DNA of 51,279 nt from Desulfobacteraceae bacterium (GTDB lineage Bacteria; Desulfobacterota; Desulfobacteria; Desulfobacterales; Desulfosalsimonadaceae), in contig JABZFM010000030.1 of assembly GCA_014237465.1 (NCBI GenBank), positions 1 through 51,279 on the forward strand, read 5' to 3'. This document shows positions 1 to 51,279 of the stretch, piece by piece. The notes beneath the pieces were generated by a model. It was given only the letters and a program-made list of their open reading frames with translations, was not told the origin of the DNA and ran no database searches. Position numbers and translations under genes: made by a program. Numbering within the stretch: the first letter of the stretch is position 1; each line of letters starts with the position of its first letter.

Positions 1-514
1 GTTATAAAGGCTGGTTCAGTTCAACATTTTATCTATCATTGCAATCAGTTAATCACAACTGAGGCATTTGTTGGAGTGACTGCTTGTGCGTAAATCAGTG
101 GCATCGTGTTTGGCAACGAAAGATAAAACGCTTATTATTGTATTGTTCATTTTTTCAGATTACTGAAATATGCAACCATGCTTGATATATTGCTCTCCGC
201 TAAAATCTGCATTCCTCTGCATAATGCAATAGCTATTCGACACCCCATAAGAAATCAGACAACCACAAGATACAGCGTTTCCCCTCATCTCATTTTTTTC
301 ATTCTCCAAATATCAGAAAAAAATTCAGTCCTCTTTTTTGGGATCGCCACCGATAGTAGCTTGGTGGCTATATGGCTCGCGGAGTAATAAGAGAAAAGAC
401 CTGGAATTGTCTTTTCAGTTCTACATGTATTCTCCTGATTATTGCCGTAAAAAATATGATACCAGTCGTATTTTAATATGACTTTTCTAATTAACGGCGA
501 TACAGTGATCACAT
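1..514. other. Left-edge region with no assignable gene
   Basis: About half a kilobase without a gene I can support. The first frame is open from the window edge to a stop at 91-93 (about 30 codons), which could be the tail of a gene outside the window, but its translation resembles nothing I recognise. Other open frames here are short and lack ribosome-binding sites. The only visible structure is a small inverted repeat at 393-416. Confidence 0.5.
393..416. terminator. Small inverted repeat, possible terminator
   Basis: An 8-bp perfect stem (GAAAAGAC/GTCTTTTC) with an 8-nt loop lies about 100 bp beyond the 3' end of the minus-strand methyltransferase. It has no long T tract, so a role in ending the long minus-strand transcript is only possible. 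It may equally be chance in AT-rich DNA. Confidence 0.25.
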
Positions 515-1198
515 TTATACCCCCGGTAAATCTTCCGGCAACTCCCCGCATTCTATTCGCCTCAGGACACCAAGGGTTTTGGTCATGGACAGCACTTGAA
601 ACAGGCCGGAAGCCGCCGCCAGTTTAAAAATATAATGCGGCGCCTGCCCGCCTTCATCCGGGTTCTTGAATATATCATGAATCAGCAGATAACCGCCCGG
701 CAGAATATGCCCTATCCAGGAATTATAATCCGTGTACGCAGCAGCAAATGTATGACCGCCGTCAATAAACACCATGCCCAGCGGGGTTGCCCAGTGACGG
801 GCTGCAACTTCCGATCGGGAAATAATCGGAACCACTGTATTCTCAAGCCCACCGTCAATTATGGTGTTGCGAAACAACGGGAATGTATCCATTCGCCCCT
901 GCCGGATATCATAGGTTTCCGGATCAAAATACCCTTCCCCGGGCTGTTGTTCTTCAGATCCGGTGTGATGATCCACTGCAAATAAGGTACTGTTGTTTTT
1001 TCGGCAAGCTGCCCCGAGATAAAGCGTCGACTTTCCGCAATAACTCCCGATTTCCAGACAGGGCCCCAGCCGGCTCGCCTCCAGTCCTATCTGATACAGC
1101 CGCAATCCTTCATCTTTATCCAAAAACCCCTTTGTCCGGTCTATCAGCTTTTCATCAAGGCCTGTACATTGCTTTTCCACATCAATCCATTCCATCAT
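515..1198 (-). CDS. Class I SAM-dependent methyltransferase (Methyltransf_24-like)
   Basis: Predicted soluble methyltransferase of about 227 residues; the substrate is unknown. The S-adenosylmethionine-binding motif I appears as LEIGSYCGKST, and a later acidic segment VFIDGGHTF is followed by PGGYLLIHDIF, the pattern of the CmcI/Methyltransf_24 group. The open frame extends 26 codons further upstream into ftsK. I prefer the paired ATG ATG at 1193-1198 because it leaves only about 15 bp overlap with the ftsK stop (1182-1184), and the extra residues are Arg-rich and unlike the family. No strong ribosome-binding site is visible, so translation may be coupled to ftsK. It is the last gene of the minus-strand run. 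Confidence 0.8.
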   Translation of the reverse strand: MMEWIDVEKQCTGLDEKLIDRTKGFLDKDEGLRLYQIGLEASRLGPCLEIGSYCGKSTLYLGAACRKNNSTLFAVDHHTGSEEQQPGEGYFDPETYDIRQGRMDTFPLFRNTIIDGGLENTVVPIISRSEVAARHWATPLGMVFIDGGHTFAAAYTDYNSWIGHILPGGYLLIHDIFKNPDEGGQAPHYIFKLAAASGLFQVLSMTKTLGVLRRIECGELPEDLPGV

Positions 1199-3440
1199 AA
1201 TTCTTAACCAATACCTCCCGGGCCTTAACACCATCAGACGGGCCGACAACCCCCTCCTCCTCCATAATTTCAACAATGCGGGCCGCCCGGTTGTAACCGA
1301 TTCTCAAGTGCCTCTGAATCATTGAAATCGATGCCTGACCGGACTTGGTGACCAGTGCGACGGCTTCATCATACCGCTCGTCATAATCCTCCTTATTACC
1401 GCCATTGACGGATTCCTTTTCCGGCGCTTCAAGAATTTCATGATCATATTCGGGCGGCTTTTGTTCTTTTAAAAACTCGATCACCTTCATCAATTCATCT
1501 TCTGTTATATACGCGCCATGGATACGCTGAAGCTTTGCGGTGCCCGGTGGCAGAAACAACATATCACCGTTGCCTAGGAGTGCTTCAGCACCGTTGGAAT
1601 CGATAATCGTTCTGGAGTCTGTCTTTGACGATACCTGAAATGACAGGCGAGTCGGAAAATTGGCTTTAATAATACCTGTCAGAACGTCGACCGAAGGCCG
1701 CTGGGTTGCGATGATCAAGTGAATGCCCGAAGCCCTGGCCATTTGCGCCAGGCGGGTCAGCCCGACTTCCACATCCCGCGAACCGACCATCATCAAATCC
1801 GCCAGCTCATCAATGATAATCACTATATACGGCAGTTTTTCTTTTAGGATTTCATCGTCCGGTCTCGGCTCAGCGGCTTCTTTCTCAACTTTGCGGTTAT
1901 ATTGCCGGATGTTTCGCACCCGGCTTTCAGACAATAATTTATACCGCCGCTCCATTTCCCGGACTGCCCAGAATAGCGCATTGGTTGCCTTTTTCATGTC
2001 CGTGACAACCGGAGAAATCAGATGCGGGATCCCGTCATAAACAGACAGTTCGATCCGTTTGGGATCGATCATGATCATTTTAACATCTTCGGGCATTGAT
2101 TTGTATAACAGACTGCAGATCATCGCATTTAAACCGACACTTTTACCGGTTCCGGTGGCACCGGCAATCAACAAATGCGGCATGTCCTCCAAGTTCGCAA
2201 CAACCGGATTACCGACGATATCCTTACCCATTCCCAGCGTCAGTTTGGATTTGGATTGATTAAAAACCTTAGAAGTAACAATATCTTTAAAGACGACAAC
2301 TTCACGTTGTAAATTCGGAACTTCAATCCCGATGACTGCCCTGCCGGGAATCGGAGCAATGATGCGAATACTGATGGCACGGAGCGCAAGGGCCAGATCA
2401 TCCGTTAGATTTACCACTTTGGTAATCTTAATTCCCGGCGCGGGTTTAAACTCAAAACGGGTAATCACCGGACCGGGAACGACGGTTTCCACCTTTCCCA
2501 GAACCCCGAAGTCGTCAAGCTTCTTTTCAAGGAGTTTTGAAAGAAACTTTAAATTCTCATGGTCCACCTCATTGATCTGCACATCCGCATCTTTTAATAA
2601 ATCTATTGAAGGGAGTTTTGTGCCGGTATCAAACCGCATGGATTCAAAGACCTGTTGTTTGGGAACCGGAACCGACCGAAGGGGCTTGGGGGGCAGCGTC
2701 TCCTTAATGAGGATTTCCTTTTCCTCACGGCCTTCATTTATTTTCTTTGCGCCCGCTTCTTTATTCTTTTTAAAAGGCAGCGCTATTTTTTTATCCTGAT
2801 TTTTACTTTTGCCATTTTGTGTATTTATTTTCTTTTTCTTAAACGCCCTTAATTCGGCCTTCCTGTTTTTTCTTTTTTCCAGAACATGAGAATATGTATT
2901 TTTTACCCGCCCGCCGGCCACAAGACTTAATTTTCCAAAATTTCGGATAGTGGCGACCACGGAAATACCGGTCGACAATATAAAACCAATCAGCAGAAAA
3001 AAAGATAAAATGACCATTCCACCGGTCCAGTTGGAATACTTGAGTAAAAACGACTTGATGGGAAGGCCAAGCATTCCGCCGGCAGTATAGTCATTGCCGA
3101 AAAGAACATAGGTTTCCTGAAAAAATGACAGCAGACTCCCGAAGGAAACAGTTAAAATAATCCCCCCGGATGCCATCGCGGATAGCGCCTGGCCTGAACG
3201 ATTTTTATAAAACTCAAGAAATCCGATAAAAAACAAAATCGGTATCAAGAAAGCACCCAGCCCGAACAATCCGATCAGAAAACCCGCCAGGTGAGCGCCA
3301 AAAAAACCGAAAAAATTTTCAATTTCTCCCATATGCCCGGCATGGTGGATTGACGGATCATCCGGGCTGTATGAAAGAAGACTGCCCAGTGAAAAAATAA
3401 CAATAAAAATCAATATGATGCTGACTAATTCTTTACGCAT
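1182..3440 (-). CDS. ftsK: DNA translocase FtsK/SpoIIIE
   Basis: Septum-anchored ATP-driven DNA pump that clears chromosome ends from the closing division site and delivers dimer-resolution sites to XerCD. The 752-residue protein has about four hydrophobic N-terminal segments (first ~170 residues), a Lys-rich linker of ~100 residues, the alpha/beta RecA-like motor with Walker A GATGTGKSVGLN near residue 425 and Walker B-like IVIIIDELADLMM, and a C-terminal winged-helix gamma domain (ISMIQRHLRIGYNRAARI) that reads polar chromosome sequences. The linker is far shorter than in E. coli FtsK, as is common outside Enterobacteria. It sits 56 bp after RNase J on the same strand. Confidence 0.96.
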   Translation of the reverse strand: MRKELVSIILIFIVIFSLGSLLSYSPDDPSIHHAGHMGEIENFFGFFGAHLAGFLIGLFGLGAFLIPILFFIGFLEFYKNRSGQALSAMASGGIILTVSFGSLLSFFQETYVLFGNDYTAGGMLGLPIKSFLLKYSNWTGGMVILSFFLLIGFILSTGISVVATIRNFGKLSLVAGGRVKNTYSHVLEKRKNRKAELRAFKKKKINTQNGKSKNQDKKIALPFKKNKEAGAKKINEGREEKEILIKETLPPKPLRSVPVPKQQVFESMRFDTGTKLPSIDLLKDADVQINEVDHENLKFLSKLLEKKLDDFGVLGKVETVVPGPVITRFEFKPAPGIKITKVVNLTDDLALALRAISIRIIAPIPGRAVIGIEVPNLQREVVVFKDIVTSKVFNQSKSKLTLGMGKDIVGNPVVANLEDMPHLLIAGATGTGKSVGLNAMICSLLYKSMPEDVKMIMIDPKRIELSVYDGIPHLISPVVTDMKKATNALFWAVREMERRYKLLSESRVRNIRQYNRKVEKEAAEPRPDDEILKEKLPYIVIIIDELADLMMVGSRDVEVGLTRLAQMARASGIHLIIATQRPSVDVLTGIIKANFPTRLSFQVSSKTDSRTIIDSNGAEALLGNGDMLFLPPGTAKLQRIHGAYITEDELMKVIEFLKEQKPPEYDHEILEAPEKESVNGGNKEDYDERYDEAVALVTKSGQASISMIQRHLRIGYNRAARIVEIMEEEGVVGPSDGVKAREVLVKNYDGMD

Positions 3441-3496
3441 TTATTCTTTCAATCTAATAATATTAAGTTGTAAAAAACTATAGACGCCCATAAAAT

Positions 3497-5149
3497 TTAT
3501 ATCTCCATGATAAACGGCAGTATGACCGGTTTTCGCTTTATTGTAAAATTAAAATATTCTCTTAAAGCCCGGTGCAGTCTTTTGCTAAGCACTTCAACCC
3601 GATCAGTCGGATCAAAAATACTGATATCTTCTATTATTTCCAAAATAACGCATTTGGCATCCTCAATAATATGACCGGTTTCGTGTTCAAACACAAATCC
3701 CTTCGAGGCAATCTCCGGACCATAAACAATAAAACCGGTTTCTTCATCCAAAGCAATGGTGACCACCACCAGGCCTTCTTCGGAAAGAAGCCGTCTTTCC
3801 TTTAAAACCAGACGTCCCACGTCCCCAATACCCTTGCCGTCCACAAGGATCCGGCTGGTGGAAATATTCCCGTTAATGCGGCCCCCGTGTTCATCAAATT
3901 CAATAATCTGGCCATTTTCCACGAGCAACACCTGGTCTTTGGGGATGCCGACTTCTTCCGCCAGCTTGGCGTGGTGGAACAAATGGCGGTACTCGCCATG
4001 AATGGGAATAAAATAATCCGGCATGGTCAGGTTGATCATTTCTTTCAGTTCATCCCGAAATGCATGCCCGGAGACATGAATTTCAGATATTTTCTCATAA
4101 ATAACATCTGCGCCTTTCCGGAAAAGATCATTGATGATTTTGGCAATCGCCTTTTCATTACCCGGTATGAATTTGGAAGACAGAATAACCGTGTCTCCTT
4201 TTTCAACTTTTATCTGCTTGTGCATTCCGGTTGACATCCGGGTCAGCGCGGACATGGGCTCTCCCTGGCTGCCGGTTGTCATAATCAGAATCTCATCCGG
4301 AGAATATTGATCAATCAGATCGACATCAATCTCCATGCCGTCCGGAATGTGAAGCATATCAAGGCCCATTGCTGTTTTTACACTCAACTCGATGCTTCTG
4401 CCGTTAAAAACGATTTTGCGTTTACCGGATTTAATAATATTGACGACCTGCTGAATTCTGGCAATATTTGACGCAAAAAGGGCGACAATCACCCGGCCCT
4501 TGCTGTTTGAAATAATTTTTCGGAGTGTTTCTCCAACAATTTCATCGGAGATTGTTCGTCCGTCTTTCTCCACATTTGTCGAATCGGACAGGAGTGCAAG
4601 CACCCCTTCTCCACCGAGTCGTTCAAATGTATCAATGTCGGTCATCATCCCCGGAATCTCTGTCTCCGACAGTTTAAAGTCGCCGGTATGAACAATACGT
4701 CCGACCGGGGTACTGATAACGATCCCGACCCCGTCCACAACGCTGTGATTGACCCTGATAAACTCAAAATCAAACGGGGGGATCTGCAATTTTTCCCTGG
4801 GCGATATTTCATGTAAATAGGTGACGGACAGGAGGTCGTGCTCTTCAATTTTTCGCCGGAGCATACCAATCGTAAAGCCGGTTGCGTAAACCGGAATATT
4901 GACTTCCTTGAGCAGGTACGGTAACGCGCCGATATGATCCTCATGGGCATGGGTTAAAATAATACCGGCGACTTTGTCCTTGTTCTTCCGGATATAATCC
5001 ATATCCGGGATAACATAATCCACCCCCAGCATGTAATCTTCCGGAAACATCAGGCCTGCATCGATGATGACAATCGTGTCTTCATATTCAAAAACCATCA
5101 TATTCAGACCGATTTCCCCGAGCCCCCCGATGGGAATAATTTTAAGCAT
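3497..5149 (-). CDS. rnj: Ribonuclease J
   Basis: Metallo-beta-lactamase/beta-CASP ribonuclease involved in mRNA decay and RNA maturation (5'-to-3' exonuclease and endonuclease in characterised members). The zinc-binding motif H67-A-H69-E-D71-H72 is intact. The beta-CASP region (MTTGSQGEPMSALTRM) and the later VSGHAFRDEL and IPIHGEYRHL segments are those of RNase J. At 550 residues it has the family's usual length including the C-terminal domain. It begins with an ATG 45 bp after the preceding small gene and has no strong Shine-Dalgarno sequence. Confidence 0.95.
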   Translation of the reverse strand: MLKIIPIGGLGEIGLNMMVFEYEDTIVIIDAGLMFPEDYMLGVDYVIPDMDYIRKNKDKVAGIILTHAHEDHIGALPYLLKEVNIPVYATGFTIGMLRRKIEEHDLLSVTYLHEISPREKLQIPPFDFEFIRVNHSVVDGVGIVISTPVGRIVHTGDFKLSETEIPGMMTDIDTFERLGGEGVLALLSDSTNVEKDGRTISDEIVGETLRKIISNSKGRVIVALFASNIARIQQVVNIIKSGKRKIVFNGRSIELSVKTAMGLDMLHIPDGMEIDVDLIDQYSPDEILIMTTGSQGEPMSALTRMSTGMHKQIKVEKGDTVILSSKFIPGNEKAIAKIINDLFRKGADVIYEKISEIHVSGHAFRDELKEMINLTMPDYFIPIHGEYRHLFHHAKLAEEVGIPKDQVLLVENGQIIEFDEHGGRINGNISTSRILVDGKGIGDVGRLVLKERRLLSEEGLVVVTIALDEETGFIVYGPEIASKGFVFEHETGHIIEDAKCVILEIIEDISIFDPTDRVEVLSKRLHRALREYFNFTIKRKPVILPFIMEI

Positions 5150-5194
5150 AATTTTAGCTTATTTAAAATTGTGTTTCATAAATTTGATGACGGA

Positions 5195-5527
5195 TCAGGT
5201 CATGACCTCAAGTCGCTCAAAAATTGCGTCAATAAAACGGATTAACCAGAGAAACTGGTCTTCGGTCGCATATTGAATACAATCACATCGGATCCTGTTT
5301 TTTGTCCGAACCAACAGTTCCGTAACAAATGACGTTGAACTCAACTGAACTGTAAAATACAATGGATGGCATTCTTCGTGAGATGCCTGCTTTGGATCAT
5401 AGAGTACCGGATCCACCGGTATCCAGTAAATATTTCCCATATCCGCCGGACCGAAATGTTCATCCAGATACCCTTTGACCTTTTCATGATCCTGCGGTCT
5501 TAATTCATCAATAACATATTGTTTCAT
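5195..5527 (-). CDS. Conserved hypothetical protein
   Basis: A 110-residue acidic soluble protein that I do not recognise. It has no signal peptide or membrane segment. The sequence is proteinlike along its whole length: a helix-prone start, a PVDPVLYDP segment, a beta-rich middle (PLYFTVQLSSTSFVTELLVRT), then a CDCIQYATEDQFLWLIRFID end. It lies between the DNA-repair methyltransferase and RNase J with gaps of 24 and 45 bp, so it is probably co-transcribed. Its context does not reveal a function. Confidence 0.65.
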   Translation of the reverse strand: MKQYVIDELRPQDHEKVKGYLDEHFGPADMGNIYWIPVDPVLYDPKQASHEECHPLYFTVQLSSTSFVTELLVRTKNRIRCDCIQYATEDQFLWLIRFIDAIFERLEVMT

Positions 5528-5551
5528 AAATCAATATTTACCATACACATT

Positions 5552-6082
5552 TCAGATTCGCAAGAGGCTGTCTGATGCCTCTGCATTAATTAATAGTTGT
5601 TTCAGTTTGGTTCCTCCTCCAAAACCGCCTATTTTATTATCACTACGTATAACACGATGACAAGGAATAAGAACCGGAAATGGATTTTTTGATAACGCGG
5701 TTCCGACAAATCGGCAGGCTTTGGGACGTCCGATACACCGGGCAATTTCCTTATATGTTGACAGACTGCCATAAGGAATTTCAGCGGTTTGAAAATAAAC
5801 CGCCTTTTGGAGTTCCGTGACGCCTTCCCACAACATGTATTCCCATGGAATGACAACCGCCCTCCCCCCGATACAGTCACGTATTAATTGCACTGTTTCC
5901 TTCACTTTTTCATGAACACTGCAATCATTTGATGCGTCCATAAAAAGCAGTACGGAAGATTCATTTACTTTATTGCCCGGCAGCAATATACGACGAATTA
6001 TAAAAGGACTTTCCCTGTAGATAATAGACATATCCCCAATGGGTGTTTTAAAAGCAACGCTGTCCCGGGAATTTTTATTCAT
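5552..6082 (-). CDS. ogt: Methylated-DNA–protein-cysteine methyltransferase
   Basis: Suicidal DNA-repair protein that transfers alkyl groups from O6-alkylguanine to its own cysteine. The acceptor motif IPCHRVIRSD and the following GGFGGG loop are present near the C-terminus, with a PYGSLSTYKEIA helix-turn-helix segment before it. The chosen ATG at 6080-6082 overlaps the upstream gene's stop by 8 bp and gives 176 residues, the normal family size. A longer open frame upstream would add 33 residues out of phase with the LarA-like gene and looks non-homologous. It has the usual ribonuclease-like N-terminal domain. Ogt versus Ada C-terminal naming cannot be resolved here. Confidence 0.92.
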   Translation of the reverse strand: MNKNSRDSVAFKTPIGDMSIIYRESPFIIRRILLPGNKVNESSVLLFMDASNDCSVHEKVKETVQLIRDCIGGRAVVIPWEYMLWEGVTELQKAVYFQTAEIPYGSLSTYKEIARCIGRPKACRFVGTALSKNPFPVLIPCHRVIRSDNKIGGFGGGTKLKQLLINAEASDSLLRI

Positions 6083-7355
6083 CGGAAAAAAACTCCGGTA
6101 GATTTCCCGATTCGTTGAATGTGACCTTATGCCAGGGCGAGACCAAAGACATGTCCGGATTTTCAAGAACTTCACTTTCAAGCGACCGTGACACCTGCAG
6201 ATGTTTTAATGAGGCTGTATCTTTAATCCTGACTACCCGCAGATCATTATAATTTGCAACCCCTGTGGTCCGTGCACACGCATCAAGACATTTTCTGTCA
6301 CTATCAAAGTAAATCGGAATCGCCGCTTTTTCCGGAGAAATAGCAGTAATCGCATTCACATAAGTTTTTTCAATATCTAATCGCTCCACCAGCCGACTGG
6401 TCGTAAAATCAGCCAGGCCGATGCCGTTTGCGTTCCCGTCCGATCCCGGCGATAAATCCCTGACAAATATTCGCTTTACGTTTGGCGCAATTTTTATATC
6501 GCCGACAATATCCCGGTGACGCCCGGTGATGTTCGAATCCATGCCGATGCCGGAAATGTCCTTACCAAAATGATCAACAATGAGTATGTCAAGAAAATCA
6601 AATGGGATACTTCCCATCATATTAAACGCATTTTCTAACAGAATTTTTTCCCGGTCAATCAATTGATCCGGAAAAATCGCTTCAATATGAGCCAGCTTAC
6701 CATAGCCATCCTCTAAAAGGCCGACTCCAAAAAGCACATTCAATTTTTTCAACAAAATTTCCGCCGCTTCTTCAATAATTCCGAATGTATGATCAACAGC
6801 ATAACGATGAAACTCGGATGCCCCCTGGTCTTTTCCAAGACCGATGGTCATCATTTTACAAAGACCGCTTTCAATGTCGGCTTTAAATTTTGTATGGGGT
6901 TTGATGCGGTTTATGATGACCAGATGATCAGCTGAAAGGGCTGCCTTTGAAACATATATATTTAACCCGGAAGGATGCGTGGCAATGCATTGGGTCTCCA
7001 TGTCTGCTACAATCGGAACCTTCATCGTTTCTTCAGTAATCCGGTATTTTTCAAGCACTGCCTTCTGCCCGATGGCAGTGGCGCCCCCATGACTCCCCAT
7101 GGCCGGCACAATAAACGGTTTAAAGCCTTTTTGCTCAAGAAACCGAAGGCATTGGTCAACCACAATATGCAGGTTGTCAATATTGCGACTGCCAACCGCA
7201 ACCGCAACGGTTTTTCCGTTGTTTGATTGGAACTGATCAGGTATGCGATCAAAGGATGTCCGGATGTCCTCAGGGATATGTGAAATCCCGGACTTAAAAA
7301 ACTTTTGCCGGACAATCGCCATTTCCGGAAATATAAACGGAAAATGTTTGTTCAT
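6075..7355 (-). CDS. LarA-like (DUF2088) domain protein
   Basis: A 426-residue protein resembling the N-terminal catalytic region of nickel-dependent lactate racemase LarA and the wider DUF2088 group. Supporting segments are VAVAVGSRNI, VPAMGSHGGAT, NRIKPHTKF and GLGKDQGA. Members of this group are often misannotated; only LarA itself is well characterised, and its pincer cofactor is made by LarBCE, none of which is in this window. The reaction is therefore unknown. It overlaps ogt by 8 bp and follows the ferredoxin gene after 251 bp of repeat-rich sequence. Confidence 0.75.
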   Translation of the reverse strand: MNKHFPFIFPEMAIVRQKFFKSGISHIPEDIRTSFDRIPDQFQSNNGKTVAVAVGSRNIDNLHIVVDQCLRFLEQKGFKPFIVPAMGSHGGATAIGQKAVLEKYRITEETMKVPIVADMETQCIATHPSGLNIYVSKAALSADHLVIINRIKPHTKFKADIESGLCKMMTIGLGKDQGASEFHRYAVDHTFGIIEEAAEILLKKLNVLFGVGLLEDGYGKLAHIEAIFPDQLIDREKILLENAFNMMGSIPFDFLDILIVDHFGKDISGIGMDSNITGRHRDIVGDIKIAPNVKRIFVRDLSPGSDGNANGIGLADFTTSRLVERLDIEKTYVNAITAISPEKAAIPIYFDSDRKCLDACARTTGVANYNDLRVVRIKDTASLKHLQVSRSLESEVLENPDMSLVSPWHKVTFNESGNLPEFFSDE

Positions 7356-7360
7356 AATAA

Positions 7361-7480
7361 ACTTGATGTCTCCGTAAAAAGTCGGATTTGGGGAGGTTTA
7401 TTTTTTTAACATATTGAATTTATTGATAGCAAAAGTCAGCAAACAGCCGATTTCTGACTTTTTACGAAGCCGTCAAACTT
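7361..7480. repeat. Imperfect palindromic intergenic repeat, copy 1
   Basis: An element of about 110-120 bp bounded by an exact 11-bp inverted repeat, CGTAAAAAGTC at 7373-7383 and its complement at 7456-7466. The pairing extends outward imperfectly. The right arm (7459-7477, minus strand) carries TTTGACGGCTTCGTAAAAA, a two-mismatch variant of the repeat seen at 11189-11207 and 15069-15087. Confidence 0.6.
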
Positions 7481-7550
7481 AAGAGGAGTAAAAAAATGTA
7501 ACGTTATAGCAGGAACCATTATACGCAAAGGGATGCGGGAGAAAATGGTG

Positions 7551-7590
7551 GGCTTCCCCGATGTATCAATAAGCAACACCCGGGGAAGCC
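7551..7590 (-). terminator. Stem-loop downstream of ferredoxin gene
   Basis: A perfect 10-bp GC-rich stem (GGCTTCCCCG with its complement CGGGGAAGCC) encloses a 20-nt loop and lies 17 bp past the ferredoxin stop. It is placed as expected for a terminator or an mRNA 3'-end stabiliser. The T-rich run after it on the minus strand is short. Confidence 0.5.
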
Positions 7591-7606
7591 GAAATCGTTT
7601 GAGATA

Positions 7607-7795
7607 TTAGGTTTCTTCGACGGTGATGGCGCCCGGATCACAAACTTCAATACAGCTGTCGCAACCAAGACATTCTTCCGCGTTGACCGGAACGGATTTG
7701 CCATCCTGCATTTCAAAAACCTCAACCGGACAAACATCAACACATTCTTCACAACCTTCACATTTGTCAGCATCTACGATAGGATTAAAAGCCAT
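7607..7795 (-). CDS. 2[4Fe-4S] bacterial-type ferredoxin
   Basis: A 62-residue low-potential electron carrier. Two cysteine motifs are visible: CEGCEECVDVCP and CLGCDSCIEVCDP, eight cysteines in all, the pattern for two [4Fe-4S] clusters. The start ATG is preceded by AAGGAGAAAGG, a strong ribosome-binding site. The partner enzyme is not evident from the neighbours. Confidence 0.95.
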   Translation of the reverse strand: MAFNPIVDADKCEGCEECVDVCPVEVFEMQDGKSVPVNAEECLGCDSCIEVCDPGAITVEET

Positions 7796-7929
7796 TTTTC
7801 CTTTCTCCTTTTTTTAAATATTTTATACGTCACCAATATACCATCTTCGTTATTTAATAGAGATATGTCTGAAAAAAATTCCTTACCTTAATTATAAAAT
7901 CGAGTCAAGAATTCTTGTATTTTTTTGAC

Positions 7930-8877
7930 TTACACCTCAAAAAAACCGAACAACGTATTTAACCAGCTATTTTCATTTCGTTTAGACAATATTTCATCTT
8001 TCAAAAAAAAGTTGCAGACGTCAACCGGATCAACTTCAGGCAGAATATATAATTTAAAATTTAATTTTCTGCCGGCCTCGGAATTAAAATCAGGGAGGCT
8101 AATCTGATCCGGGCCGGACCACGGGGTCGTGGCCAGATGCGTCAAATATTGAACAAATTCCTTTATTACTGCCTCCGGCTGATCGCAGCAAATTCCTTCA
8201 AAAGAAAACACCATTTCCAAACCTTTTTTATGATCAGCAATCTCATCAGACACCGCCTGGCTGTTTGTTACCAAAAAAGCAGATTCTTCAGCAGAATTTT
8301 TCATTAACCGGAACCAGGCCGCAATTCGTGAACCGGTCATATATGCGCCATAATCATTTTTAAACAGACTTTCCTTTGGCGGATCAAGGATTTTTTCCTC
8401 ACCGGTCATACTGGTAAACAAATCCAGTTCGTCATCTATTGACGATGCCAGTTTCTGATCAATCACACTCTGCTGCAAATCCAGTTCCTGGGCCATTAAA
8501 AGAAATAACCTGGACAAAAACACAGGATCCGGGTCAAAAATTTCATCTTCTTGATTCTTTAAAATATCCGTTCGAATCTGTGAGGTAAATGTTTTATTGG
8601 AAAAACCGTTTTTAAAAATATCCTTTAACGAAGCTTCTTCACCGTGGTGGAGCCGCCCCCATTGTTTAAATTCTTTTAAACAGCCAACCAGGCGGTCTTC
8701 ATCTTCAGAATACGGAACACGGATTTCAATGGAGCCGTTTTCCTCTAATTGGTGAAGCGCTTCCGGCTGATTGTTGGAAACCGGCTGAAAAACAATTATC
8801 CGGCCTAAAAACTGACTCAAGGGCTTTGCAACGGATTCCGGAATATATGTAAACGGAAAATAAATTGGTTTCATCAT
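7930..8877 (-). CDS. Hypothetical protein coupled to the CysK/CysRS-like gene
   Basis: A 315-residue, acidic, apparently cytosolic protein with no signal peptide or transmembrane segment; I recognise no family. The N-terminus MMKPIYFPFTYIPE is followed by helix-rich sequence (SRLFLLMAQELDLQQSVID) and a C-terminal segment YILPEVDPVDVCNFFL. Its ATG overlaps the stop of the preceding gene as ATGA at 8874-8877, so the two are probably translationally coupled and may work together. There is 134 bp before the ferredoxin gene. Confidence 0.7.
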   Translation of the reverse strand: MMKPIYFPFTYIPESVAKPLSQFLGRIIVFQPVSNNQPEALHQLEENGSIEIRVPYSEDEDRLVGCLKEFKQWGRLHHGEEASLKDIFKNGFSNKTFTSQIRTDILKNQEDEIFDPDPVFLSRLFLLMAQELDLQQSVIDQKLASSIDDELDLFTSMTGEEKILDPPKESLFKNDYGAYMTGSRIAAWFRLMKNSAEESAFLVTNSQAVSDEIADHKKGLEMVFSFEGICCDQPEAVIKEFVQYLTHLATTPWSGPDQISLPDFNSEAGRKLNFKLYILPEVDPVDVCNFFLKDEILSKRNENSWLNTLFGFFEV

Positions 8878-11156
8878 ATTTTTAAGTCCTGAATATTGAT
8901 CCCCAGCGCCCGCAACTCTTCTCTTATCTGGTCCGCTTTTTCAAAATCACCGGCGTTTCTGGCAGCCTCTCTTTTTCCCATCAGGTCTCGAAGGCCGGGG
9001 TCCACTTCGATGGGGTTAAAATCAAAAATTTTTATAACGTCATCGACACTTTGGAATGCGCTTAACAGCACTGCCGCGTTGTCGGAATTTATCTGCCGGT
9101 CTTTAATCAATATGTTAATTTTTTTAATGATATTAAAAATCACCACCAGGGCACGGGGAAAATTTAAATCATCGTCCATGGCGGAAATAAATCCCTGTTT
9201 AATATCATAGGCCAGCTGATCAATATCCGGATATTCGCTTCCGTCCTTAATACCCATTAACCCATGGACACAGGAATCAATCCGCTTTAAAGACCTTCTG
9301 GTCTGAATGAGAAGTCTGGTTCTAGAAAATGTGAGCGGCTTGCGATAATGATTGGAAATCAGCCAAAAACGAATTTCCCTTGCGCTAAAGCCTTCTTTGA
9401 CCAATTCATCAAGGGTCGGCAGCAATTGTTTTTCATCATCCGTGGCTTTATTTTCCATCAATACACGTTCACAATGAATCCAGAACTTTGCCAGGGGTTT
9501 TCCGGTGACGGCTTTGGCAATGGCCAGTTCATTTTCATGGTGCGGAAAAACAAGCTCCCGGCTGCTGGTATGAATATCATAAGACTCGCCCAGACATTTC
9601 ATCGACATGGCCGCGCACTGGATGTGCCAGGACGGGCGAACATTTCCCCACTCGGTTTTTACGTAAATGCCCCGTTTCAATTCAGAAAGCCTGGCCCGTT
9701 TCATTAACGTGAAATCCCGGGGATTATTCTTTTCATACTCATCCAGGTCAACGGTTGCACCGAGTTTAATTTTATTCAAGTCAACGCCGGACAGTTTTCC
9801 GTATTCAGGGAAACTGCCGATATTAAAATACAGGGACCGAAGCTTTTCATAAGCAACGCCCTTGTCCATCATCTTTTTTGCCAGATCGACCATATCATCA
9901 ATATGCTCACTGGCTCTTGGATATTTTTCCGCCGGCTGGATCATCAGTCTTTCCAGATCCTGCTTGAACAGGTCAATATATTTTTGCGTAAACTCGGAAA
10001 GCGGTTCTCCTGCAGATTCCGACCCCTGGATGGTCTTGTCGTCAAAATCGGTAATATTCATGACATGATTGACGGAATATCCACGGAACTCCAGGTAACG
10101 GCATAAAATATCAGAAAATACAAACCGCCGGCACTCCTCGATGTGCATCCGGGCATCTGCCGTCGGGCCACAGGAATATACCGACACTTTTCCGGGTTGA
10201 ATCGGTTCAAACGGTTCCTTGGACCGGCTCATGGTGTTAAACAAATGAAGATCCACTTTCTTTTTTACGGCAAACAGGGGTGTGCTCAAATATCTTTCAC
10301 CGCTGTCCGGGAAAATAACCACAATGGTACCTTCCGTCATTTCCGCCGCCTTTTTTGCCGCAATAACCATGGCCGCGCCACTGCTCATACCGACAAAAAG
10401 GCCTTCTTCTTTGCCAAGACGCCGGGTCATTTCAAACGCCTCGTCATCATCTATGTTAATAATTTCATCAATCAATCGTTTATCGAAAATCTCCGGACGG
10501 TAGGCCTCTTTTAAGTTCTTTAATCCCTGGATTTTATGACCCAGGTAAGGTTCCACACCGATGATTTTAATATTGGAATCATACTCACGAAATCGTTTGG
10601 CAACCCCGATAACGGTTCCGGTGGTTCCAATAGTTGCCACAAAAGCGGAAATCCGGCCATCCGTCTGCCGGATAATCTCTTCCGCAGTGCCGGAATAATG
10701 GGCCTTCCAGTTGGCGTCATTATTATATTGATCCGTCATAAAGTACCGGTCCGGATCTTCACGAACAATCCGGTAGACCTCTTCAATCGCTCCGTCGGTT
10801 CCCAGATGGCCGGGTGTTAATAAAATTTCCGCGCCCCGGGCGGCTAATATTTTTCGGCGCTCAACGCTGACAGCTTCCGACATGGCCAGCAGCAGTTTAT
10901 ACCCCTTAATCGCACACACCATGGCCAGCCCGATTCCCGTGTTGCCGCTGGTGGCCTCGATAACGATTTTATCATGTGTCAAAGCACCTGATTTTTCACC
11001 ATTTTCGATCATCGACAGGGCCGGCCGGTCCTTTATGGATCCGCCTGGATTCACGTATTCTATTTTTGCTAAAATTTTAACCTTAGGGTTCGGGTTCAGG
11101 CGATTGATTTCAACCAGCGGCGTGTTTCCGATGGCGTTTAAAATCGAATGATGCAT
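8874..11156 (-). CDS. Cysteine synthase fused to a degenerate cysteinyl-tRNA synthetase-like domain
   Basis: Residues 1-300 form a CysK/CysM-type PLP enzyme: Schiff-base lysine K42 in PGGSIKDRP, the substrate loop ATSGNTGIGLA, the phosphate-binding GTTGT, and GMSSGAA. These make cysteine from O-acetylserine (or O-phosphoserine) and sulfide in known members. Residues 305-760 are cysteinyl-tRNA synthetase-like. Zinc ligand positions of CysRS are kept (C329, C514, H539, E543 within FPHHENE). However, the HIGH motif reads HIEE at 338-341, the HGGG loop reads HTSS, and no KMSKS lies where expected (VLMENKATDD). The C-terminal helical region and the small DQIREELRALGI tail of CysRS are present. The protein may therefore bind cysteine without charging tRNA. 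The stop overlaps the next gene by 4 bp. Confidence 0.88.
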   Translation of the reverse strand: MHHSILNAIGNTPLVEINRLNPNPKVKILAKIEYVNPGGSIKDRPALSMIENGEKSGALTHDKIVIEATSGNTGIGLAMVCAIKGYKLLLAMSEAVSVERRKILAARGAEILLTPGHLGTDGAIEEVYRIVREDPDRYFMTDQYNNDANWKAHYSGTAEEIIRQTDGRISAFVATIGTTGTVIGVAKRFREYDSNIKIIGVEPYLGHKIQGLKNLKEAYRPEIFDKRLIDEIINIDDDEAFEMTRRLGKEEGLFVGMSSGAAMVIAAKKAAEMTEGTIVVIFPDSGERYLSTPLFAVKKKVDLHLFNTMSRSKEPFEPIQPGKVSVYSCGPTADARMHIEECRRFVFSDILCRYLEFRGYSVNHVMNITDFDDKTIQGSESAGEPLSEFTQKYIDLFKQDLERLMIQPAEKYPRASEHIDDMVDLAKKMMDKGVAYEKLRSLYFNIGSFPEYGKLSGVDLNKIKLGATVDLDEYEKNNPRDFTLMKRARLSELKRGIYVKTEWGNVRPSWHIQCAAMSMKCLGESYDIHTSSRELVFPHHENELAIAKAVTGKPLAKFWIHCERVLMENKATDDEKQLLPTLDELVKEGFSAREIRFWLISNHYRKPLTFSRTRLLIQTRRSLKRIDSCVHGLMGIKDGSEYPDIDQLAYDIKQGFISAMDDDLNFPRALVVIFNIIKKINILIKDRQINSDNAAVLLSAFQSVDDVIKIFDFNPIEVDPGLRDLMGKREAARNAGDFEKADQIREELRALGINIQDLKI

Positions 11157-11188
11157 TCAAATTTCCTCAGGCACATATAAAATTAGAC

Positions 11189-11207
11189 TTTTTACAAAGC
11201 CATCAAA
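11189..11207 (-). repeat. Dispersed repeat overlapping the tmk stop codon, copy 2
   Basis: The minus strand reads TTTGATGGCTTTGTAAAAA, identical over 19 bases to 15069-15087. Here it encodes the last residues (MAL) and stop codon of tmk, so the repeat has become part of a coding end. Confidence 0.65.
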
Positions 11208-11830
11208 CATTTTTCCAGGTGTTTTAACATTTGTTCACTTACTTTTGACGGGTCCATAGAAGCATCCACCACCACAAATCGATTCGGCTCTTGCCGGGCA
11301 AGTTCCAGATAGCCGTTTCGAACACTTTCATGGAACTGAAGTCTCTCATTTTCAAACCGGGTTTCCGATTCAGCCCTGGAACCATCCTTGATCTGCTTCC
11401 AGGCACGTTTAAGCCCGATTTCAGGGTCAAGATCAAGTATAAATGTAATATCCGGTTTAAGACCTTCGAGCACCAGACTGTTCAACTGCTGAATCAGGCG
11501 GATGTCAACGCCCCGTGTAAATCCCTGGTAAACGGTTGTTGAATCGCAAAACCGGTCACATATCACGATCTTGCCGGATTCAATCATGGGGCTGATGAGT
11601 TCCTTAATATGCTGAACCCGGTCTGCTGCATACAATAATAATTCCGTTAATGGATGTATATTATTATTTCCCGGATCCAGCAGAATAGATCGAATTTTCT
11701 CTCCAAGCACGGTGCCGCCGGGCTCTTTGGTAATTATGTATTCAAGGCCGAACTTTTGAAGATACGCCGCAATATAATCAATCTGGGTTGTTTTTCCAGA
11801 ACCTTCAATCCCCTCAAGTGTAATCAGCAT
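11192..11830 (-). CDS. tmk: Thymidylate kinase
   Basis: Phosphorylates dTMP to dTDP for DNA synthesis. At 212 residues it has the usual length. The P-loop EGIEGSGKTTQ is at residues 6-16, the dTMP-binding DRFCDSTTVYQG segment is near residue 95, and the lid region contains ESETRFENE. The start codon is supported by the divergent promoter region upstream. In many Deltaproteobacteria tmk lies with holB and metG; here those genes are about 4 kb away on the other strand, which suggests a local inversion. Confidence 0.95.
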   Translation of the reverse strand: MLITLEGIEGSGKTTQIDYIAAYLQKFGLEYIITKEPGGTVLGEKIRSILLDPGNNNIHPLTELLLYAADRVQHIKELISPMIESGKIVICDRFCDSTTVYQGFTRGVDIRLIQQLNSLVLEGLKPDITFILDLDPEIGLKRAWKQIKDGSRAESETRFENERLQFHESVRNGYLELARQEPNRFVVVDASMDPSKVSEQMLKHLEKCLMAL

Positions 11831-11894
11831 CTAAAAAATCCATTGTTCAAATGATGTAAACGGTTACCGTAATACCGGAATAATAGAATATATT

Positions 11895-11923
11895 TATTTA
11901 TGATTTTAAATATGTAAAATCAA
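11895..11923 (-). promoter_or_regulatory. Candidate sigma-70 promoter for the tmk operon
   Basis: On the minus strand TTGATT (11918-11923) is separated by 17 bp from TAAATA (11895-11900), about 65 bp before the tmk start. The spacing is ideal, but the AT-rich setting makes chance matches likely. Confidence 0.45.
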
Positions 11924-12051
11924 TAATATTAAACGGCGACTCAACTTTTATACAAGTTGCCGACATATAAAAACATCAATAACAATTGCGCCGACTTTAA
12001 TCTGGGTGATATAGATTTTTTTCATCTTTAATATATAGCCTGATTCAAGCT

Positions 12052-12080
12052 TTGAAACGGATTTTATATAACCTTATAAT
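12052..12080 (+). promoter_or_regulatory. Candidate sigma-70 promoter for lptD
   Basis: TTGAAA (12052-12057), a 17-bp spacer and a perfect TATAAT (12075-12080). It would give a leader of about 200 nt before lptD. A second TTGACA lies at 12083-12088 but has poorer spacing to a -10 box. Confidence 0.5.
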
Positions 12081-12285
12081 ACTTGACATTTTGGCTTGAT
12101 CAGGTTTTTATACTTGAATTTCAGTGTGTCTTCAAGGGATTATTCTTCTAATATTTGAATCACTTTAAATGAATGGACATTCAACCCATTTTAGTACCAT
12201 AATTAAATTAACTGATTTGATTTACATATTATTTAATTAATATTAATAATTCGTATTCCAACTGAATCACAATTTTCTTAAATCA

Positions 12286-14604
12286 ATGCGTGGCAGCCCC
12301 ATGACCGCTTTTAAAAAAAAACCATGGACAAATACTTGGAAGCTATGTTTTTTTTTGATCTGCCTCATGATTTTTTTCATTTCCCAGACACCCGTCATAT
12401 CAACCGCCGGCACCATTAACGCGCAAGACATTATCCGGCCCGATACGCCATGGCGTATCAATGCACAAAAAATCACCTATAATCAAAAGACTCATATTTA
12501 CACAGCCACTGGTGATGTGAAAATTTATAAAGATGACAAAACGCTTTATGCTGAATCGATTCAATATAACCAGGACACCATGGAAGCGGAATCAAAGGGC
12601 GGTGTCCGTCTGACGGTGGGCAAAGACACCTTAAGGGGCGATGAAATAATCATCAACCTCAAAACAGGTATCGGCACCATCATTAATGGAAGCATATTCA
12701 TTGAAAAAAGTCATTTTATCATCAAGGGAGACAAGATTCTTAAAACCGGTGAGAATTCATATACAATTAATAATGGCAGCATCACCACATGCGATGGAGA
12801 TCTTCCGCCATGGCAGATTACCGGAAAAAAAATCGATATTACCATTGAAGAATACGGCACCGTCCGTCATGCCGCACTTTGGACCAAAAAATTTCCGGTT
12901 TTTTATGTTCCCTATCTGATTTTTCCGGTCAACATAGAACGACAATCCGGCCTGCTTCCCCCGCAAATGGGTTACTCATCCCGAAATGGAATCGAATTTA
13001 TTCAACCCTATTACTGGGCAATTAACAAAAGTTCCGATGCAACTTTTTACTACCACCATATTCAGAAAAGAGGTGAAAAATTCGGCGCGGAATATCGGTA
13101 TGCACTCAGCAATTTCTCAAAAGGGACCCTTATGATGGATTTTCTGGATGACCGGAAAGTTGACGACGGAACCGGAGATTCAAGCCAAAATTGGGGATAT
13201 TCTGATGACCCATTTTTAAGAGAAAATACGGACCGGTACTGGTTCAGAACGAAACTCAACCAGAAACTGTCCCGAGATTTTACCTCAAAACTGGACCTTG
13301 ACATTGTCAGTGATCAGGACTATCTGAATGAATTTGATTCCGGCTATTCAGGATATGATGCCGCAAAAAAATATTTTGAATCTGAATTTGGTCGTGACAT
13401 TGACGATCAAAATGATTCCGTTCGAACAAACAGTTTCAATATTAATAAAATCTGGACCCAATACAGTTTCAACGCCGAATTATTGTGGTATGACAATGTG
13501 ATCAACCGGCGGCAGAACGAAACCGATTCGACCCTTCAGCAACTGCCCGTCATTACGTTTAATGCATTAAGGCAGTCTGTTTTAAACAATCTGCTGTTCG
13601 TTGACATGGATTCCGGATTTTCAAATTTTTACCGGCAAGACGGCATGACCGGCCAGCGGATTGATGTTTACCCAAGAATCTACCTTCCCATGCATTATAA
13701 AAATTATTTTACGTTTGAGCCTTCGGCAGGGTTCCGGGAAACTGCATGGTACTCAGATCGAACGGAAGAGGATTTACAAGGCCTTGATGAATATGACTAC
13801 CAGCACAGAGAGATTTATGATTTAGGGGCTGAGTTGTCGACTGATCTGTTTAATGTTTACCAGATGAACGGAAAATCAATTAATAAGATCAAACACACGT
13901 TTATCCCAAGACTGGAATATTCATATATTCCTGATGTAGATCAGACAAAATACCCGGAATTTGATGACACGGACCGGATTGCGCCGGAAAACCTCATGAC
14001 ATTTTCTTTAACAAATCTTTTAATATCCAAAGCGCAAGGCTCAAATGAATTAATTGCGGAGATGCCTGTTAAAAACCCGGATACGCCTTTTAAAAAAACT
14101 GATGAATTATCTGCTTTAGATTCGTACAATCAGTTTTTATGGTTTAAGATCGAACAGTCCTATGATTTTATCATGAAAAACGAACCGGATGGAAAACCGT
14201 TTTATCCGTTATATGCGGAACTGACCCTGACACCGGTAAACCGATTATCCCTCCATGCGGAAACCGAATGGAACCATGACAGCGGCAACTTCACAACTTT
14301 TAATACCTACTGCAAAATAAAAAATAGTCGCAAGGATCATCTGACAATCGAGCACAGATATATCCGCAACGAAAATCAGTCCATTTATCTGGATTTTAAT
14401 GGCGCCGTTACAGACACCATCAGCATTTTCGGAAACTATGAAAGGAACCTGAAGGATTCGGTGGATATTGAAACCAAACTGGGTTGTCATTATCAGGCTC
14501 AGTGCTGGTCCTGTGAATTATTTTATAAAGAAAAAGATGATGACCAGAAAATCGGATTCATGATCAGCCTGAAAGGTCTTGCCCACGTCGGAAGCGAGTT
14601 ATAA
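12286..14604 (+). CDS. lptD: LPS-assembly outer-membrane protein LptD
   Basis: Outer-membrane beta-barrel that with LptE inserts lipopolysaccharide into the outer leaflet. The 772-residue length fits the family. A hydrophobic signal segment occupies about residues 20-43. An OstA/LptA-like jellyroll domain follows (about 50-160, with WRINAQKITYNQ and ATGDVKIYKDD). The long C-terminal part has alternating aromatic beta-strands. Cysteines in ITTCDGDLPPW and in the C-terminal CHYQAQCWSCELFY match the positions used for LptD disulfides. The start could be the ATG at 12286 or the in-frame ATG at 12301; neither has a clear ribosome-binding site. Its presence implies a Gram-negative LPS outer membrane. 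Confidence 0.93.
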   Translation: MRGSPMTAFKKKPWTNTWKLCFFLICLMIFFISQTPVISTAGTINAQDIIRPDTPWRINAQKITYNQKTHIYTATGDVKIYKDDKTLYAESIQYNQDTMEAESKGGVRLTVGKDTLRGDEIIINLKTGIGTIINGSIFIEKSHFIIKGDKILKTGENSYTINNGSITTCDGDLPPWQITGKKIDITIEEYGTVRHAALWTKKFPVFYVPYLIFPVNIERQSGLLPPQMGYSSRNGIEFIQPYYWAINKSSDATFYYHHIQKRGEKFGAEYRYALSNFSKGTLMMDFLDDRKVDDGTGDSSQNWGYSDDPFLRENTDRYWFRTKLNQKLSRDFTSKLDLDIVSDQDYLNEFDSGYSGYDAAKKYFESEFGRDIDDQNDSVRTNSFNINKIWTQYSFNAELLWYDNVINRRQNETDSTLQQLPVITFNALRQSVLNNLLFVDMDSGFSNFYRQDGMTGQRIDVYPRIYLPMHYKNYFTFEPSAGFRETAWYSDRTEEDLQGLDEYDYQHREIYDLGAELSTDLFNVYQMNGKSINKIKHTFIPRLEYSYIPDVDQTKYPEFDDTDRIAPENLMTFSLTNLLISKAQGSNELIAEMPVKNPDTPFKKTDELSALDSYNQFLWFKIEQSYDFIMKNEPDGKPFYPLYAELTLTPVNRLSLHAETEWNHDSGNFTTFNTYCKIKNSRKDHLTIEHRYIRNENQSIYLDFNGAVTDTISIFGNYERNLKDSVDIETKLGCHYQAQCWSCELFYKEKDDDQKIGFMISLKGLAHVGSEL

Positions 14605-14706
14605 ACATATGCTTCTTTCAACAATATCAAATCGTTATGTTATAAACCGGGACAGCACATAAGGTTTTATGGCAAAGAATCTGTTAAAAAAATATTGCAT
14701 AACTAC

Positions 14707-14735
14707 TTGACTTTTTATAAATTTGTATTTAAATA
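14707..14735 (+). promoter_or_regulatory. Candidate sigma-70 promoter for the HU-like gene
   Basis: TTGACT (14707-14712), a 17-bp spacer and TAAATA (14730-14735), about 50 bp before the start codon of the HU-like gene. Confidence 0.5.
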
Positions 14736-14784
14736 AAAAGATTATTAATATATTTTGATTCCAAGAGAATAATTAGGAGGCGAT

Positions 14785-15060
14785 ATGAACAAACTGGAAC
14801 TCATTTCAGCATTAAAGAAAGAAGCTGATATTTCGAAATCTGAAGCGGCAAAAATTGTCCAAATATTCTTTGATTCTATGTCAGAGGCACTGATCAATCA
14901 GGAGAGAATCGAAATAAGAGGCCTTTGCAGCTTTTTTGTAAAAAATTATAAAAGCTATGTGGGCCGAAATCCAAAAACCGGAGAAAAAGTTCTCATCAAT
15001 CCTAAAAGGCTCCCGTTTTTCAAATGCGGAAAAGAGCTTAGAGAACGTGTAAACAAATAA
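14785..15060 (+). CDS. HU/IHF-family DNA-bending protein
   Basis: A 91-residue nucleoid-associated protein that bends or compacts DNA as a dimer. It has the helical N-terminal dimerisation part (MNKLELISALKKEADISKSEA), the GLCSFFVKNYK strand, and the arm with GRNPKTGEKVLI, where the DNA-intercalating Arg-Asn-Pro is conserved. The C-terminus FKCGKELRERVNK is typical of IHF/HU subunits. The start follows AGGAGGCGAT, an excellent ribosome-binding site. HU versus IHF subunit identity cannot be settled here. Confidence 0.93.
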   Translation: MNKLELISALKKEADISKSEAAKIVQIFFDSMSEALINQERIEIRGLCSFFVKNYKSYVGRNPKTGEKVLINPKRLPFFKCGKELRERVNK

Positions 15061-15068
15061 AACCCAGC

Positions 15069-15215
15069 TTTGATGGCTTTGTAAAAAATCCAAATTCTGT
15101 GTTGCGCTACATCCTTCGGTTCTTCATAGTATGCAAAATACGAATCATCACTCAGGATTTGCGCGCCTTGCCAATTTTATAAAATGGTGGAACTTTTTAC
15201 TTTGCCATCTGAATC
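15069..15215. repeat. Imperfect palindromic intergenic repeat, copy 3
   Basis: The left arm TTTGATGGCTTTGTAAAAA (15069-15087) is identical to the element at the tmk end. The right arm near 15192-15215, read on the minus strand, is a degenerate copy (CAGATGGCAAAGTAAAAAG). The roughly 100 bp between contains no gene. It fills the gap between the HU-like gene and holB. Confidence 0.55.
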
Positions 15216-15258
15216 TGACTTTTTACAGGATCATCAGTTTTAACATACGGAAAAATTT

Positions 15259-16299
15259 GTGCCCGGCTTTGTATCCCTTGTTGATCAAAAACGGCCTGTC
15301 CGACTTTTAACCGCAGCCCTTTCCAGCGGTAATCTCCCCCATGCCTTCCTTTTTACAGGAATAGAAGGGATTGGAAAAAAAACAGCTGCCATGGCGTTTG
15401 CCATGGCATGCAATTGTTTTAACCTGCAAAAGGGTCCTCAGGCTAAACAATCTGATTCTATTCCGGCTTCTGTTCCGGCTGAATTCAGTCAAATTGAACC
15501 CTGCGGGCGATGTCGATCATGCAAAAAAATTATATCCGGAAATCATCCGGATATAATTTTGGTGACACCCGCCGGGGCAATGATTAAAGTTGATCAGATC
15601 CGTGCATTGTGCAGTAAACTGGTGCTAAAGCCTTACGAAGCGTCCAAACGCTTCGCGATCATAATCGGTGCACAGAAATTAAATCCTGAAGCTGGGAATA
15701 CGCTTTTAAAAACACTTGAGGAACCTCCTGAACATACTGTCTTTATCCTGACGGCACTGCAGGCGTCGGATATATTGCCGACCATTGTTTCCAGATGCCA
15801 GCAGATTCGTTTCAATCCGATTCCCCTTAATTCTCTTCAAACATACATTGAGAATGCCTATGGACTGGATCCGGCAGAAGCATCCGCCATCGCTTCCATG
15901 GCCGGGGGTAGTATCACATGCGCCGAATCAATGACTAAATCAAACTGGATAGATAAGCGGGACTGGATTATTGAAGAAGTGGAAGCCCTCCCATCACGGT
16001 CGATTAATTTATGCCTTGCCTTTTCAGAGGCATTATCAAAAAATAGAGAATGGCTTTTCACAGCATTTGAAATAATAAAAAACTGGTTGAGGGATATTGT
16101 TGTTTATAAGTACATACCTGAAAAAATAATCAATAAAGATTTAACAGAACAAATTAAAGCTTCTTCAAAAAAAGCAACCGTCAACTCTTTGATATTAAAA
16201 ATCAAGGCGATTGAAAAAGCAGAGCGAGACATTAAATCCAATTCAAATTTGAGACTGACATTGGATTCACTGATGATCACGCTCTCTAAAGGATATTGA
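15259..16299 (+). CDS. holB: DNA polymerase III delta' subunit
   Basis: Clamp-loader subunit that helps load the sliding clamp. The sequence has the AAA+ fold with a modified P-loop (GIEGIGKKT), a zinc module CGRCRSCKKI with HPDIILV after it, the sensor region LLKTLEEPPEHTVFIL, and IVSRCQQIRF, all classic HolB/DnaX signatures. At 346 residues the length is normal. The start is GTG at 15259; no ATG exists before the conserved region, and the ribosome-binding site is weak. Its stop touches the next gene's start region, and it forms an operon with the ricT-like gene and metG. Confidence 0.93.
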   Translation: MPGFVSLVDQKRPVRLLTAALSSGNLPHAFLFTGIEGIGKKTAAMAFAMACNCFNLQKGPQAKQSDSIPASVPAEFSQIEPCGRCRSCKKIISGNHPDIILVTPAGAMIKVDQIRALCSKLVLKPYEASKRFAIIIGAQKLNPEAGNTLLKTLEEPPEHTVFILTALQASDILPTIVSRCQQIRFNPIPLNSLQTYIENAYGLDPAEASAIASMAGGSITCAESMTKSNWIDKRDWIIEEVEALPSRSINLCLAFSEALSKNREWLFTAFEIIKNWLRDIVVYKYIPEKIINKDLTEQIKASSKKATVNSLILKIKAIEKAERDIKSNSNLRLTLDSLMITLSKGY

Positions 16300-16304
16300 A
16301 ATAT

Positions 16305-16985
16305 ATGGATAAAGTTATAGGCATTCGGTTTAAGCCGGCCGGCAAAATTTATGATTTCAGATGCGGCGCTTTTGTTTTAAAAACAGGAGACCATGTGATT
16401 GTTGAAACGGAAAACGGCCTGGGCTTTGGAGAGGTGGCGACACCGCCGACCCAAATCGAAAATAAAAAATGTTCCCGCCCCCTGAAAAAAGTATATCGAC
16501 CGGCAACCGAAAATGATTTCAATCAGATAATAAAAAATTCGGAAACCGAAAACAAAGCATACGAATTCTGCCGTCAGTGCATTCAAGAACTTAAACTTGA
16601 AATGAACCTGTTTCAAACAGAGAGCAATTTCGCCGCAAGCAAAATCACTTTTTTTTTCACAGCCGATGGGCGTGTTGATTTTCGAAAACTGGTAAAAATG
16701 CTGGTAAAAGAATTTCGGACCAAAATTGAAATGCGACAGGTGGGAATCCGCAACCAGGCCAAAATGTGCGGCGGAGTCGGCAGGTGCGGCCGGGAACTCT
16801 GCTGCGCCGCTTTTATGACAAAGTTTGACCCGGTTTCTATCCGGATGGCCAAAAAGCAGGGATTATCGTTAAATCCGACAAAAATATCCGGTGTCTGCGG
16901 AAGACTTATGTGTTGTCTGACATTTGAAAACGATGGATATGAAAAAAAAGAAAAACAGAATAATCGGAAGGAAGCAAAGAATTAA
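16305..16985 (+). CDS. PSP1-domain protein, RicT/YaaT-like
   Basis: A 226-residue PSP1 protein. The conserved cysteine pattern CGGVGRCGRELCC followed by CGRLMCC is that of RicT, which in Bacillus holds an Fe-S cluster in the RicAFT complex that affects RNA processing; the role in Deltaproteobacteria is not established. I chose ATG 16305 over a TTG at 16296 because AAAGGA at 16288-16293 is spaced correctly only for the ATG. The stop TAA overlaps the metG ATG by one base (TAATG). Neighbouring holB, as in Bacillus and many Deltaproteobacteria, supports the call. Confidence 0.88.
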   Translation: MDKVIGIRFKPAGKIYDFRCGAFVLKTGDHVIVETENGLGFGEVATPPTQIENKKCSRPLKKVYRPATENDFNQIIKNSETENKAYEFCRQCIQELKLEMNLFQTESNFAASKITFFFTADGRVDFRKLVKMLVKEFRTKIEMRQVGIRNQAKMCGGVGRCGRELCCAAFMTKFDPVSIRMAKKQGLSLNPTKISGVCGRLMCCLTFENDGYEKKEKQNNRKEAKN

Positions 16986-18943
16986 TGACAACTCCTTTTT
17001 ATATAACCACCCCTATCTATTATGTAAATGCAAAACCCCACATAGGGCACACATATACAACTATTGCCGCTGATGTTGCTAAACGCTTCCATGCCATGAT
17101 GGGCGAAGAGACTTTTTTTTTAACCGGAACCGATGAACATGGCGATAAAATTGTTAAAGCAGCCGAACAGCAGAATATCACGCCAAAAGCGTATGCTGAT
17201 CAGATTAGCAGCTTATTCAGAGATCTGTGGCCGGATTTCAATATTGACAACAATTATTTTATCCGGACAACTGATCCGGATCACATTGCGGTTGTAAATC
17301 AGATCCTGCAAAAAATTTTTGATTCCGGAGATATTTACTTCAGTGAATATGAAGGACTCTACTGTTTCGGGTGCGAACGTTTCTATACGGAGCGTGAGCT
17401 GGTCAACGGTAAATGTCCGGACCATGAGACCGAACCGGAAATTATCAAGGAATCCAATTATTTTTTTAAAATGAGCCGTTACCAGGAATGGCTGATCAAT
17501 CATATAAAAAAAAATCCAAATTTTATTCAACCGGAACGATACCGGAATGAGACCCTTGCGTTTTTGCGCGAACCCCTTGAAGACCTTTGCATTTCCCGCC
17601 CCAAATCCCGACTGGAGTGGGGTATTACTCTGCCATTTGATGAAAACTACGTCACCTATGTGTGGTTTGATGCACTGATCAACTATATTTCCGCCCTGGG
17701 ATTTCCGGATGGTGATAATTTTAAAAAATTCTGGCCCCAGGCCCGTCATATTGTGGCAAAGGATATTTTAAAACCCCACGGCATCTATTGGCCGATCATG
17801 CTGAAAGCAGCAGGCATCGATATTTACAATCACCTTTATGTTCACGGCTACTGGAATATAGATGAAAGCAAAATGTCAAAATCATTAGGCAATGTTGTTG
17901 ATCCCCATTACCTTCAATCGACTTATGGTGCCGACGCCATCCGATTTTTTCTGATGCGGGAAATGGTCTTCGGCCTTGACTCGAATTTTTCTGAAAGCAC
18001 GCTGATCGAACGAATCAACACCGATCTTGCCAATGACCTGGGCAATCTGTTTTCACGGGTGCTGGCAATGTTTCACAAATATTTCAACGGGACAGTGCCT
18101 GAAATTGAGCCCCGGGTCCGAAATGGTGAAAAAGCAGACTTATTTGCAGATGCACAACATACGATCAAAAAATTTAAAGATGAGATGCAGTCCCTCAAGT
18201 TCCACAAGGCCATTGCCTCCATCTGGAATTTTATTTCCAAAATGAATAAATATGTGGTTTCTACCGCACCCTGGGAACTTGCAAAAGATGAAAATAAAAA
18301 AGACCGGCTTGCTGATGTCATTTTTAACCTGATAGAAGGCTTAAGGGTTATTGCCGGACTGATTCTTCCGATCATGCCCCAGACCTCTGCCACCATGCAA
18401 AAACATCTGGGAATAAACGAGGAAAATGCGTTGTCAACGTTTGATCGTTTAGAGCAATGGGGATCCATTAAAACGGGCACCGGTCTTCCAAAACCGGTGA
18501 CCCTGTTTCCCCGAATCGATGTGAAAAACAAAAACCGGCAAAATAAAAACCTGAAAAATATAAACCAGACACCGGTCAAACAGGGAAAACCTGAAAAAAA
18601 ATCCCTGCCTGATTTAAAACCTGAAATTTCTTTTGATGACGTGTTGAAATTAGATCTGCGGGTTGCCACAGTCACCCATGCGGAAAAAATACCTAAGGCA
18701 AACAAGCTTCTTAAGCTGGAAGTTGATCTTGGAGAGGAAAAAAGAACCATTGTTGCAGGAATTGCTAAAAGCTATTCCCCCGAAGAAATTTGCGGCAAAC
18801 AGGTTATTGTTGTTGCCAATTTAAAGCCGGCAAAATTAATGGGAGTTCAGTCCCAGGGAATGCTACTGGCATCTGTTACAGATGATGCATGCGCAATTGC
18901 GACAATTGAAAAATCTGTTCCTTTGGGAGTTCCGGTAAAATAA
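16985..18943 (+). CDS. metG: Methionyl-tRNA synthetase
   Basis: Charges tRNA-Met with methionine. The class I signatures are intact: PHIGHTYTT near the N-terminus and KMSKSLGN around residue 298. A zinc-finger insertion has CFGCERFY and CPDHE, with His in place of the last Cys. The C-terminal extension after residue 545 is an EMAP-II/Trbp-like tRNA-binding domain (LDLRVATV, LGEEKRTIVAGI, LKPAKLMGVQSQGM), so this is the long dimeric form (652 residues). A Lys/Asn-rich linker joins the two parts. It is the last gene of the holB-ricT-metG operon. Confidence 0.97.
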   Translation: MTTPFYITTPIYYVNAKPHIGHTYTTIAADVAKRFHAMMGEETFFLTGTDEHGDKIVKAAEQQNITPKAYADQISSLFRDLWPDFNIDNNYFIRTTDPDHIAVVNQILQKIFDSGDIYFSEYEGLYCFGCERFYTERELVNGKCPDHETEPEIIKESNYFFKMSRYQEWLINHIKKNPNFIQPERYRNETLAFLREPLEDLCISRPKSRLEWGITLPFDENYVTYVWFDALINYISALGFPDGDNFKKFWPQARHIVAKDILKPHGIYWPIMLKAAGIDIYNHLYVHGYWNIDESKMSKSLGNVVDPHYLQSTYGADAIRFFLMREMVFGLDSNFSESTLIERINTDLANDLGNLFSRVLAMFHKYFNGTVPEIEPRVRNGEKADLFADAQHTIKKFKDEMQSLKFHKAIASIWNFISKMNKYVVSTAPWELAKDENKKDRLADVIFNLIEGLRVIAGLILPIMPQTSATMQKHLGINEENALSTFDRLEQWGSIKTGTGLPKPVTLFPRIDVKNKNRQNKNLKNINQTPVKQGKPEKKSLPDLKPEISFDDVLKLDLRVATVTHAEKIPKANKLLKLEVDLGEEKRTIVAGIAKSYSPEEICGKQVIVVANLKPAKLMGVQSQGMLLASVTDDACAIATIEKSVPLGVPVK

Positions 18944-19353
18944 CGCGCCCTGCAGAAACTCCTCTCTTATCATGACCGGAGGAGAAAATGAATTAAAAAA
19001 GATCGTTATTCCATACAACTTAAAAGTTCCCATTTGAATAGATTCCGTGCTTCGGACCTTTGTGGTAAAGGATTTTCTTGACACTCAACGGTCAAGTATC
19101 TAAAGTACGGTTCGATTGAGGGAAAACTTTATTCGATCAAAAATGACTCATGTTTATTTCACCAATAGTGTCGCGTCAAAGATGAAATGTCGCAAGATTG
19201 CGCAGCCATTTTTTATGTCTGTGAGGCACGACTTGAGGAGCATAGTGGGCTACGAGACTCAAGTCGTAACGACGCAGACGCGGAAAATGGCAAGAAAGAT
19301 GCGTCAGTTCAGAGTTGACACGACACTATAATACTTATTCCGGAGAGCTGATC
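18944..19353. other. Intergenic region at the left border of the lipid island
   Basis: A 410-bp gap. It contains a weak 6-bp inverted repeat just after metG (18959-18984, no T tract) and a 161-bp palindrome described separately. I see no credible gene: the open frame starting at 19116 is largely made of the palindrome. Confidence 0.55.
19167..19327. repeat. 161-bp imperfect palindrome with terminal inverted repeats (MITE/REP-like)
   Basis: The ends AGTGTCGCGTCAA and, reversed, AGTGTCGTGTCAA form terminal inverted repeats. Inside, GCCATTTTTT pairs with GGAAAATGGC, and GTCTGTGAGGCACGACTTGAG-like sequence pairs with its partner around CTCAAGTCGT. The whole element could fold into one long imperfect hairpin. 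It carries no gene and separates metG from the lipid island. Confidence 0.7.
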
Positions 19354-20004
19354 ATGAAAGATAAATACTCAATCGTTGGGCCTTTTTACGATCTCATGTC
19401 TGTTATTTACAGCTTCAATCAAATAGACAAATGCAAGACCGCGATGCATGACAGGATCAAACCCGACAGCAAGGTACTGTTCGCTGGCGTCGGACACGGC
19501 ATTGACGCAATAGCAGCGGCCGAACTGGGGGCAAAGGTCACGGTCGTCGATCTGTCGGCAACAATGCTGAAGAGATTTAATAAGGGAATCGGAAAAAAAG
19601 AATTCAAACACCCGATCAGACAACTCCATGAAAACATACTTCATGTAGACGAATTTTCAACGTACGACATGGTATTTGGGAACTTCTTCCTCAATGTGTT
19701 TTCAAAAGAAATGGTTGTACAGGTCCTCAGCCACCTGACAAAACTTGCGAAAAATGAGGGATTCGTAGTGGTGGGAGACTTTTCACTCCCCACGGGGAAT
19801 CTGATTGCAAAATTCTTTCAGATACTCTACTGGCGTATGGCGGATCTGTTTTTCTGGGCTGTTGCAAACAACGCGATCCATCCGGTTTATGACTATCAGA
19901 AACACATGCGGGAACTGGGCCTGGAAATAAAAACGGTAAAATATTTCAGAATGCTTTTTGACGAACGCTATTATTCAATCCTGGGACAAAAAAATAACCA
20001 TTAA
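19354..20004 (+). CDS. SAM-dependent methyltransferase, class I
   Basis: A 216-residue soluble methyltransferase of unknown substrate. Motif I reads VLFAGVGHGIDAI, with an acidic residue after the next strand (VTVVDLSATML), the ubiquinone/menaquinone or small-molecule methyltransferase pattern. The chosen ATG at 19354 follows CCGGAGAGCTGATC, a good ribosome-binding site; the frame extends upstream into the palindromic repeat but those residues are not needed. The next gene starts 40 bp later. It is the first gene of a cluster leading to HMG-CoA reductase and the lipid synthase, so lipid or secondary-metabolite methylation is plausible but unproven. Confidence 0.82.
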   Translation: MKDKYSIVGPFYDLMSVIYSFNQIDKCKTAMHDRIKPDSKVLFAGVGHGIDAIAAAELGAKVTVVDLSATMLKRFNKGIGKKEFKHPIRQLHENILHVDEFSTYDMVFGNFFLNVFSKEMVVQVLSHLTKLAKNEGFVVVGDFSLPTGNLIAKFFQILYWRMADLFFWAVANNAIHPVYDYQKHMRELGLEIKTVKYFRMLFDERYYSILGQKNNH

Positions 20005-20044
20005 CGGTTTCAATATCCCCCCTCAAACATCGGGAACACCCCCT

Positions 20045-21019
20045 ATGCCGGAATCTACACACAGGTTCAGTTTTGAAGAGAGAATGTCGTATCTTAAAGA
20101 ATACGGCAGTCACTGCATGTCTTTTTCAGCCCTTCAGCCGGGGATGCAATACTTTGATATGCCCGGCATAGGATATATCGCATATGAGCAAAAATGGGGC
20201 CGCCGGGCCGTATTATCGGACCCTGTTTGTAATGAAAAAGATCAAGAAACGCTAATCGGAGAATTTCTGCGAATGGGCGGGCCTACAGGGTTTGCCCAGA
20301 TTTCTGAACCCGTCGCGAGGCTCCTGTATGAGAAGTTCGGATTTTATGCGACACAGTTCGGTATTGAATCGATTATCGATTTGAAAAACTGGGATCTAAA
20401 GGGTAAAAAAAAGCAGATCCTGCGGACATCACTAAATCAAGCCGCAAAAAAAGGGATATACGTTCAGGAAAATTACAATGAAAACAGATACAATCAATTT
20501 TCAGAAAAATGGATAAAGACAAGAAAGGTCAAAAACAGAGAAATCAGATTTTTAATCAGACCAATGAATATGGATTTCGAGGAGGGAACAAGAAAGTTTT
20601 CTGCCTATCAGGGAGATGAACTCATCGGATTTATTTTCTTCGATCCGGTCTATTCAAACGGTAAAATTATAAGCTATGTCCCCAATATCTCTCGATTCAG
20701 CCAGTCATTCAGGCAGGGTATTTTCTACACTATCATGATTTACGCCATGGACATCTTTAAAAAAGAAGGGATTGAACAGATACATCTCGGTCTCTCCGCC
20801 TTTGCCGTAAGCGATACGAACAGCCACTATGAAGCGGGCATACCCAAAAAGCTGGTCCGTTTTCTTTATCAACACGGCAACAAGATATACAGTTTTAAAG
20901 GCATACATTTTACGAAATCGAGATTCAGAGGCCAGGTTTATAGGACATTCTGTTCTCATAAGGGAAAACTCCCTTTCAGGGAAATAATAACCCTGTTTAA
21001 AATTTCAAATTTCTTTTAA
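20045..21019 (+). CDS. DUF2156 protein, MprF C-terminal (aminoacyl-phosphatidylglycerol synthase)-like
   Basis: About 324 residues resembling the catalytic C-terminal domain of MprF (a double GNAT fold). Supporting segments are GYIAYEQKWGRRAVLSDPVC, RTSLNQAAKKGI, DELIGFIFFDPVY and EGIEQIHLGLSAF. MprF transfers an amino acid from aminoacyl-tRNA to phosphatidylglycerol; stand-alone cytosolic domains like this one exist, and many have unknown acceptors. There is no flippase or membrane part. I prefer ATG 20045 because the earlier ATG at 19958 would overlap the methyltransferase by 47 bp. It sits between a methyltransferase and HMG-CoA reductase. Confidence 0.75.
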   Translation: MPESTHRFSFEERMSYLKEYGSHCMSFSALQPGMQYFDMPGIGYIAYEQKWGRRAVLSDPVCNEKDQETLIGEFLRMGGPTGFAQISEPVARLLYEKFGFYATQFGIESIIDLKNWDLKGKKKQILRTSLNQAAKKGIYVQENYNENRYNQFSEKWIKTRKVKNREIRFLIRPMNMDFEEGTRKFSAYQGDELIGFIFFDPVYSNGKIISYVPNISRFSQSFRQGIFYTIMIYAMDIFKKEGIEQIHLGLSAFAVSDTNSHYEAGIPKKLVRFLYQHGNKIYSFKGIHFTKSRFRGQVYRTFCSHKGKLPFREIITLFKISNFF

Positions 21020-21134
21020 GTGTTCTGCGTAAAACAATCATGATGCGTTGGATTTCACATCACTCTTAAATCTGCCGGGGTTTTAATATGCCGGGTATTT
21101 ATTGGAACTCTTTATAAAATTAAGGAGAGAAATT

Positions 21135-22694
21135 ATGGAAATACCATCTATGATCCTTAAAAAGCTCTACGCAACGGGAAGTCTTTCAAATGTCAAAGAT
21201 GGAGTACACTTCTGCCTCACAAACCCGCTGGGAGATGCCACATTAACAGGCATCTCAAAGGTCGAAATAAACGGCAATGAGATGCCGCTTGATAAAGTCA
21301 TTGCCACTGTAGAAGGTCAGCCGGTAAAGGCATCGGAAGTAGATACGAATAACCCGATCCGGTTTCTTCTCGGTCAGACGGTAGACATCCATGTGCAGGC
21401 CGATGCGCTGGAAGAGGATAAAGAGCATTGCTTAAGTTTTGCCTTTCAAACCGAACCCTTCGGCCCCTTAAACTTTGAGGTCCAGGATACCATTACGAAA
21501 CAGGATACCATTACCGAAAAAGATGGCGCGGAAACAAGTATTCCGCACGACAGAGCCCACAACTATGAAACCGAAATCATCCAAAAGCGACAGGCGTTCA
21601 TTGAAGCATACTCCGGCGTAACGCTCGAGCATATTGATAAATATTCATTCGACCCGAAGTTGACACAGGGAAATATCGAAAATTTCACCGGCGTGGCGCA
21701 GGTACCCATCGGGTTTGCAGGTCCTTTGAAAATAAACGGAGAACATGCTGATGGTGAGTTCCTGATCCCGCTTGCCACCACCGAGGGAACTCTTGTAGCC
21801 TCCTATAACCGGGGGATAAAGATGATAAACCTGTGCGGTGGCATAACAACAACAATTTTGGATGACGTTATGCAGCGCGCACCTGGTTTTATCTTTGACT
21901 CTGCCAGGGAAGCGCGTGCTTTTGCAAGGTGGATAGATGAGAATATCGAAGATATCCGTAAACAGGCCGAGGCAACTTCAAACATTGCCAAACTTATCGA
22001 TATACAGAAATTCCTTACCAGCAAGCTTGTTTACCTGCGTTTTAACTACACCACCGGAGATGCTGCGGGTCAGAACATGGTAACTGCAGCCACTTTTGCA
22101 GCCTGCAACTGGATACTGGACCATTTCAAGGGAATCCGTCGCCACTACATGGATGGCAATATGACAACCGATAAGAAGACTTCAGTGATCAATACACTGC
22201 ACACACGGGGCAAGCGTGTTACCGCCGAAGTAATCCTCAAACGTGATCTGCTTATTGAGCAATTGAGAGTTGATCCGGAAACTTGTGAATATTATATGCA
22301 AGTCTCAAGCCTCGGCACTTTCATGGCAGGTGGAAGCAGCAACGGAGTTCAAAATGCAAACGCCCTTGCCGCCCTTTTCATCGCCACCGGACAGGATGTG
22401 GCCAACGTGGTGGAATCCTCAACCGGTATGGTTCATATGGAAACAACATCGGAAGGGGATCTTTACGCTTCGCTGACACTTCCTTCGCTGATCGTCGGAA
22501 CATACGGAGGCGGCACCGGACTCCCCACGCAGAGGGAATGTCTTGAGATACTCGGATGCTATGGGGAGGGGAAGGCCCTCAAATTTGCCGAGATCGTTAC
22601 CGCTGTTGCGGCGGCGGGTGAAATTTCACTCGGCGCAGCTGTATCTTCCCTTGAATGGGTGTCGGCCCATGAAAAATTAGGCCGAAACCGATAA
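21135..22694 (+). CDS. 3-hydroxy-3-methylglutaryl-CoA reductase, class I type, with extra N-terminal domain
   Basis: Predicted NADPH-dependent HMG-CoA reductase giving mevalonate. All four catalytic residues are visible: E217 in ATTEGTL, K347 in TDKKTS, D421 in ATGQDVANV and H512 near the C-terminus. ENFTGVAQVPIGFAGPL and GGSSNGVQNANALAA match class I (eukaryotic/archaeal) rather than class II enzymes. Residues 1-125 form an extra beta-rich domain before the usual start of the catalytic part, with no membrane segment; I do not firmly recognise it. ATG 21135 follows TAAGGAGAG, a strong ribosome-binding site. The mevalonate pathway is unusual for this bacterial group, so transfer is likely. No other mevalonate gene is in the window. 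Confidence 0.9.
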   Translation: MEIPSMILKKLYATGSLSNVKDGVHFCLTNPLGDATLTGISKVEINGNEMPLDKVIATVEGQPVKASEVDTNNPIRFLLGQTVDIHVQADALEEDKEHCLSFAFQTEPFGPLNFEVQDTITKQDTITEKDGAETSIPHDRAHNYETEIIQKRQAFIEAYSGVTLEHIDKYSFDPKLTQGNIENFTGVAQVPIGFAGPLKINGEHADGEFLIPLATTEGTLVASYNRGIKMINLCGGITTTILDDVMQRAPGFIFDSAREARAFARWIDENIEDIRKQAEATSNIAKLIDIQKFLTSKLVYLRFNYTTGDAAGQNMVTAATFAACNWILDHFKGIRRHYMDGNMTTDKKTSVINTLHTRGKRVTAEVILKRDLLIEQLRVDPETCEYYMQVSSLGTFMAGGSSNGVQNANALAALFIATGQDVANVVESSTGMVHMETTSEGDLYASLTLPSLIVGTYGGGTGLPTQRECLEILGCYGEGKALKFAEIVTAVAAAGEISLGAAVSSLEWVSAHEKLGRNR

Positions 22695-23058
22695 GAAGCA
22701 CGACCGTTTTTTTGACATATATATCTTGAATTTTTCAGGATAATGCCTGAATTATATTTTTTCTGTCATCGAGGGAGGCACGACATCAAGCAATTGCCTG
22801 AAAAACAAAGGATTGGTATATGGAAAATCGGCGTTACCGAAAACAAAAAAATACTAGTTTTTTACTAGCAAAAAGCCAGTATACTTTCAGTTATAAATAT
22901 TTATTAAAATTTGTCATAATAATATCGTCTTAACAGTTTAATAATTTTATTACACCGTTTTTCTTTTTTCCCTCAAATTGCGGTTTTGTGTGGCGGAGTG
23001 CTGTTATCTCCGTTTTTTGTTTTTGAAAATAACATACTAAAAAGAGGGGGGAATTCAT
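22695..23058. other. Intergenic region upstream of the pfa operon
   Basis: Non-coding AT-rich stretch that should hold the pfa promoter. I see a direct repeat of TACTAG at 22852-22857 and 22863-22868, one helical turn apart and so possibly an activator site, and a TATACT at 22880-22885 without a convincing -35 box. A TTGACA at 22713 lacks a properly spaced -10. Confidence 0.4.
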
Positions 23059-23145
23059 ATGTTTAATCATTTGCCAAAAGTAATGAACCCAGAGAAAGTT
23101 CGGCTGTGGGAGGCAACTTATCGTTCAGCCTGTGAGGAAATTTAA
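23059..23145 (+). CDS. Possible 28-residue leader peptide upstream of pfa1
   Basis: A short frame, MFNHLPKVMNPEKVRLW followed by 11 more residues, with an excellent ribosome-binding site (AAAAGAGGGGGGA at 23039-23051). It ends 3 bp before the enoyl-reductase ATG, and GAGGA inside its end could serve the next gene. It may couple translation to pfa1 or act as a leader. It is not part of the reductase, being in another frame. Confidence 0.4.
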   Translation: MFNHLPKVMNPEKVRLWEATYRSACEEI

Positions 23146-23148
23146 CCA

Positions 23149-24798
23149 ATGCAAAGTCAGCCCCTCTCATCAATAGGTTACTGGGAATCGACAACAACTT
23201 ACCCTGCATTTTCCCAAAGCGACTTGCTTTCGGTAATCCCTTTGGTACGTGAACCAGTTCATGTGGTACAAGAAGGATCAGACGGACGGCTGGGCCTATC
23301 TTTATCCGGCCAGGTTTTCCCCGCATCCGGCCCTACATCTGGCACGGAAAATAATAAATTCCGTCTCATGGCGTCACTTCCCGCGCTTTACCCGGAATGG
23401 TTGGGAGACCGATCATTTCTGGAGGTACACTCGGTCCGGTTCCCATATATTTCAGGTGCCATGTTTCGAGGTATTGCATCCGCCGATATGGTGATTGAAA
23501 TGGCAAGAGCCGGAATGATCGGTTTTTTCGGCGCAGCAGGACTTGCCGTAAAAGATGTTGAGAAAGCCATAAATAAAATCAAAACCGCCATTGGCGAATC
23601 AGGACTATCCTGGGGCAGTAATTTGATACATTCGCCTAACGAACCTGAACTGGAGGGAAAAGTGGTTGATCTTTACCTCAAAAAAGGGGTGAAGCGAGTA
23701 TCAGCCGCAGCGTTTATGACGCTCACGCCAAATGTCGTGCGATATGCCTGTACGGGTTTATCCGCAGACAATAATGGAAGAATCCATAGAAAAAATTTTA
23801 TTTTTGCAAAACTTTCCCGCCCGGAGGTGGCACGGTTGTTTATGTCGCCGGCGCCAAAACAAATCCTTGATCTCCTAGTGACCCAGGGCAAATTAACAAA
23901 AACGGAAGCGATATTGGCATCCAAAATACCCATTGCCGAGGATATCACTGTTGAAGCGGACTCAGGCGGGCATACGGATAACCGGCCGCTTACCGCCCTC
24001 TTTCCGACTATTCTTGCAATAAGAGATGAAATTTCATCAGAAAAAGGGTATGACCGCCCAATCAGAATAGGCGCCGCAGGGGGATTAGGTACGCCATCGT
24101 CAATTGCCGCCGCATTTTCCATGGGTGCCGCATATGTGCTCACCGGTTCCGTTAATCAATCAGCAGTGGAATCGGGTTTGTCCCGGGAAGGAAGAAAAAT
24201 GCTGGCCCTGGCTGATGTTGCCGACGTGACAATGGCGCCTGCTGCAGACATGTTCGAGTTGGGTGTCAAGGTCCAGGTATTAAAACGCGGAACTATGTTC
24301 TCCAACCGGGCGGCTAATCTCTATACAATCTATTCGGAAAATAGTTCTATCGATACAATTCCCAAAGACGTTAAAACCCGATTGGAAAAAGATGTATTTC
24401 ATGCTCCGCTGGAAAAGATCTGGGCGGATACCCGCGATTTTTTTTCCGAGCGTGACCCGGCGGAGATCGAAAAGGCCGAAAAAAATCCAAAACACCTCAT
24501 GGCCTTAATCTTCAAATGGTATTTGGGAAACTCAGCCATTTGGGCTATCCACGGTGATCCGGCGCACACGATTGACTATCAAATTTGTTGCGGCCCTTCC
24601 ATGGGCGCTTTTAATGCATGGGTCAAGGGTTCGTACCTTGAAAAATCTGAAAACCGAACGGTATCGGATATTGCCCTTAATCTTCTCGAAGGTGCGGCAG
24701 TTGTAACAAGAGCCCAGCAGGTTCGAAGTTATGGGGTTCCGGTGCCCGGCGAGGCCTTTAATTTCAGGCCTCGACCGCTTTCTTATTACAATGCATAG
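23149..24798 (+). CDS. pfaD: PUFA synthase enoyl reductase (Pfa1/PfaD type)
   Basis: Stand-alone FMN-dependent enoyl reductase acting in trans on the ACP-bound chain. The 549-residue protein is a 2-nitropropane-dioxygenase/NPD-like TIM barrel: AGMIGFFGAAGLAV, EDITVEADSGGHTDNRP, GAAGGLGTPSSIAAAF and GAAYVLTGSVNQ are diagnostic of PfaD/OmpD-type reductases. The C-terminus (AIWAIHGDPAHTIDYQICCGPSMG) is the region shared by PfaD proteins. It comes first in the operon, as in myxobacterial pfa1-pfa2-pfa3 clusters, and is followed after 54 bp by pfa2. The stop codon lies inside a short tandem repeat. Confidence 0.94.
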   Translation: MQSQPLSSIGYWESTTTYPAFSQSDLLSVIPLVREPVHVVQEGSDGRLGLSLSGQVFPASGPTSGTENNKFRLMASLPALYPEWLGDRSFLEVHSVRFPYISGAMFRGIASADMVIEMARAGMIGFFGAAGLAVKDVEKAINKIKTAIGESGLSWGSNLIHSPNEPELEGKVVDLYLKKGVKRVSAAAFMTLTPNVVRYACTGLSADNNGRIHRKNFIFAKLSRPEVARLFMSPAPKQILDLLVTQGKLTKTEAILASKIPIAEDITVEADSGGHTDNRPLTALFPTILAIRDEISSEKGYDRPIRIGAAGGLGTPSSIAAAFSMGAAYVLTGSVNQSAVESGLSREGRKMLALADVADVTMAPAADMFELGVKVQVLKRGTMFSNRAANLYTIYSENSSIDTIPKDVKTRLEKDVFHAPLEKIWADTRDFFSERDPAEIEKAEKNPKHLMALIFKWYLGNSAIWAIHGDPAHTIDYQICCGPSMGAFNAWVKGSYLEKSENRTVSDIALNLLEGAAVVTRAQQVRSYGVPVPGEAFNFRPRPLSYYNA

Positions 24799-24824
24799 TA
24801 TAATGCATAGTATAATTTATAGTA
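24791..24824 (+). repeat. 12-bp tandem repeat at the pfa1/pfa2 junction
   Basis: ATGCATAGTATA is repeated exactly twice (24791-24802, 24803-24814) followed by a degenerate third unit. The first copy contains the pfa1 stop codon. Variation in copy number would change the spacing between pfa1 and pfa2. Confidence 0.7.
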
Positions 24825-24852
24825 GTTAAATAATACATAGTGAGATAATACA

Positions 24853-27800
24853 ATGTCCCCAATAAAAAAAACCACACAAATTAAAACGAAAAAGACGAAA
24901 AACCAGACCAGGAGCAAAACGTCCTTGCAAAGAATACAGGACAACGTGACGCCGGTTGCAGTCATCGGTATGGGCTGTCTCTTTCCAGGCTCTAATGACA
25001 AAGAGGGCTATTGGCAGGACATCACGACCGGGCGGGATATGGTTACAGAAGTTCCGCCAAGCCACTTTCTCATAGACCACTACTTTGACCCTGATCCTTC
25101 CGTTGCCGACAAAACATATTGCAGGCAAGGCGCTTTTCTTTCTCCAATCGAATTTGATCCTATGGCATTCGGCATTCCGCCAACAAATCTGGCCGCAACA
25201 GACACATCGCAGCTTTTAAGCCTTGTGGTCGCCAAACAGGTTCTTAAGGATGCTTTTCCCGGACAGCTCAAGAATGTGGACCGCAGCCGGATAGGCGTTG
25301 TAATGGGCGTGGCCGCCGGCCTGGAGTTACTCGGCGAGATGGCGAATCGGCTTGTGAAACCCAATTGGGTCAAGGGCATGCGAGAAGCAGGTCTTCCTGA
25401 AGATGAGGTTGTAGACATCTGTGAACGGATCATGTCAACCCATGCGCCGTGGAAGGAAAGCACATTCCCTGGCCTGCTTGGAAATGTGGTCTCCGGACGG
25501 ATTTCGAATTATTTCGATCTGGGCGGCATTAATTGTACGAGTGATGCCGCTTGTGCCAGCTCTTTTTCCGCCCTGTCCCAGGGGCTCAATGAAATTTACA
25601 TGGGAACGTCTGATGTTGTTCTTGTGGGGGGAGTTGATACAAACAATGATACTTTTTTATTTGTCAGTTTCTCCAAAACGCCTGCCCTGTCCCCCACACA
25701 CAATTGTCGCCCTTTTTCCGACAAAGCCGACGGCATGGTTTTAGGCGAAGGTGTCGGCATGATCGCTATCAAACGGCTTGATGATGCAGAACGCGACGGC
25801 GACCAAATCTACGCTGTAATACGCGGAATTGGCACGTCATCAGACGGCAAGGGATCGAGTATTTATGCACCGGTTGCGAAGGGCCAGGCCGTCGCTCTCA
25901 GGCGATGTTATGAGGCCGCATCTTACAGTCCTGAGACTGTGGAGCTGCTCGAAGCCCACGGGACCGCAACCCCGCCAGGAGACAAAGCCGAAGTTGAAGC
26001 ACTTACCACGGTCTTTGGCGATGAGACAGAACGAAAAGACAAACAATGGTGCGCACTCGGATCGGTAAAATCCCAAATCGGTCACACAAAAAGCGCGGCT
26101 GCCACAGCCGGAATCATCAAGGCTGTTATGGGCCTTCATCACAAGGTCCTTCCGCCCACGATCAAGGTTGAACAACCCAGTCCTTTGATGAAGATTAAAG
26201 AAAGTCCATTTTATGTGAATACAGAGTGCCGCCCATGGGTGAGGGATGATTCGCACCCCAGAAGGGCTTCGATCAGCTCTTTCGGTTTTGGCGGGACCAA
26301 TTTCCATGTAACTGTAGAAGAATATCAGGGACCCGGTAAATCAGCATGTCGCCTGCGCAATGTTCCGAGTGAACTCGTGGTGATGGGCGCAGAAAACGCC
26401 AAAGGGCTTGAAAATCTGTGCCGGGACACAGCCAAAGATTTAGACACAAAAGGCGTCCTGGCATATCTTGCAAGGACTTCACAGGAAAGCTTTGACGCGT
26501 CGTGCCCGGCAAGATTAGCGATCGTTGCATCAAACGAAAAGGACCTCGAAGCCAAGCTTAATTACGCGGCCAAGACATTATCCGAGAAGCCCGACAGCAG
26601 GTTTTCATTGCCCAACGGATTATTCTGCACTGTGGAAAAAGCGGACCCGGGCGCCATCGCTTTTCTGTTCCCGGGACAGGGCACCAGCGGATGCCTTGAT
26701 ATGGGAGCAGATCTCGCTATGCAGTTCACCGATGCAATGGATGTTTGGAACTTTTCGGCCTCTTTTGACCAAAAACGCGGGGCAAAGGAACCTTTGCACA
26801 AGGTAGTCTATCCCATGCCTGTGTTTAATGATGAAGACAAAAAAGCACAAAGCGAAAAACTTGCCCAAACCCAATGGGCCCAACCTGCCGTTATGGTAAC
26901 GAGCCTGTCCATGTCAAGCATACTCAAAGGTCTCGGTATCAAACCCGACTGCGTGGGTGGCCACAGTCTTGGTGAGATTTCTGCGCTTCACGACGCCGGC
27001 GTTCTGGATATCGAAAGCCTGCTCAGCGTTTGCTTCAAAAGAGGCGAACTGATGGCAGCCAGAGCCGCTAAAAATCCAGGTACGATGACAGCTGTTCTCT
27101 GTGACGTTGACAAAGCACAGGACATACTCGACAAGATCGGGACCGACATCATCATTGCCAATCACAACAGCCCAAGCCAGATTGTTCTTTCCGGACCTAT
27201 CCCCGACATGGAAGAGGTCGAACAGGTCCTTAAAAAAGAAAAAATAAAATTCAGGCGCCTGCCGGTCTCTGCCGCATTCCATTCCTCTCTCATGACCGAA
27301 GTGTGCGCTCCTTTTCTGGACTATATAAAGGGATTTGATTTTAAAAAGGCAACGGTTCCTGTTTATTCAAATATTAGCGGAAAACCGCATCAGAACAAAC
27401 CCGAAAAAATTCGTGAAACACTTACAAAACAGATCGTCAACCCTGTTTTATTTGTAAAAGAGATCGAAGAAATGTACGCGGCAGGCGTTCGGACGTTTAT
27501 AGAAGTAGGTTCAGGTTGTGTACTCACCAATTGTGTCGCAAAAATATTAGAAAACAAATCCCATGCCGCCATAAATATGGACACCAAAAAGGAGCATGGC
27601 ATAACCAGCCTTTGGAAAGCGCTGGCAAAGCTCATCATAGCCGGCGTGACACCCGACTTTTCCTATCTGTGGAAAGACCATGCACCTTTAAGCGATCCCC
27701 GGAAAAAGGAAAAACCCAAATTCTCAGTAACCTTAACAGGCACTAACTACGGAAAACCATATCCCCCTCCCGGAGGAATAGATGCCTATCCAAAACCAAA

Positions 27801-30800
27801 TCCACCGAGACCTCAAACAGTTGACAAGGAGTCTGAACAATTGAAAGCTGCATCCAATAATAATACGGGCAATACAGTTAACGCTGAGCCTGAAAACCAA
27901 AAATCTGCTCAGCCGGAAAAGCCCGCGCCGGCAATATCAAGTAATGCTAATGCATCACCTGGAATTCCGGCTGCTCCCGCGGCCCTGCCGATCCAACAGC
28001 CACACTCCGGACTTGGGGTGGCGAAGCCTGCTCCGCTATCCGGCAATGTTATCAGGGGAGAAAATAGCTCCTGGGTAGCAGCCTATCAAAATATTCAGCA
28101 GCAAACAACAGAGGCCCACGCGGCTTATCTAAAGGTTATGGCTGAAAGCCACCTTGGCTTTCTAAGAGCCGCCGAGTCTTCCAATATCGCCCTCAGCGCG
28201 CTCCTAACCGGACAACCTGCTGTTCCAGGTGAGGCCGGTCTTCCGGCCATGAGCACGAGTGCCGATATCGCAGCACCTGAATCCGTGCCGCTTGTACCGT
28301 CAACGCCTGAATATACGCCGGATGCTATCCCAGCTGCTGTGCCGCCTGCTCCAAAACCCGAGACAGCGCACCCAGCGCCAGCACCTTTGGCGGCTGCACC
28401 AGTACAAGTACCCCCTTCGGCTGCCGAGCAGGCGCCTGTTTCCCCTGATTCCTATGATTCCAATGATATCGACTTCAAAGAGATGCTTTTAGATGTGGTT
28501 GCTGACAAAACCGGTTATCCAAAGGAAATTTTAACTGTTGAAATGGATCTTGAACTTGATCTTGGAATAGACTCTATCAAGCGCGTTGAAATTTTTTCCG
28601 CAATCAATGAAGAAAACCCATGGCTGCCGGAAGTTGATCCTGCGGTAATGGCCGACATTAAAACACTTGGTGATGTCATTGATTTTATTGGTCAACATGC
28701 ACCTTCAATACCTGATGCACCGGCACAACTGGCCGCTGCTGCTTCAGTTGCCGCACCGGTTTCAGAACCGCAATCATCTCTTTCGGCTGCCGAGCAGGCA
28801 CCTGTTCCCCCTGATTCCCCTGATTCCCCTGATTCCAATGGCATCGATTTTAAAGAGATGCTTCTTGATGTGGTCGCTGACAAAACCGGTTATCCAAAGG
28901 AAATTTTAACTGTCGAAATGGATCTTGAGCTTGATCTTGGAATAGACTCTATTAAGCGCGTTGAAATTTTTTCCGCAATCAATGAAGAAAACCCATGGCT
29001 GCCGGAAGTTGATCCTGCGGTAATGGCCGACATTAAAACACTTGGTGATGTCATTGATTTTATTGGTCAACATGCACCTACAATACCTGATGCACCGGCA
29101 CACCAGGCCGCTGTTGCTTCAGTCGCCGCACCGGTTTCGGCGTCGCAAGCATCTCCTTTGGCTGCTGAACAGGCATCTGTTCCAAGTGATATCGATTTTA
29201 AAGAGATGCTTCTTGATGTGGTCGCTGACAAAACCGGTTATCCAAAGGAAATTTTAACTGTCGAAATGGATCTTGAGCTTGATCTTGGAATAGACTCTAT
29301 CAAGCGCGTCGAGATTTTTTCCGCAATCAATGAAGAAAACCCCTGGATGCCGGAAGTTGATCCTGCGGTAATGGCCGACATTAAAACACTTGGTGATGTC
29401 ATTGATTTCATTGAACGTTCACTTGGTAAAGTAAGGAACAGTGCTTCCGACCCGGCAGGTGCCTCAGCTCCGGCAGTAGAAACAGAAACAAAGGAAAAAA
29501 GTTCGGGGATTGGTAGATATGTGCTCCGGGAAACCCTGGCGCCCCGTTCCGGTTTTTCAATGCCCGGGCTCGCCGAAGCGAACCATCTATGTATTACCGA
29601 TGATGAAACCGGTACCGGTATTAGTATTGGGGCTGCCCTGGCCGAAGAGCTCGAAAAAAACGGAATAAGTGCCACGGTTATTAAAAAAATCCCCGACGAC
29701 TGCGACGGATTGATCTTCCTTGACGGCTTGCGCAAAATTTCGAAAAAGCAGGACGCCATTGATGTCAATCGGGAAGCTTTTATCGCCGCTAAAAAAATAG
29801 CCGGTCGGTTTACTGAGTCAGGGGGCGTTTTTGTTACAGTACAAAACACCGGAGGCGACTTCGGACTCTCAGGACAGGCAGGCGATGGCGTCTGGCTTTC
29901 CGGGCTTACCGGCCTGGTGAAGACCGCTGCCATCGAATGGCCCAAAGCGTCGGTCAAAGCTATCGACATTGATCGCGGCCGATTGTCGACTAAAAAACTT
30001 GCATCGGCCATCTGCCTTGAGCTCCTGACCGGCGGGCCGGAATTGGAGGTCGGGCTCAAATCGGACGGCAGCCGCTATCGTCTCAAGAGTTATAGTGAGC
30101 CCGCCAGGGATTCCGGCACCGCGCTGAATGAAAATTCGGTCATTATTGCTTCCGGCGGAGCCAGGGGAATTACCGCAAAGGCACTCATCCAACTGGCCCG
30201 CGATGTACGTCCCCGTCTTGCGCTGATCGGCAGAACCCAGCCCATGGATGAAATGGACGAACCGGACTGCTGCCGTGGGGCCGCAACCGATGCCGAATTA
30301 AAAGTCGCGCTTTTGCAAGATGCTAAGGCAAACGGAAAAACCGTGACACCGATGGATCTCAAAAAACAGGTCCATAAAATCCTTGCTGGCCGGGAAATAA
30401 AATCAAACCTGGAGGCGATGAAGCAAGCCGGCTCTGATACGAGGTATATCGTCGCCGACGTGCAGAATGAATCCGATATTTCAAAGGCGCTCAACGCAAT
30501 CCGCAAAGAATGGGGAGGCATCACGGGTATTGTGCACGGCGCTGGTGTCCTGGCAGACAAGCTGATAGCCGAAAAGACTGTAGAACAATTCGATCGGGTC
30601 TTTAACACCAAGGTGAAAGGACTCGAATCGCTTCTTAAAGTCACTGCCAAAGACTCGCTGAGCGTCATATGTCTCTTCTCATCCATTGCAGGGCGCACCG
30701 GCAATATGGGACAATGCGATTATTCCATGGCCAACGAAATCCTTAACAAGGTCGCGGATGCAGAGGCGATAAAGCGCAAAGGCAAATGTTTTGTAAAATC

Positions 30801-31812
30801 CTTAAATTGGGGTCCGTGGGATAGTGGCATGGTCTCTGGGCTTCTCAAAGCCCATTTCAAGGAAGCCGGCATTCCCCTGATACCTGTTGATGTCGGGGTG
30901 AAGCGCTTTGTGAAAGAAATAACCGAGGACGCACCGAAAGACGTAGAGGTTGTCATCGGCCCCGAGCCCCCGGATGGTTCCCTCGCCATAAGTCCTATAA
31001 CCCGGGAGCTCAACTTGAGCCTGCTGGTGAACAAAGAGAAGTATCCCTTTATCGACAGCCATCGTATACAGGATACTCCAGTAGTCCCGGTTGCGATGGT
31101 TATTGAGTGGTTTTCTAGGACAGCTGAACTTTACAACCCGGATATGAATTACGTTGGATGCAGAGACCTCAGGGTCCTGCGCGGGATCAAGCTCGATAAC
31201 TTCATAAAAGGCAGTGATCTTTTCACGGTATGCTGCCGTCAGGAAAACGGAGACAGATCTTTTCTTGCTCTGGATTTGCTGGGGCCTGATAGCGGCGCGC
31301 ATTACACCGCAAGGATAGAAATGTCTCATAAAAACCCTGTAAACAATAATGCGACCAAATCTAAGGCAAATGGACTTCCCTCATGGAAGTGGGACGTTTC
31401 CGAGATTTACAAAGAAAAGCTCTTTCACGGACCGAAATTTCAAGTCATTAAATCCTTGGAAGGTGTTTCCGACGATGCAGCAACAGCAGTTTTAGGGGGA
31501 ATAGATGGAATGTCCTGGCCTGAAGCACTCTGGAAATACGATGTCGCCGCACTTGACGGCGGCTTGCAACTCGCCATCTTGTGGGGAATACACAATTCAA
31601 ACAAAAAATCCTTGCCAACAAAAATAGGCGCCTGTTACTCCTACCAAAACGGCCCGATAAGCGGACCTATTGATTGCGTACTGAGTGGCAAATCAATTCA
31701 AAATGGACGTACACTCTCGGACATATCGTTCTTCGATAAAGATGGGATACTTGCTGCAAAGCTGTGCGACGTAGAGATGCACATGCTGACGGATACAGCG
31801 ACCCAGAGATAG
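24853..31812 (+). CDS. PUFA/secondary-lipid synthase Pfa2: KS-MAT-ACP-ACP-ACP-KR-DH
   Basis: A 2319-residue iterative polyketide/fatty-acid megasynthase that builds the chain on its ACPs. The order is as follows. The ketosynthase spans ~35-490, with C234 in SDAACASS, H369 in EAHGTATP and H411 in GHTKSAAATAG. The malonyl-acyltransferase spans ~590-890 (FPGQGTSG; S705 in GGHSLGE). A Pro/Ala-rich linker follows. Three acyl carrier domains each have LGIDSIKR, with the pantetheine serine at S1241, S1366 and S1482. The ketoreductase spans ~1755-2030 (GGARGI; SSIAGRTGN; Y1957 and N1961). A product-template-like dehydratase hot-dog lies at the end (H2070 in DSHRIQDTPVVP). Active-site residues are present in every domain. 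The ribosome-binding site is weak. In the family the number of tandem ACPs affects yield. Confidence 0.93.
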   Translation: MSPIKKTTQIKTKKTKNQTRSKTSLQRIQDNVTPVAVIGMGCLFPGSNDKEGYWQDITTGRDMVTEVPPSHFLIDHYFDPDPSVADKTYCRQGAFLSPIEFDPMAFGIPPTNLAATDTSQLLSLVVAKQVLKDAFPGQLKNVDRSRIGVVMGVAAGLELLGEMANRLVKPNWVKGMREAGLPEDEVVDICERIMSTHAPWKESTFPGLLGNVVSGRISNYFDLGGINCTSDAACASSFSALSQGLNEIYMGTSDVVLVGGVDTNNDTFLFVSFSKTPALSPTHNCRPFSDKADGMVLGEGVGMIAIKRLDDAERDGDQIYAVIRGIGTSSDGKGSSIYAPVAKGQAVALRRCYEAASYSPETVELLEAHGTATPPGDKAEVEALTTVFGDETERKDKQWCALGSVKSQIGHTKSAAATAGIIKAVMGLHHKVLPPTIKVEQPSPLMKIKESPFYVNTECRPWVRDDSHPRRASISSFGFGGTNFHVTVEEYQGPGKSACRLRNVPSELVVMGAENAKGLENLCRDTAKDLDTKGVLAYLARTSQESFDASCPARLAIVASNEKDLEAKLNYAAKTLSEKPDSRFSLPNGLFCTVEKADPGAIAFLFPGQGTSGCLDMGADLAMQFTDAMDVWNFSASFDQKRGAKEPLHKVVYPMPVFNDEDKKAQSEKLAQTQWAQPAVMVTSLSMSSILKGLGIKPDCVGGHSLGEISALHDAGVLDIESLLSVCFKRGELMAARAAKNPGTMTAVLCDVDKAQDILDKIGTDIIIANHNSPSQIVLSGPIPDMEEVEQVLKKEKIKFRRLPVSAAFHSSLMTEVCAPFLDYIKGFDFKKATVPVYSNISGKPHQNKPEKIRETLTKQIVNPVLFVKEIEEMYAAGVRTFIEVGSGCVLTNCVAKILENKSHAAINMDTKKEHGITSLWKALAKLIIAGVTPDFSYLWKDHAPLSDPRKKEKPKFSVTLTGTNYGKPYPPPGGIDAYPKPNPPRPQTVDKESEQLKAASNNNTGNTVNAEPENQKSAQPEKPAPAISSNANASPGIPAAPAALPIQQPHSGLGVAKPAPLSGNVIRGENSSWVAAYQNIQQQTTEAHAAYLKVMAESHLGFLRAAESSNIALSALLTGQPAVPGEAGLPAMSTSADIAAPESVPLVPSTPEYTPDAIPAAVPPAPKPETAHPAPAPLAAAPVQVPPSAAEQAPVSPDSYDSNDIDFKEMLLDVVADKTGYPKEILTVEMDLELDLGIDSIKRVEIFSAINEENPWLPEVDPAVMADIKTLGDVIDFIGQHAPSIPDAPAQLAAAASVAAPVSEPQSSLSAAEQAPVPPDSPDSPDSNGIDFKEMLLDVVADKTGYPKEILTVEMDLELDLGIDSIKRVEIFSAINEENPWLPEVDPAVMADIKTLGDVIDFIGQHAPTIPDAPAHQAAVASVAAPVSASQASPLAAEQASVPSDIDFKEMLLDVVADKTGYPKEILTVEMDLELDLGIDSIKRVEIFSAINEENPWMPEVDPAVMADIKTLGDVIDFIERSLGKVRNSASDPAGASAPAVETETKEKSSGIGRYVLRETLAPRSGFSMPGLAEANHLCITDDETGTGISIGAALAEELEKNGISATVIKKIPDDCDGLIFLDGLRKISKKQDAIDVNREAFIAAKKIAGRFTESGGVFVTVQNTGGDFGLSGQAGDGVWLSGLTGLVKTAAIEWPKASVKAIDIDRGRLSTKKLASAICLELLTGGPELEVGLKSDGSRYRLKSYSEPARDSGTALNENSVIIASGGARGITAKALIQLARDVRPRLALIGRTQPMDEMDEPDCCRGAATDAELKVALLQDAKANGKTVTPMDLKKQVHKILAGREIKSNLEAMKQAGSDTRYIVADVQNESDISKALNAIRKEWGGITGIVHGAGVLADKLIAEKTVEQFDRVFNTKVKGLESLLKVTAKDSLSVICLFSSIAGRTGNMGQCDYSMANEILNKVADAEAIKRKGKCFVKSLNWGPWDSGMVSGLLKAHFKEAGIPLIPVDVGVKRFVKEITEDAPKDVEVVIGPEPPDGSLAISPITRELNLSLLVNKEKYPFIDSHRIQDTPVVPVAMVIEWFSRTAELYNPDMNYVGCRDLRVLRGIKLDNFIKGSDLFTVCCRQENGDRSFLALDLLGPDSGAHYTARIEMSHKNPVNNNATKSKANGLPSWKWDVSEIYKEKLFHGPKFQVIKSLEGVSDDAATAVLGGIDGMSWPEALWKYDVAALDGGLQLAILWGIHNSNKKSLPTKIGACYSYQNGPISGPIDCVLSGKSIQNGRTLSDISFFDKDGILAAKLCDVEMHMLTDTATQR
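28465..29414 (+). repeat. Three near-identical ACP-encoding direct repeats in pfa2
   Basis: Units at about 28465-28737, 28841-29102 and 29188-29414 encode the tandem ACPs. They differ by only a few mostly silent bases (for example GTTGAAATTTTTTCC against GTCGAGATTTTTTCC), so the copies are recently duplicated or homogenised by gene conversion. A 9-bp tandem repeat (CCTGATTCC, encoding PDS) lies in the linker near 28808-28834. Confidence 0.9.
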
Positions 31813-31827
31813 GAGAACAGCTATAAG

Positions 31828-34800
31828 ATGTCCTTTGAACCGATTGCCATAGTTGGACAGTCATGCGTCCTTCCGGGAGCGCTTAATCCTAAGGAGCTAT
31901 GGGACAAAATAGCCGCTGGTAAGAATCTATTATCCAAAATACCTGAAGGTTATTGGAGGACTGACCCCAATCTGGTCATGGCCGCTCCCGGGCAAAACGC
32001 CAGAGATATCACCTGGTGTGACCAGGGTGGGTATGTCAGCGGATTTGAATCGGTGTTTAGTCCCCACGGTTTTGCGATTCCGGAAGAAGAAGTCGTGAAA
32101 TACGGAACCATGGTCCACTGGCTCCTCCACACAGCCCGCGAAGCCTTAAACGATGCCGGATACCAAAACGCCAGGGGACTTAACGCAGGGATAGCCTTTG
32201 GTAACTTGTCCTATCCATCACCCTCCATGTCCGAATTTGCAGAATCTGTCTGGCTTGACGCACAAGCCGGCGACTTTTGGGGCGGCAGAGCAAGACAGCT
32301 GGCAAAAGTTATAAAGCCTCACGCCATAAACAGATTCATGTCCGGTTTTCCCGCACACGTCGTGGCTCGGGCGCTCGAGTTGAACAAAGGCGCATTCGCT
32401 ATTGACGCTGCGTGTGCGTCATCCCTATTCGCCATGAAAATAGCCTGTGACAAGCTCCACGACAGAAAAGCAGACCTGATGCTGGCAGGCGGTGTACAAG
32501 GATCAGATGATCTGATTATCCACATCGGTTTTTGCACATTGCAGGCCATGAGCCGAACTAGCCGGAGCCGTCCTTTTCACAAAAATGCAGACGGTCTGGT
32601 CCCCGCCGAGGGCGGTGGGTTCCTGGTGCTAAAGCGACTCGTGGATGCTGTCAGGGCAGGCGATAAGATCCACGGGGTAATAAGGGCGATTGGTCTTTCA
32701 AACGATGGTAAGGGGCATGGACTACTTGTCCCTTCGGCCGACGGCCAGTTCAGGGCCATGCAAAAGGCCTATCAAATGTCCGGGATCAATCCGTCACAAA
32801 TCTCGTTGCTCGAGTGCCATGCGACCGGGACAAAAGTCGGAGATGATATTGAATTGGAAAGCTCCAGCCGTATCTTCCAAGGCTTAAGTGGGGTTCCCAT
32901 TGGCACGATAAAATCCAACATGGGGCATCCCATCACTGCATCCGGTATCGCAGGCCTCTTGAAAGTAACCGGAGCGATGAAGGCAGGCATCAGGCCGCCT
33001 ACACTCCACGTAGATAAGCCGAGCGAAGCGTTAAAAGGTACTCCGTTCCGTCTCATCAAAGAATCAGAGCCGTGGCCTTCAGACTCCCCGAGGATTGCCG
33101 GGATAAGTAATTTCGGCTTTGGCGGCAACAACGCTCATCTTATCTTAGAAGAATGGGATAAGGGATCATACAAAAAGCCGCCTGAAACAAAGCCACTCCC
33201 AAAAATAGAAATTGCCGTCGTCGGCATGGGTGCTATGGTCGCTTCCGGTACGGGAATGAAAGATTTTACGAGGACAGTTTTCTCCGGGAGACCCGCTCTT
33301 TTAAAACAGGATGACGGTACGAGAGCTGGAGCAGCAGTTTCGTGTGAGCTGCCGCTAATGGGACTCCGGTTTTTCCCGGCTGCCCTCGACCAAACTCTCC
33401 CGCAACAGCTCCTCATACTAAAAGCGACTATGGAAGCACTTGATGAGGTCAACAAATTTCCCAACAAACGTGCCGGCGTCTTTGTCGGGATGGGATGTGA
33501 TTGCGAGGTCACCCGTTCCGGGATGTGCTGGCGTCTCCCGCAATTTGTCTGCGACTGGCTGGAGACAAAGAAAATAACCCCAAAGATGAAGGATTGGATT
33601 GAGTTTGTCAAAGATGACCAGATCAATCCGGCGCGGGAGGCATCGGCGATTTTAGGCGCCATGCCGAATATAGTTGCAAACCGACTCAACAGCCAGTTTG
33701 ATGTCGAAGGGCAGAGCTTTACTGTCTCGTCGGAGGAACTCTCGGGCGTAAGATGCCTTGAACTGGCTATCCGTGCGCTCAAAGCAGATGAGATAGATGC
33801 GGCTGTCGTGGGCGCTGTCGACATATCGTGTGAAACCGTGCATATGGCGGCTGTCAAAGAAATACTGGATAACGAAAGACAAATTCCGGGAGACGCCGCA
33901 ATCTCCCTGATCTTGAAGCGTGCTAAAGATGCGAGATCCGACGGTGACAAGATATATGCGCTGCTCCCAAATGAGATGGATGAGCCAAATGAGATAGATA
34001 AGATAGATGAGCCATATCAGGATCAGGATAAAAAACCCGCGCTTGAACTATCACTCGACAAAAACGGGCAAAGTATTACACCGCTTACAGGGCACGCCCA
34101 TACCGCGTCGGGGTTGCTTCATGTTGCAACGGCAGCGCTGGCATGCCACTACAGAGCGCAACCCGCAGGGGTCGGAAAAAAGGCGATCCCCTGGCTGTCG
34201 TCTCACTCACGGTCTGCGAAGGTCACGATAAATGCTCTTGGCGGAGAATCTTCAACAGTAATTGTAAAAGAGGATAAAAAAACCTCTCCCGGACATCTGC
34301 CATTAGACTCTGCCCCCAGGCTCCATATTTATTCCGGCAAAGATCAAAAAAAAATATTAGAGAACCTCGACAAAGGCCGCGAATCAGACATCGGGCCTGC
34401 GCGTCTGGTTCTCGTAGCCAAGGATACGGCTTCGCTCGAAGACTTACAAAAACAGTCCAGGGTCCTCCTTGAAAAAAAGCAAAACATAAAAAACGTTTTT
34501 CTTGGAAAAGGCATCTACTTCTGCAGTCAACCGTATGAAGGTGAACTTGCGTTTGTATTTACAGGCCCCGCAGGCGCATACCCGCTAATGGGCAGAGAGC
34601 TGTATCTTGCTCTGCCAGAGCTTGTTGAAGAAGTAATTTCTCATCTCGGCTTAAACGCTGAAGTGACTGCCGAATGGATTCTCGGCCCAGACGAAGGCGG
34701 GACCCAGACTCCGGAAACCATGCTGTGGAGAAGTTCCTTCTTGTCCCAAATCCATGCGGTCGTTTCTCAGAAATATCTCGGTCTCAGGCCACAGGCCGCC

Positions 34801-37800
34801 ATAGGCTTTTCATCAGGAGAATCCAACTCCCTCTTTGCCATGGGGGCCTGGCAGGATATGGGACAAATGTCCACCGATTTCGAAAACAAGGGTGTGTATA
34901 CCCACGAAATAGGCGGCGACTTCAATGTTGTTAAAAAAGCTTGGAAATCCAAGGCTAAAAAGAAAGTTGCCTGGGCAAACTGGGGAGTACTCGCACCAGT
35001 AGACAAGGTAAAAAAGGCGCTTAAATCAGAACCCCTCGCTCATCTTATTATAATAAATGCGCCGGGCAATGTTGTGATCGGAGGAGATAGCAGCGCCTGC
35101 GAAAGGGTCATAGATAAGATTGGGCGACACAGCGTATATCCTTTAACTTACAATATTGCAAACCACTGCCCTGAGCTATCAGCATACGCTGATGAGTGGC
35201 GCAAACTGCACAGCCGTGCCACGGCAGACGTACCTGATGTGAGGTTTTACTCAAGCTCGACGTGTAGCCACTATCATCCTACAACTGAGAAATCTGCGCA
35301 GGCCATTCTGGATATGGCCACACATGTGCTCGATTTCCCCCTCATGGTTGAAAACGCATGGAATGACGGAGTCAGAATTTTTCTTGAACACGGCCCTCGC
35401 GACAGGTGTACCAAATGGATAAACCAGATACTCGGAGACAAAGAGCACCTGGCTGTTTCCCTTGATAGTATGAATAAAATGGATAGTATGAATAAGATAG
35501 ATAGCATGGCTAAGATGGATAATCGCGACCGATCTTCTCTGGAAAATATTATTCATGCGATGGCACAACTCAAGTCAGCCGGAGTTCCGGTAAATTACAA
35601 GGAGTTTGAAAACAGGCTTTTGTCTTCCGGCAATAACATAAGTGATAGCCGGCCGGATAATTCCAAGCAGAAACCGACCAGAGTTTACCACGTTCATCCA
35701 GCCCAAATAGTGCTGCCTGAAATTTCTCAAACCGTAGAGGAAAAAACTCATTTTGCATCTATAACTACTGGTTCAGCCGACACGCCTAACAGAGCGAATC
35801 TTGCAGCATCTAAAGACAAACAGGTTATGGCGCCGGCTCCCCGGCTGCCGTCTGTAATGGCGCCCTCTGTAATGGCGCCGCCTGTAATGGGAGGAATCGA
35901 AGTGCCGATAGGGCAAGCTGATTATATTGACAACAAAAAGGTTGTCGTCGACGGGTCAAAAAACACAACAGATCCCATACGAAACCGCAACAATGCTTCG
36001 ACTGAAGGGTCGGAGACATTTATAGAGGAGATAACGGATTCTTTGAAAGACCCCACTGAAATCGATCTTACCACGAGCAATATATTGAATAATATCGCGG
36101 ATATAAACGCCAATGTGTCAAAAATCCATCAGGAATTCCTTGCTCAGCAGGCGAAAATTCACGGGAGCTATTTAGATCACCGCATGAACGTACTTACCAT
36201 GCTGGGCAGGCTCACCGGTCAGAACATTTCTGCTCCAGCCATTGAGACGACGAAGGCGAAGGCATTTTCTGATCCTTCCGACCAGGGCGTCGTTCCAGTT
36301 CCGGGTAAGGGACAGCTTGTCAACGACAAGCATATCGAACCGGCCGGTCAGAAGCCGTCTCCTGATCCTTCCGGCAAGCCCGTCGATCCTGTTGTTGAGC
36401 CTGTTGAGCCTATTAAACCGGTTGAACCCGTTAAGCCAGTCGAGCCAGTCGAGCCGGTCGAGCCAGCCAAGGGGCAGTTTGCCAACGACAACTATATCGA
36501 ACCCACCGGCCCGAAATTTTCTAAGGAACAGCTCGAAATTCTAGCGTCAGGCAAGATATCGGACGTGTTCGGCGAACTGTTCAAAATACAAGACGACTAT
36601 CCCAGGCAGGTACGCCTTCCCGAATATCCTCTTCTCCTTGCCGACAGAATAACCGGACTGGATGCAGAACCCGGCTTAATGGGTAAGGGGATCATTTGGA
36701 CAGAAACGGATGTAACGGCCGACGCCTGGTACCTCAATGATATTTACATGCCTGCTGGAATCACAGTGGAATCCGGCCAATGCGACTTAACTCTTGTCTC
36801 GTACCTTGGCGCGGATTTTCAAAACAAAGGCAAACGAATTTACCGCCTGCTCGGCTGCGACCTCGTGTACTATGGGGAGCCGCCCAGGGTCGGTGATACT
36901 CTGTGCTATCAGATTCACGTGGATGGACACGCAAATATAGGTGAAACCCGAATCTTTTTCTTTCGCTATGATTGTAGAATAAATGGAAAGCTTCGGCTGT
37001 CTGTCCGAAATGCTCAGGCAGGGTTTTTCTCTGATGATGAGTTGGCGGCGTCTGGCGGCATTCTCTGGAAGCCCGAGACCGGCGAGCATAAACCCGATGG
37101 CGAGGCTATCCTTGATCCGCCTTTTGCGGGGTGTACCCGAAGGGAATTTTCCATCGATCAGGTAAAAGCATTCTCCGAAGGACACGTCTACGAGTGCTTT
37201 GGTCCTGGTTTTGAGTTAACTGAGACCCACTCCAAGACACCTAAGATTCAATCCGGAATGATGCTGCTCCTTGACAAAATTACCAAATTCGATCCAAAAG
37301 GAGGGCCATGGGGTCGCGGTTACCTCAGGGTAGAGAACAATATACCTTCGGATGCATGGTATTTGACCTGTCACTTTAAAAACGATCCCTGTATGCCCGG
37401 CACCCTGATGAGCGACGCCTGTCTGCAGGCCCTTTCGTTCTATCTGACCGCGATGGGGTATACCCTGAAAAAAGATGGGTGGCGATTTGATCCGGTACCT
37501 GATGAAGTTTATCATATAAAATGTCGGGGACAGGTAACCCCCAAAAGCCAAAAATTTATTTATGAGGTTTTTGTTGAAGAGATAATTGACGGACCCTGCC
37601 CCACTATCTATGCCGATATTTTAGGCACTTGCGACGGGCTCAAAATTCTCCACATACGCCGAATGGGTTTGCGTCTGGTACCGGATTATCCGTTAGATTG
37701 CTGGCCCCACTTACTTGAAGGCCATGTTGAGAAAAAACCTGTAGCCAAAATCAAAAGTATGGAATTCGGATATAAATCCCTGCTGGCCTGCGCGTTCGGC

Positions 37801-40128
37801 AAACCATCTGAAGCATTTGGTAATCTTGGGAAACCGTTTGACGGACCCCGGCATATTGCCCGCCTTCCCGGCCCTCCCTATCATTTCATGTCACGGGTTA
37901 CATCTATCAATGCAACTATGGGAGGCATGAAAACCAATGAGACCATAGAGGTCGAATACGATATTCCTGCGGACGCATGGTATTTTGATAATAATGGAAA
38001 CCGGACCATGCCTTTCTGCGTACTCATGGAGGTTGCATTGCAGCCATGCGGCTGGTTGGCTGTGTTTGAGGGCGGGCCCGCCACATCAGATAAGCCGCTT
38101 TATTTTCGCAACATGGATGGAACAGGCACCATAACAAATGAAATATTTCCTGATGCCGGAACCATTCGCACCCGCACCACCGTCACAAATATTATTAATT
38201 TTTCAGGTATTATTCTCATCAATTTTGATGTTGAATGTTTTATTAAAGATACTTGTGTTTATAAAATGGAAACGGGATTTGGTTTTTTCCACAAAGAGGC
38301 CCTTGACAACCAGGTGGGCCTTCCGGCAACCGACGAGGATCGGAAATGGCTTGATGAGCCCTGCGATTTTCTTGTTGATCTTACCAACAGGCCGGCGAAA
38401 TATTGCAAAAGCGAACTTTGCCTTCCAAAGCCCATGCTGCTTATGGTGGACCGCGTGACCGGTTTCTGGCCGGAAGGGGGCAAAAAAGGCGGCAATAAAA
38501 GCCTCGGGCGTCTCAGGTCTGAAAAAACGGTTGATATCAGTGAGTGGTTTTTCAAGGCTCATTTCTTTCATGACCCTGTTCAACCCGGCTCCCTTGGCGT
38601 GGAAGCAATTGTTCAGACCCTTCAATTCTACATGCTGCATGAAAACATGGCAAAGGGCATTGAGCATCCACGTTTTGTACCCATCGCCCTGGACAATCCG
38701 GTAACCTGGAAATACAGGGGCCAGGTGACCCCTTCCATTAAAAGGATCTCCATAGAGATGAATATCACTGACTCGGGCCGGGATGAAAAAGGTTCTTTTG
38801 CTGTTGCCGAAGCATGGCTGTGGGCCGATAACTTAAGAATTTTTCATGTTAAAAATTTATGCATATATATTGTGCAGACAAGCCCTGACTCATATGAACA
38901 ACAGGAAAAAAATAATGATGCAGGGGATAGTGCCGACCTGGAAGTCCCAAAATATTCAAAAACGGAAGATTTAAAAACAGGAGATTCAATAACAGAATAC
39001 GTCCTGAAGGATATTGAGAATACAACCCACATCGCCAATATTGATCCCTCCTTAATTCACCTTTCCAGGGACAAAAAAACCGCTTTTTGTGATTTAATGC
39101 CCCTTTCCCGTTTTCCAATAAATATCGAAAAAAAACAAAGCAATGAACCTTTAATTAAGGTGGGAGAACCTGAGCTTGATTTTGACAAAATTTTTGAATA
39201 CGGGCGGAGTTTGTTTAACCTTGGACCCTGGTTATTTGAGAACATAGTCCGCTCCCTTTGCGAGCGCTTTATAAGATATGTCATCATAGAGGACCCCGCA
39301 GCCTTTGAAAAGGTTCGTAATCGCAGCCTCCTTTACCTCGGCAACCACCAGATACAGGTGGAATCCATGCTTTTTCCTTTGTTAGCCCAGGTATTAACCC
39401 AACACCGCATCGTCACCATAGCCGATGCAACCCACAGAACCGGTTGGATCGGATCTTTAAACAATATTGTTTACTCCCACCCGGGGATTAATTATCCAAA
39501 AAATATTGCATACTTTGATCAAAACGACAGAAAATCCCTATTCAATATCATAGATAATTTTAAGCAACAGATCAAAAAAGAAGGGATATCCGTATTTCTG
39601 CACACGGAAGGCCGGTTGGGCCTGACCTGTAAAAAACCCGTAAAGATATTAAGTTCCGTTTTTATAGACATGGCCCTTGAATCTGATCTTCCAATCGTGC
39701 CGGTCAGGTTTACGGGCGGACTTCCGGTTAAAAAACTTAAAAAGACCCTGGACTTTCCCGTGGATTACGGAAAACAGGACTATTATATCGGCACACCGAT
39801 TTTGCCTGAAACACTCAAAGGATTAAATTATGCGGACCGCAGAAAGATGGTCATAAATGCCATTAATAATCTTGGGGGTCCCAATAAGCAGGAAACCCCG
39901 GGTAAACCTGCCCCACATTTCATAAAGGCTGTGGAATCATGGAAAAAGCAGACCGGCACAACCGAGGTAAAGGCTGTTCTATTTAAAGCGCTTGATATGT
40001 TAAACGAGATTCCGGAAAAAGAGACACACGAAACCTTGCTTAGACGCGGCCATGGTGAGATAATAAAATTTGAGGATAATGATAAGGATCGCTGGCTGGA
40101 AAGATTGGCTGACTGGTTGTTTGAGTAA
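31828..40128 (+). CDS. PUFA/secondary-lipid synthase Pfa3: KS-CLF-AT-(psiDH-DH)x2-AGPAT
   Basis: A 2766-residue megaenzyme partner of Pfa2. The KS spans ~1-450 (C196 in DAACASS, H331, H367). A chain-length factor spans ~460-810, with the KS cysteine position replaced (VSSEELSG, near E636). An acyltransferase-like domain spans ~905-1220 (G-F-S995-S-G-E). A low-complexity linker follows, with PVEP repeats near 1520. Four FabA-like hot-dogs then come in two pseudo/active pairs: the first (about 1590-1750) lacks His, the second has H1849 and D1863, the third (about 2000-2180) lacks His, and the fourth has H2245. The C-terminal PlsC-like acyltransferase has H2507-X4-E2512 and EGRLG near 2595, so products may be placed directly onto a glycerolipid. 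This layout matches myxobacterial Pfa3. It starts 15 bp after pfa2 with TAGGAGA as ribosome-binding site. Confidence 0.92.
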   Translation: MSFEPIAIVGQSCVLPGALNPKELWDKIAAGKNLLSKIPEGYWRTDPNLVMAAPGQNARDITWCDQGGYVSGFESVFSPHGFAIPEEEVVKYGTMVHWLLHTAREALNDAGYQNARGLNAGIAFGNLSYPSPSMSEFAESVWLDAQAGDFWGGRARQLAKVIKPHAINRFMSGFPAHVVARALELNKGAFAIDAACASSLFAMKIACDKLHDRKADLMLAGGVQGSDDLIIHIGFCTLQAMSRTSRSRPFHKNADGLVPAEGGGFLVLKRLVDAVRAGDKIHGVIRAIGLSNDGKGHGLLVPSADGQFRAMQKAYQMSGINPSQISLLECHATGTKVGDDIELESSSRIFQGLSGVPIGTIKSNMGHPITASGIAGLLKVTGAMKAGIRPPTLHVDKPSEALKGTPFRLIKESEPWPSDSPRIAGISNFGFGGNNAHLILEEWDKGSYKKPPETKPLPKIEIAVVGMGAMVASGTGMKDFTRTVFSGRPALLKQDDGTRAGAAVSCELPLMGLRFFPAALDQTLPQQLLILKATMEALDEVNKFPNKRAGVFVGMGCDCEVTRSGMCWRLPQFVCDWLETKKITPKMKDWIEFVKDDQINPAREASAILGAMPNIVANRLNSQFDVEGQSFTVSSEELSGVRCLELAIRALKADEIDAAVVGAVDISCETVHMAAVKEILDNERQIPGDAAISLILKRAKDARSDGDKIYALLPNEMDEPNEIDKIDEPYQDQDKKPALELSLDKNGQSITPLTGHAHTASGLLHVATAALACHYRAQPAGVGKKAIPWLSSHSRSAKVTINALGGESSTVIVKEDKKTSPGHLPLDSAPRLHIYSGKDQKKILENLDKGRESDIGPARLVLVAKDTASLEDLQKQSRVLLEKKQNIKNVFLGKGIYFCSQPYEGELAFVFTGPAGAYPLMGRELYLALPELVEEVISHLGLNAEVTAEWILGPDEGGTQTPETMLWRSSFLSQIHAVVSQKYLGLRPQAAIGFSSGESNSLFAMGAWQDMGQMSTDFENKGVYTHEIGGDFNVVKKAWKSKAKKKVAWANWGVLAPVDKVKKALKSEPLAHLIIINAPGNVVIGGDSSACERVIDKIGRHSVYPLTYNIANHCPELSAYADEWRKLHSRATADVPDVRFYSSSTCSHYHPTTEKSAQAILDMATHVLDFPLMVENAWNDGVRIFLEHGPRDRCTKWINQILGDKEHLAVSLDSMNKMDSMNKIDSMAKMDNRDRSSLENIIHAMAQLKSAGVPVNYKEFENRLLSSGNNISDSRPDNSKQKPTRVYHVHPAQIVLPEISQTVEEKTHFASITTGSADTPNRANLAASKDKQVMAPAPRLPSVMAPSVMAPPVMGGIEVPIGQADYIDNKKVVVDGSKNTTDPIRNRNNASTEGSETFIEEITDSLKDPTEIDLTTSNILNNIADINANVSKIHQEFLAQQAKIHGSYLDHRMNVLTMLGRLTGQNISAPAIETTKAKAFSDPSDQGVVPVPGKGQLVNDKHIEPAGQKPSPDPSGKPVDPVVEPVEPIKPVEPVKPVEPVEPVEPAKGQFANDNYIEPTGPKFSKEQLEILASGKISDVFGELFKIQDDYPRQVRLPEYPLLLADRITGLDAEPGLMGKGIIWTETDVTADAWYLNDIYMPAGITVESGQCDLTLVSYLGADFQNKGKRIYRLLGCDLVYYGEPPRVGDTLCYQIHVDGHANIGETRIFFFRYDCRINGKLRLSVRNAQAGFFSDDELAASGGILWKPETGEHKPDGEAILDPPFAGCTRREFSIDQVKAFSEGHVYECFGPGFELTETHSKTPKIQSGMMLLLDKITKFDPKGGPWGRGYLRVENNIPSDAWYLTCHFKNDPCMPGTLMSDACLQALSFYLTAMGYTLKKDGWRFDPVPDEVYHIKCRGQVTPKSQKFIYEVFVEEIIDGPCPTIYADILGTCDGLKILHIRRMGLRLVPDYPLDCWPHLLEGHVEKKPVAKIKSMEFGYKSLLACAFGKPSEAFGNLGKPFDGPRHIARLPGPPYHFMSRVTSINATMGGMKTNETIEVEYDIPADAWYFDNNGNRTMPFCVLMEVALQPCGWLAVFEGGPATSDKPLYFRNMDGTGTITNEIFPDAGTIRTRTTVTNIINFSGIILINFDVECFIKDTCVYKMETGFGFFHKEALDNQVGLPATDEDRKWLDEPCDFLVDLTNRPAKYCKSELCLPKPMLLMVDRVTGFWPEGGKKGGNKSLGRLRSEKTVDISEWFFKAHFFHDPVQPGSLGVEAIVQTLQFYMLHENMAKGIEHPRFVPIALDNPVTWKYRGQVTPSIKRISIEMNITDSGRDEKGSFAVAEAWLWADNLRIFHVKNLCIYIVQTSPDSYEQQEKNNDAGDSADLEVPKYSKTEDLKTGDSITEYVLKDIENTTHIANIDPSLIHLSRDKKTAFCDLMPLSRFPINIEKKQSNEPLIKVGEPELDFDKIFEYGRSLFNLGPWLFENIVRSLCERFIRYVIIEDPAAFEKVRNRSLLYLGNHQIQVESMLFPLLAQVLTQHRIVTIADATHRTGWIGSLNNIVYSHPGINYPKNIAYFDQNDRKSLFNIIDNFKQQIKKEGISVFLHTEGRLGLTCKKPVKILSSVFIDMALESDLPIVPVRFTGGLPVKKLKKTLDFPVDYGKQDYYIGTPILPETLKGLNYADRRKMVINAINNLGGPNKQETPGKPAPHFIKAVESWKKQTGTTEVKAVLFKALDMLNEIPEKETHETLLRRGHGEIIKFEDNDKDRWLERLADWLFE

Positions 40129-40170
40129 TTTTCACCACCCCATCTCTAACCCAATATTAAGGAATTCCCA

Positions 40171-41949
40171 ATGACGAACACCCCCCTGGACAAGATAGAC
40201 AAGCAATCATCAATAAAAGATACTAAAAAATCAACTCGCTCTTTAATTGATAGGGATATCAAAGAGCAGTTACTGATCAAGGACAGAGCTATCGCATCCG
40301 CTATTCACGGAATCGGGATCGGTGATCTGGAAGGAAATATCATTTATGTCAATGATGCGGCCCTGCGCATGTGGGGGGCTGATGATCCCTCGGAAGTCCT
40401 GGGCCGATCCTCCTTAGAGCTTGCAAAGGACAGGGAAGTAGCGGAAAAAATCATGCTTGAAATGCTGGAAAAAGGGAGATGGGAAGGGGAAATCGAAGGG
40501 TTTAAAAAAGACGGCACACCGGCCACTCTCTACCTGGCCGCAAATATTGTTTATAACGAAAAAGGTGAGCCCATATGCACCATGGACTCCTTTGTCGACA
40601 TTACCGATCTGATCGACTACCGTAAGGAGTTGGAACGTGTGGTGCAGGACCTGACCCAGTTGATCGACACTGCCAACGCCCCCATCTTTGGCATCGACAA
40701 GACTGGGAAAGTAAACGAATGGAACCAGATGGCGGTGAAAATCACGGGTTTCAGCAAGGAGAAGGTACTGGGCCGGAATCTGGTGAAGGATTTCATCGCC
40801 GATGATTACAAAGCATCGGTCAAGGAGGTACTGGATAATGCCTTGAAAGGGAAACAAGCAGCCAACTTTGAATTCCCGCTCTATACCAAGAGTGGCCAGC
40901 GGGTGTTGGTGCTCCTTAATGCCACCACCCGCCGGGATGCGGATGGAAATATAATTGGCGTTGTAGGCGTGGGCCAGGACATTACTGACCGAAAAAAAAT
41001 GGAAGAAGAGCTGCGCATCAAGGATTTTGCCATCGCATCATCTATCTACGGAATCGGCATCGGCGATCTGGAAGGAAATATCACTTATGTCAACGACGCG
41101 GCCCTGCGCATGTGGGGGGCTGATGATCCTTCCGAAGTCCTGGGCCGATCTTCCCTAGAGCTTGCCAGAGACAAGGAACAAGCGGAACAAATCATGCTTG
41201 AAATGCTGGAAAAAGGAAGCTGGGAAGGGGAAATCGAAGGGTTCAAAAAAGACGGCACACCGGCCACTTTATATCTGGCCGTGAACATCGTCTTTAATGA
41301 AAACGGTGAGCCCATATGCACCATGGACTCCTTTATCGACATTACTGATCGAAAAAAAATGGAAGTGAAGCTGGAAGCAGCAAACGAAGAACTGGAAACA
41401 CGAGTGGCGGAAAGAACCCGGGAACTGGTTAGGGCAAACGAACGACTCATTGCTGAAATTGAAGAACGCAAACTGGTCGCAACCTCTTTAAGAGGAAAAG
41501 AGGAAGAATTACGCCAGCAAACTTTAAATCTTCAAGAAACAAACACCGCCTTGAAAATTTTGCTCAAACGGCGTGAACAGGACAAGGAAGATCTTGAAGA
41601 TAAAGTATTATACAATGTAAAAAAGCTTATTTTGCCATATATTGAAAAATTAAAAAATACCCGTTTGGACTCAAAGCAGGAAACCTATCTGGAAATCCTT
41701 GATTCAAACAGTAATGAAATTGTATCCCCTTATCTGAAAAAGCTGTCCACGCAATTTCAAAACTTCACACCCATGCAGATCCAGGTTGCAGATCTTGTTA
41801 AAGCCGGTAAAACGACAAAGGAAATATCAGAAGTTCTCAACCTGTCTGACAGGGCCATTGAATTTCACCGCAATAACATCCGCAATAAACTGGGGCTGAA
41901 GAACAAAAAAATCAACTTAAGGTCCTACCTCATGTCTTTGTCCCAGTAA
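40171..41949 (+). CDS. Triple-PAS LuxR-type transcriptional regulator
   Basis: A 592-residue predicted cytosolic sensor-regulator. Three PAS domains lie at about 35-145, 150-275 and 285-395, each ending in a D-I-T-D PAC-like end. A coiled coil follows (about 395-480), then a C-terminal LuxR/FixJ helix-turn-helix ([43 protein letters not shown], stated here by its first and last parts only; residues about 530-575). There is no kinase or receiver domain. PAS1 and PAS3 are near-identical. It starts 42 bp after pfa3 with AAGGA and no terminator or promoter between, so it is probably in the pfa operon and may control it. The ligand is unknown; no obvious heme or flavin residues are diagnostic. Confidence 0.87.
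40288..41349 (+). repeat. Duplicated PAS-domain-coding direct repeat
   Basis: The segments 40288-40608 and 41029-41349 are about 320-bp direct repeats (offset 741 bp) differing at scattered positions. They encode PAS1 and PAS3 of the regulator. The middle PAS domain is unrelated at the DNA level, so the duplication was not of the whole unit. Confidence 0.88.
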
Positions 41950-41991
41950 TTGAAATGTGCTGTTCATGCATCCCTCTGCTTTAAAAACGGT

Positions 41992-42020
41992 TTGACACAA
42001 AATGGGACTAAAGGTAAAGT
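41992..42020 (+). promoter_or_regulatory. Candidate sigma-70 promoter for the PBP–GlmS-like operon
   Basis: A perfect TTGACA (41992-41997), a 17-bp spacer and TAAAGT (42015-42020), about 85 bp before the PBP start. This suggests the envelope genes are transcribed separately from the lipid island. Confidence 0.55.
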
Positions 42021-42108
42021 TAATAAGAATCGCTAAATATCAGACTCATTTATTTAAGGATACAGCAATATAATTTCAAAAATACTCTATCAACCGACGA
42101 AAAAAATT

Positions 42109-43479
42109 ATGCTCAACCGATCAAAAACAAAAAACTATGGCCATTCAAATAAATGGCGGGATTATCAATCTAAATTAAAAAAAAAAGATGCAACGCGTCG
42201 ATCATACCTGCGCATTCCATTATATGCGGCCGTATTATGCGTGCTCATCCTGGTGGGAAATGGAATATTCATTTTATTAGATAAGACACTCGCTACTCAG
42301 AATAAAGACTATTCTATAATTTTCGCAGAACAGGTTGAAACTTTAGATAAATACACGCTTCAAAAAATTTTCAATAAAATCCCCTTTGCCAGTGCATCTG
42401 ATAAAAATTTCGAATTAACCACCGGTGGAAAGACCTACCAGATCATATCAAGCCTGGACCCTTTTTTACAAAAATTTATTATTGATCATATTGATCGAAA
42501 AAACTCCATGCATTTCGGATTTGTTGCCATGGACCCGGCAACCGGCAGAATTCTATCCATGGTCAGTTATGATAAAAACAGCAAGGATGCCAATATCTGC
42601 ATAATCCCTGATTATCCGGCAGCCAGTCTCTTTAAAATTATAACTGCTGCTGCAGTTATTGAAAAATGCGGATTTAACTGCAATACACCGGTCACTTTTA
42701 ACGACAACAAATATACACTTTATAAAACACAGCTCAAAGACCGGATCAACAAATACACCAACCAGACTACCTTTGAGAAATCTTTTGCAGACTCTGTGAA
42801 CCCGGTTTTCGGCAAAATCGGCAAGAACCGTCTGGGAAAATCCACTCTGGTGACCTATGCAGCTGCTTTTGGTTTTAACCAAACATTTGATTTTGAGATC
42901 CCGCTCAGACCCAGCATAGTTTCCGTCAGTGATGACCCTTATAACTGGGCGGAAATCGCCAGTGGATTTAATAATGAGACATTGATTTCTCCCCTGCACG
43001 GGGCGCTTGTTGTTTCCAGCATCGTAAATAACGGTAAATTGATTGCACCGACAATCATCGACGAGATAAATAAAAAAAACCAGGTTGTTTACCATCGAAA
43101 TTCCCGTGATGTATCAGACATCATCAACCCTAACACCGCAATCACGTTAAAAAAACTGATGAATGCAACGATTGTATCCGGCACGGCTTCAAAATCGTTT
43201 TCCAGGTTTAAAAAAGATAAAATTTTATCTAAACTGAACATCGGGGGGAAAACCGGATCAATTAATAACAATGCACAGCATTTAAAATACGACTGGTTTG
43301 CCGGGTTTGCCGAAGAAAAAAACGGTTCAAATAAAATCGTTGTTTCCGTTCTGGTCGTTCACCAGGATTATATCGGCACCCGGGCAGCAAGTTATTCTCG
43401 AATGGCTATAAAGGAATACTTCCAAAACTATTATGCAAACATCAATGAACAACAAGAAAAAAAATCCGCTGCTCTTTAG
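42109..43479 (+). CDS. Penicillin-binding protein, transpeptidase domain only
   Basis: A 456-residue membrane-anchored D,D-transpeptidase that cross-links peptidoglycan. One transmembrane segment lies at about 34-57 after a Lys-rich cytosolic end. The catalytic motifs are SLFK (the SxxK motif), S-V-N in ADSVNPVF and KTG in IGGKTGS. There is no glycosyltransferase domain, and only a short region precedes the transpeptidase, so it is a compact class B-type PBP, shorter than FtsI or PBP2. Its 3' end overlaps the next gene by 47 bp in another frame. The start codon lacks a clear ribosome-binding site. Confidence 0.85.
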   Translation: MLNRSKTKNYGHSNKWRDYQSKLKKKDATRRSYLRIPLYAAVLCVLILVGNGIFILLDKTLATQNKDYSIIFAEQVETLDKYTLQKIFNKIPFASASDKNFELTTGGKTYQIISSLDPFLQKFIIDHIDRKNSMHFGFVAMDPATGRILSMVSYDKNSKDANICIIPDYPAASLFKIITAAAVIEKCGFNCNTPVTFNDNKYTLYKTQLKDRINKYTNQTTFEKSFADSVNPVFGKIGKNRLGKSTLVTYAAAFGFNQTFDFEIPLRPSIVSVSDDPYNWAEIASGFNNETLISPLHGALVVSSIVNNGKLIAPTIIDEINKKNQVVYHRNSRDVSDIINPNTAITLKKLMNATIVSGTASKSFSRFKKDKILSKLNIGGKTGSINNNAQHLKYDWFAGFAEEKNGSNKIVVSVLVVHQDYIGTRAASYSRMAIKEYFQNYYANINEQQEKKSAAL

Positions 43480-46400
43480 CCGCTTATTCAACTCGATCCA
43501 AACCTGCCTGAACACCCGGCTTTATTTCGGAAAACACCCGGCTTCAGTCCCGGACAAATCCGTTATCTTTTTTCCATGTCCTGGCAATGTGTTGAACTGC
43601 GGGCTTGTCGGAATCATCTGCGTAAAGAATGAGAAAAAACCCGGCTCCGGTTTTCAGATTCCGGACGTTGAGCATATTGAAGCAACAATCAGTCAAAACA
43701 ACTATGTGCAATGCATTAAAAATGACCTTTCCCTGGCAAGGTATTATTTAGGCGGCGAACAGCAAATTGCTGCGCTATTGACATCCGTTAAGGCCCTTAA
43801 ACGCATCGATGCCTTTTTTGCCATATACAATAATAAAGAGCTTCAAAACCGGCTGAAGTCGCTGAACACAACACTTCAAACAGCTATTGATGAAGAATCT
43901 GAAAACCTGTATCAGGCAATGGGCCATCTTTCTGCTGATGACGTTGAAATTATTTCCAATCGGATAGAGGCGCTTAAAGATGCCGCGTGGATTCTTAACG
44001 CTGACCTGACCCAGAATATCATTAAAATCGAATCGCTCACCGGTGACCGGGATTTGACATTAAACCCGTCAACCCTGGCAGCCCTGAAAAATATCAATGC
44101 GGTATTAAACAGTATCGACCGGCTGGAAGTCCGCGGCCGGGACTCTGCAGGGATCTCACTGCTGTTCACTATCAATTCCGACACCTATGCTCATTTTAAA
44201 AAACTGATCGACCAACAGGGTCTTCAAAAGGATTTTAACGACCGGTTAACCCCTGAAATTCTTCTGAACAACAGCATCAGCGTTAAAGAGTCTGTTAATA
44301 CCGATTCCGTGAAAAAAGTGGCGATCGCCGTCACATACAAGGTTGCCGCTGAAGTCGGACGCCTGGGGGATAATATCTCATTTATCCGACAACAGATCCT
44401 GGGAGATGACGTGCTGCATACCTTAATCGCCCTCCCCCATCTGTATCATACAGTATCCGCTCATACACGCTGGGCATCCGTAGGCGCTATCAATGAAGCA
44501 AACTGTCACCCGGTGGACAATAAAGTTTTACCGGATACCATAGAACCCAGTGGAATCATCCATGTATGCTTAAACGGGGACATTGACAATTTTCAGAATT
44601 TAAAACAAACCTATGAGCACCAGGGCATCAACCTGCCCGGTGATATAACCTGTGACACCAAAATCATTCCCGTTCATATTGAGGCCTATGTGAAAAAAGG
44701 GCATCTCATCGCAGAAGCATTCCGGCTGGCGGTAAGCGATTTTGAAGGGTCCCACGCCATATCCATGCACACGGACCTGGCACCCGGCAAACTGTTTCTG
44801 TCATTAAAAGGAAGCGGTCAGGCGATCTTTGTCGGTCTGGCGGAAGGCCACTATATTACTGCATCGGAAATTTACGGCCTGGTTGAAGAGACATCGGACT
44901 TTATTAAACTGGACGGTGAAACCCTGAACCCGAATCCAGGCGGACAGGCGGTCAACGGTCAGATCTTTATTCTGGACCAGGCGTCAAACGGCGGCCTTGA
45001 GGGCATCACTGCCATGTCCTATGACGGGTCTCCCATTGATATCAACCCGGATCACATCCGAAAAACCCCTTTAACCTCAAGGGATATCGACCGGCAGGAT
45101 TTTGATCACTTCTTTTTAAAAGAAATTTCAGAAGCACCGGCATCGGTCAGAAAAACCATTGAAAACCGGTGGAAAATAGAAGGAACTGATGACCGAAAAT
45201 TTATTATCTCGCTGAATCAGCAGACAGTCCCGGAAAAGGTTACATCCGCGTTTAAAACCGACAAAATCAAGCGAATTATTTTCATCGGCCAGGGAACAGC
45301 CGGTGTGGCCGCTCTCGCCTGTGCGGACATCATGCGATTTTATCTTTCCGGACTCGATATTCAGGTGGAGGCATTAAAATCTTCTGAACTCAGCGGATTT
45401 ATGCTTAACGATGATGAAACCGACCAGTTCAATGACACACTTCTGGTTCCGATCAGTCAATCCGGAACCACCGCTGACACCAACCGGACGGTGGATATGG
45501 TAAAAAAACGTGGGGCCTGCTCCATTGCCATTGTCAACCGCAGGGATTCTGACCTTTCCTTCAAGGTTGACGGCGTACTTTATACCAGCAGCGGCAGAGA
45601 TATTGAAATGTCCGTGGCATCCACTAAAGCATTTTATTCACAAATTATTGCCGGTGCCCTGCTCGGACTTTATTTTGCCCAAATGACCGGGCGCCGCAGC
45701 AATGCTTTTATCTCAAACGAAATCAAACAAATGATCGAGCTGCCATCACACATGGAAAAAATTCTTTCCATGAAAGACCGGATACAGGCATCTGCCCAAC
45801 GCAACGCAATCTCCCGTACCTACTGGGCGGCGGTGGGCAGCGGCCCGAACAAAGCCGCGGCCGATGAGATACGGATCAAGCTCAGTGAACTCTGCTACAA
45901 GACCATATCTTCTGATTATGTTGAGGACAAAAAGCACATAGACCTGTCTTCCGAGCCCTTGATTTTTGTCTGTGCCGCCGGCACCCGACGGAGTGTCATT
46001 GGCGACATCATCAAAGATACGGCCATCTTTCACTCCCATAAGGCGCTGCCCATCGTTATTGCCGATGAACACGAAGACCGGTTCTCTCCTTATTCAAATG
46101 ACATCATCCATGTACCGTCGGTCAGCGAGCATTTTGCACCCATCCTGAACACACTGGTCGGTCATCTCTGGGGGTATTACGCTGCCCTGACCATTAATGA
46201 AGGTTCCAGGTTTTTATATAACTTCAGGAAAGACTTGCAGGATACCATAGAGAGTTTTACAAATGACGGCCTGGACATTTATGAAATCGCGCTTGAAAAA
46301 ACCTTCAGGGAAAGAATCATCCGTTTTTATCATGAATTCAGAAAACGGCAGGAAGAAAACCGGTTATCTGTCACCATCGGAATCAATGCGTCCACCCACC

Positions 46401-47191
46401 TGATTCTTTTGTTAAAATACCTCGGCGGTCGGCTGCCGCTCACTGATTTTGAACTGGATTTCGGCATCAAGGGGACTGCCACCAATATATTCAACAAGCT
46501 GTTCGAATCTTTGGGAGACGCCATTAACTGCCTGGCAAGGCCCGTGGACGCCATCAAACACCAGGCGAAAACCGTGACCGTGGGGACCAGCCGGATTGAA
46601 GAAAAAGCTGAGGGGCTTTTGTTTGATTTCCTGAAATCAAAGAGTTTTTCACTGGCACAGTTAACCATCAGTAACATCATGGTCATCAAAAACCTGCAGA
46701 ACATTATCACCCAGATCAAAGGCTCCTCCCTTTACCGAATATCCGGCATCAACCTGCTGGGGGAACCCACGGAAGACACCTTCATTGAACTGATTGAAAA
46801 AACCGGCAGTTCCTCGGCCATGATTTCCCGGGCCGAACAGGACAAGCGGCTGAAAGGGACCAAAAAAATCATTGTCCGCCGCGGAAATGTCTATATCGGC
46901 AAAGGCCGAAAAGACAACCGGAGCATTCTGGTGATCCCGCTGATTTCCAATAATCCGTCACAACCCAATACCATTGAGTTTTTGATGCTTTTAGACATCG
47001 GGTTTAACCCGGATGTCTCACTGGCGCCCAAGGTCAAGGCGTTAGGCGGCAAGCACGAGCATATCAAGAACCTGGTTCAGGAAAACAATATTGTCTGGGA
47101 AGACAAGTTTTTGGAACTGGTGGATATGGCGGACCTGTTCGGGAAGTCGGCGGAAAAGGTGGCGGAATCAATTATTGCGAAATTGTCCTGA
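43433..47191 (+). CDS. Giant GlmS-like protein (Ntn amidotransferase plus two SIS domains, with insertions)
   Basis: GlmS makes glucosamine-6-phosphate from fructose-6-phosphate and glutamine. This relative has 1252 residues, against about 610 normally. The nucleophile-like segment N-C56-GLVGI is internal, preceded by 55 residues. About 170 extra residues then separate it from the next GlmS block (DRLEVRGRDSAGISLLF, near 228). Later glutaminase motifs are HTRWASVGAINEANCHP and CDTKIIPVH. SIS1 is ~610-760 (GQGTAG, ISQSGTTADT, VASTKAF) and SIS2 is ~790-930. The GlmS C-tail-like AKTVTV is at about 1046 (K1046), followed by 200 residues of unknown fold. Activity requires the Cys to be exposed by processing, or it may be an isomerase/sensor only. 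It overlaps the PBP gene. Confidence 0.82.
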   Translation: MQTSMNNKKKNPLLFSRLFNSIQTCLNTRLYFGKHPASVPDKSVIFFPCPGNVLNCGLVGIICVKNEKKPGSGFQIPDVEHIEATISQNNYVQCIKNDLSLARYYLGGEQQIAALLTSVKALKRIDAFFAIYNNKELQNRLKSLNTTLQTAIDEESENLYQAMGHLSADDVEIISNRIEALKDAAWILNADLTQNIIKIESLTGDRDLTLNPSTLAALKNINAVLNSIDRLEVRGRDSAGISLLFTINSDTYAHFKKLIDQQGLQKDFNDRLTPEILLNNSISVKESVNTDSVKKVAIAVTYKVAAEVGRLGDNISFIRQQILGDDVLHTLIALPHLYHTVSAHTRWASVGAINEANCHPVDNKVLPDTIEPSGIIHVCLNGDIDNFQNLKQTYEHQGINLPGDITCDTKIIPVHIEAYVKKGHLIAEAFRLAVSDFEGSHAISMHTDLAPGKLFLSLKGSGQAIFVGLAEGHYITASEIYGLVEETSDFIKLDGETLNPNPGGQAVNGQIFILDQASNGGLEGITAMSYDGSPIDINPDHIRKTPLTSRDIDRQDFDHFFLKEISEAPASVRKTIENRWKIEGTDDRKFIISLNQQTVPEKVTSAFKTDKIKRIIFIGQGTAGVAALACADIMRFYLSGLDIQVEALKSSELSGFMLNDDETDQFNDTLLVPISQSGTTADTNRTVDMVKKRGACSIAIVNRRDSDLSFKVDGVLYTSSGRDIEMSVASTKAFYSQIIAGALLGLYFAQMTGRRSNAFISNEIKQMIELPSHMEKILSMKDRIQASAQRNAISRTYWAAVGSGPNKAAADEIRIKLSELCYKTISSDYVEDKKHIDLSSEPLIFVCAAGTRRSVIGDIIKDTAIFHSHKALPIVIADEHEDRFSPYSNDIIHVPSVSEHFAPILNTLVGHLWGYYAALTINEGSRFLYNFRKDLQDTIESFTNDGLDIYEIALEKTFRERIIRFYHEFRKRQEENRLSVTIGINASTHLILLLKYLGGRLPLTDFELDFGIKGTATNIFNKLFESLGDAINCLARPVDAIKHQAKTVTVGTSRIEEKAEGLLFDFLKSKSFSLAQLTISNIMVIKNLQNIITQIKGSSLYRISGINLLGEPTEDTFIELIEKTGSSSAMISRAEQDKRLKGTKKIIVRRGNVYIGKGRKDNRSILVIPLISNNPSQPNTIEFLMLLDIGFNPDVSLAPKVKALGGKHEHIKNLVQENNIVWEDKFLELVDMADLFGKSAEKVAESIIAKLS

Positions 47192-47197
47192 TGGTTC

Positions 47198-47211
47198 TGT
47201 GAAAAGTCACA
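47198..47211 (+). terminator. Weak stem-loop after the GlmS-like gene
   Basis: TGTGA-AAAG-TCACA just after the stop codon, followed within a few bases by a run of T. The stem is short, so a true terminator is uncertain. Confidence 0.3.
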
Positions 47212-47301
47212 TTCCATTTTTTCTTCATTGGCCTCACTTGCTGATTTTTTGCAAGCGGCATGACAGTGAACATGACTGTATTTGCCGTGAAACAGGTTGC
47301 C

Positions 47302-47691
47302 CTATGTTTTACGAATAATATAACTACATACCGTGCACATACCAATGTATAGGACAATGATTATCCAAAACGATCCTGCAGCACCCAAAGGGCTTTCCTC
47401 GTATTTAAAAAATTGAAATACAAACCAGTTTGCGGTTTCTCCCACAAGAAAAAACAAAGTTGACACCACAATGGGAAGGATTATTACCTGTCTGCGAAAA
47501 ATATTATTCCAGAAAAGCAGCCAGCAAAATCCTGTAAAATGAACAGGAACACTCCACTGCCAAGCTGGAATTTTATCAAAATGATAAACAGTGAAGGGGA
47601 AATCAGGATTGCCGATCGTTATTTCTCCAACAAAGACAGAACAACAATAAAAAATTGCCGCCTGTATGATTCGATAATATTCCTTTTTCAT
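47302..47691 (-). CDS. Small multi-pass membrane protein, unknown function
   Basis: A 129-residue hydrophobic protein with about four predicted membrane segments (near residues 8-25, 46-61, 68-92 and 105-125) and many aromatic residues. I recognise no family. The start is well supported by AAGGATGAGG about 8-10 bp upstream. It lies between the GlmS-like gene (convergent) and gntR (same strand, 33 bp upstream), so it may be co-transcribed with gntR. Confidence 0.7.
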   Translation of the reverse strand: MKKEYYRIIQAAIFYCCSVFVGEITIGNPDFPFTVYHFDKIPAWQWSVPVHFTGFCWLLFWNNIFRRQVIILPIVVSTLFFLVGETANWFVFQFFKYEESPLGAAGSFWIIIVLYIGMCTVCSYIIRKT

Positions 47692-47724
47692 GCGATTTGC
47701 CTCATCCTTACTATACTCTAAAAA

Positions 47725-48510
47725 TTATCTTAATTTGATCTGTTTTCCGTTCTCGACAAGGCCGACGACATCCTTGACCCGGTTTTCGCCGTAGAGGAGG
47801 AGTTCTTCCATTATATGGGCCGTATACTGGTCGTCACCCGCTTCAATAGCGGCCATCAGACGTTCGTAATAATCGATGATATCCGTAGAGGCATTTGGTA
47901 AAAGATGAAAAAATTCAATATAATATCGATATATCGGATTAAAGGAGTTGAAAAGCAGTCGAATTACTATGTTTCCGGCCAGACGGTTCAATCTGGCATG
48001 CAAATCGAAATTCAACAGTGCAATTGCCTGCTTGTCGTCCATTTGGCGTTTCATGTCGGTTACAATTTCTTTCATGTCGGCAATATCTGCAGCTGACGCT
48101 CGCTGGGCAACCCGGGCTGCACCGTAGACCTCTATAATACGGCGGAAATCCATCATTGCAATCAGGATGTCCGAGTCAACGGCCTCACCGTAGTTCGTGA
48201 TTTCCATCAGCAGCATAATCGATGCGTGGGCAGGAACATCATTAACATATGTGCCACTGTTCGGTCTTTTTTCGACAATACCGAGCTGGATCAGCTTCTC
48301 AATCGCCTCTCTGACGGTTATCCGGCTGGCGCTTAATAAATCGACTAAATTCCGCTCCGAAGGAAGTCGGCTCCCCGGTGAGTATTTTCCGCTAAGAATG
48401 TCCATCTGCAGGGCCTTGGCGATCTTCCCGGACAGCTTTTCCTTGCGATGATCACGGTCGCTCAATTTTTTCTCCTGATATTTTGGCATCCTGATTATTG
48501 GACTGTCCAT
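47725..48510 (-). CDS. GntR-family regulator, FadR subfamily (FCD domain)
   Basis: A 261-residue transcription factor. The N-terminal winged helix (about 20-95) has SPGSRLPSERNLVDLL, SRITVREAIEKL and NSGTYVND, the GntR consensus. The C-terminal part is an all-helical FCD ligand-binding domain that in relatives binds metal-coordinated carboxylates. It is divergent from the glycyl radical enzyme gene and is likely to repress it until substrate is present. It probably controls itself too, since an operator-like palindrome overlaps its first codons. GGAG precedes the ATG. Confidence 0.92.
   Translation of the reverse strand: MDSPIIRMPKYQEKKLSDRDHRKEKLSGKIAKALQMDILSGKYSPGSRLPSERNLVDLLSASRITVREAIEKLIQLGIVEKRPNSGTYVNDVPAHASIMLLMEITNYGEAVDSDILIAMMDFRRIIEVYGAARVAQRASAADIADMKEIVTDMKRQMDDKQAIALLNFDLHARLNRLAGNIVIRLLFNSFNPIYRYYIEFFHLLPNASTDIIDYYERLMAAIEAGDDQYTAHIMEELLLYGENRVKDVVGLVENGKQIKLR
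48499..48509. promoter_or_regulatory. Operator-like palindrome at the gntR start codon
   Basis: TGGACTGTCCA is a perfect 11-bp odd-centre palindrome overlapping the gntR initiation region, just downstream of the predicted gntR start of transcription. With flanks it shares ATTGGACNNNCCA with the site at 48608-48624. Confidence 0.5.
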
Positions 48511-48522
48511 AGAATAACTCCA

Positions 48523-48551
48523 AAATTACCTCATAAATATTAATATGTCAA
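48523..48551 (-). promoter_or_regulatory. Candidate sigma-70 promoter for gntR
   Basis: On the minus strand a perfect TTGACA (48546-48551), a 17-bp spacer and TAATTT (48523-48528), about 13 bp before the gntR ATG. The short leader leaves room for the GGAG ribosome-binding site. Confidence 0.6.
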
Positions 48552-48571
48552 TAAATATAGAGTAAAAAACC

Positions 48572-48600
48572 TTGACACCTATATATCTTTATGACAAATA
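48572..48600 (+). promoter_or_regulatory. Candidate sigma-70 promoter for the glycyl radical enzyme
   Basis: A perfect TTGACA (48572-48577), a 17-bp spacer and CAAATA (48595-48600). The predicted transcript start is immediately before an operator-like palindrome. Confidence 0.55.
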
Positions 48601-48607
48601 ATTAGAA

Positions 48608-48624
48608 AATTGGACATACCAATT
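48608..48624. promoter_or_regulatory. Operator-like palindrome in the glycyl radical enzyme leader
   Basis: AATTGG-ACATA-CCAATT is a perfect 6-bp inverted repeat with a 5-bp centre. It closely resembles the PdhR/LldR-type GntR (FadR subfamily) site AATTGGTNNNACCAATT. Its position just downstream of the promoter fits a roadblock-type repressor site. Confidence 0.6.
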
Positions 48625-48669
48625 ATTGACAGATCATCAAAAATAAATATGGAAAAAAAGGGGACAGAA

Positions 48670-51048
48670 ATGGAGGTATCTGCGAATACATTTAAAAATA
48701 ATGCCAAAGGGAAAAGACGGTCGCACCGCTTTGAGCGCATAAAAAAAGAACTCCTTTCCTTTCAAACTTATTTGTGTCCTGAGCGTGCATGTCTTGTCAC
48801 GGACTATTTTAAAAAGCATGATGCTTCGACTGATCCCATGGTGATTCGCAAGGCCAAGGCATTACGCCATATTTTTACGCATAAATCAGTGGCCATTTAT
48901 CCTGATGAGCTGATCGTAGGGAATATGGGCAGCCGGCGTATTTCTGCCCTTATCCAGCCTGAGTTGGCGGGAATTTTTATGAGTGAAGAGTTGCTATGGA
49001 TAGATAAGAGAAAGACCACGCCTTTCCAAAGCCCATGGTCTGACCGTTTAAAATTGCTCTTTAGAGTTTACCCCTACTGGTTTACCCGCAATTTGGCTTT
49101 CAGATCATTCTTTCCTCATATTTTCCGGCTGATACGCTACGCAGCCGATCAGCTTAATGCAAAGTATTATTTGATCCATGAGGCGGGGGGTATCGGACAT
49201 TTTCTTCCCAACTACGAAAAGATGCTCAAGCTGGGTGTGAAGGGCTATATGAAGGCGATGGAAAAAAAAGAAGATGATCTGCATAAAGCCACCCGCATTA
49301 CCTGCGAGGGGCTGGTTGCTTTTGCCACCCGCATGGCACAGGAAGCCGAGCGATTAGCAGCAGAAGAGAAGGATGAAGTTCGCGTCAAAGAACTTGTGGA
49401 AATAGCGCGTATCTGCCGCAAGGTCCCCCTGGAGCCGGCGGATACGTTTCATGAGGCATTACAGTCTCTGTGGCTGACCCACATGGGGGTTAATCTGGAA
49501 GGAATCAACTCTGCAATCTCCTTTGGCAGGATGGATCAGTATCTTTATCCTTATTACAAGCGGGACATGGAAGAAGGTAGGATGAACCCGGAGCGCGCCC
49601 GGGAACTTCTGCTTTGTTTTTCCGCCAAGGCCACCGAGCATGTTTTTCTACTCTCGGAAAGAACCAGTCAATACCATGGGGGGTTCCTGGTTGTCCAGGC
49701 GGCGATAGTGGGCGGGATGGATCAAAGCGGGAAAGATGCGGTTAATGACCTTACCTATGTCTTTCTTGATGTTATGGAAGAATCAGGGCTCCGTGACCCC
49801 AATTATCAGGCGCGGATTCATCCTGATTCCCCTGAAGACTATCTGAAGCGAGTAGTAGATATGGCAAGGAAAGAGGGGGGTGTACCGGCTCTTTTTAACG
49901 ATAAGGCAACAATAGCTGCCCTCACCCATCATGGCTACCCTCTACAAGAAGCACGGAATTACGCAGTAGTAGGTTGTGTTGAACCGGCCCTGCCGGGCAA
50001 AAGTTTTTTTTCTACAGATGCAGGCCTTTTTAATCTTCCAATTTGTCTTGAGCTGGCCCTAAACAGCGGGAAACGATTCAATGGCCGTGGAAGAGTCGGG
50101 GTTGCTACTCCTGACCCCAAATCTTTTAACAGTATTGATCAGGTGATAGAGGCCTTCAGGGTGCAAGTGGATCACATGGTGGCGCAGATGATAGGTTATC
50201 AGCAGATGATAGAGAAAGGGAACCGCGATTACCATCCCACACCCCTGTCCTCCTTGCTGGTAGACGGTTGCATCGAGTCAGGGAAAGATGTCACTGCAGG
50301 CGGAGCCATGTATAACTCAAGCGGAATACAGGGGATCGGAGTGGCCGACGTTGCAGATTCGCTCGCAGCCATAGAGGATGTGGTGTTTAAACGCCGGAAG
50401 TACACCATGAGCGATGTTCTTAAAGTCCTGTTTACTAACTTTTCTTCTAATCCAAAAATTCAGGCAGAACTTCGCAATGCACCAAAGTATGGAAATGACC
50501 ATGCCATGCCCGATGGCTACGCAGATCTGACGGTTCGCATATTCCATACAGCCCTTGCCGGACATCGCAACACGCGCGGTGGGCCCTATGTGCCGGGATT
50601 TTATTCAGTAACAAGTCATGTCGCCTTTGGAAAATATGTAGGCGCACTGCCTAGTGGGAGACAGGCAGGGGAACCTTTGGCGTCTAGTTTAGGACCGGGC
50701 AACGGAAATGACCGTTTAGGACCTACAGCAGTTCTTAACTCGGTAGCCCATGTAGACTCGACACTGGCACCTAACGGTTATGCCCTAAATCTTCGTTTCG
50801 ACTCCAATACGTTGGCAGGTGATCGTGGAATAGATATCATGGGCGCTCTTGTAAAAGGCTACTTTGATTCAGGGGGAATGGAGATGCAAGTAAACGTACT
50901 CGACCCTGAGATGTTAGAGGAGGCAAGAACCGAGCCGGGAAAATATCCTGGATTGGTAGTCCGGGTGGCCGGTTACTGCGCATATTTCGATGATTTACAT
51001 GATTCGGCGAAACAAGAAATCATTAATAGGACTCGCTTAGAAGTTTAA
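48670..51048 (+). CDS. Glycyl radical enzyme (pyruvate formate-lyase-like superfamily)
   Basis: A 792-residue oxygen-sensitive radical enzyme. The thiyl-radical cysteine is C436 in VVGCVEPALPG, and the Cys-x-Glu pattern is that of dehydratases and C-N/C-S lyases (diol/glycerol dehydratase, choline or isethionate lyase, hydroxyproline dehydratase), not PFL itself, which has Cys-Cys. The glycyl-radical loop RVAGYCAYF has G768, 25 residues from the end. I chose ATG 48670 because AAGGGGAC lies just upstream; a TTG at 48610 falls in the operator. The required radical-SAM activase is not in the window. The substrate cannot be read from sequence here; the GntR regulator suggests an inducible carboxylate-like or amine substrate. 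Confidence 0.93.
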   Translation: MEVSANTFKNNAKGKRRSHRFERIKKELLSFQTYLCPERACLVTDYFKKHDASTDPMVIRKAKALRHIFTHKSVAIYPDELIVGNMGSRRISALIQPELAGIFMSEELLWIDKRKTTPFQSPWSDRLKLLFRVYPYWFTRNLAFRSFFPHIFRLIRYAADQLNAKYYLIHEAGGIGHFLPNYEKMLKLGVKGYMKAMEKKEDDLHKATRITCEGLVAFATRMAQEAERLAAEEKDEVRVKELVEIARICRKVPLEPADTFHEALQSLWLTHMGVNLEGINSAISFGRMDQYLYPYYKRDMEEGRMNPERARELLLCFSAKATEHVFLLSERTSQYHGGFLVVQAAIVGGMDQSGKDAVNDLTYVFLDVMEESGLRDPNYQARIHPDSPEDYLKRVVDMARKEGGVPALFNDKATIAALTHHGYPLQEARNYAVVGCVEPALPGKSFFSTDAGLFNLPICLELALNSGKRFNGRGRVGVATPDPKSFNSIDQVIEAFRVQVDHMVAQMIGYQQMIEKGNRDYHPTPLSSLLVDGCIESGKDVTAGGAMYNSSGIQGIGVADVADSLAAIEDVVFKRRKYTMSDVLKVLFTNFSSNPKIQAELRNAPKYGNDHAMPDGYADLTVRIFHTALAGHRNTRGGPYVPGFYSVTSHVAFGKYVGALPSGRQAGEPLASSLGPGNGNDRLGPTAVLNSVAHVDSTLAPNGYALNLRFDSNTLAGDRGIDIMGALVKGYFDSGGMEMQVNVLDPEMLEEARTEPGKYPGLVVRVAGYCAYFDDLHDSAKQEIINRTRLEV

Positions 51049-51092
51049 AGCAGAAGGGCAGAAGGGGGGACGTCCTTAAATATCTCAATAAC

Positions 51093-51279
51093 TTATTTCA
51101 GCAGGCTGTAGCCATAATGCCTGACAATCGATTCCCCCCGTTGGACCGCGTACCCAACCCCTGCAGGTGTCATCATCAGCCTGCGGGCAAGTTCACTTAA
51201 TGAGACGTTCAATTCCCGAACTGCCCAAAAGCAGAAAAGCCCCCGTGCGTCCGCACGATGCTGCTGTCGTCCTTTTGCG
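51093..51279 (-). CDS. RAYT/IS200-like transposase, C-terminal fragment (partial, runs off the window)
   Basis: A minus-strand frame open from the right edge to a stop at 51093-51095 gives 61 residues, including RADARGLFCFWAVRELNVS, then LSELARRLMMTPAGVGYAV and RGESIVRHYGYSLLK. This is the DnaA-like helix-turn-helix tail found at the C-terminus of many REP-associated tyrosine (Y1) transposases. The catalytic part is outside the window, so intactness is unknown. A GCAGAAGGG direct repeat lies at 51051-51068 beside its end. Confidence 0.72.
   Translation of the reverse strand, partial: AKGRQQHRADARGLFCFWAVRELNVSLSELARRLMMTPAGVGYAVQRGESIVRHYGYSLLK

What the first reader, a model, noticed from the sequence alone, without database searches (positions are those of the whole stretch)
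8874..11156. Cysteine synthase fused to a CysRS-like domain that has lost HIGH and KMSKS but kept the cysteine-binding zinc site
The C-terminal half has zinc ligand positions C329, C514, H539 and E543, which recognise cysteine in CysRS. HIGH reads HIEE, the HGGG loop reads HTSS, and the KMSKS position has no matching motif. ATP activation and tRNA charging therefore look lost. A domain that makes cysteine is joined to one that may hold it, suggesting channelling, a cysteine sensor, or a new cysteine-transfer or persulfide activity. The next gene overlaps by 4 bp and may be part of the same function.
Basis: partly seen in the sequence, partly recalled or inferred. Interest (0 to 1): 0.78.

Follow-up and report, generated by a model that had tools for sequence, protein, structure and literature searches.

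The report
Cysteine maker fused to tRNA-binding pseudo-synthetase
A bacterial enzyme that makes the amino acid cysteine is joined to a broken copy of the enzyme that loads cysteine onto its transfer RNA; the copy appears to have lost the loading chemistry but kept the part that reads the transfer RNA, which suggests that these bacteria tie cysteine production to the state of that RNA.

Summary
The 760-aa protein (8874-11156, minus strand) is a CysK/CysM-type cysteine synthase joined to a CysRS-like domain with HIEE for HIGH, HTSS for HGGG, no KMSKS, and zinc ligands C329/C514/H539/E543. The genome also has a canonical CysRS and a CysE-CysK pair.
The interpretation needs correction. The fusion is in 103 of 118 genomes searched in the order and 165 of 394 in the phylum, some as partial matches. 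Of 132 homologues compared, 93 keep all four zinc ligands and 14 have lost both zinc cysteines, yet all 14 keep six marker residues of the tRNACys anticodon-binding domain. The shared retained feature is thus probably tRNA recognition, not cysteine holding.
In 79 of 165 fusion genomes it is the only CysK/CysM-family match. Of 76 of these tested, 74 lack CysE, against 0 of 40 with fusion plus CysK and 6 of 40 without fusion.
Most likely: a CysE-independent cysteine synthase with a tRNACys-binding pseudo-synthetase as built-in regulator, like HisZ or Gcn2. tRNA binding and regulation are inferred, not measured. New variant of a known kind.

The parts
8874..11156 (-). Fusion gene: cysteine synthase + CysRS-like domain, 760 aa
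   Evidence: ORF; Pfam/NCBIfam; 80 kept relatives; AlphaFold pLDDT 84.7, pTM 0.60
10269..11156 (-). CysK/CysM-type PLP domain, residues 1-296
   Evidence: TIGR01136 363.3 bits over cut-off 344.15; fold match to OASS 2q3b TMt 0.88
11031..11033 (-). Lys42 in NPGGSIKDR, PLP-binding lysine position (role recalled)
   Evidence: aligned Lys in all 133 rows
10251..10298 (-). Inter-domain linker, about residues 287-302
   Evidence: pLDDT under 50 at 287-299
8886..10250 (-). CysRS-like domain, residues 303-757
   Evidence: TIGR00435 349.6 bits, cut-off 340; fold match to CysRS:tRNACys 1u0b TMt 0.79
10134..10145 (-). HIEE (338-341) at the HIGH position
10170..10172 (-). C329, zinc ligand position (E. 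coli C28)
9615..9617 (-). C514, zinc ligand position (E. coli C209)
9561..9572 (-). HTSS (529-532) at the HGGG position
9540..9542 (-). H539, zinc ligand position (E. coli H234)
9528..9530 (-). E543, zinc ligand position (E. coli E238)
9432..9446 (-). Position of KMSKS, reads ATDDE (571-575); variable among close relatives
8886..9002 (-). Anticodon-binding domain CysS_C, residues 719-757, with R729, R733, D742, R745, G752, D757
   Evidence: PF23493 match; residue retention
7930..8877 (-). Conserved downstream gene, 315 aa, no family, no fold match
   Evidence: relative directly downstream in 73 of 80 loci; model pLDDT 88.2, pTM 0.87; no PDB match at E<=0.001
11192..11830 (-). Thymidylate kinase (tmk), upstream neighbour
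   Evidence: TIGR00041; tmk match upstream in 73 of 80 loci, six of the other seven with under 500 bases upstream

Best explanation
A cysteine synthase with a built-in pseudo-CysRS. The N-terminal PLP domain makes cysteine; in many relatives it is the only enzyme of this family found and CysE is not found, so it probably does not work from CysE-made O-acetylserine (shown: the search results; inferred: the substrate, perhaps O-phosphoserine). The C-terminal half descends from a CysRS, has lost ATP activation and charging, and is kept because it still binds tRNACys through the anticodon domain (inferred from residue retention). Binding of tRNACys, and in lineages with an intact zinc pocket perhaps of cysteine or Cys-tRNACys, most likely turns the synthase up or down. 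This would replace the feedback point that CysE normally provides (inferred), and would work like HisZ on HisG or the HisRS-like domain of Gcn2.
For: Catalytic motifs lost while the anticodon domain is kept: canonical-invariant residues retained 0.92 (81 close members) / 0.89 (51 distant members) in the C-terminal domain versus 0.25 / 0.39 in the KMSKS loop. In the 14 members without zinc cysteines, C-terminal retention is 0.89 versus 0.43 elsewhere (p 0.00045 by sampling positions), with R423, R427, D436, R439 and D451 in 14 of 14 and G446 too. PLP lysine in all 133 rows. Sole TIGR01136 match at E<=1e-60 in 79 of 165 fusion genomes. CysE match at E<=1e-15 in 2 of 76 fusion-only genomes, 40 of 40 with fusion plus CysK, 34 of 40 without fusion. 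Canonical CysRS is separate in the own genome; 158 of 165 fusion genomes have two or more TIGR00435 matches at E<=1e-40 (counted by hand). Precedent: HisZ lacks adenylation and mediates feedback by histidine (PMC9437257, passages).
Against: No binding or activity was measured. That R427, D436, R439 and D451 contact the anticodon in E. coli CysRS is recalled, not verified here. The residues could be kept for folding: in the 14 zinc-less members 34 of 135 reference positions are fully retained, 28 of them outside the C-terminal domain. Domain arrangement is uncertain (pTM 0.60). The fusion persists in genomes that have CysE-CysK too, including this one, so it is not only a substitute for CysE. 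Lack of CysE is not confined to fusion genomes (6 of 40 without fusion). Two of 132 members keep HIGH-like and KMSRS motifs.
Confidence: 0.5

Rival explanations
1. Cysteine-holding module: the zinc pocket binds newly made cysteine, for channelling, sensing or persulfide chemistry, and tRNA is not involved.
For: All four zinc ligands in the window and in 73 of 81 close members; T68, D69, D71, D72, W205 and H224 positions mostly kept there.
Against: Both zinc cysteines lost in 14 of 132 with the synthase motifs intact, and E238 kept in only 0.45 of the distant members; does not explain why the anticodon domain is best kept.
Confidence: 0.14
2. Scaffold: it docks tRNACys or canonical CysRS so that fresh cysteine is delivered at the site of charging, without regulating the synthase.
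For: Same retention data; canonical CysRS coexists in the own genome.
Against: No interaction evidence; the linker is predicted with low confidence and the arrangement is uncertain.
Confidence: 0.12
3. tRNA-dependent cysteine synthesis: the PLP domain acts on a seryl or phosphoseryl group carried by tRNACys held by the pseudo-synthetase.
For: A tRNACys-type domain joined to a PLP sulfhydrylase in genomes where CysE is not found, mostly also without PF01053 transsulfuration enzymes (not found in 62 of 76).
Against: SepRS in 0 of 77 genomes; two or more TIGR00435 matches in 158 of 165 fusion genomes; no fold-type II PLP enzyme is known (recalled) to work on aminoacyl-tRNA.
Confidence: 0.08
4. 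A second, reduced CysRS that still charges tRNACys under some condition.
For: TIGR00435 score just over cut-off (349.6 against 340); L144 and L162 have HLGN and KMSRS.
Against: HIGH, HGGG and KMSKS all changed in the window; 130 of 132 members lack the pair of motifs; the 31 canonical CysRS compared all keep both.
Confidence: 0.06
5. Evolutionary remnant without function in the second half.
For: Catalytic motifs are eroded.
Against: Reading frame and many invariant residues kept across a phylum.
Confidence: 0.03

Closest known systems
HisZ (HisRS paralogue, regulatory subunit of HisG)
   Same: aaRS paralogue without adenylation, tied to the biosynthetic enzyme of the same amino acid (PMC9437257 passages)
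   Different: Separate subunit of class II descent (class recalled), mediates inhibition by histidine; here class I, covalently fused, anticodon domain kept
Gcn2 HisRS-like domain
   Same: Pseudo-synthetase fused to an effector enzyme; binds uncharged tRNA (PMC4335047, abstract start in listing)
   Different: Effector is a kinase in eukaryotes; here a cysteine synthase in bacteria, tRNA binding not shown
MshC (mycothiol cysteine ligase)
   Same: CysRS paralogue outside translation
   Different: TIGR03447 167.5 bits, cut-off 485.1; MshC does an ATP-dependent ligation (PMC9736012, abstract start in listing)
CysRS* of Desulfobacterales
   Same: CysRS paralogue from the same order name as most relatives found here
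   Different: CysRS* lacks the anticodon domain and charges SelC* (PMC9437257 passages); here the reverse
O-phosphoserine sulfhydrylases (e.g. mycobacterial CysM; title seen in a reference list)
   Same: CysK/CysM family; CysE not required
   Different: No synthetase domain (recalled); substrate here untested
SepRS-SepCysS
   Same: Links cysteine synthesis to tRNACys (PMC5424206 passages)
   Different: Unrelated enzymes (recalled); SepRS not found here

Membership tests
Cysteinyl-tRNA synthetase | NCBIfam TIGR00435 score over cut-off | tested here: met
   349.6 bits, cut-off 340
Cysteinyl-tRNA synthetase | HIGH motif | tested here: not met
   HIEE
Cysteinyl-tRNA synthetase | KMSKS motif | tested here: not met
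   ATDDE; 31 of 31 canonical relatives have KMSKS
Cysteinyl-tRNA synthetase | Zinc ligands C, C, H, E | tested here: met
   C329, C514, H539, E543; 93 of 132 in the family
Cysteinyl-tRNA synthetase | C-terminal anticodon-binding domain with its invariant residues | tested here: met
   PF23493
Cysteinyl-tRNA synthetase | Charges tRNACys | not testable with these tools
   needs enzyme assay
CysK/CysM cysteine synthase | TIGR01136 score over cut-off | tested here: met
   363.3 bits, cut-off 344.15
CysK/CysM cysteine synthase | PLP lysine, TSGNTG, GTxGT and SSGA motifs | tested here: met
   window has all; Lys in all 133 rows; some distant rows have SSGNTG, MSAGA or MSGGA
CysK/CysM cysteine synthase | O-acetylserine supply by CysE | tested here: inconclusive
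   CysE match in the own genome beside the other CysK, but in only 2 of 76 fusion-only genomes
MshC | TIGR03447 score over cut-off | tested here: not met
   167.5 bits, cut-off 485.1
CysRS* (SelC* charging) | No anticodon-binding domain | tested here: not met
   domain present
SepRS-SepCysS pathway | SepRS (TIGR00470) in the genome | tested here: not met
   0 of 77 genomes, own genome included
HisZ-like regulatory aaRS paralogues (works like) | Non-charging aaRS paralogue physically tied to the biosynthetic enzyme | tested here: inconclusive
   covalent fusion and loss of motifs shown; lack of charging is inferred
HisZ-like regulatory aaRS paralogues (works like) | Alters activity of the biosynthetic enzyme | not testable with these tools
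   needs kinetics

The most novel reading that the evidence does not exclude
A bacterial, tRNACys-linked route to cysteine that has replaced CysE in many lineages: the synthase domain works only on, or only when bound to, tRNACys held by the pseudo-synthetase, so that cysteine synthesis is directly metered by the tRNA that consumes it.
Probability: 0.12. Interest if true: 0.95.

Novelty: new variant of a known kind. Interest (0 to 1): 0.78.

Why it matters
If right, a large part of one bacterial phylum (165 of 394 genomes searched) controls cysteine synthesis by reading the tRNA for cysteine with a protein domain fused to the enzyme. That would be a bacterial protein counterpart of Gcn2 or the T-box (the latter recalled). 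It would also help to fill a pathway gap: in 74 of 76 tested fusion-only genomes CysE was not found, and this protein is their only TIGR01136 match. Annotation by best hit would probably call it a plain CysRS or cysteine synthase (inference).

Tried and rejected
Cysteine pocket as the conserved function: rejected family-wide after (14 of 132 without both zinc cysteines). The first count of C329 (77 of 77) was biased, because four rows were dropped by a motif filter; all 81 were restored (77 of 81). The canonical reference set held 17 of 31 CysRS (14 were missed through strand); all 31 were recovered, for the tree and motif counts only.

Triple fusion with the downstream gene in L076 (1122-aa ORF): rejected, the ORF runs through a stretch of N.

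Cystathionine beta-synthase reading: TIGR01137 at 295.6 against cut-off 510.25, and PF01053 enzymes needed after it were not found at E<=1e-40 in 62 of 76 fusion-only genomes.

O-phosphoserine as substrate: not decided. PF00266 is too broad to show SerC (43 of 43 genomes match). K213 lies in a three-residue insertion relative to CysK; its match to mycobacterial CysM R220 is recalled only. Against it: the CysM of Campylobacter jejuni uses O-acetylserine and not O-phosphoserine (PMC9855970 passages), and two Desulfovibrio genomes do not seem to encode SerACB (PMC7311316 passages).

Fold of the downstream protein: no PDB match at E<=0.001; each of 10 Pfam families matched a single member of 54 at E<=0.1.

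Distribution outside the phylum: not examined beyond the one pattern-based scan, where 80 of 120 confirmed stretches were kept.
Full report
What is there. The minus-strand ORF 8874-11156 encodes 760 aa. Residues 6-284 match PALP, and 316-615, 656-711 and 719-757 match three parts of a CysRS: catalytic, DALR and anticodon-binding. Both halves score just over the NCBIfam cut-offs for cysteine synthase (TIGR01136) and cysS (TIGR00435). The AlphaFold model has mean pLDDT 84.7, pTM 0.60 and a linker under 50 at 287-299; Foldseek returns CysRS (8qhp, 1u0b, 1li5) and, for the other half, cysteine synthases (2q3b). The relative placement of the two halves is not reliable.

The motifs. The own genome holds a canonical CysRS (581 bits; HIGH and KMSKS in its sequence) and a second cysteine synthase (450 bits) with a CysE match beside it on the same contig (165 bits, under the family cut-off of 210.65).

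How widespread. The genome-contig scan kept 80 relatives (best 80 of 120 confirmed stretches). Their titles are Desulfobacterales kin, Deltaproteobacteria or Proteobacteria, and an Olavius algarvensis Delta 4 endosymbiont. With a 42-member alignment (A1), 103 of 118 genomes of the order have a long match, some cut at contig ends (G362, G420, G471), and at least two more have pieces (G396, G482). In the phylum 165 of 394 genomes, 106 of 248 genera, match at E<=1e-140; some of these are partial (G062, G252, G011). In a tree of 100 CysRS domains (50 distant fusions, 19 close fusions, 31 canonical), the canonical enzymes fall on one side of a branch with support 100, so a single origin of the fused paralogue is not ruled out and is the simplest reading; the root is by midpoint only.

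What is kept and what is lost. I compared the window and the 80 relatives (81 close members) with 51 distant ones. These came from 53 loci picked for spread, not at random; L135 and L142 were dropped as short, and L132 lacks the C-terminal part. Of 132, 93 keep all four zinc ligands, 20 have two or more changed, 14 have lost both cysteines; 4 are HIGH-like (HxGH or HxGN), 11 KMSKS-like, 2 both. Positions invariant in canonical CysRS (135 positions, at least 16 of 17 reference sequences) are retained in the C-terminal domain (9 positions) at 0.92 in close and 0.89 in distant members, in the KMSKS loop (11 positions) at 0.25 and 0.39; other regions lie between 0.53 and 0.70. In the 14 zinc-less members the C-terminal value is 0.89 against 0.43 for the rest (p 0.00045 by sampling positions). 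A fusion-specific second arginine after R42 is in 131 of 132. The PLP lysine is in all 133 rows (L014, cut at its start, left out there). Thus activation chemistry and, in several lineages, the cysteine pocket have gone, while the cysteine synthase motifs and the anticodon domain have stayed. Other core residues of the CysRS-like half have stayed too (28 positions outside the C-terminal domain in 14 of 14), so folding alone could explain part of this. That R427, D436, R439 and D451 touch the anticodon in E. coli CysRS is recalled. That the GCA anticodon and U73 are major identity elements of tRNACys is from PMC9976931 (passages).

What the enzyme half does. In 79 of 165 fusion genomes it is the only TIGR01136 match at E<=1e-60. 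I tested 76 of these 79 for CysE (TIGR01172, E<=1e-15): 2 match (G048, G075; neither over the family cut-off). Of 40 (of 86) genomes with the fusion and another synthase, 40 match; of 40 (of 229) without a fusion, 34 match; 16 of these 80 genomes pass the cut-off. The 80 were taken from the lists by hand, not at random. Fisher p 3.9e-29 and 8.6e-21, without correction for shared ancestry. PF01053 enzymes were not found at E<=1e-40 in 62 of 76. So in many genomes this protein is the only direct cysteine synthase that these searches recognise, and it probably does not depend on O-acetylserine from CysE. O-phosphoserine is a possible substrate; could not decide. [quoted passage not shown] Against it, the CysM of C. 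jejuni does not use it (PMC9855970, passages), and two Desulfovibrio genomes seem to lack SerACB (PMC7311316). An unrelated serine acetyltransferase is not excluded.

Neighbourhood. A tmk match lies upstream in 73 of 80 loci; of the other seven, six have under 500 bases upstream and L039 has 6000 without one. A relative of the 315-aa gene starts directly downstream in 73 of 80 loci; of the seven misses L026, L044 and L068 have under 600 bases downstream, L076 has a relative after an N run, and L016, L036 and L042 have over 3 kb without one. The 315-aa protein evolves fast (mean column identity 26%, against 71% for the fusion), has a confident model and no match in PDB at E<=0.001. Its profile matched ORFs in two of the 53 distant loci, L151 and L156. 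Its role is open.

Mechanism. The best-supported reading is a regulatory pseudo-synthetase: tRNACys binding reports on the charging state and adjusts cysteine synthesis at the last step, which matters where CysE, the usual feedback point (PMC8786284, abstract start in a listing), is missing. Shown: architecture, motif loss, residue retention, CysE pattern. Inferred: tRNA binding, its effect, the substrate. Precedents are HisZ (PMC9437257, passages) and Gcn2 (PMC4335047, abstract start in a listing).

Literature. The lists returned by the searches (some capped) showed no paper on a cysteine synthase-CysRS fusion. Term look-ups in PMC2922099, PMC5424206, PMC8762117 and PMC9437257 (passages) showed no mention of it. 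The library holds open-licence papers only, so prior description elsewhere is possible.

Noticed in passing
window 7930-8877 (-): 315-aa protein next to the fusion in 73 of 80 loci, confident predicted fold without a PDB match at E<=0.001 and without a Pfam family.
   Followed up: partly
window 23149-40128 (+): PUFA-synthase-like (Pfa-type, name recalled) cluster: a FabD-insert/NMO protein, a KS-AT-ACP-KR protein of 2319 aa and a KS/FabA protein of 2766 aa, followed by a PAS/LuxR regulator.
   Followed up: no
window 16985-18943 (+): Methionyl-tRNA synthetase with C-terminal tRNA-binding domain, about 6 kb from the fusion.
   Followed up: no
L067, L068, L069, L077: Close relatives with the YCHV zinc set (C28 to Tyr, E238 to Val), three of them also with T68 and H224 changed: loss of the cysteine pocket close to the window's own group.
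   Followed up: partly
G458, G440: Two long fusion matches in one genome.
   Followed up: no
L144 (G002), L162 (G198): Members with HLGN and KMSRS, possibly the least degenerate forms.
   Followed up: no
G296: Order member without a long fusion match and without a TIGR01136 match at E<=1e-60.
   Followed up: no
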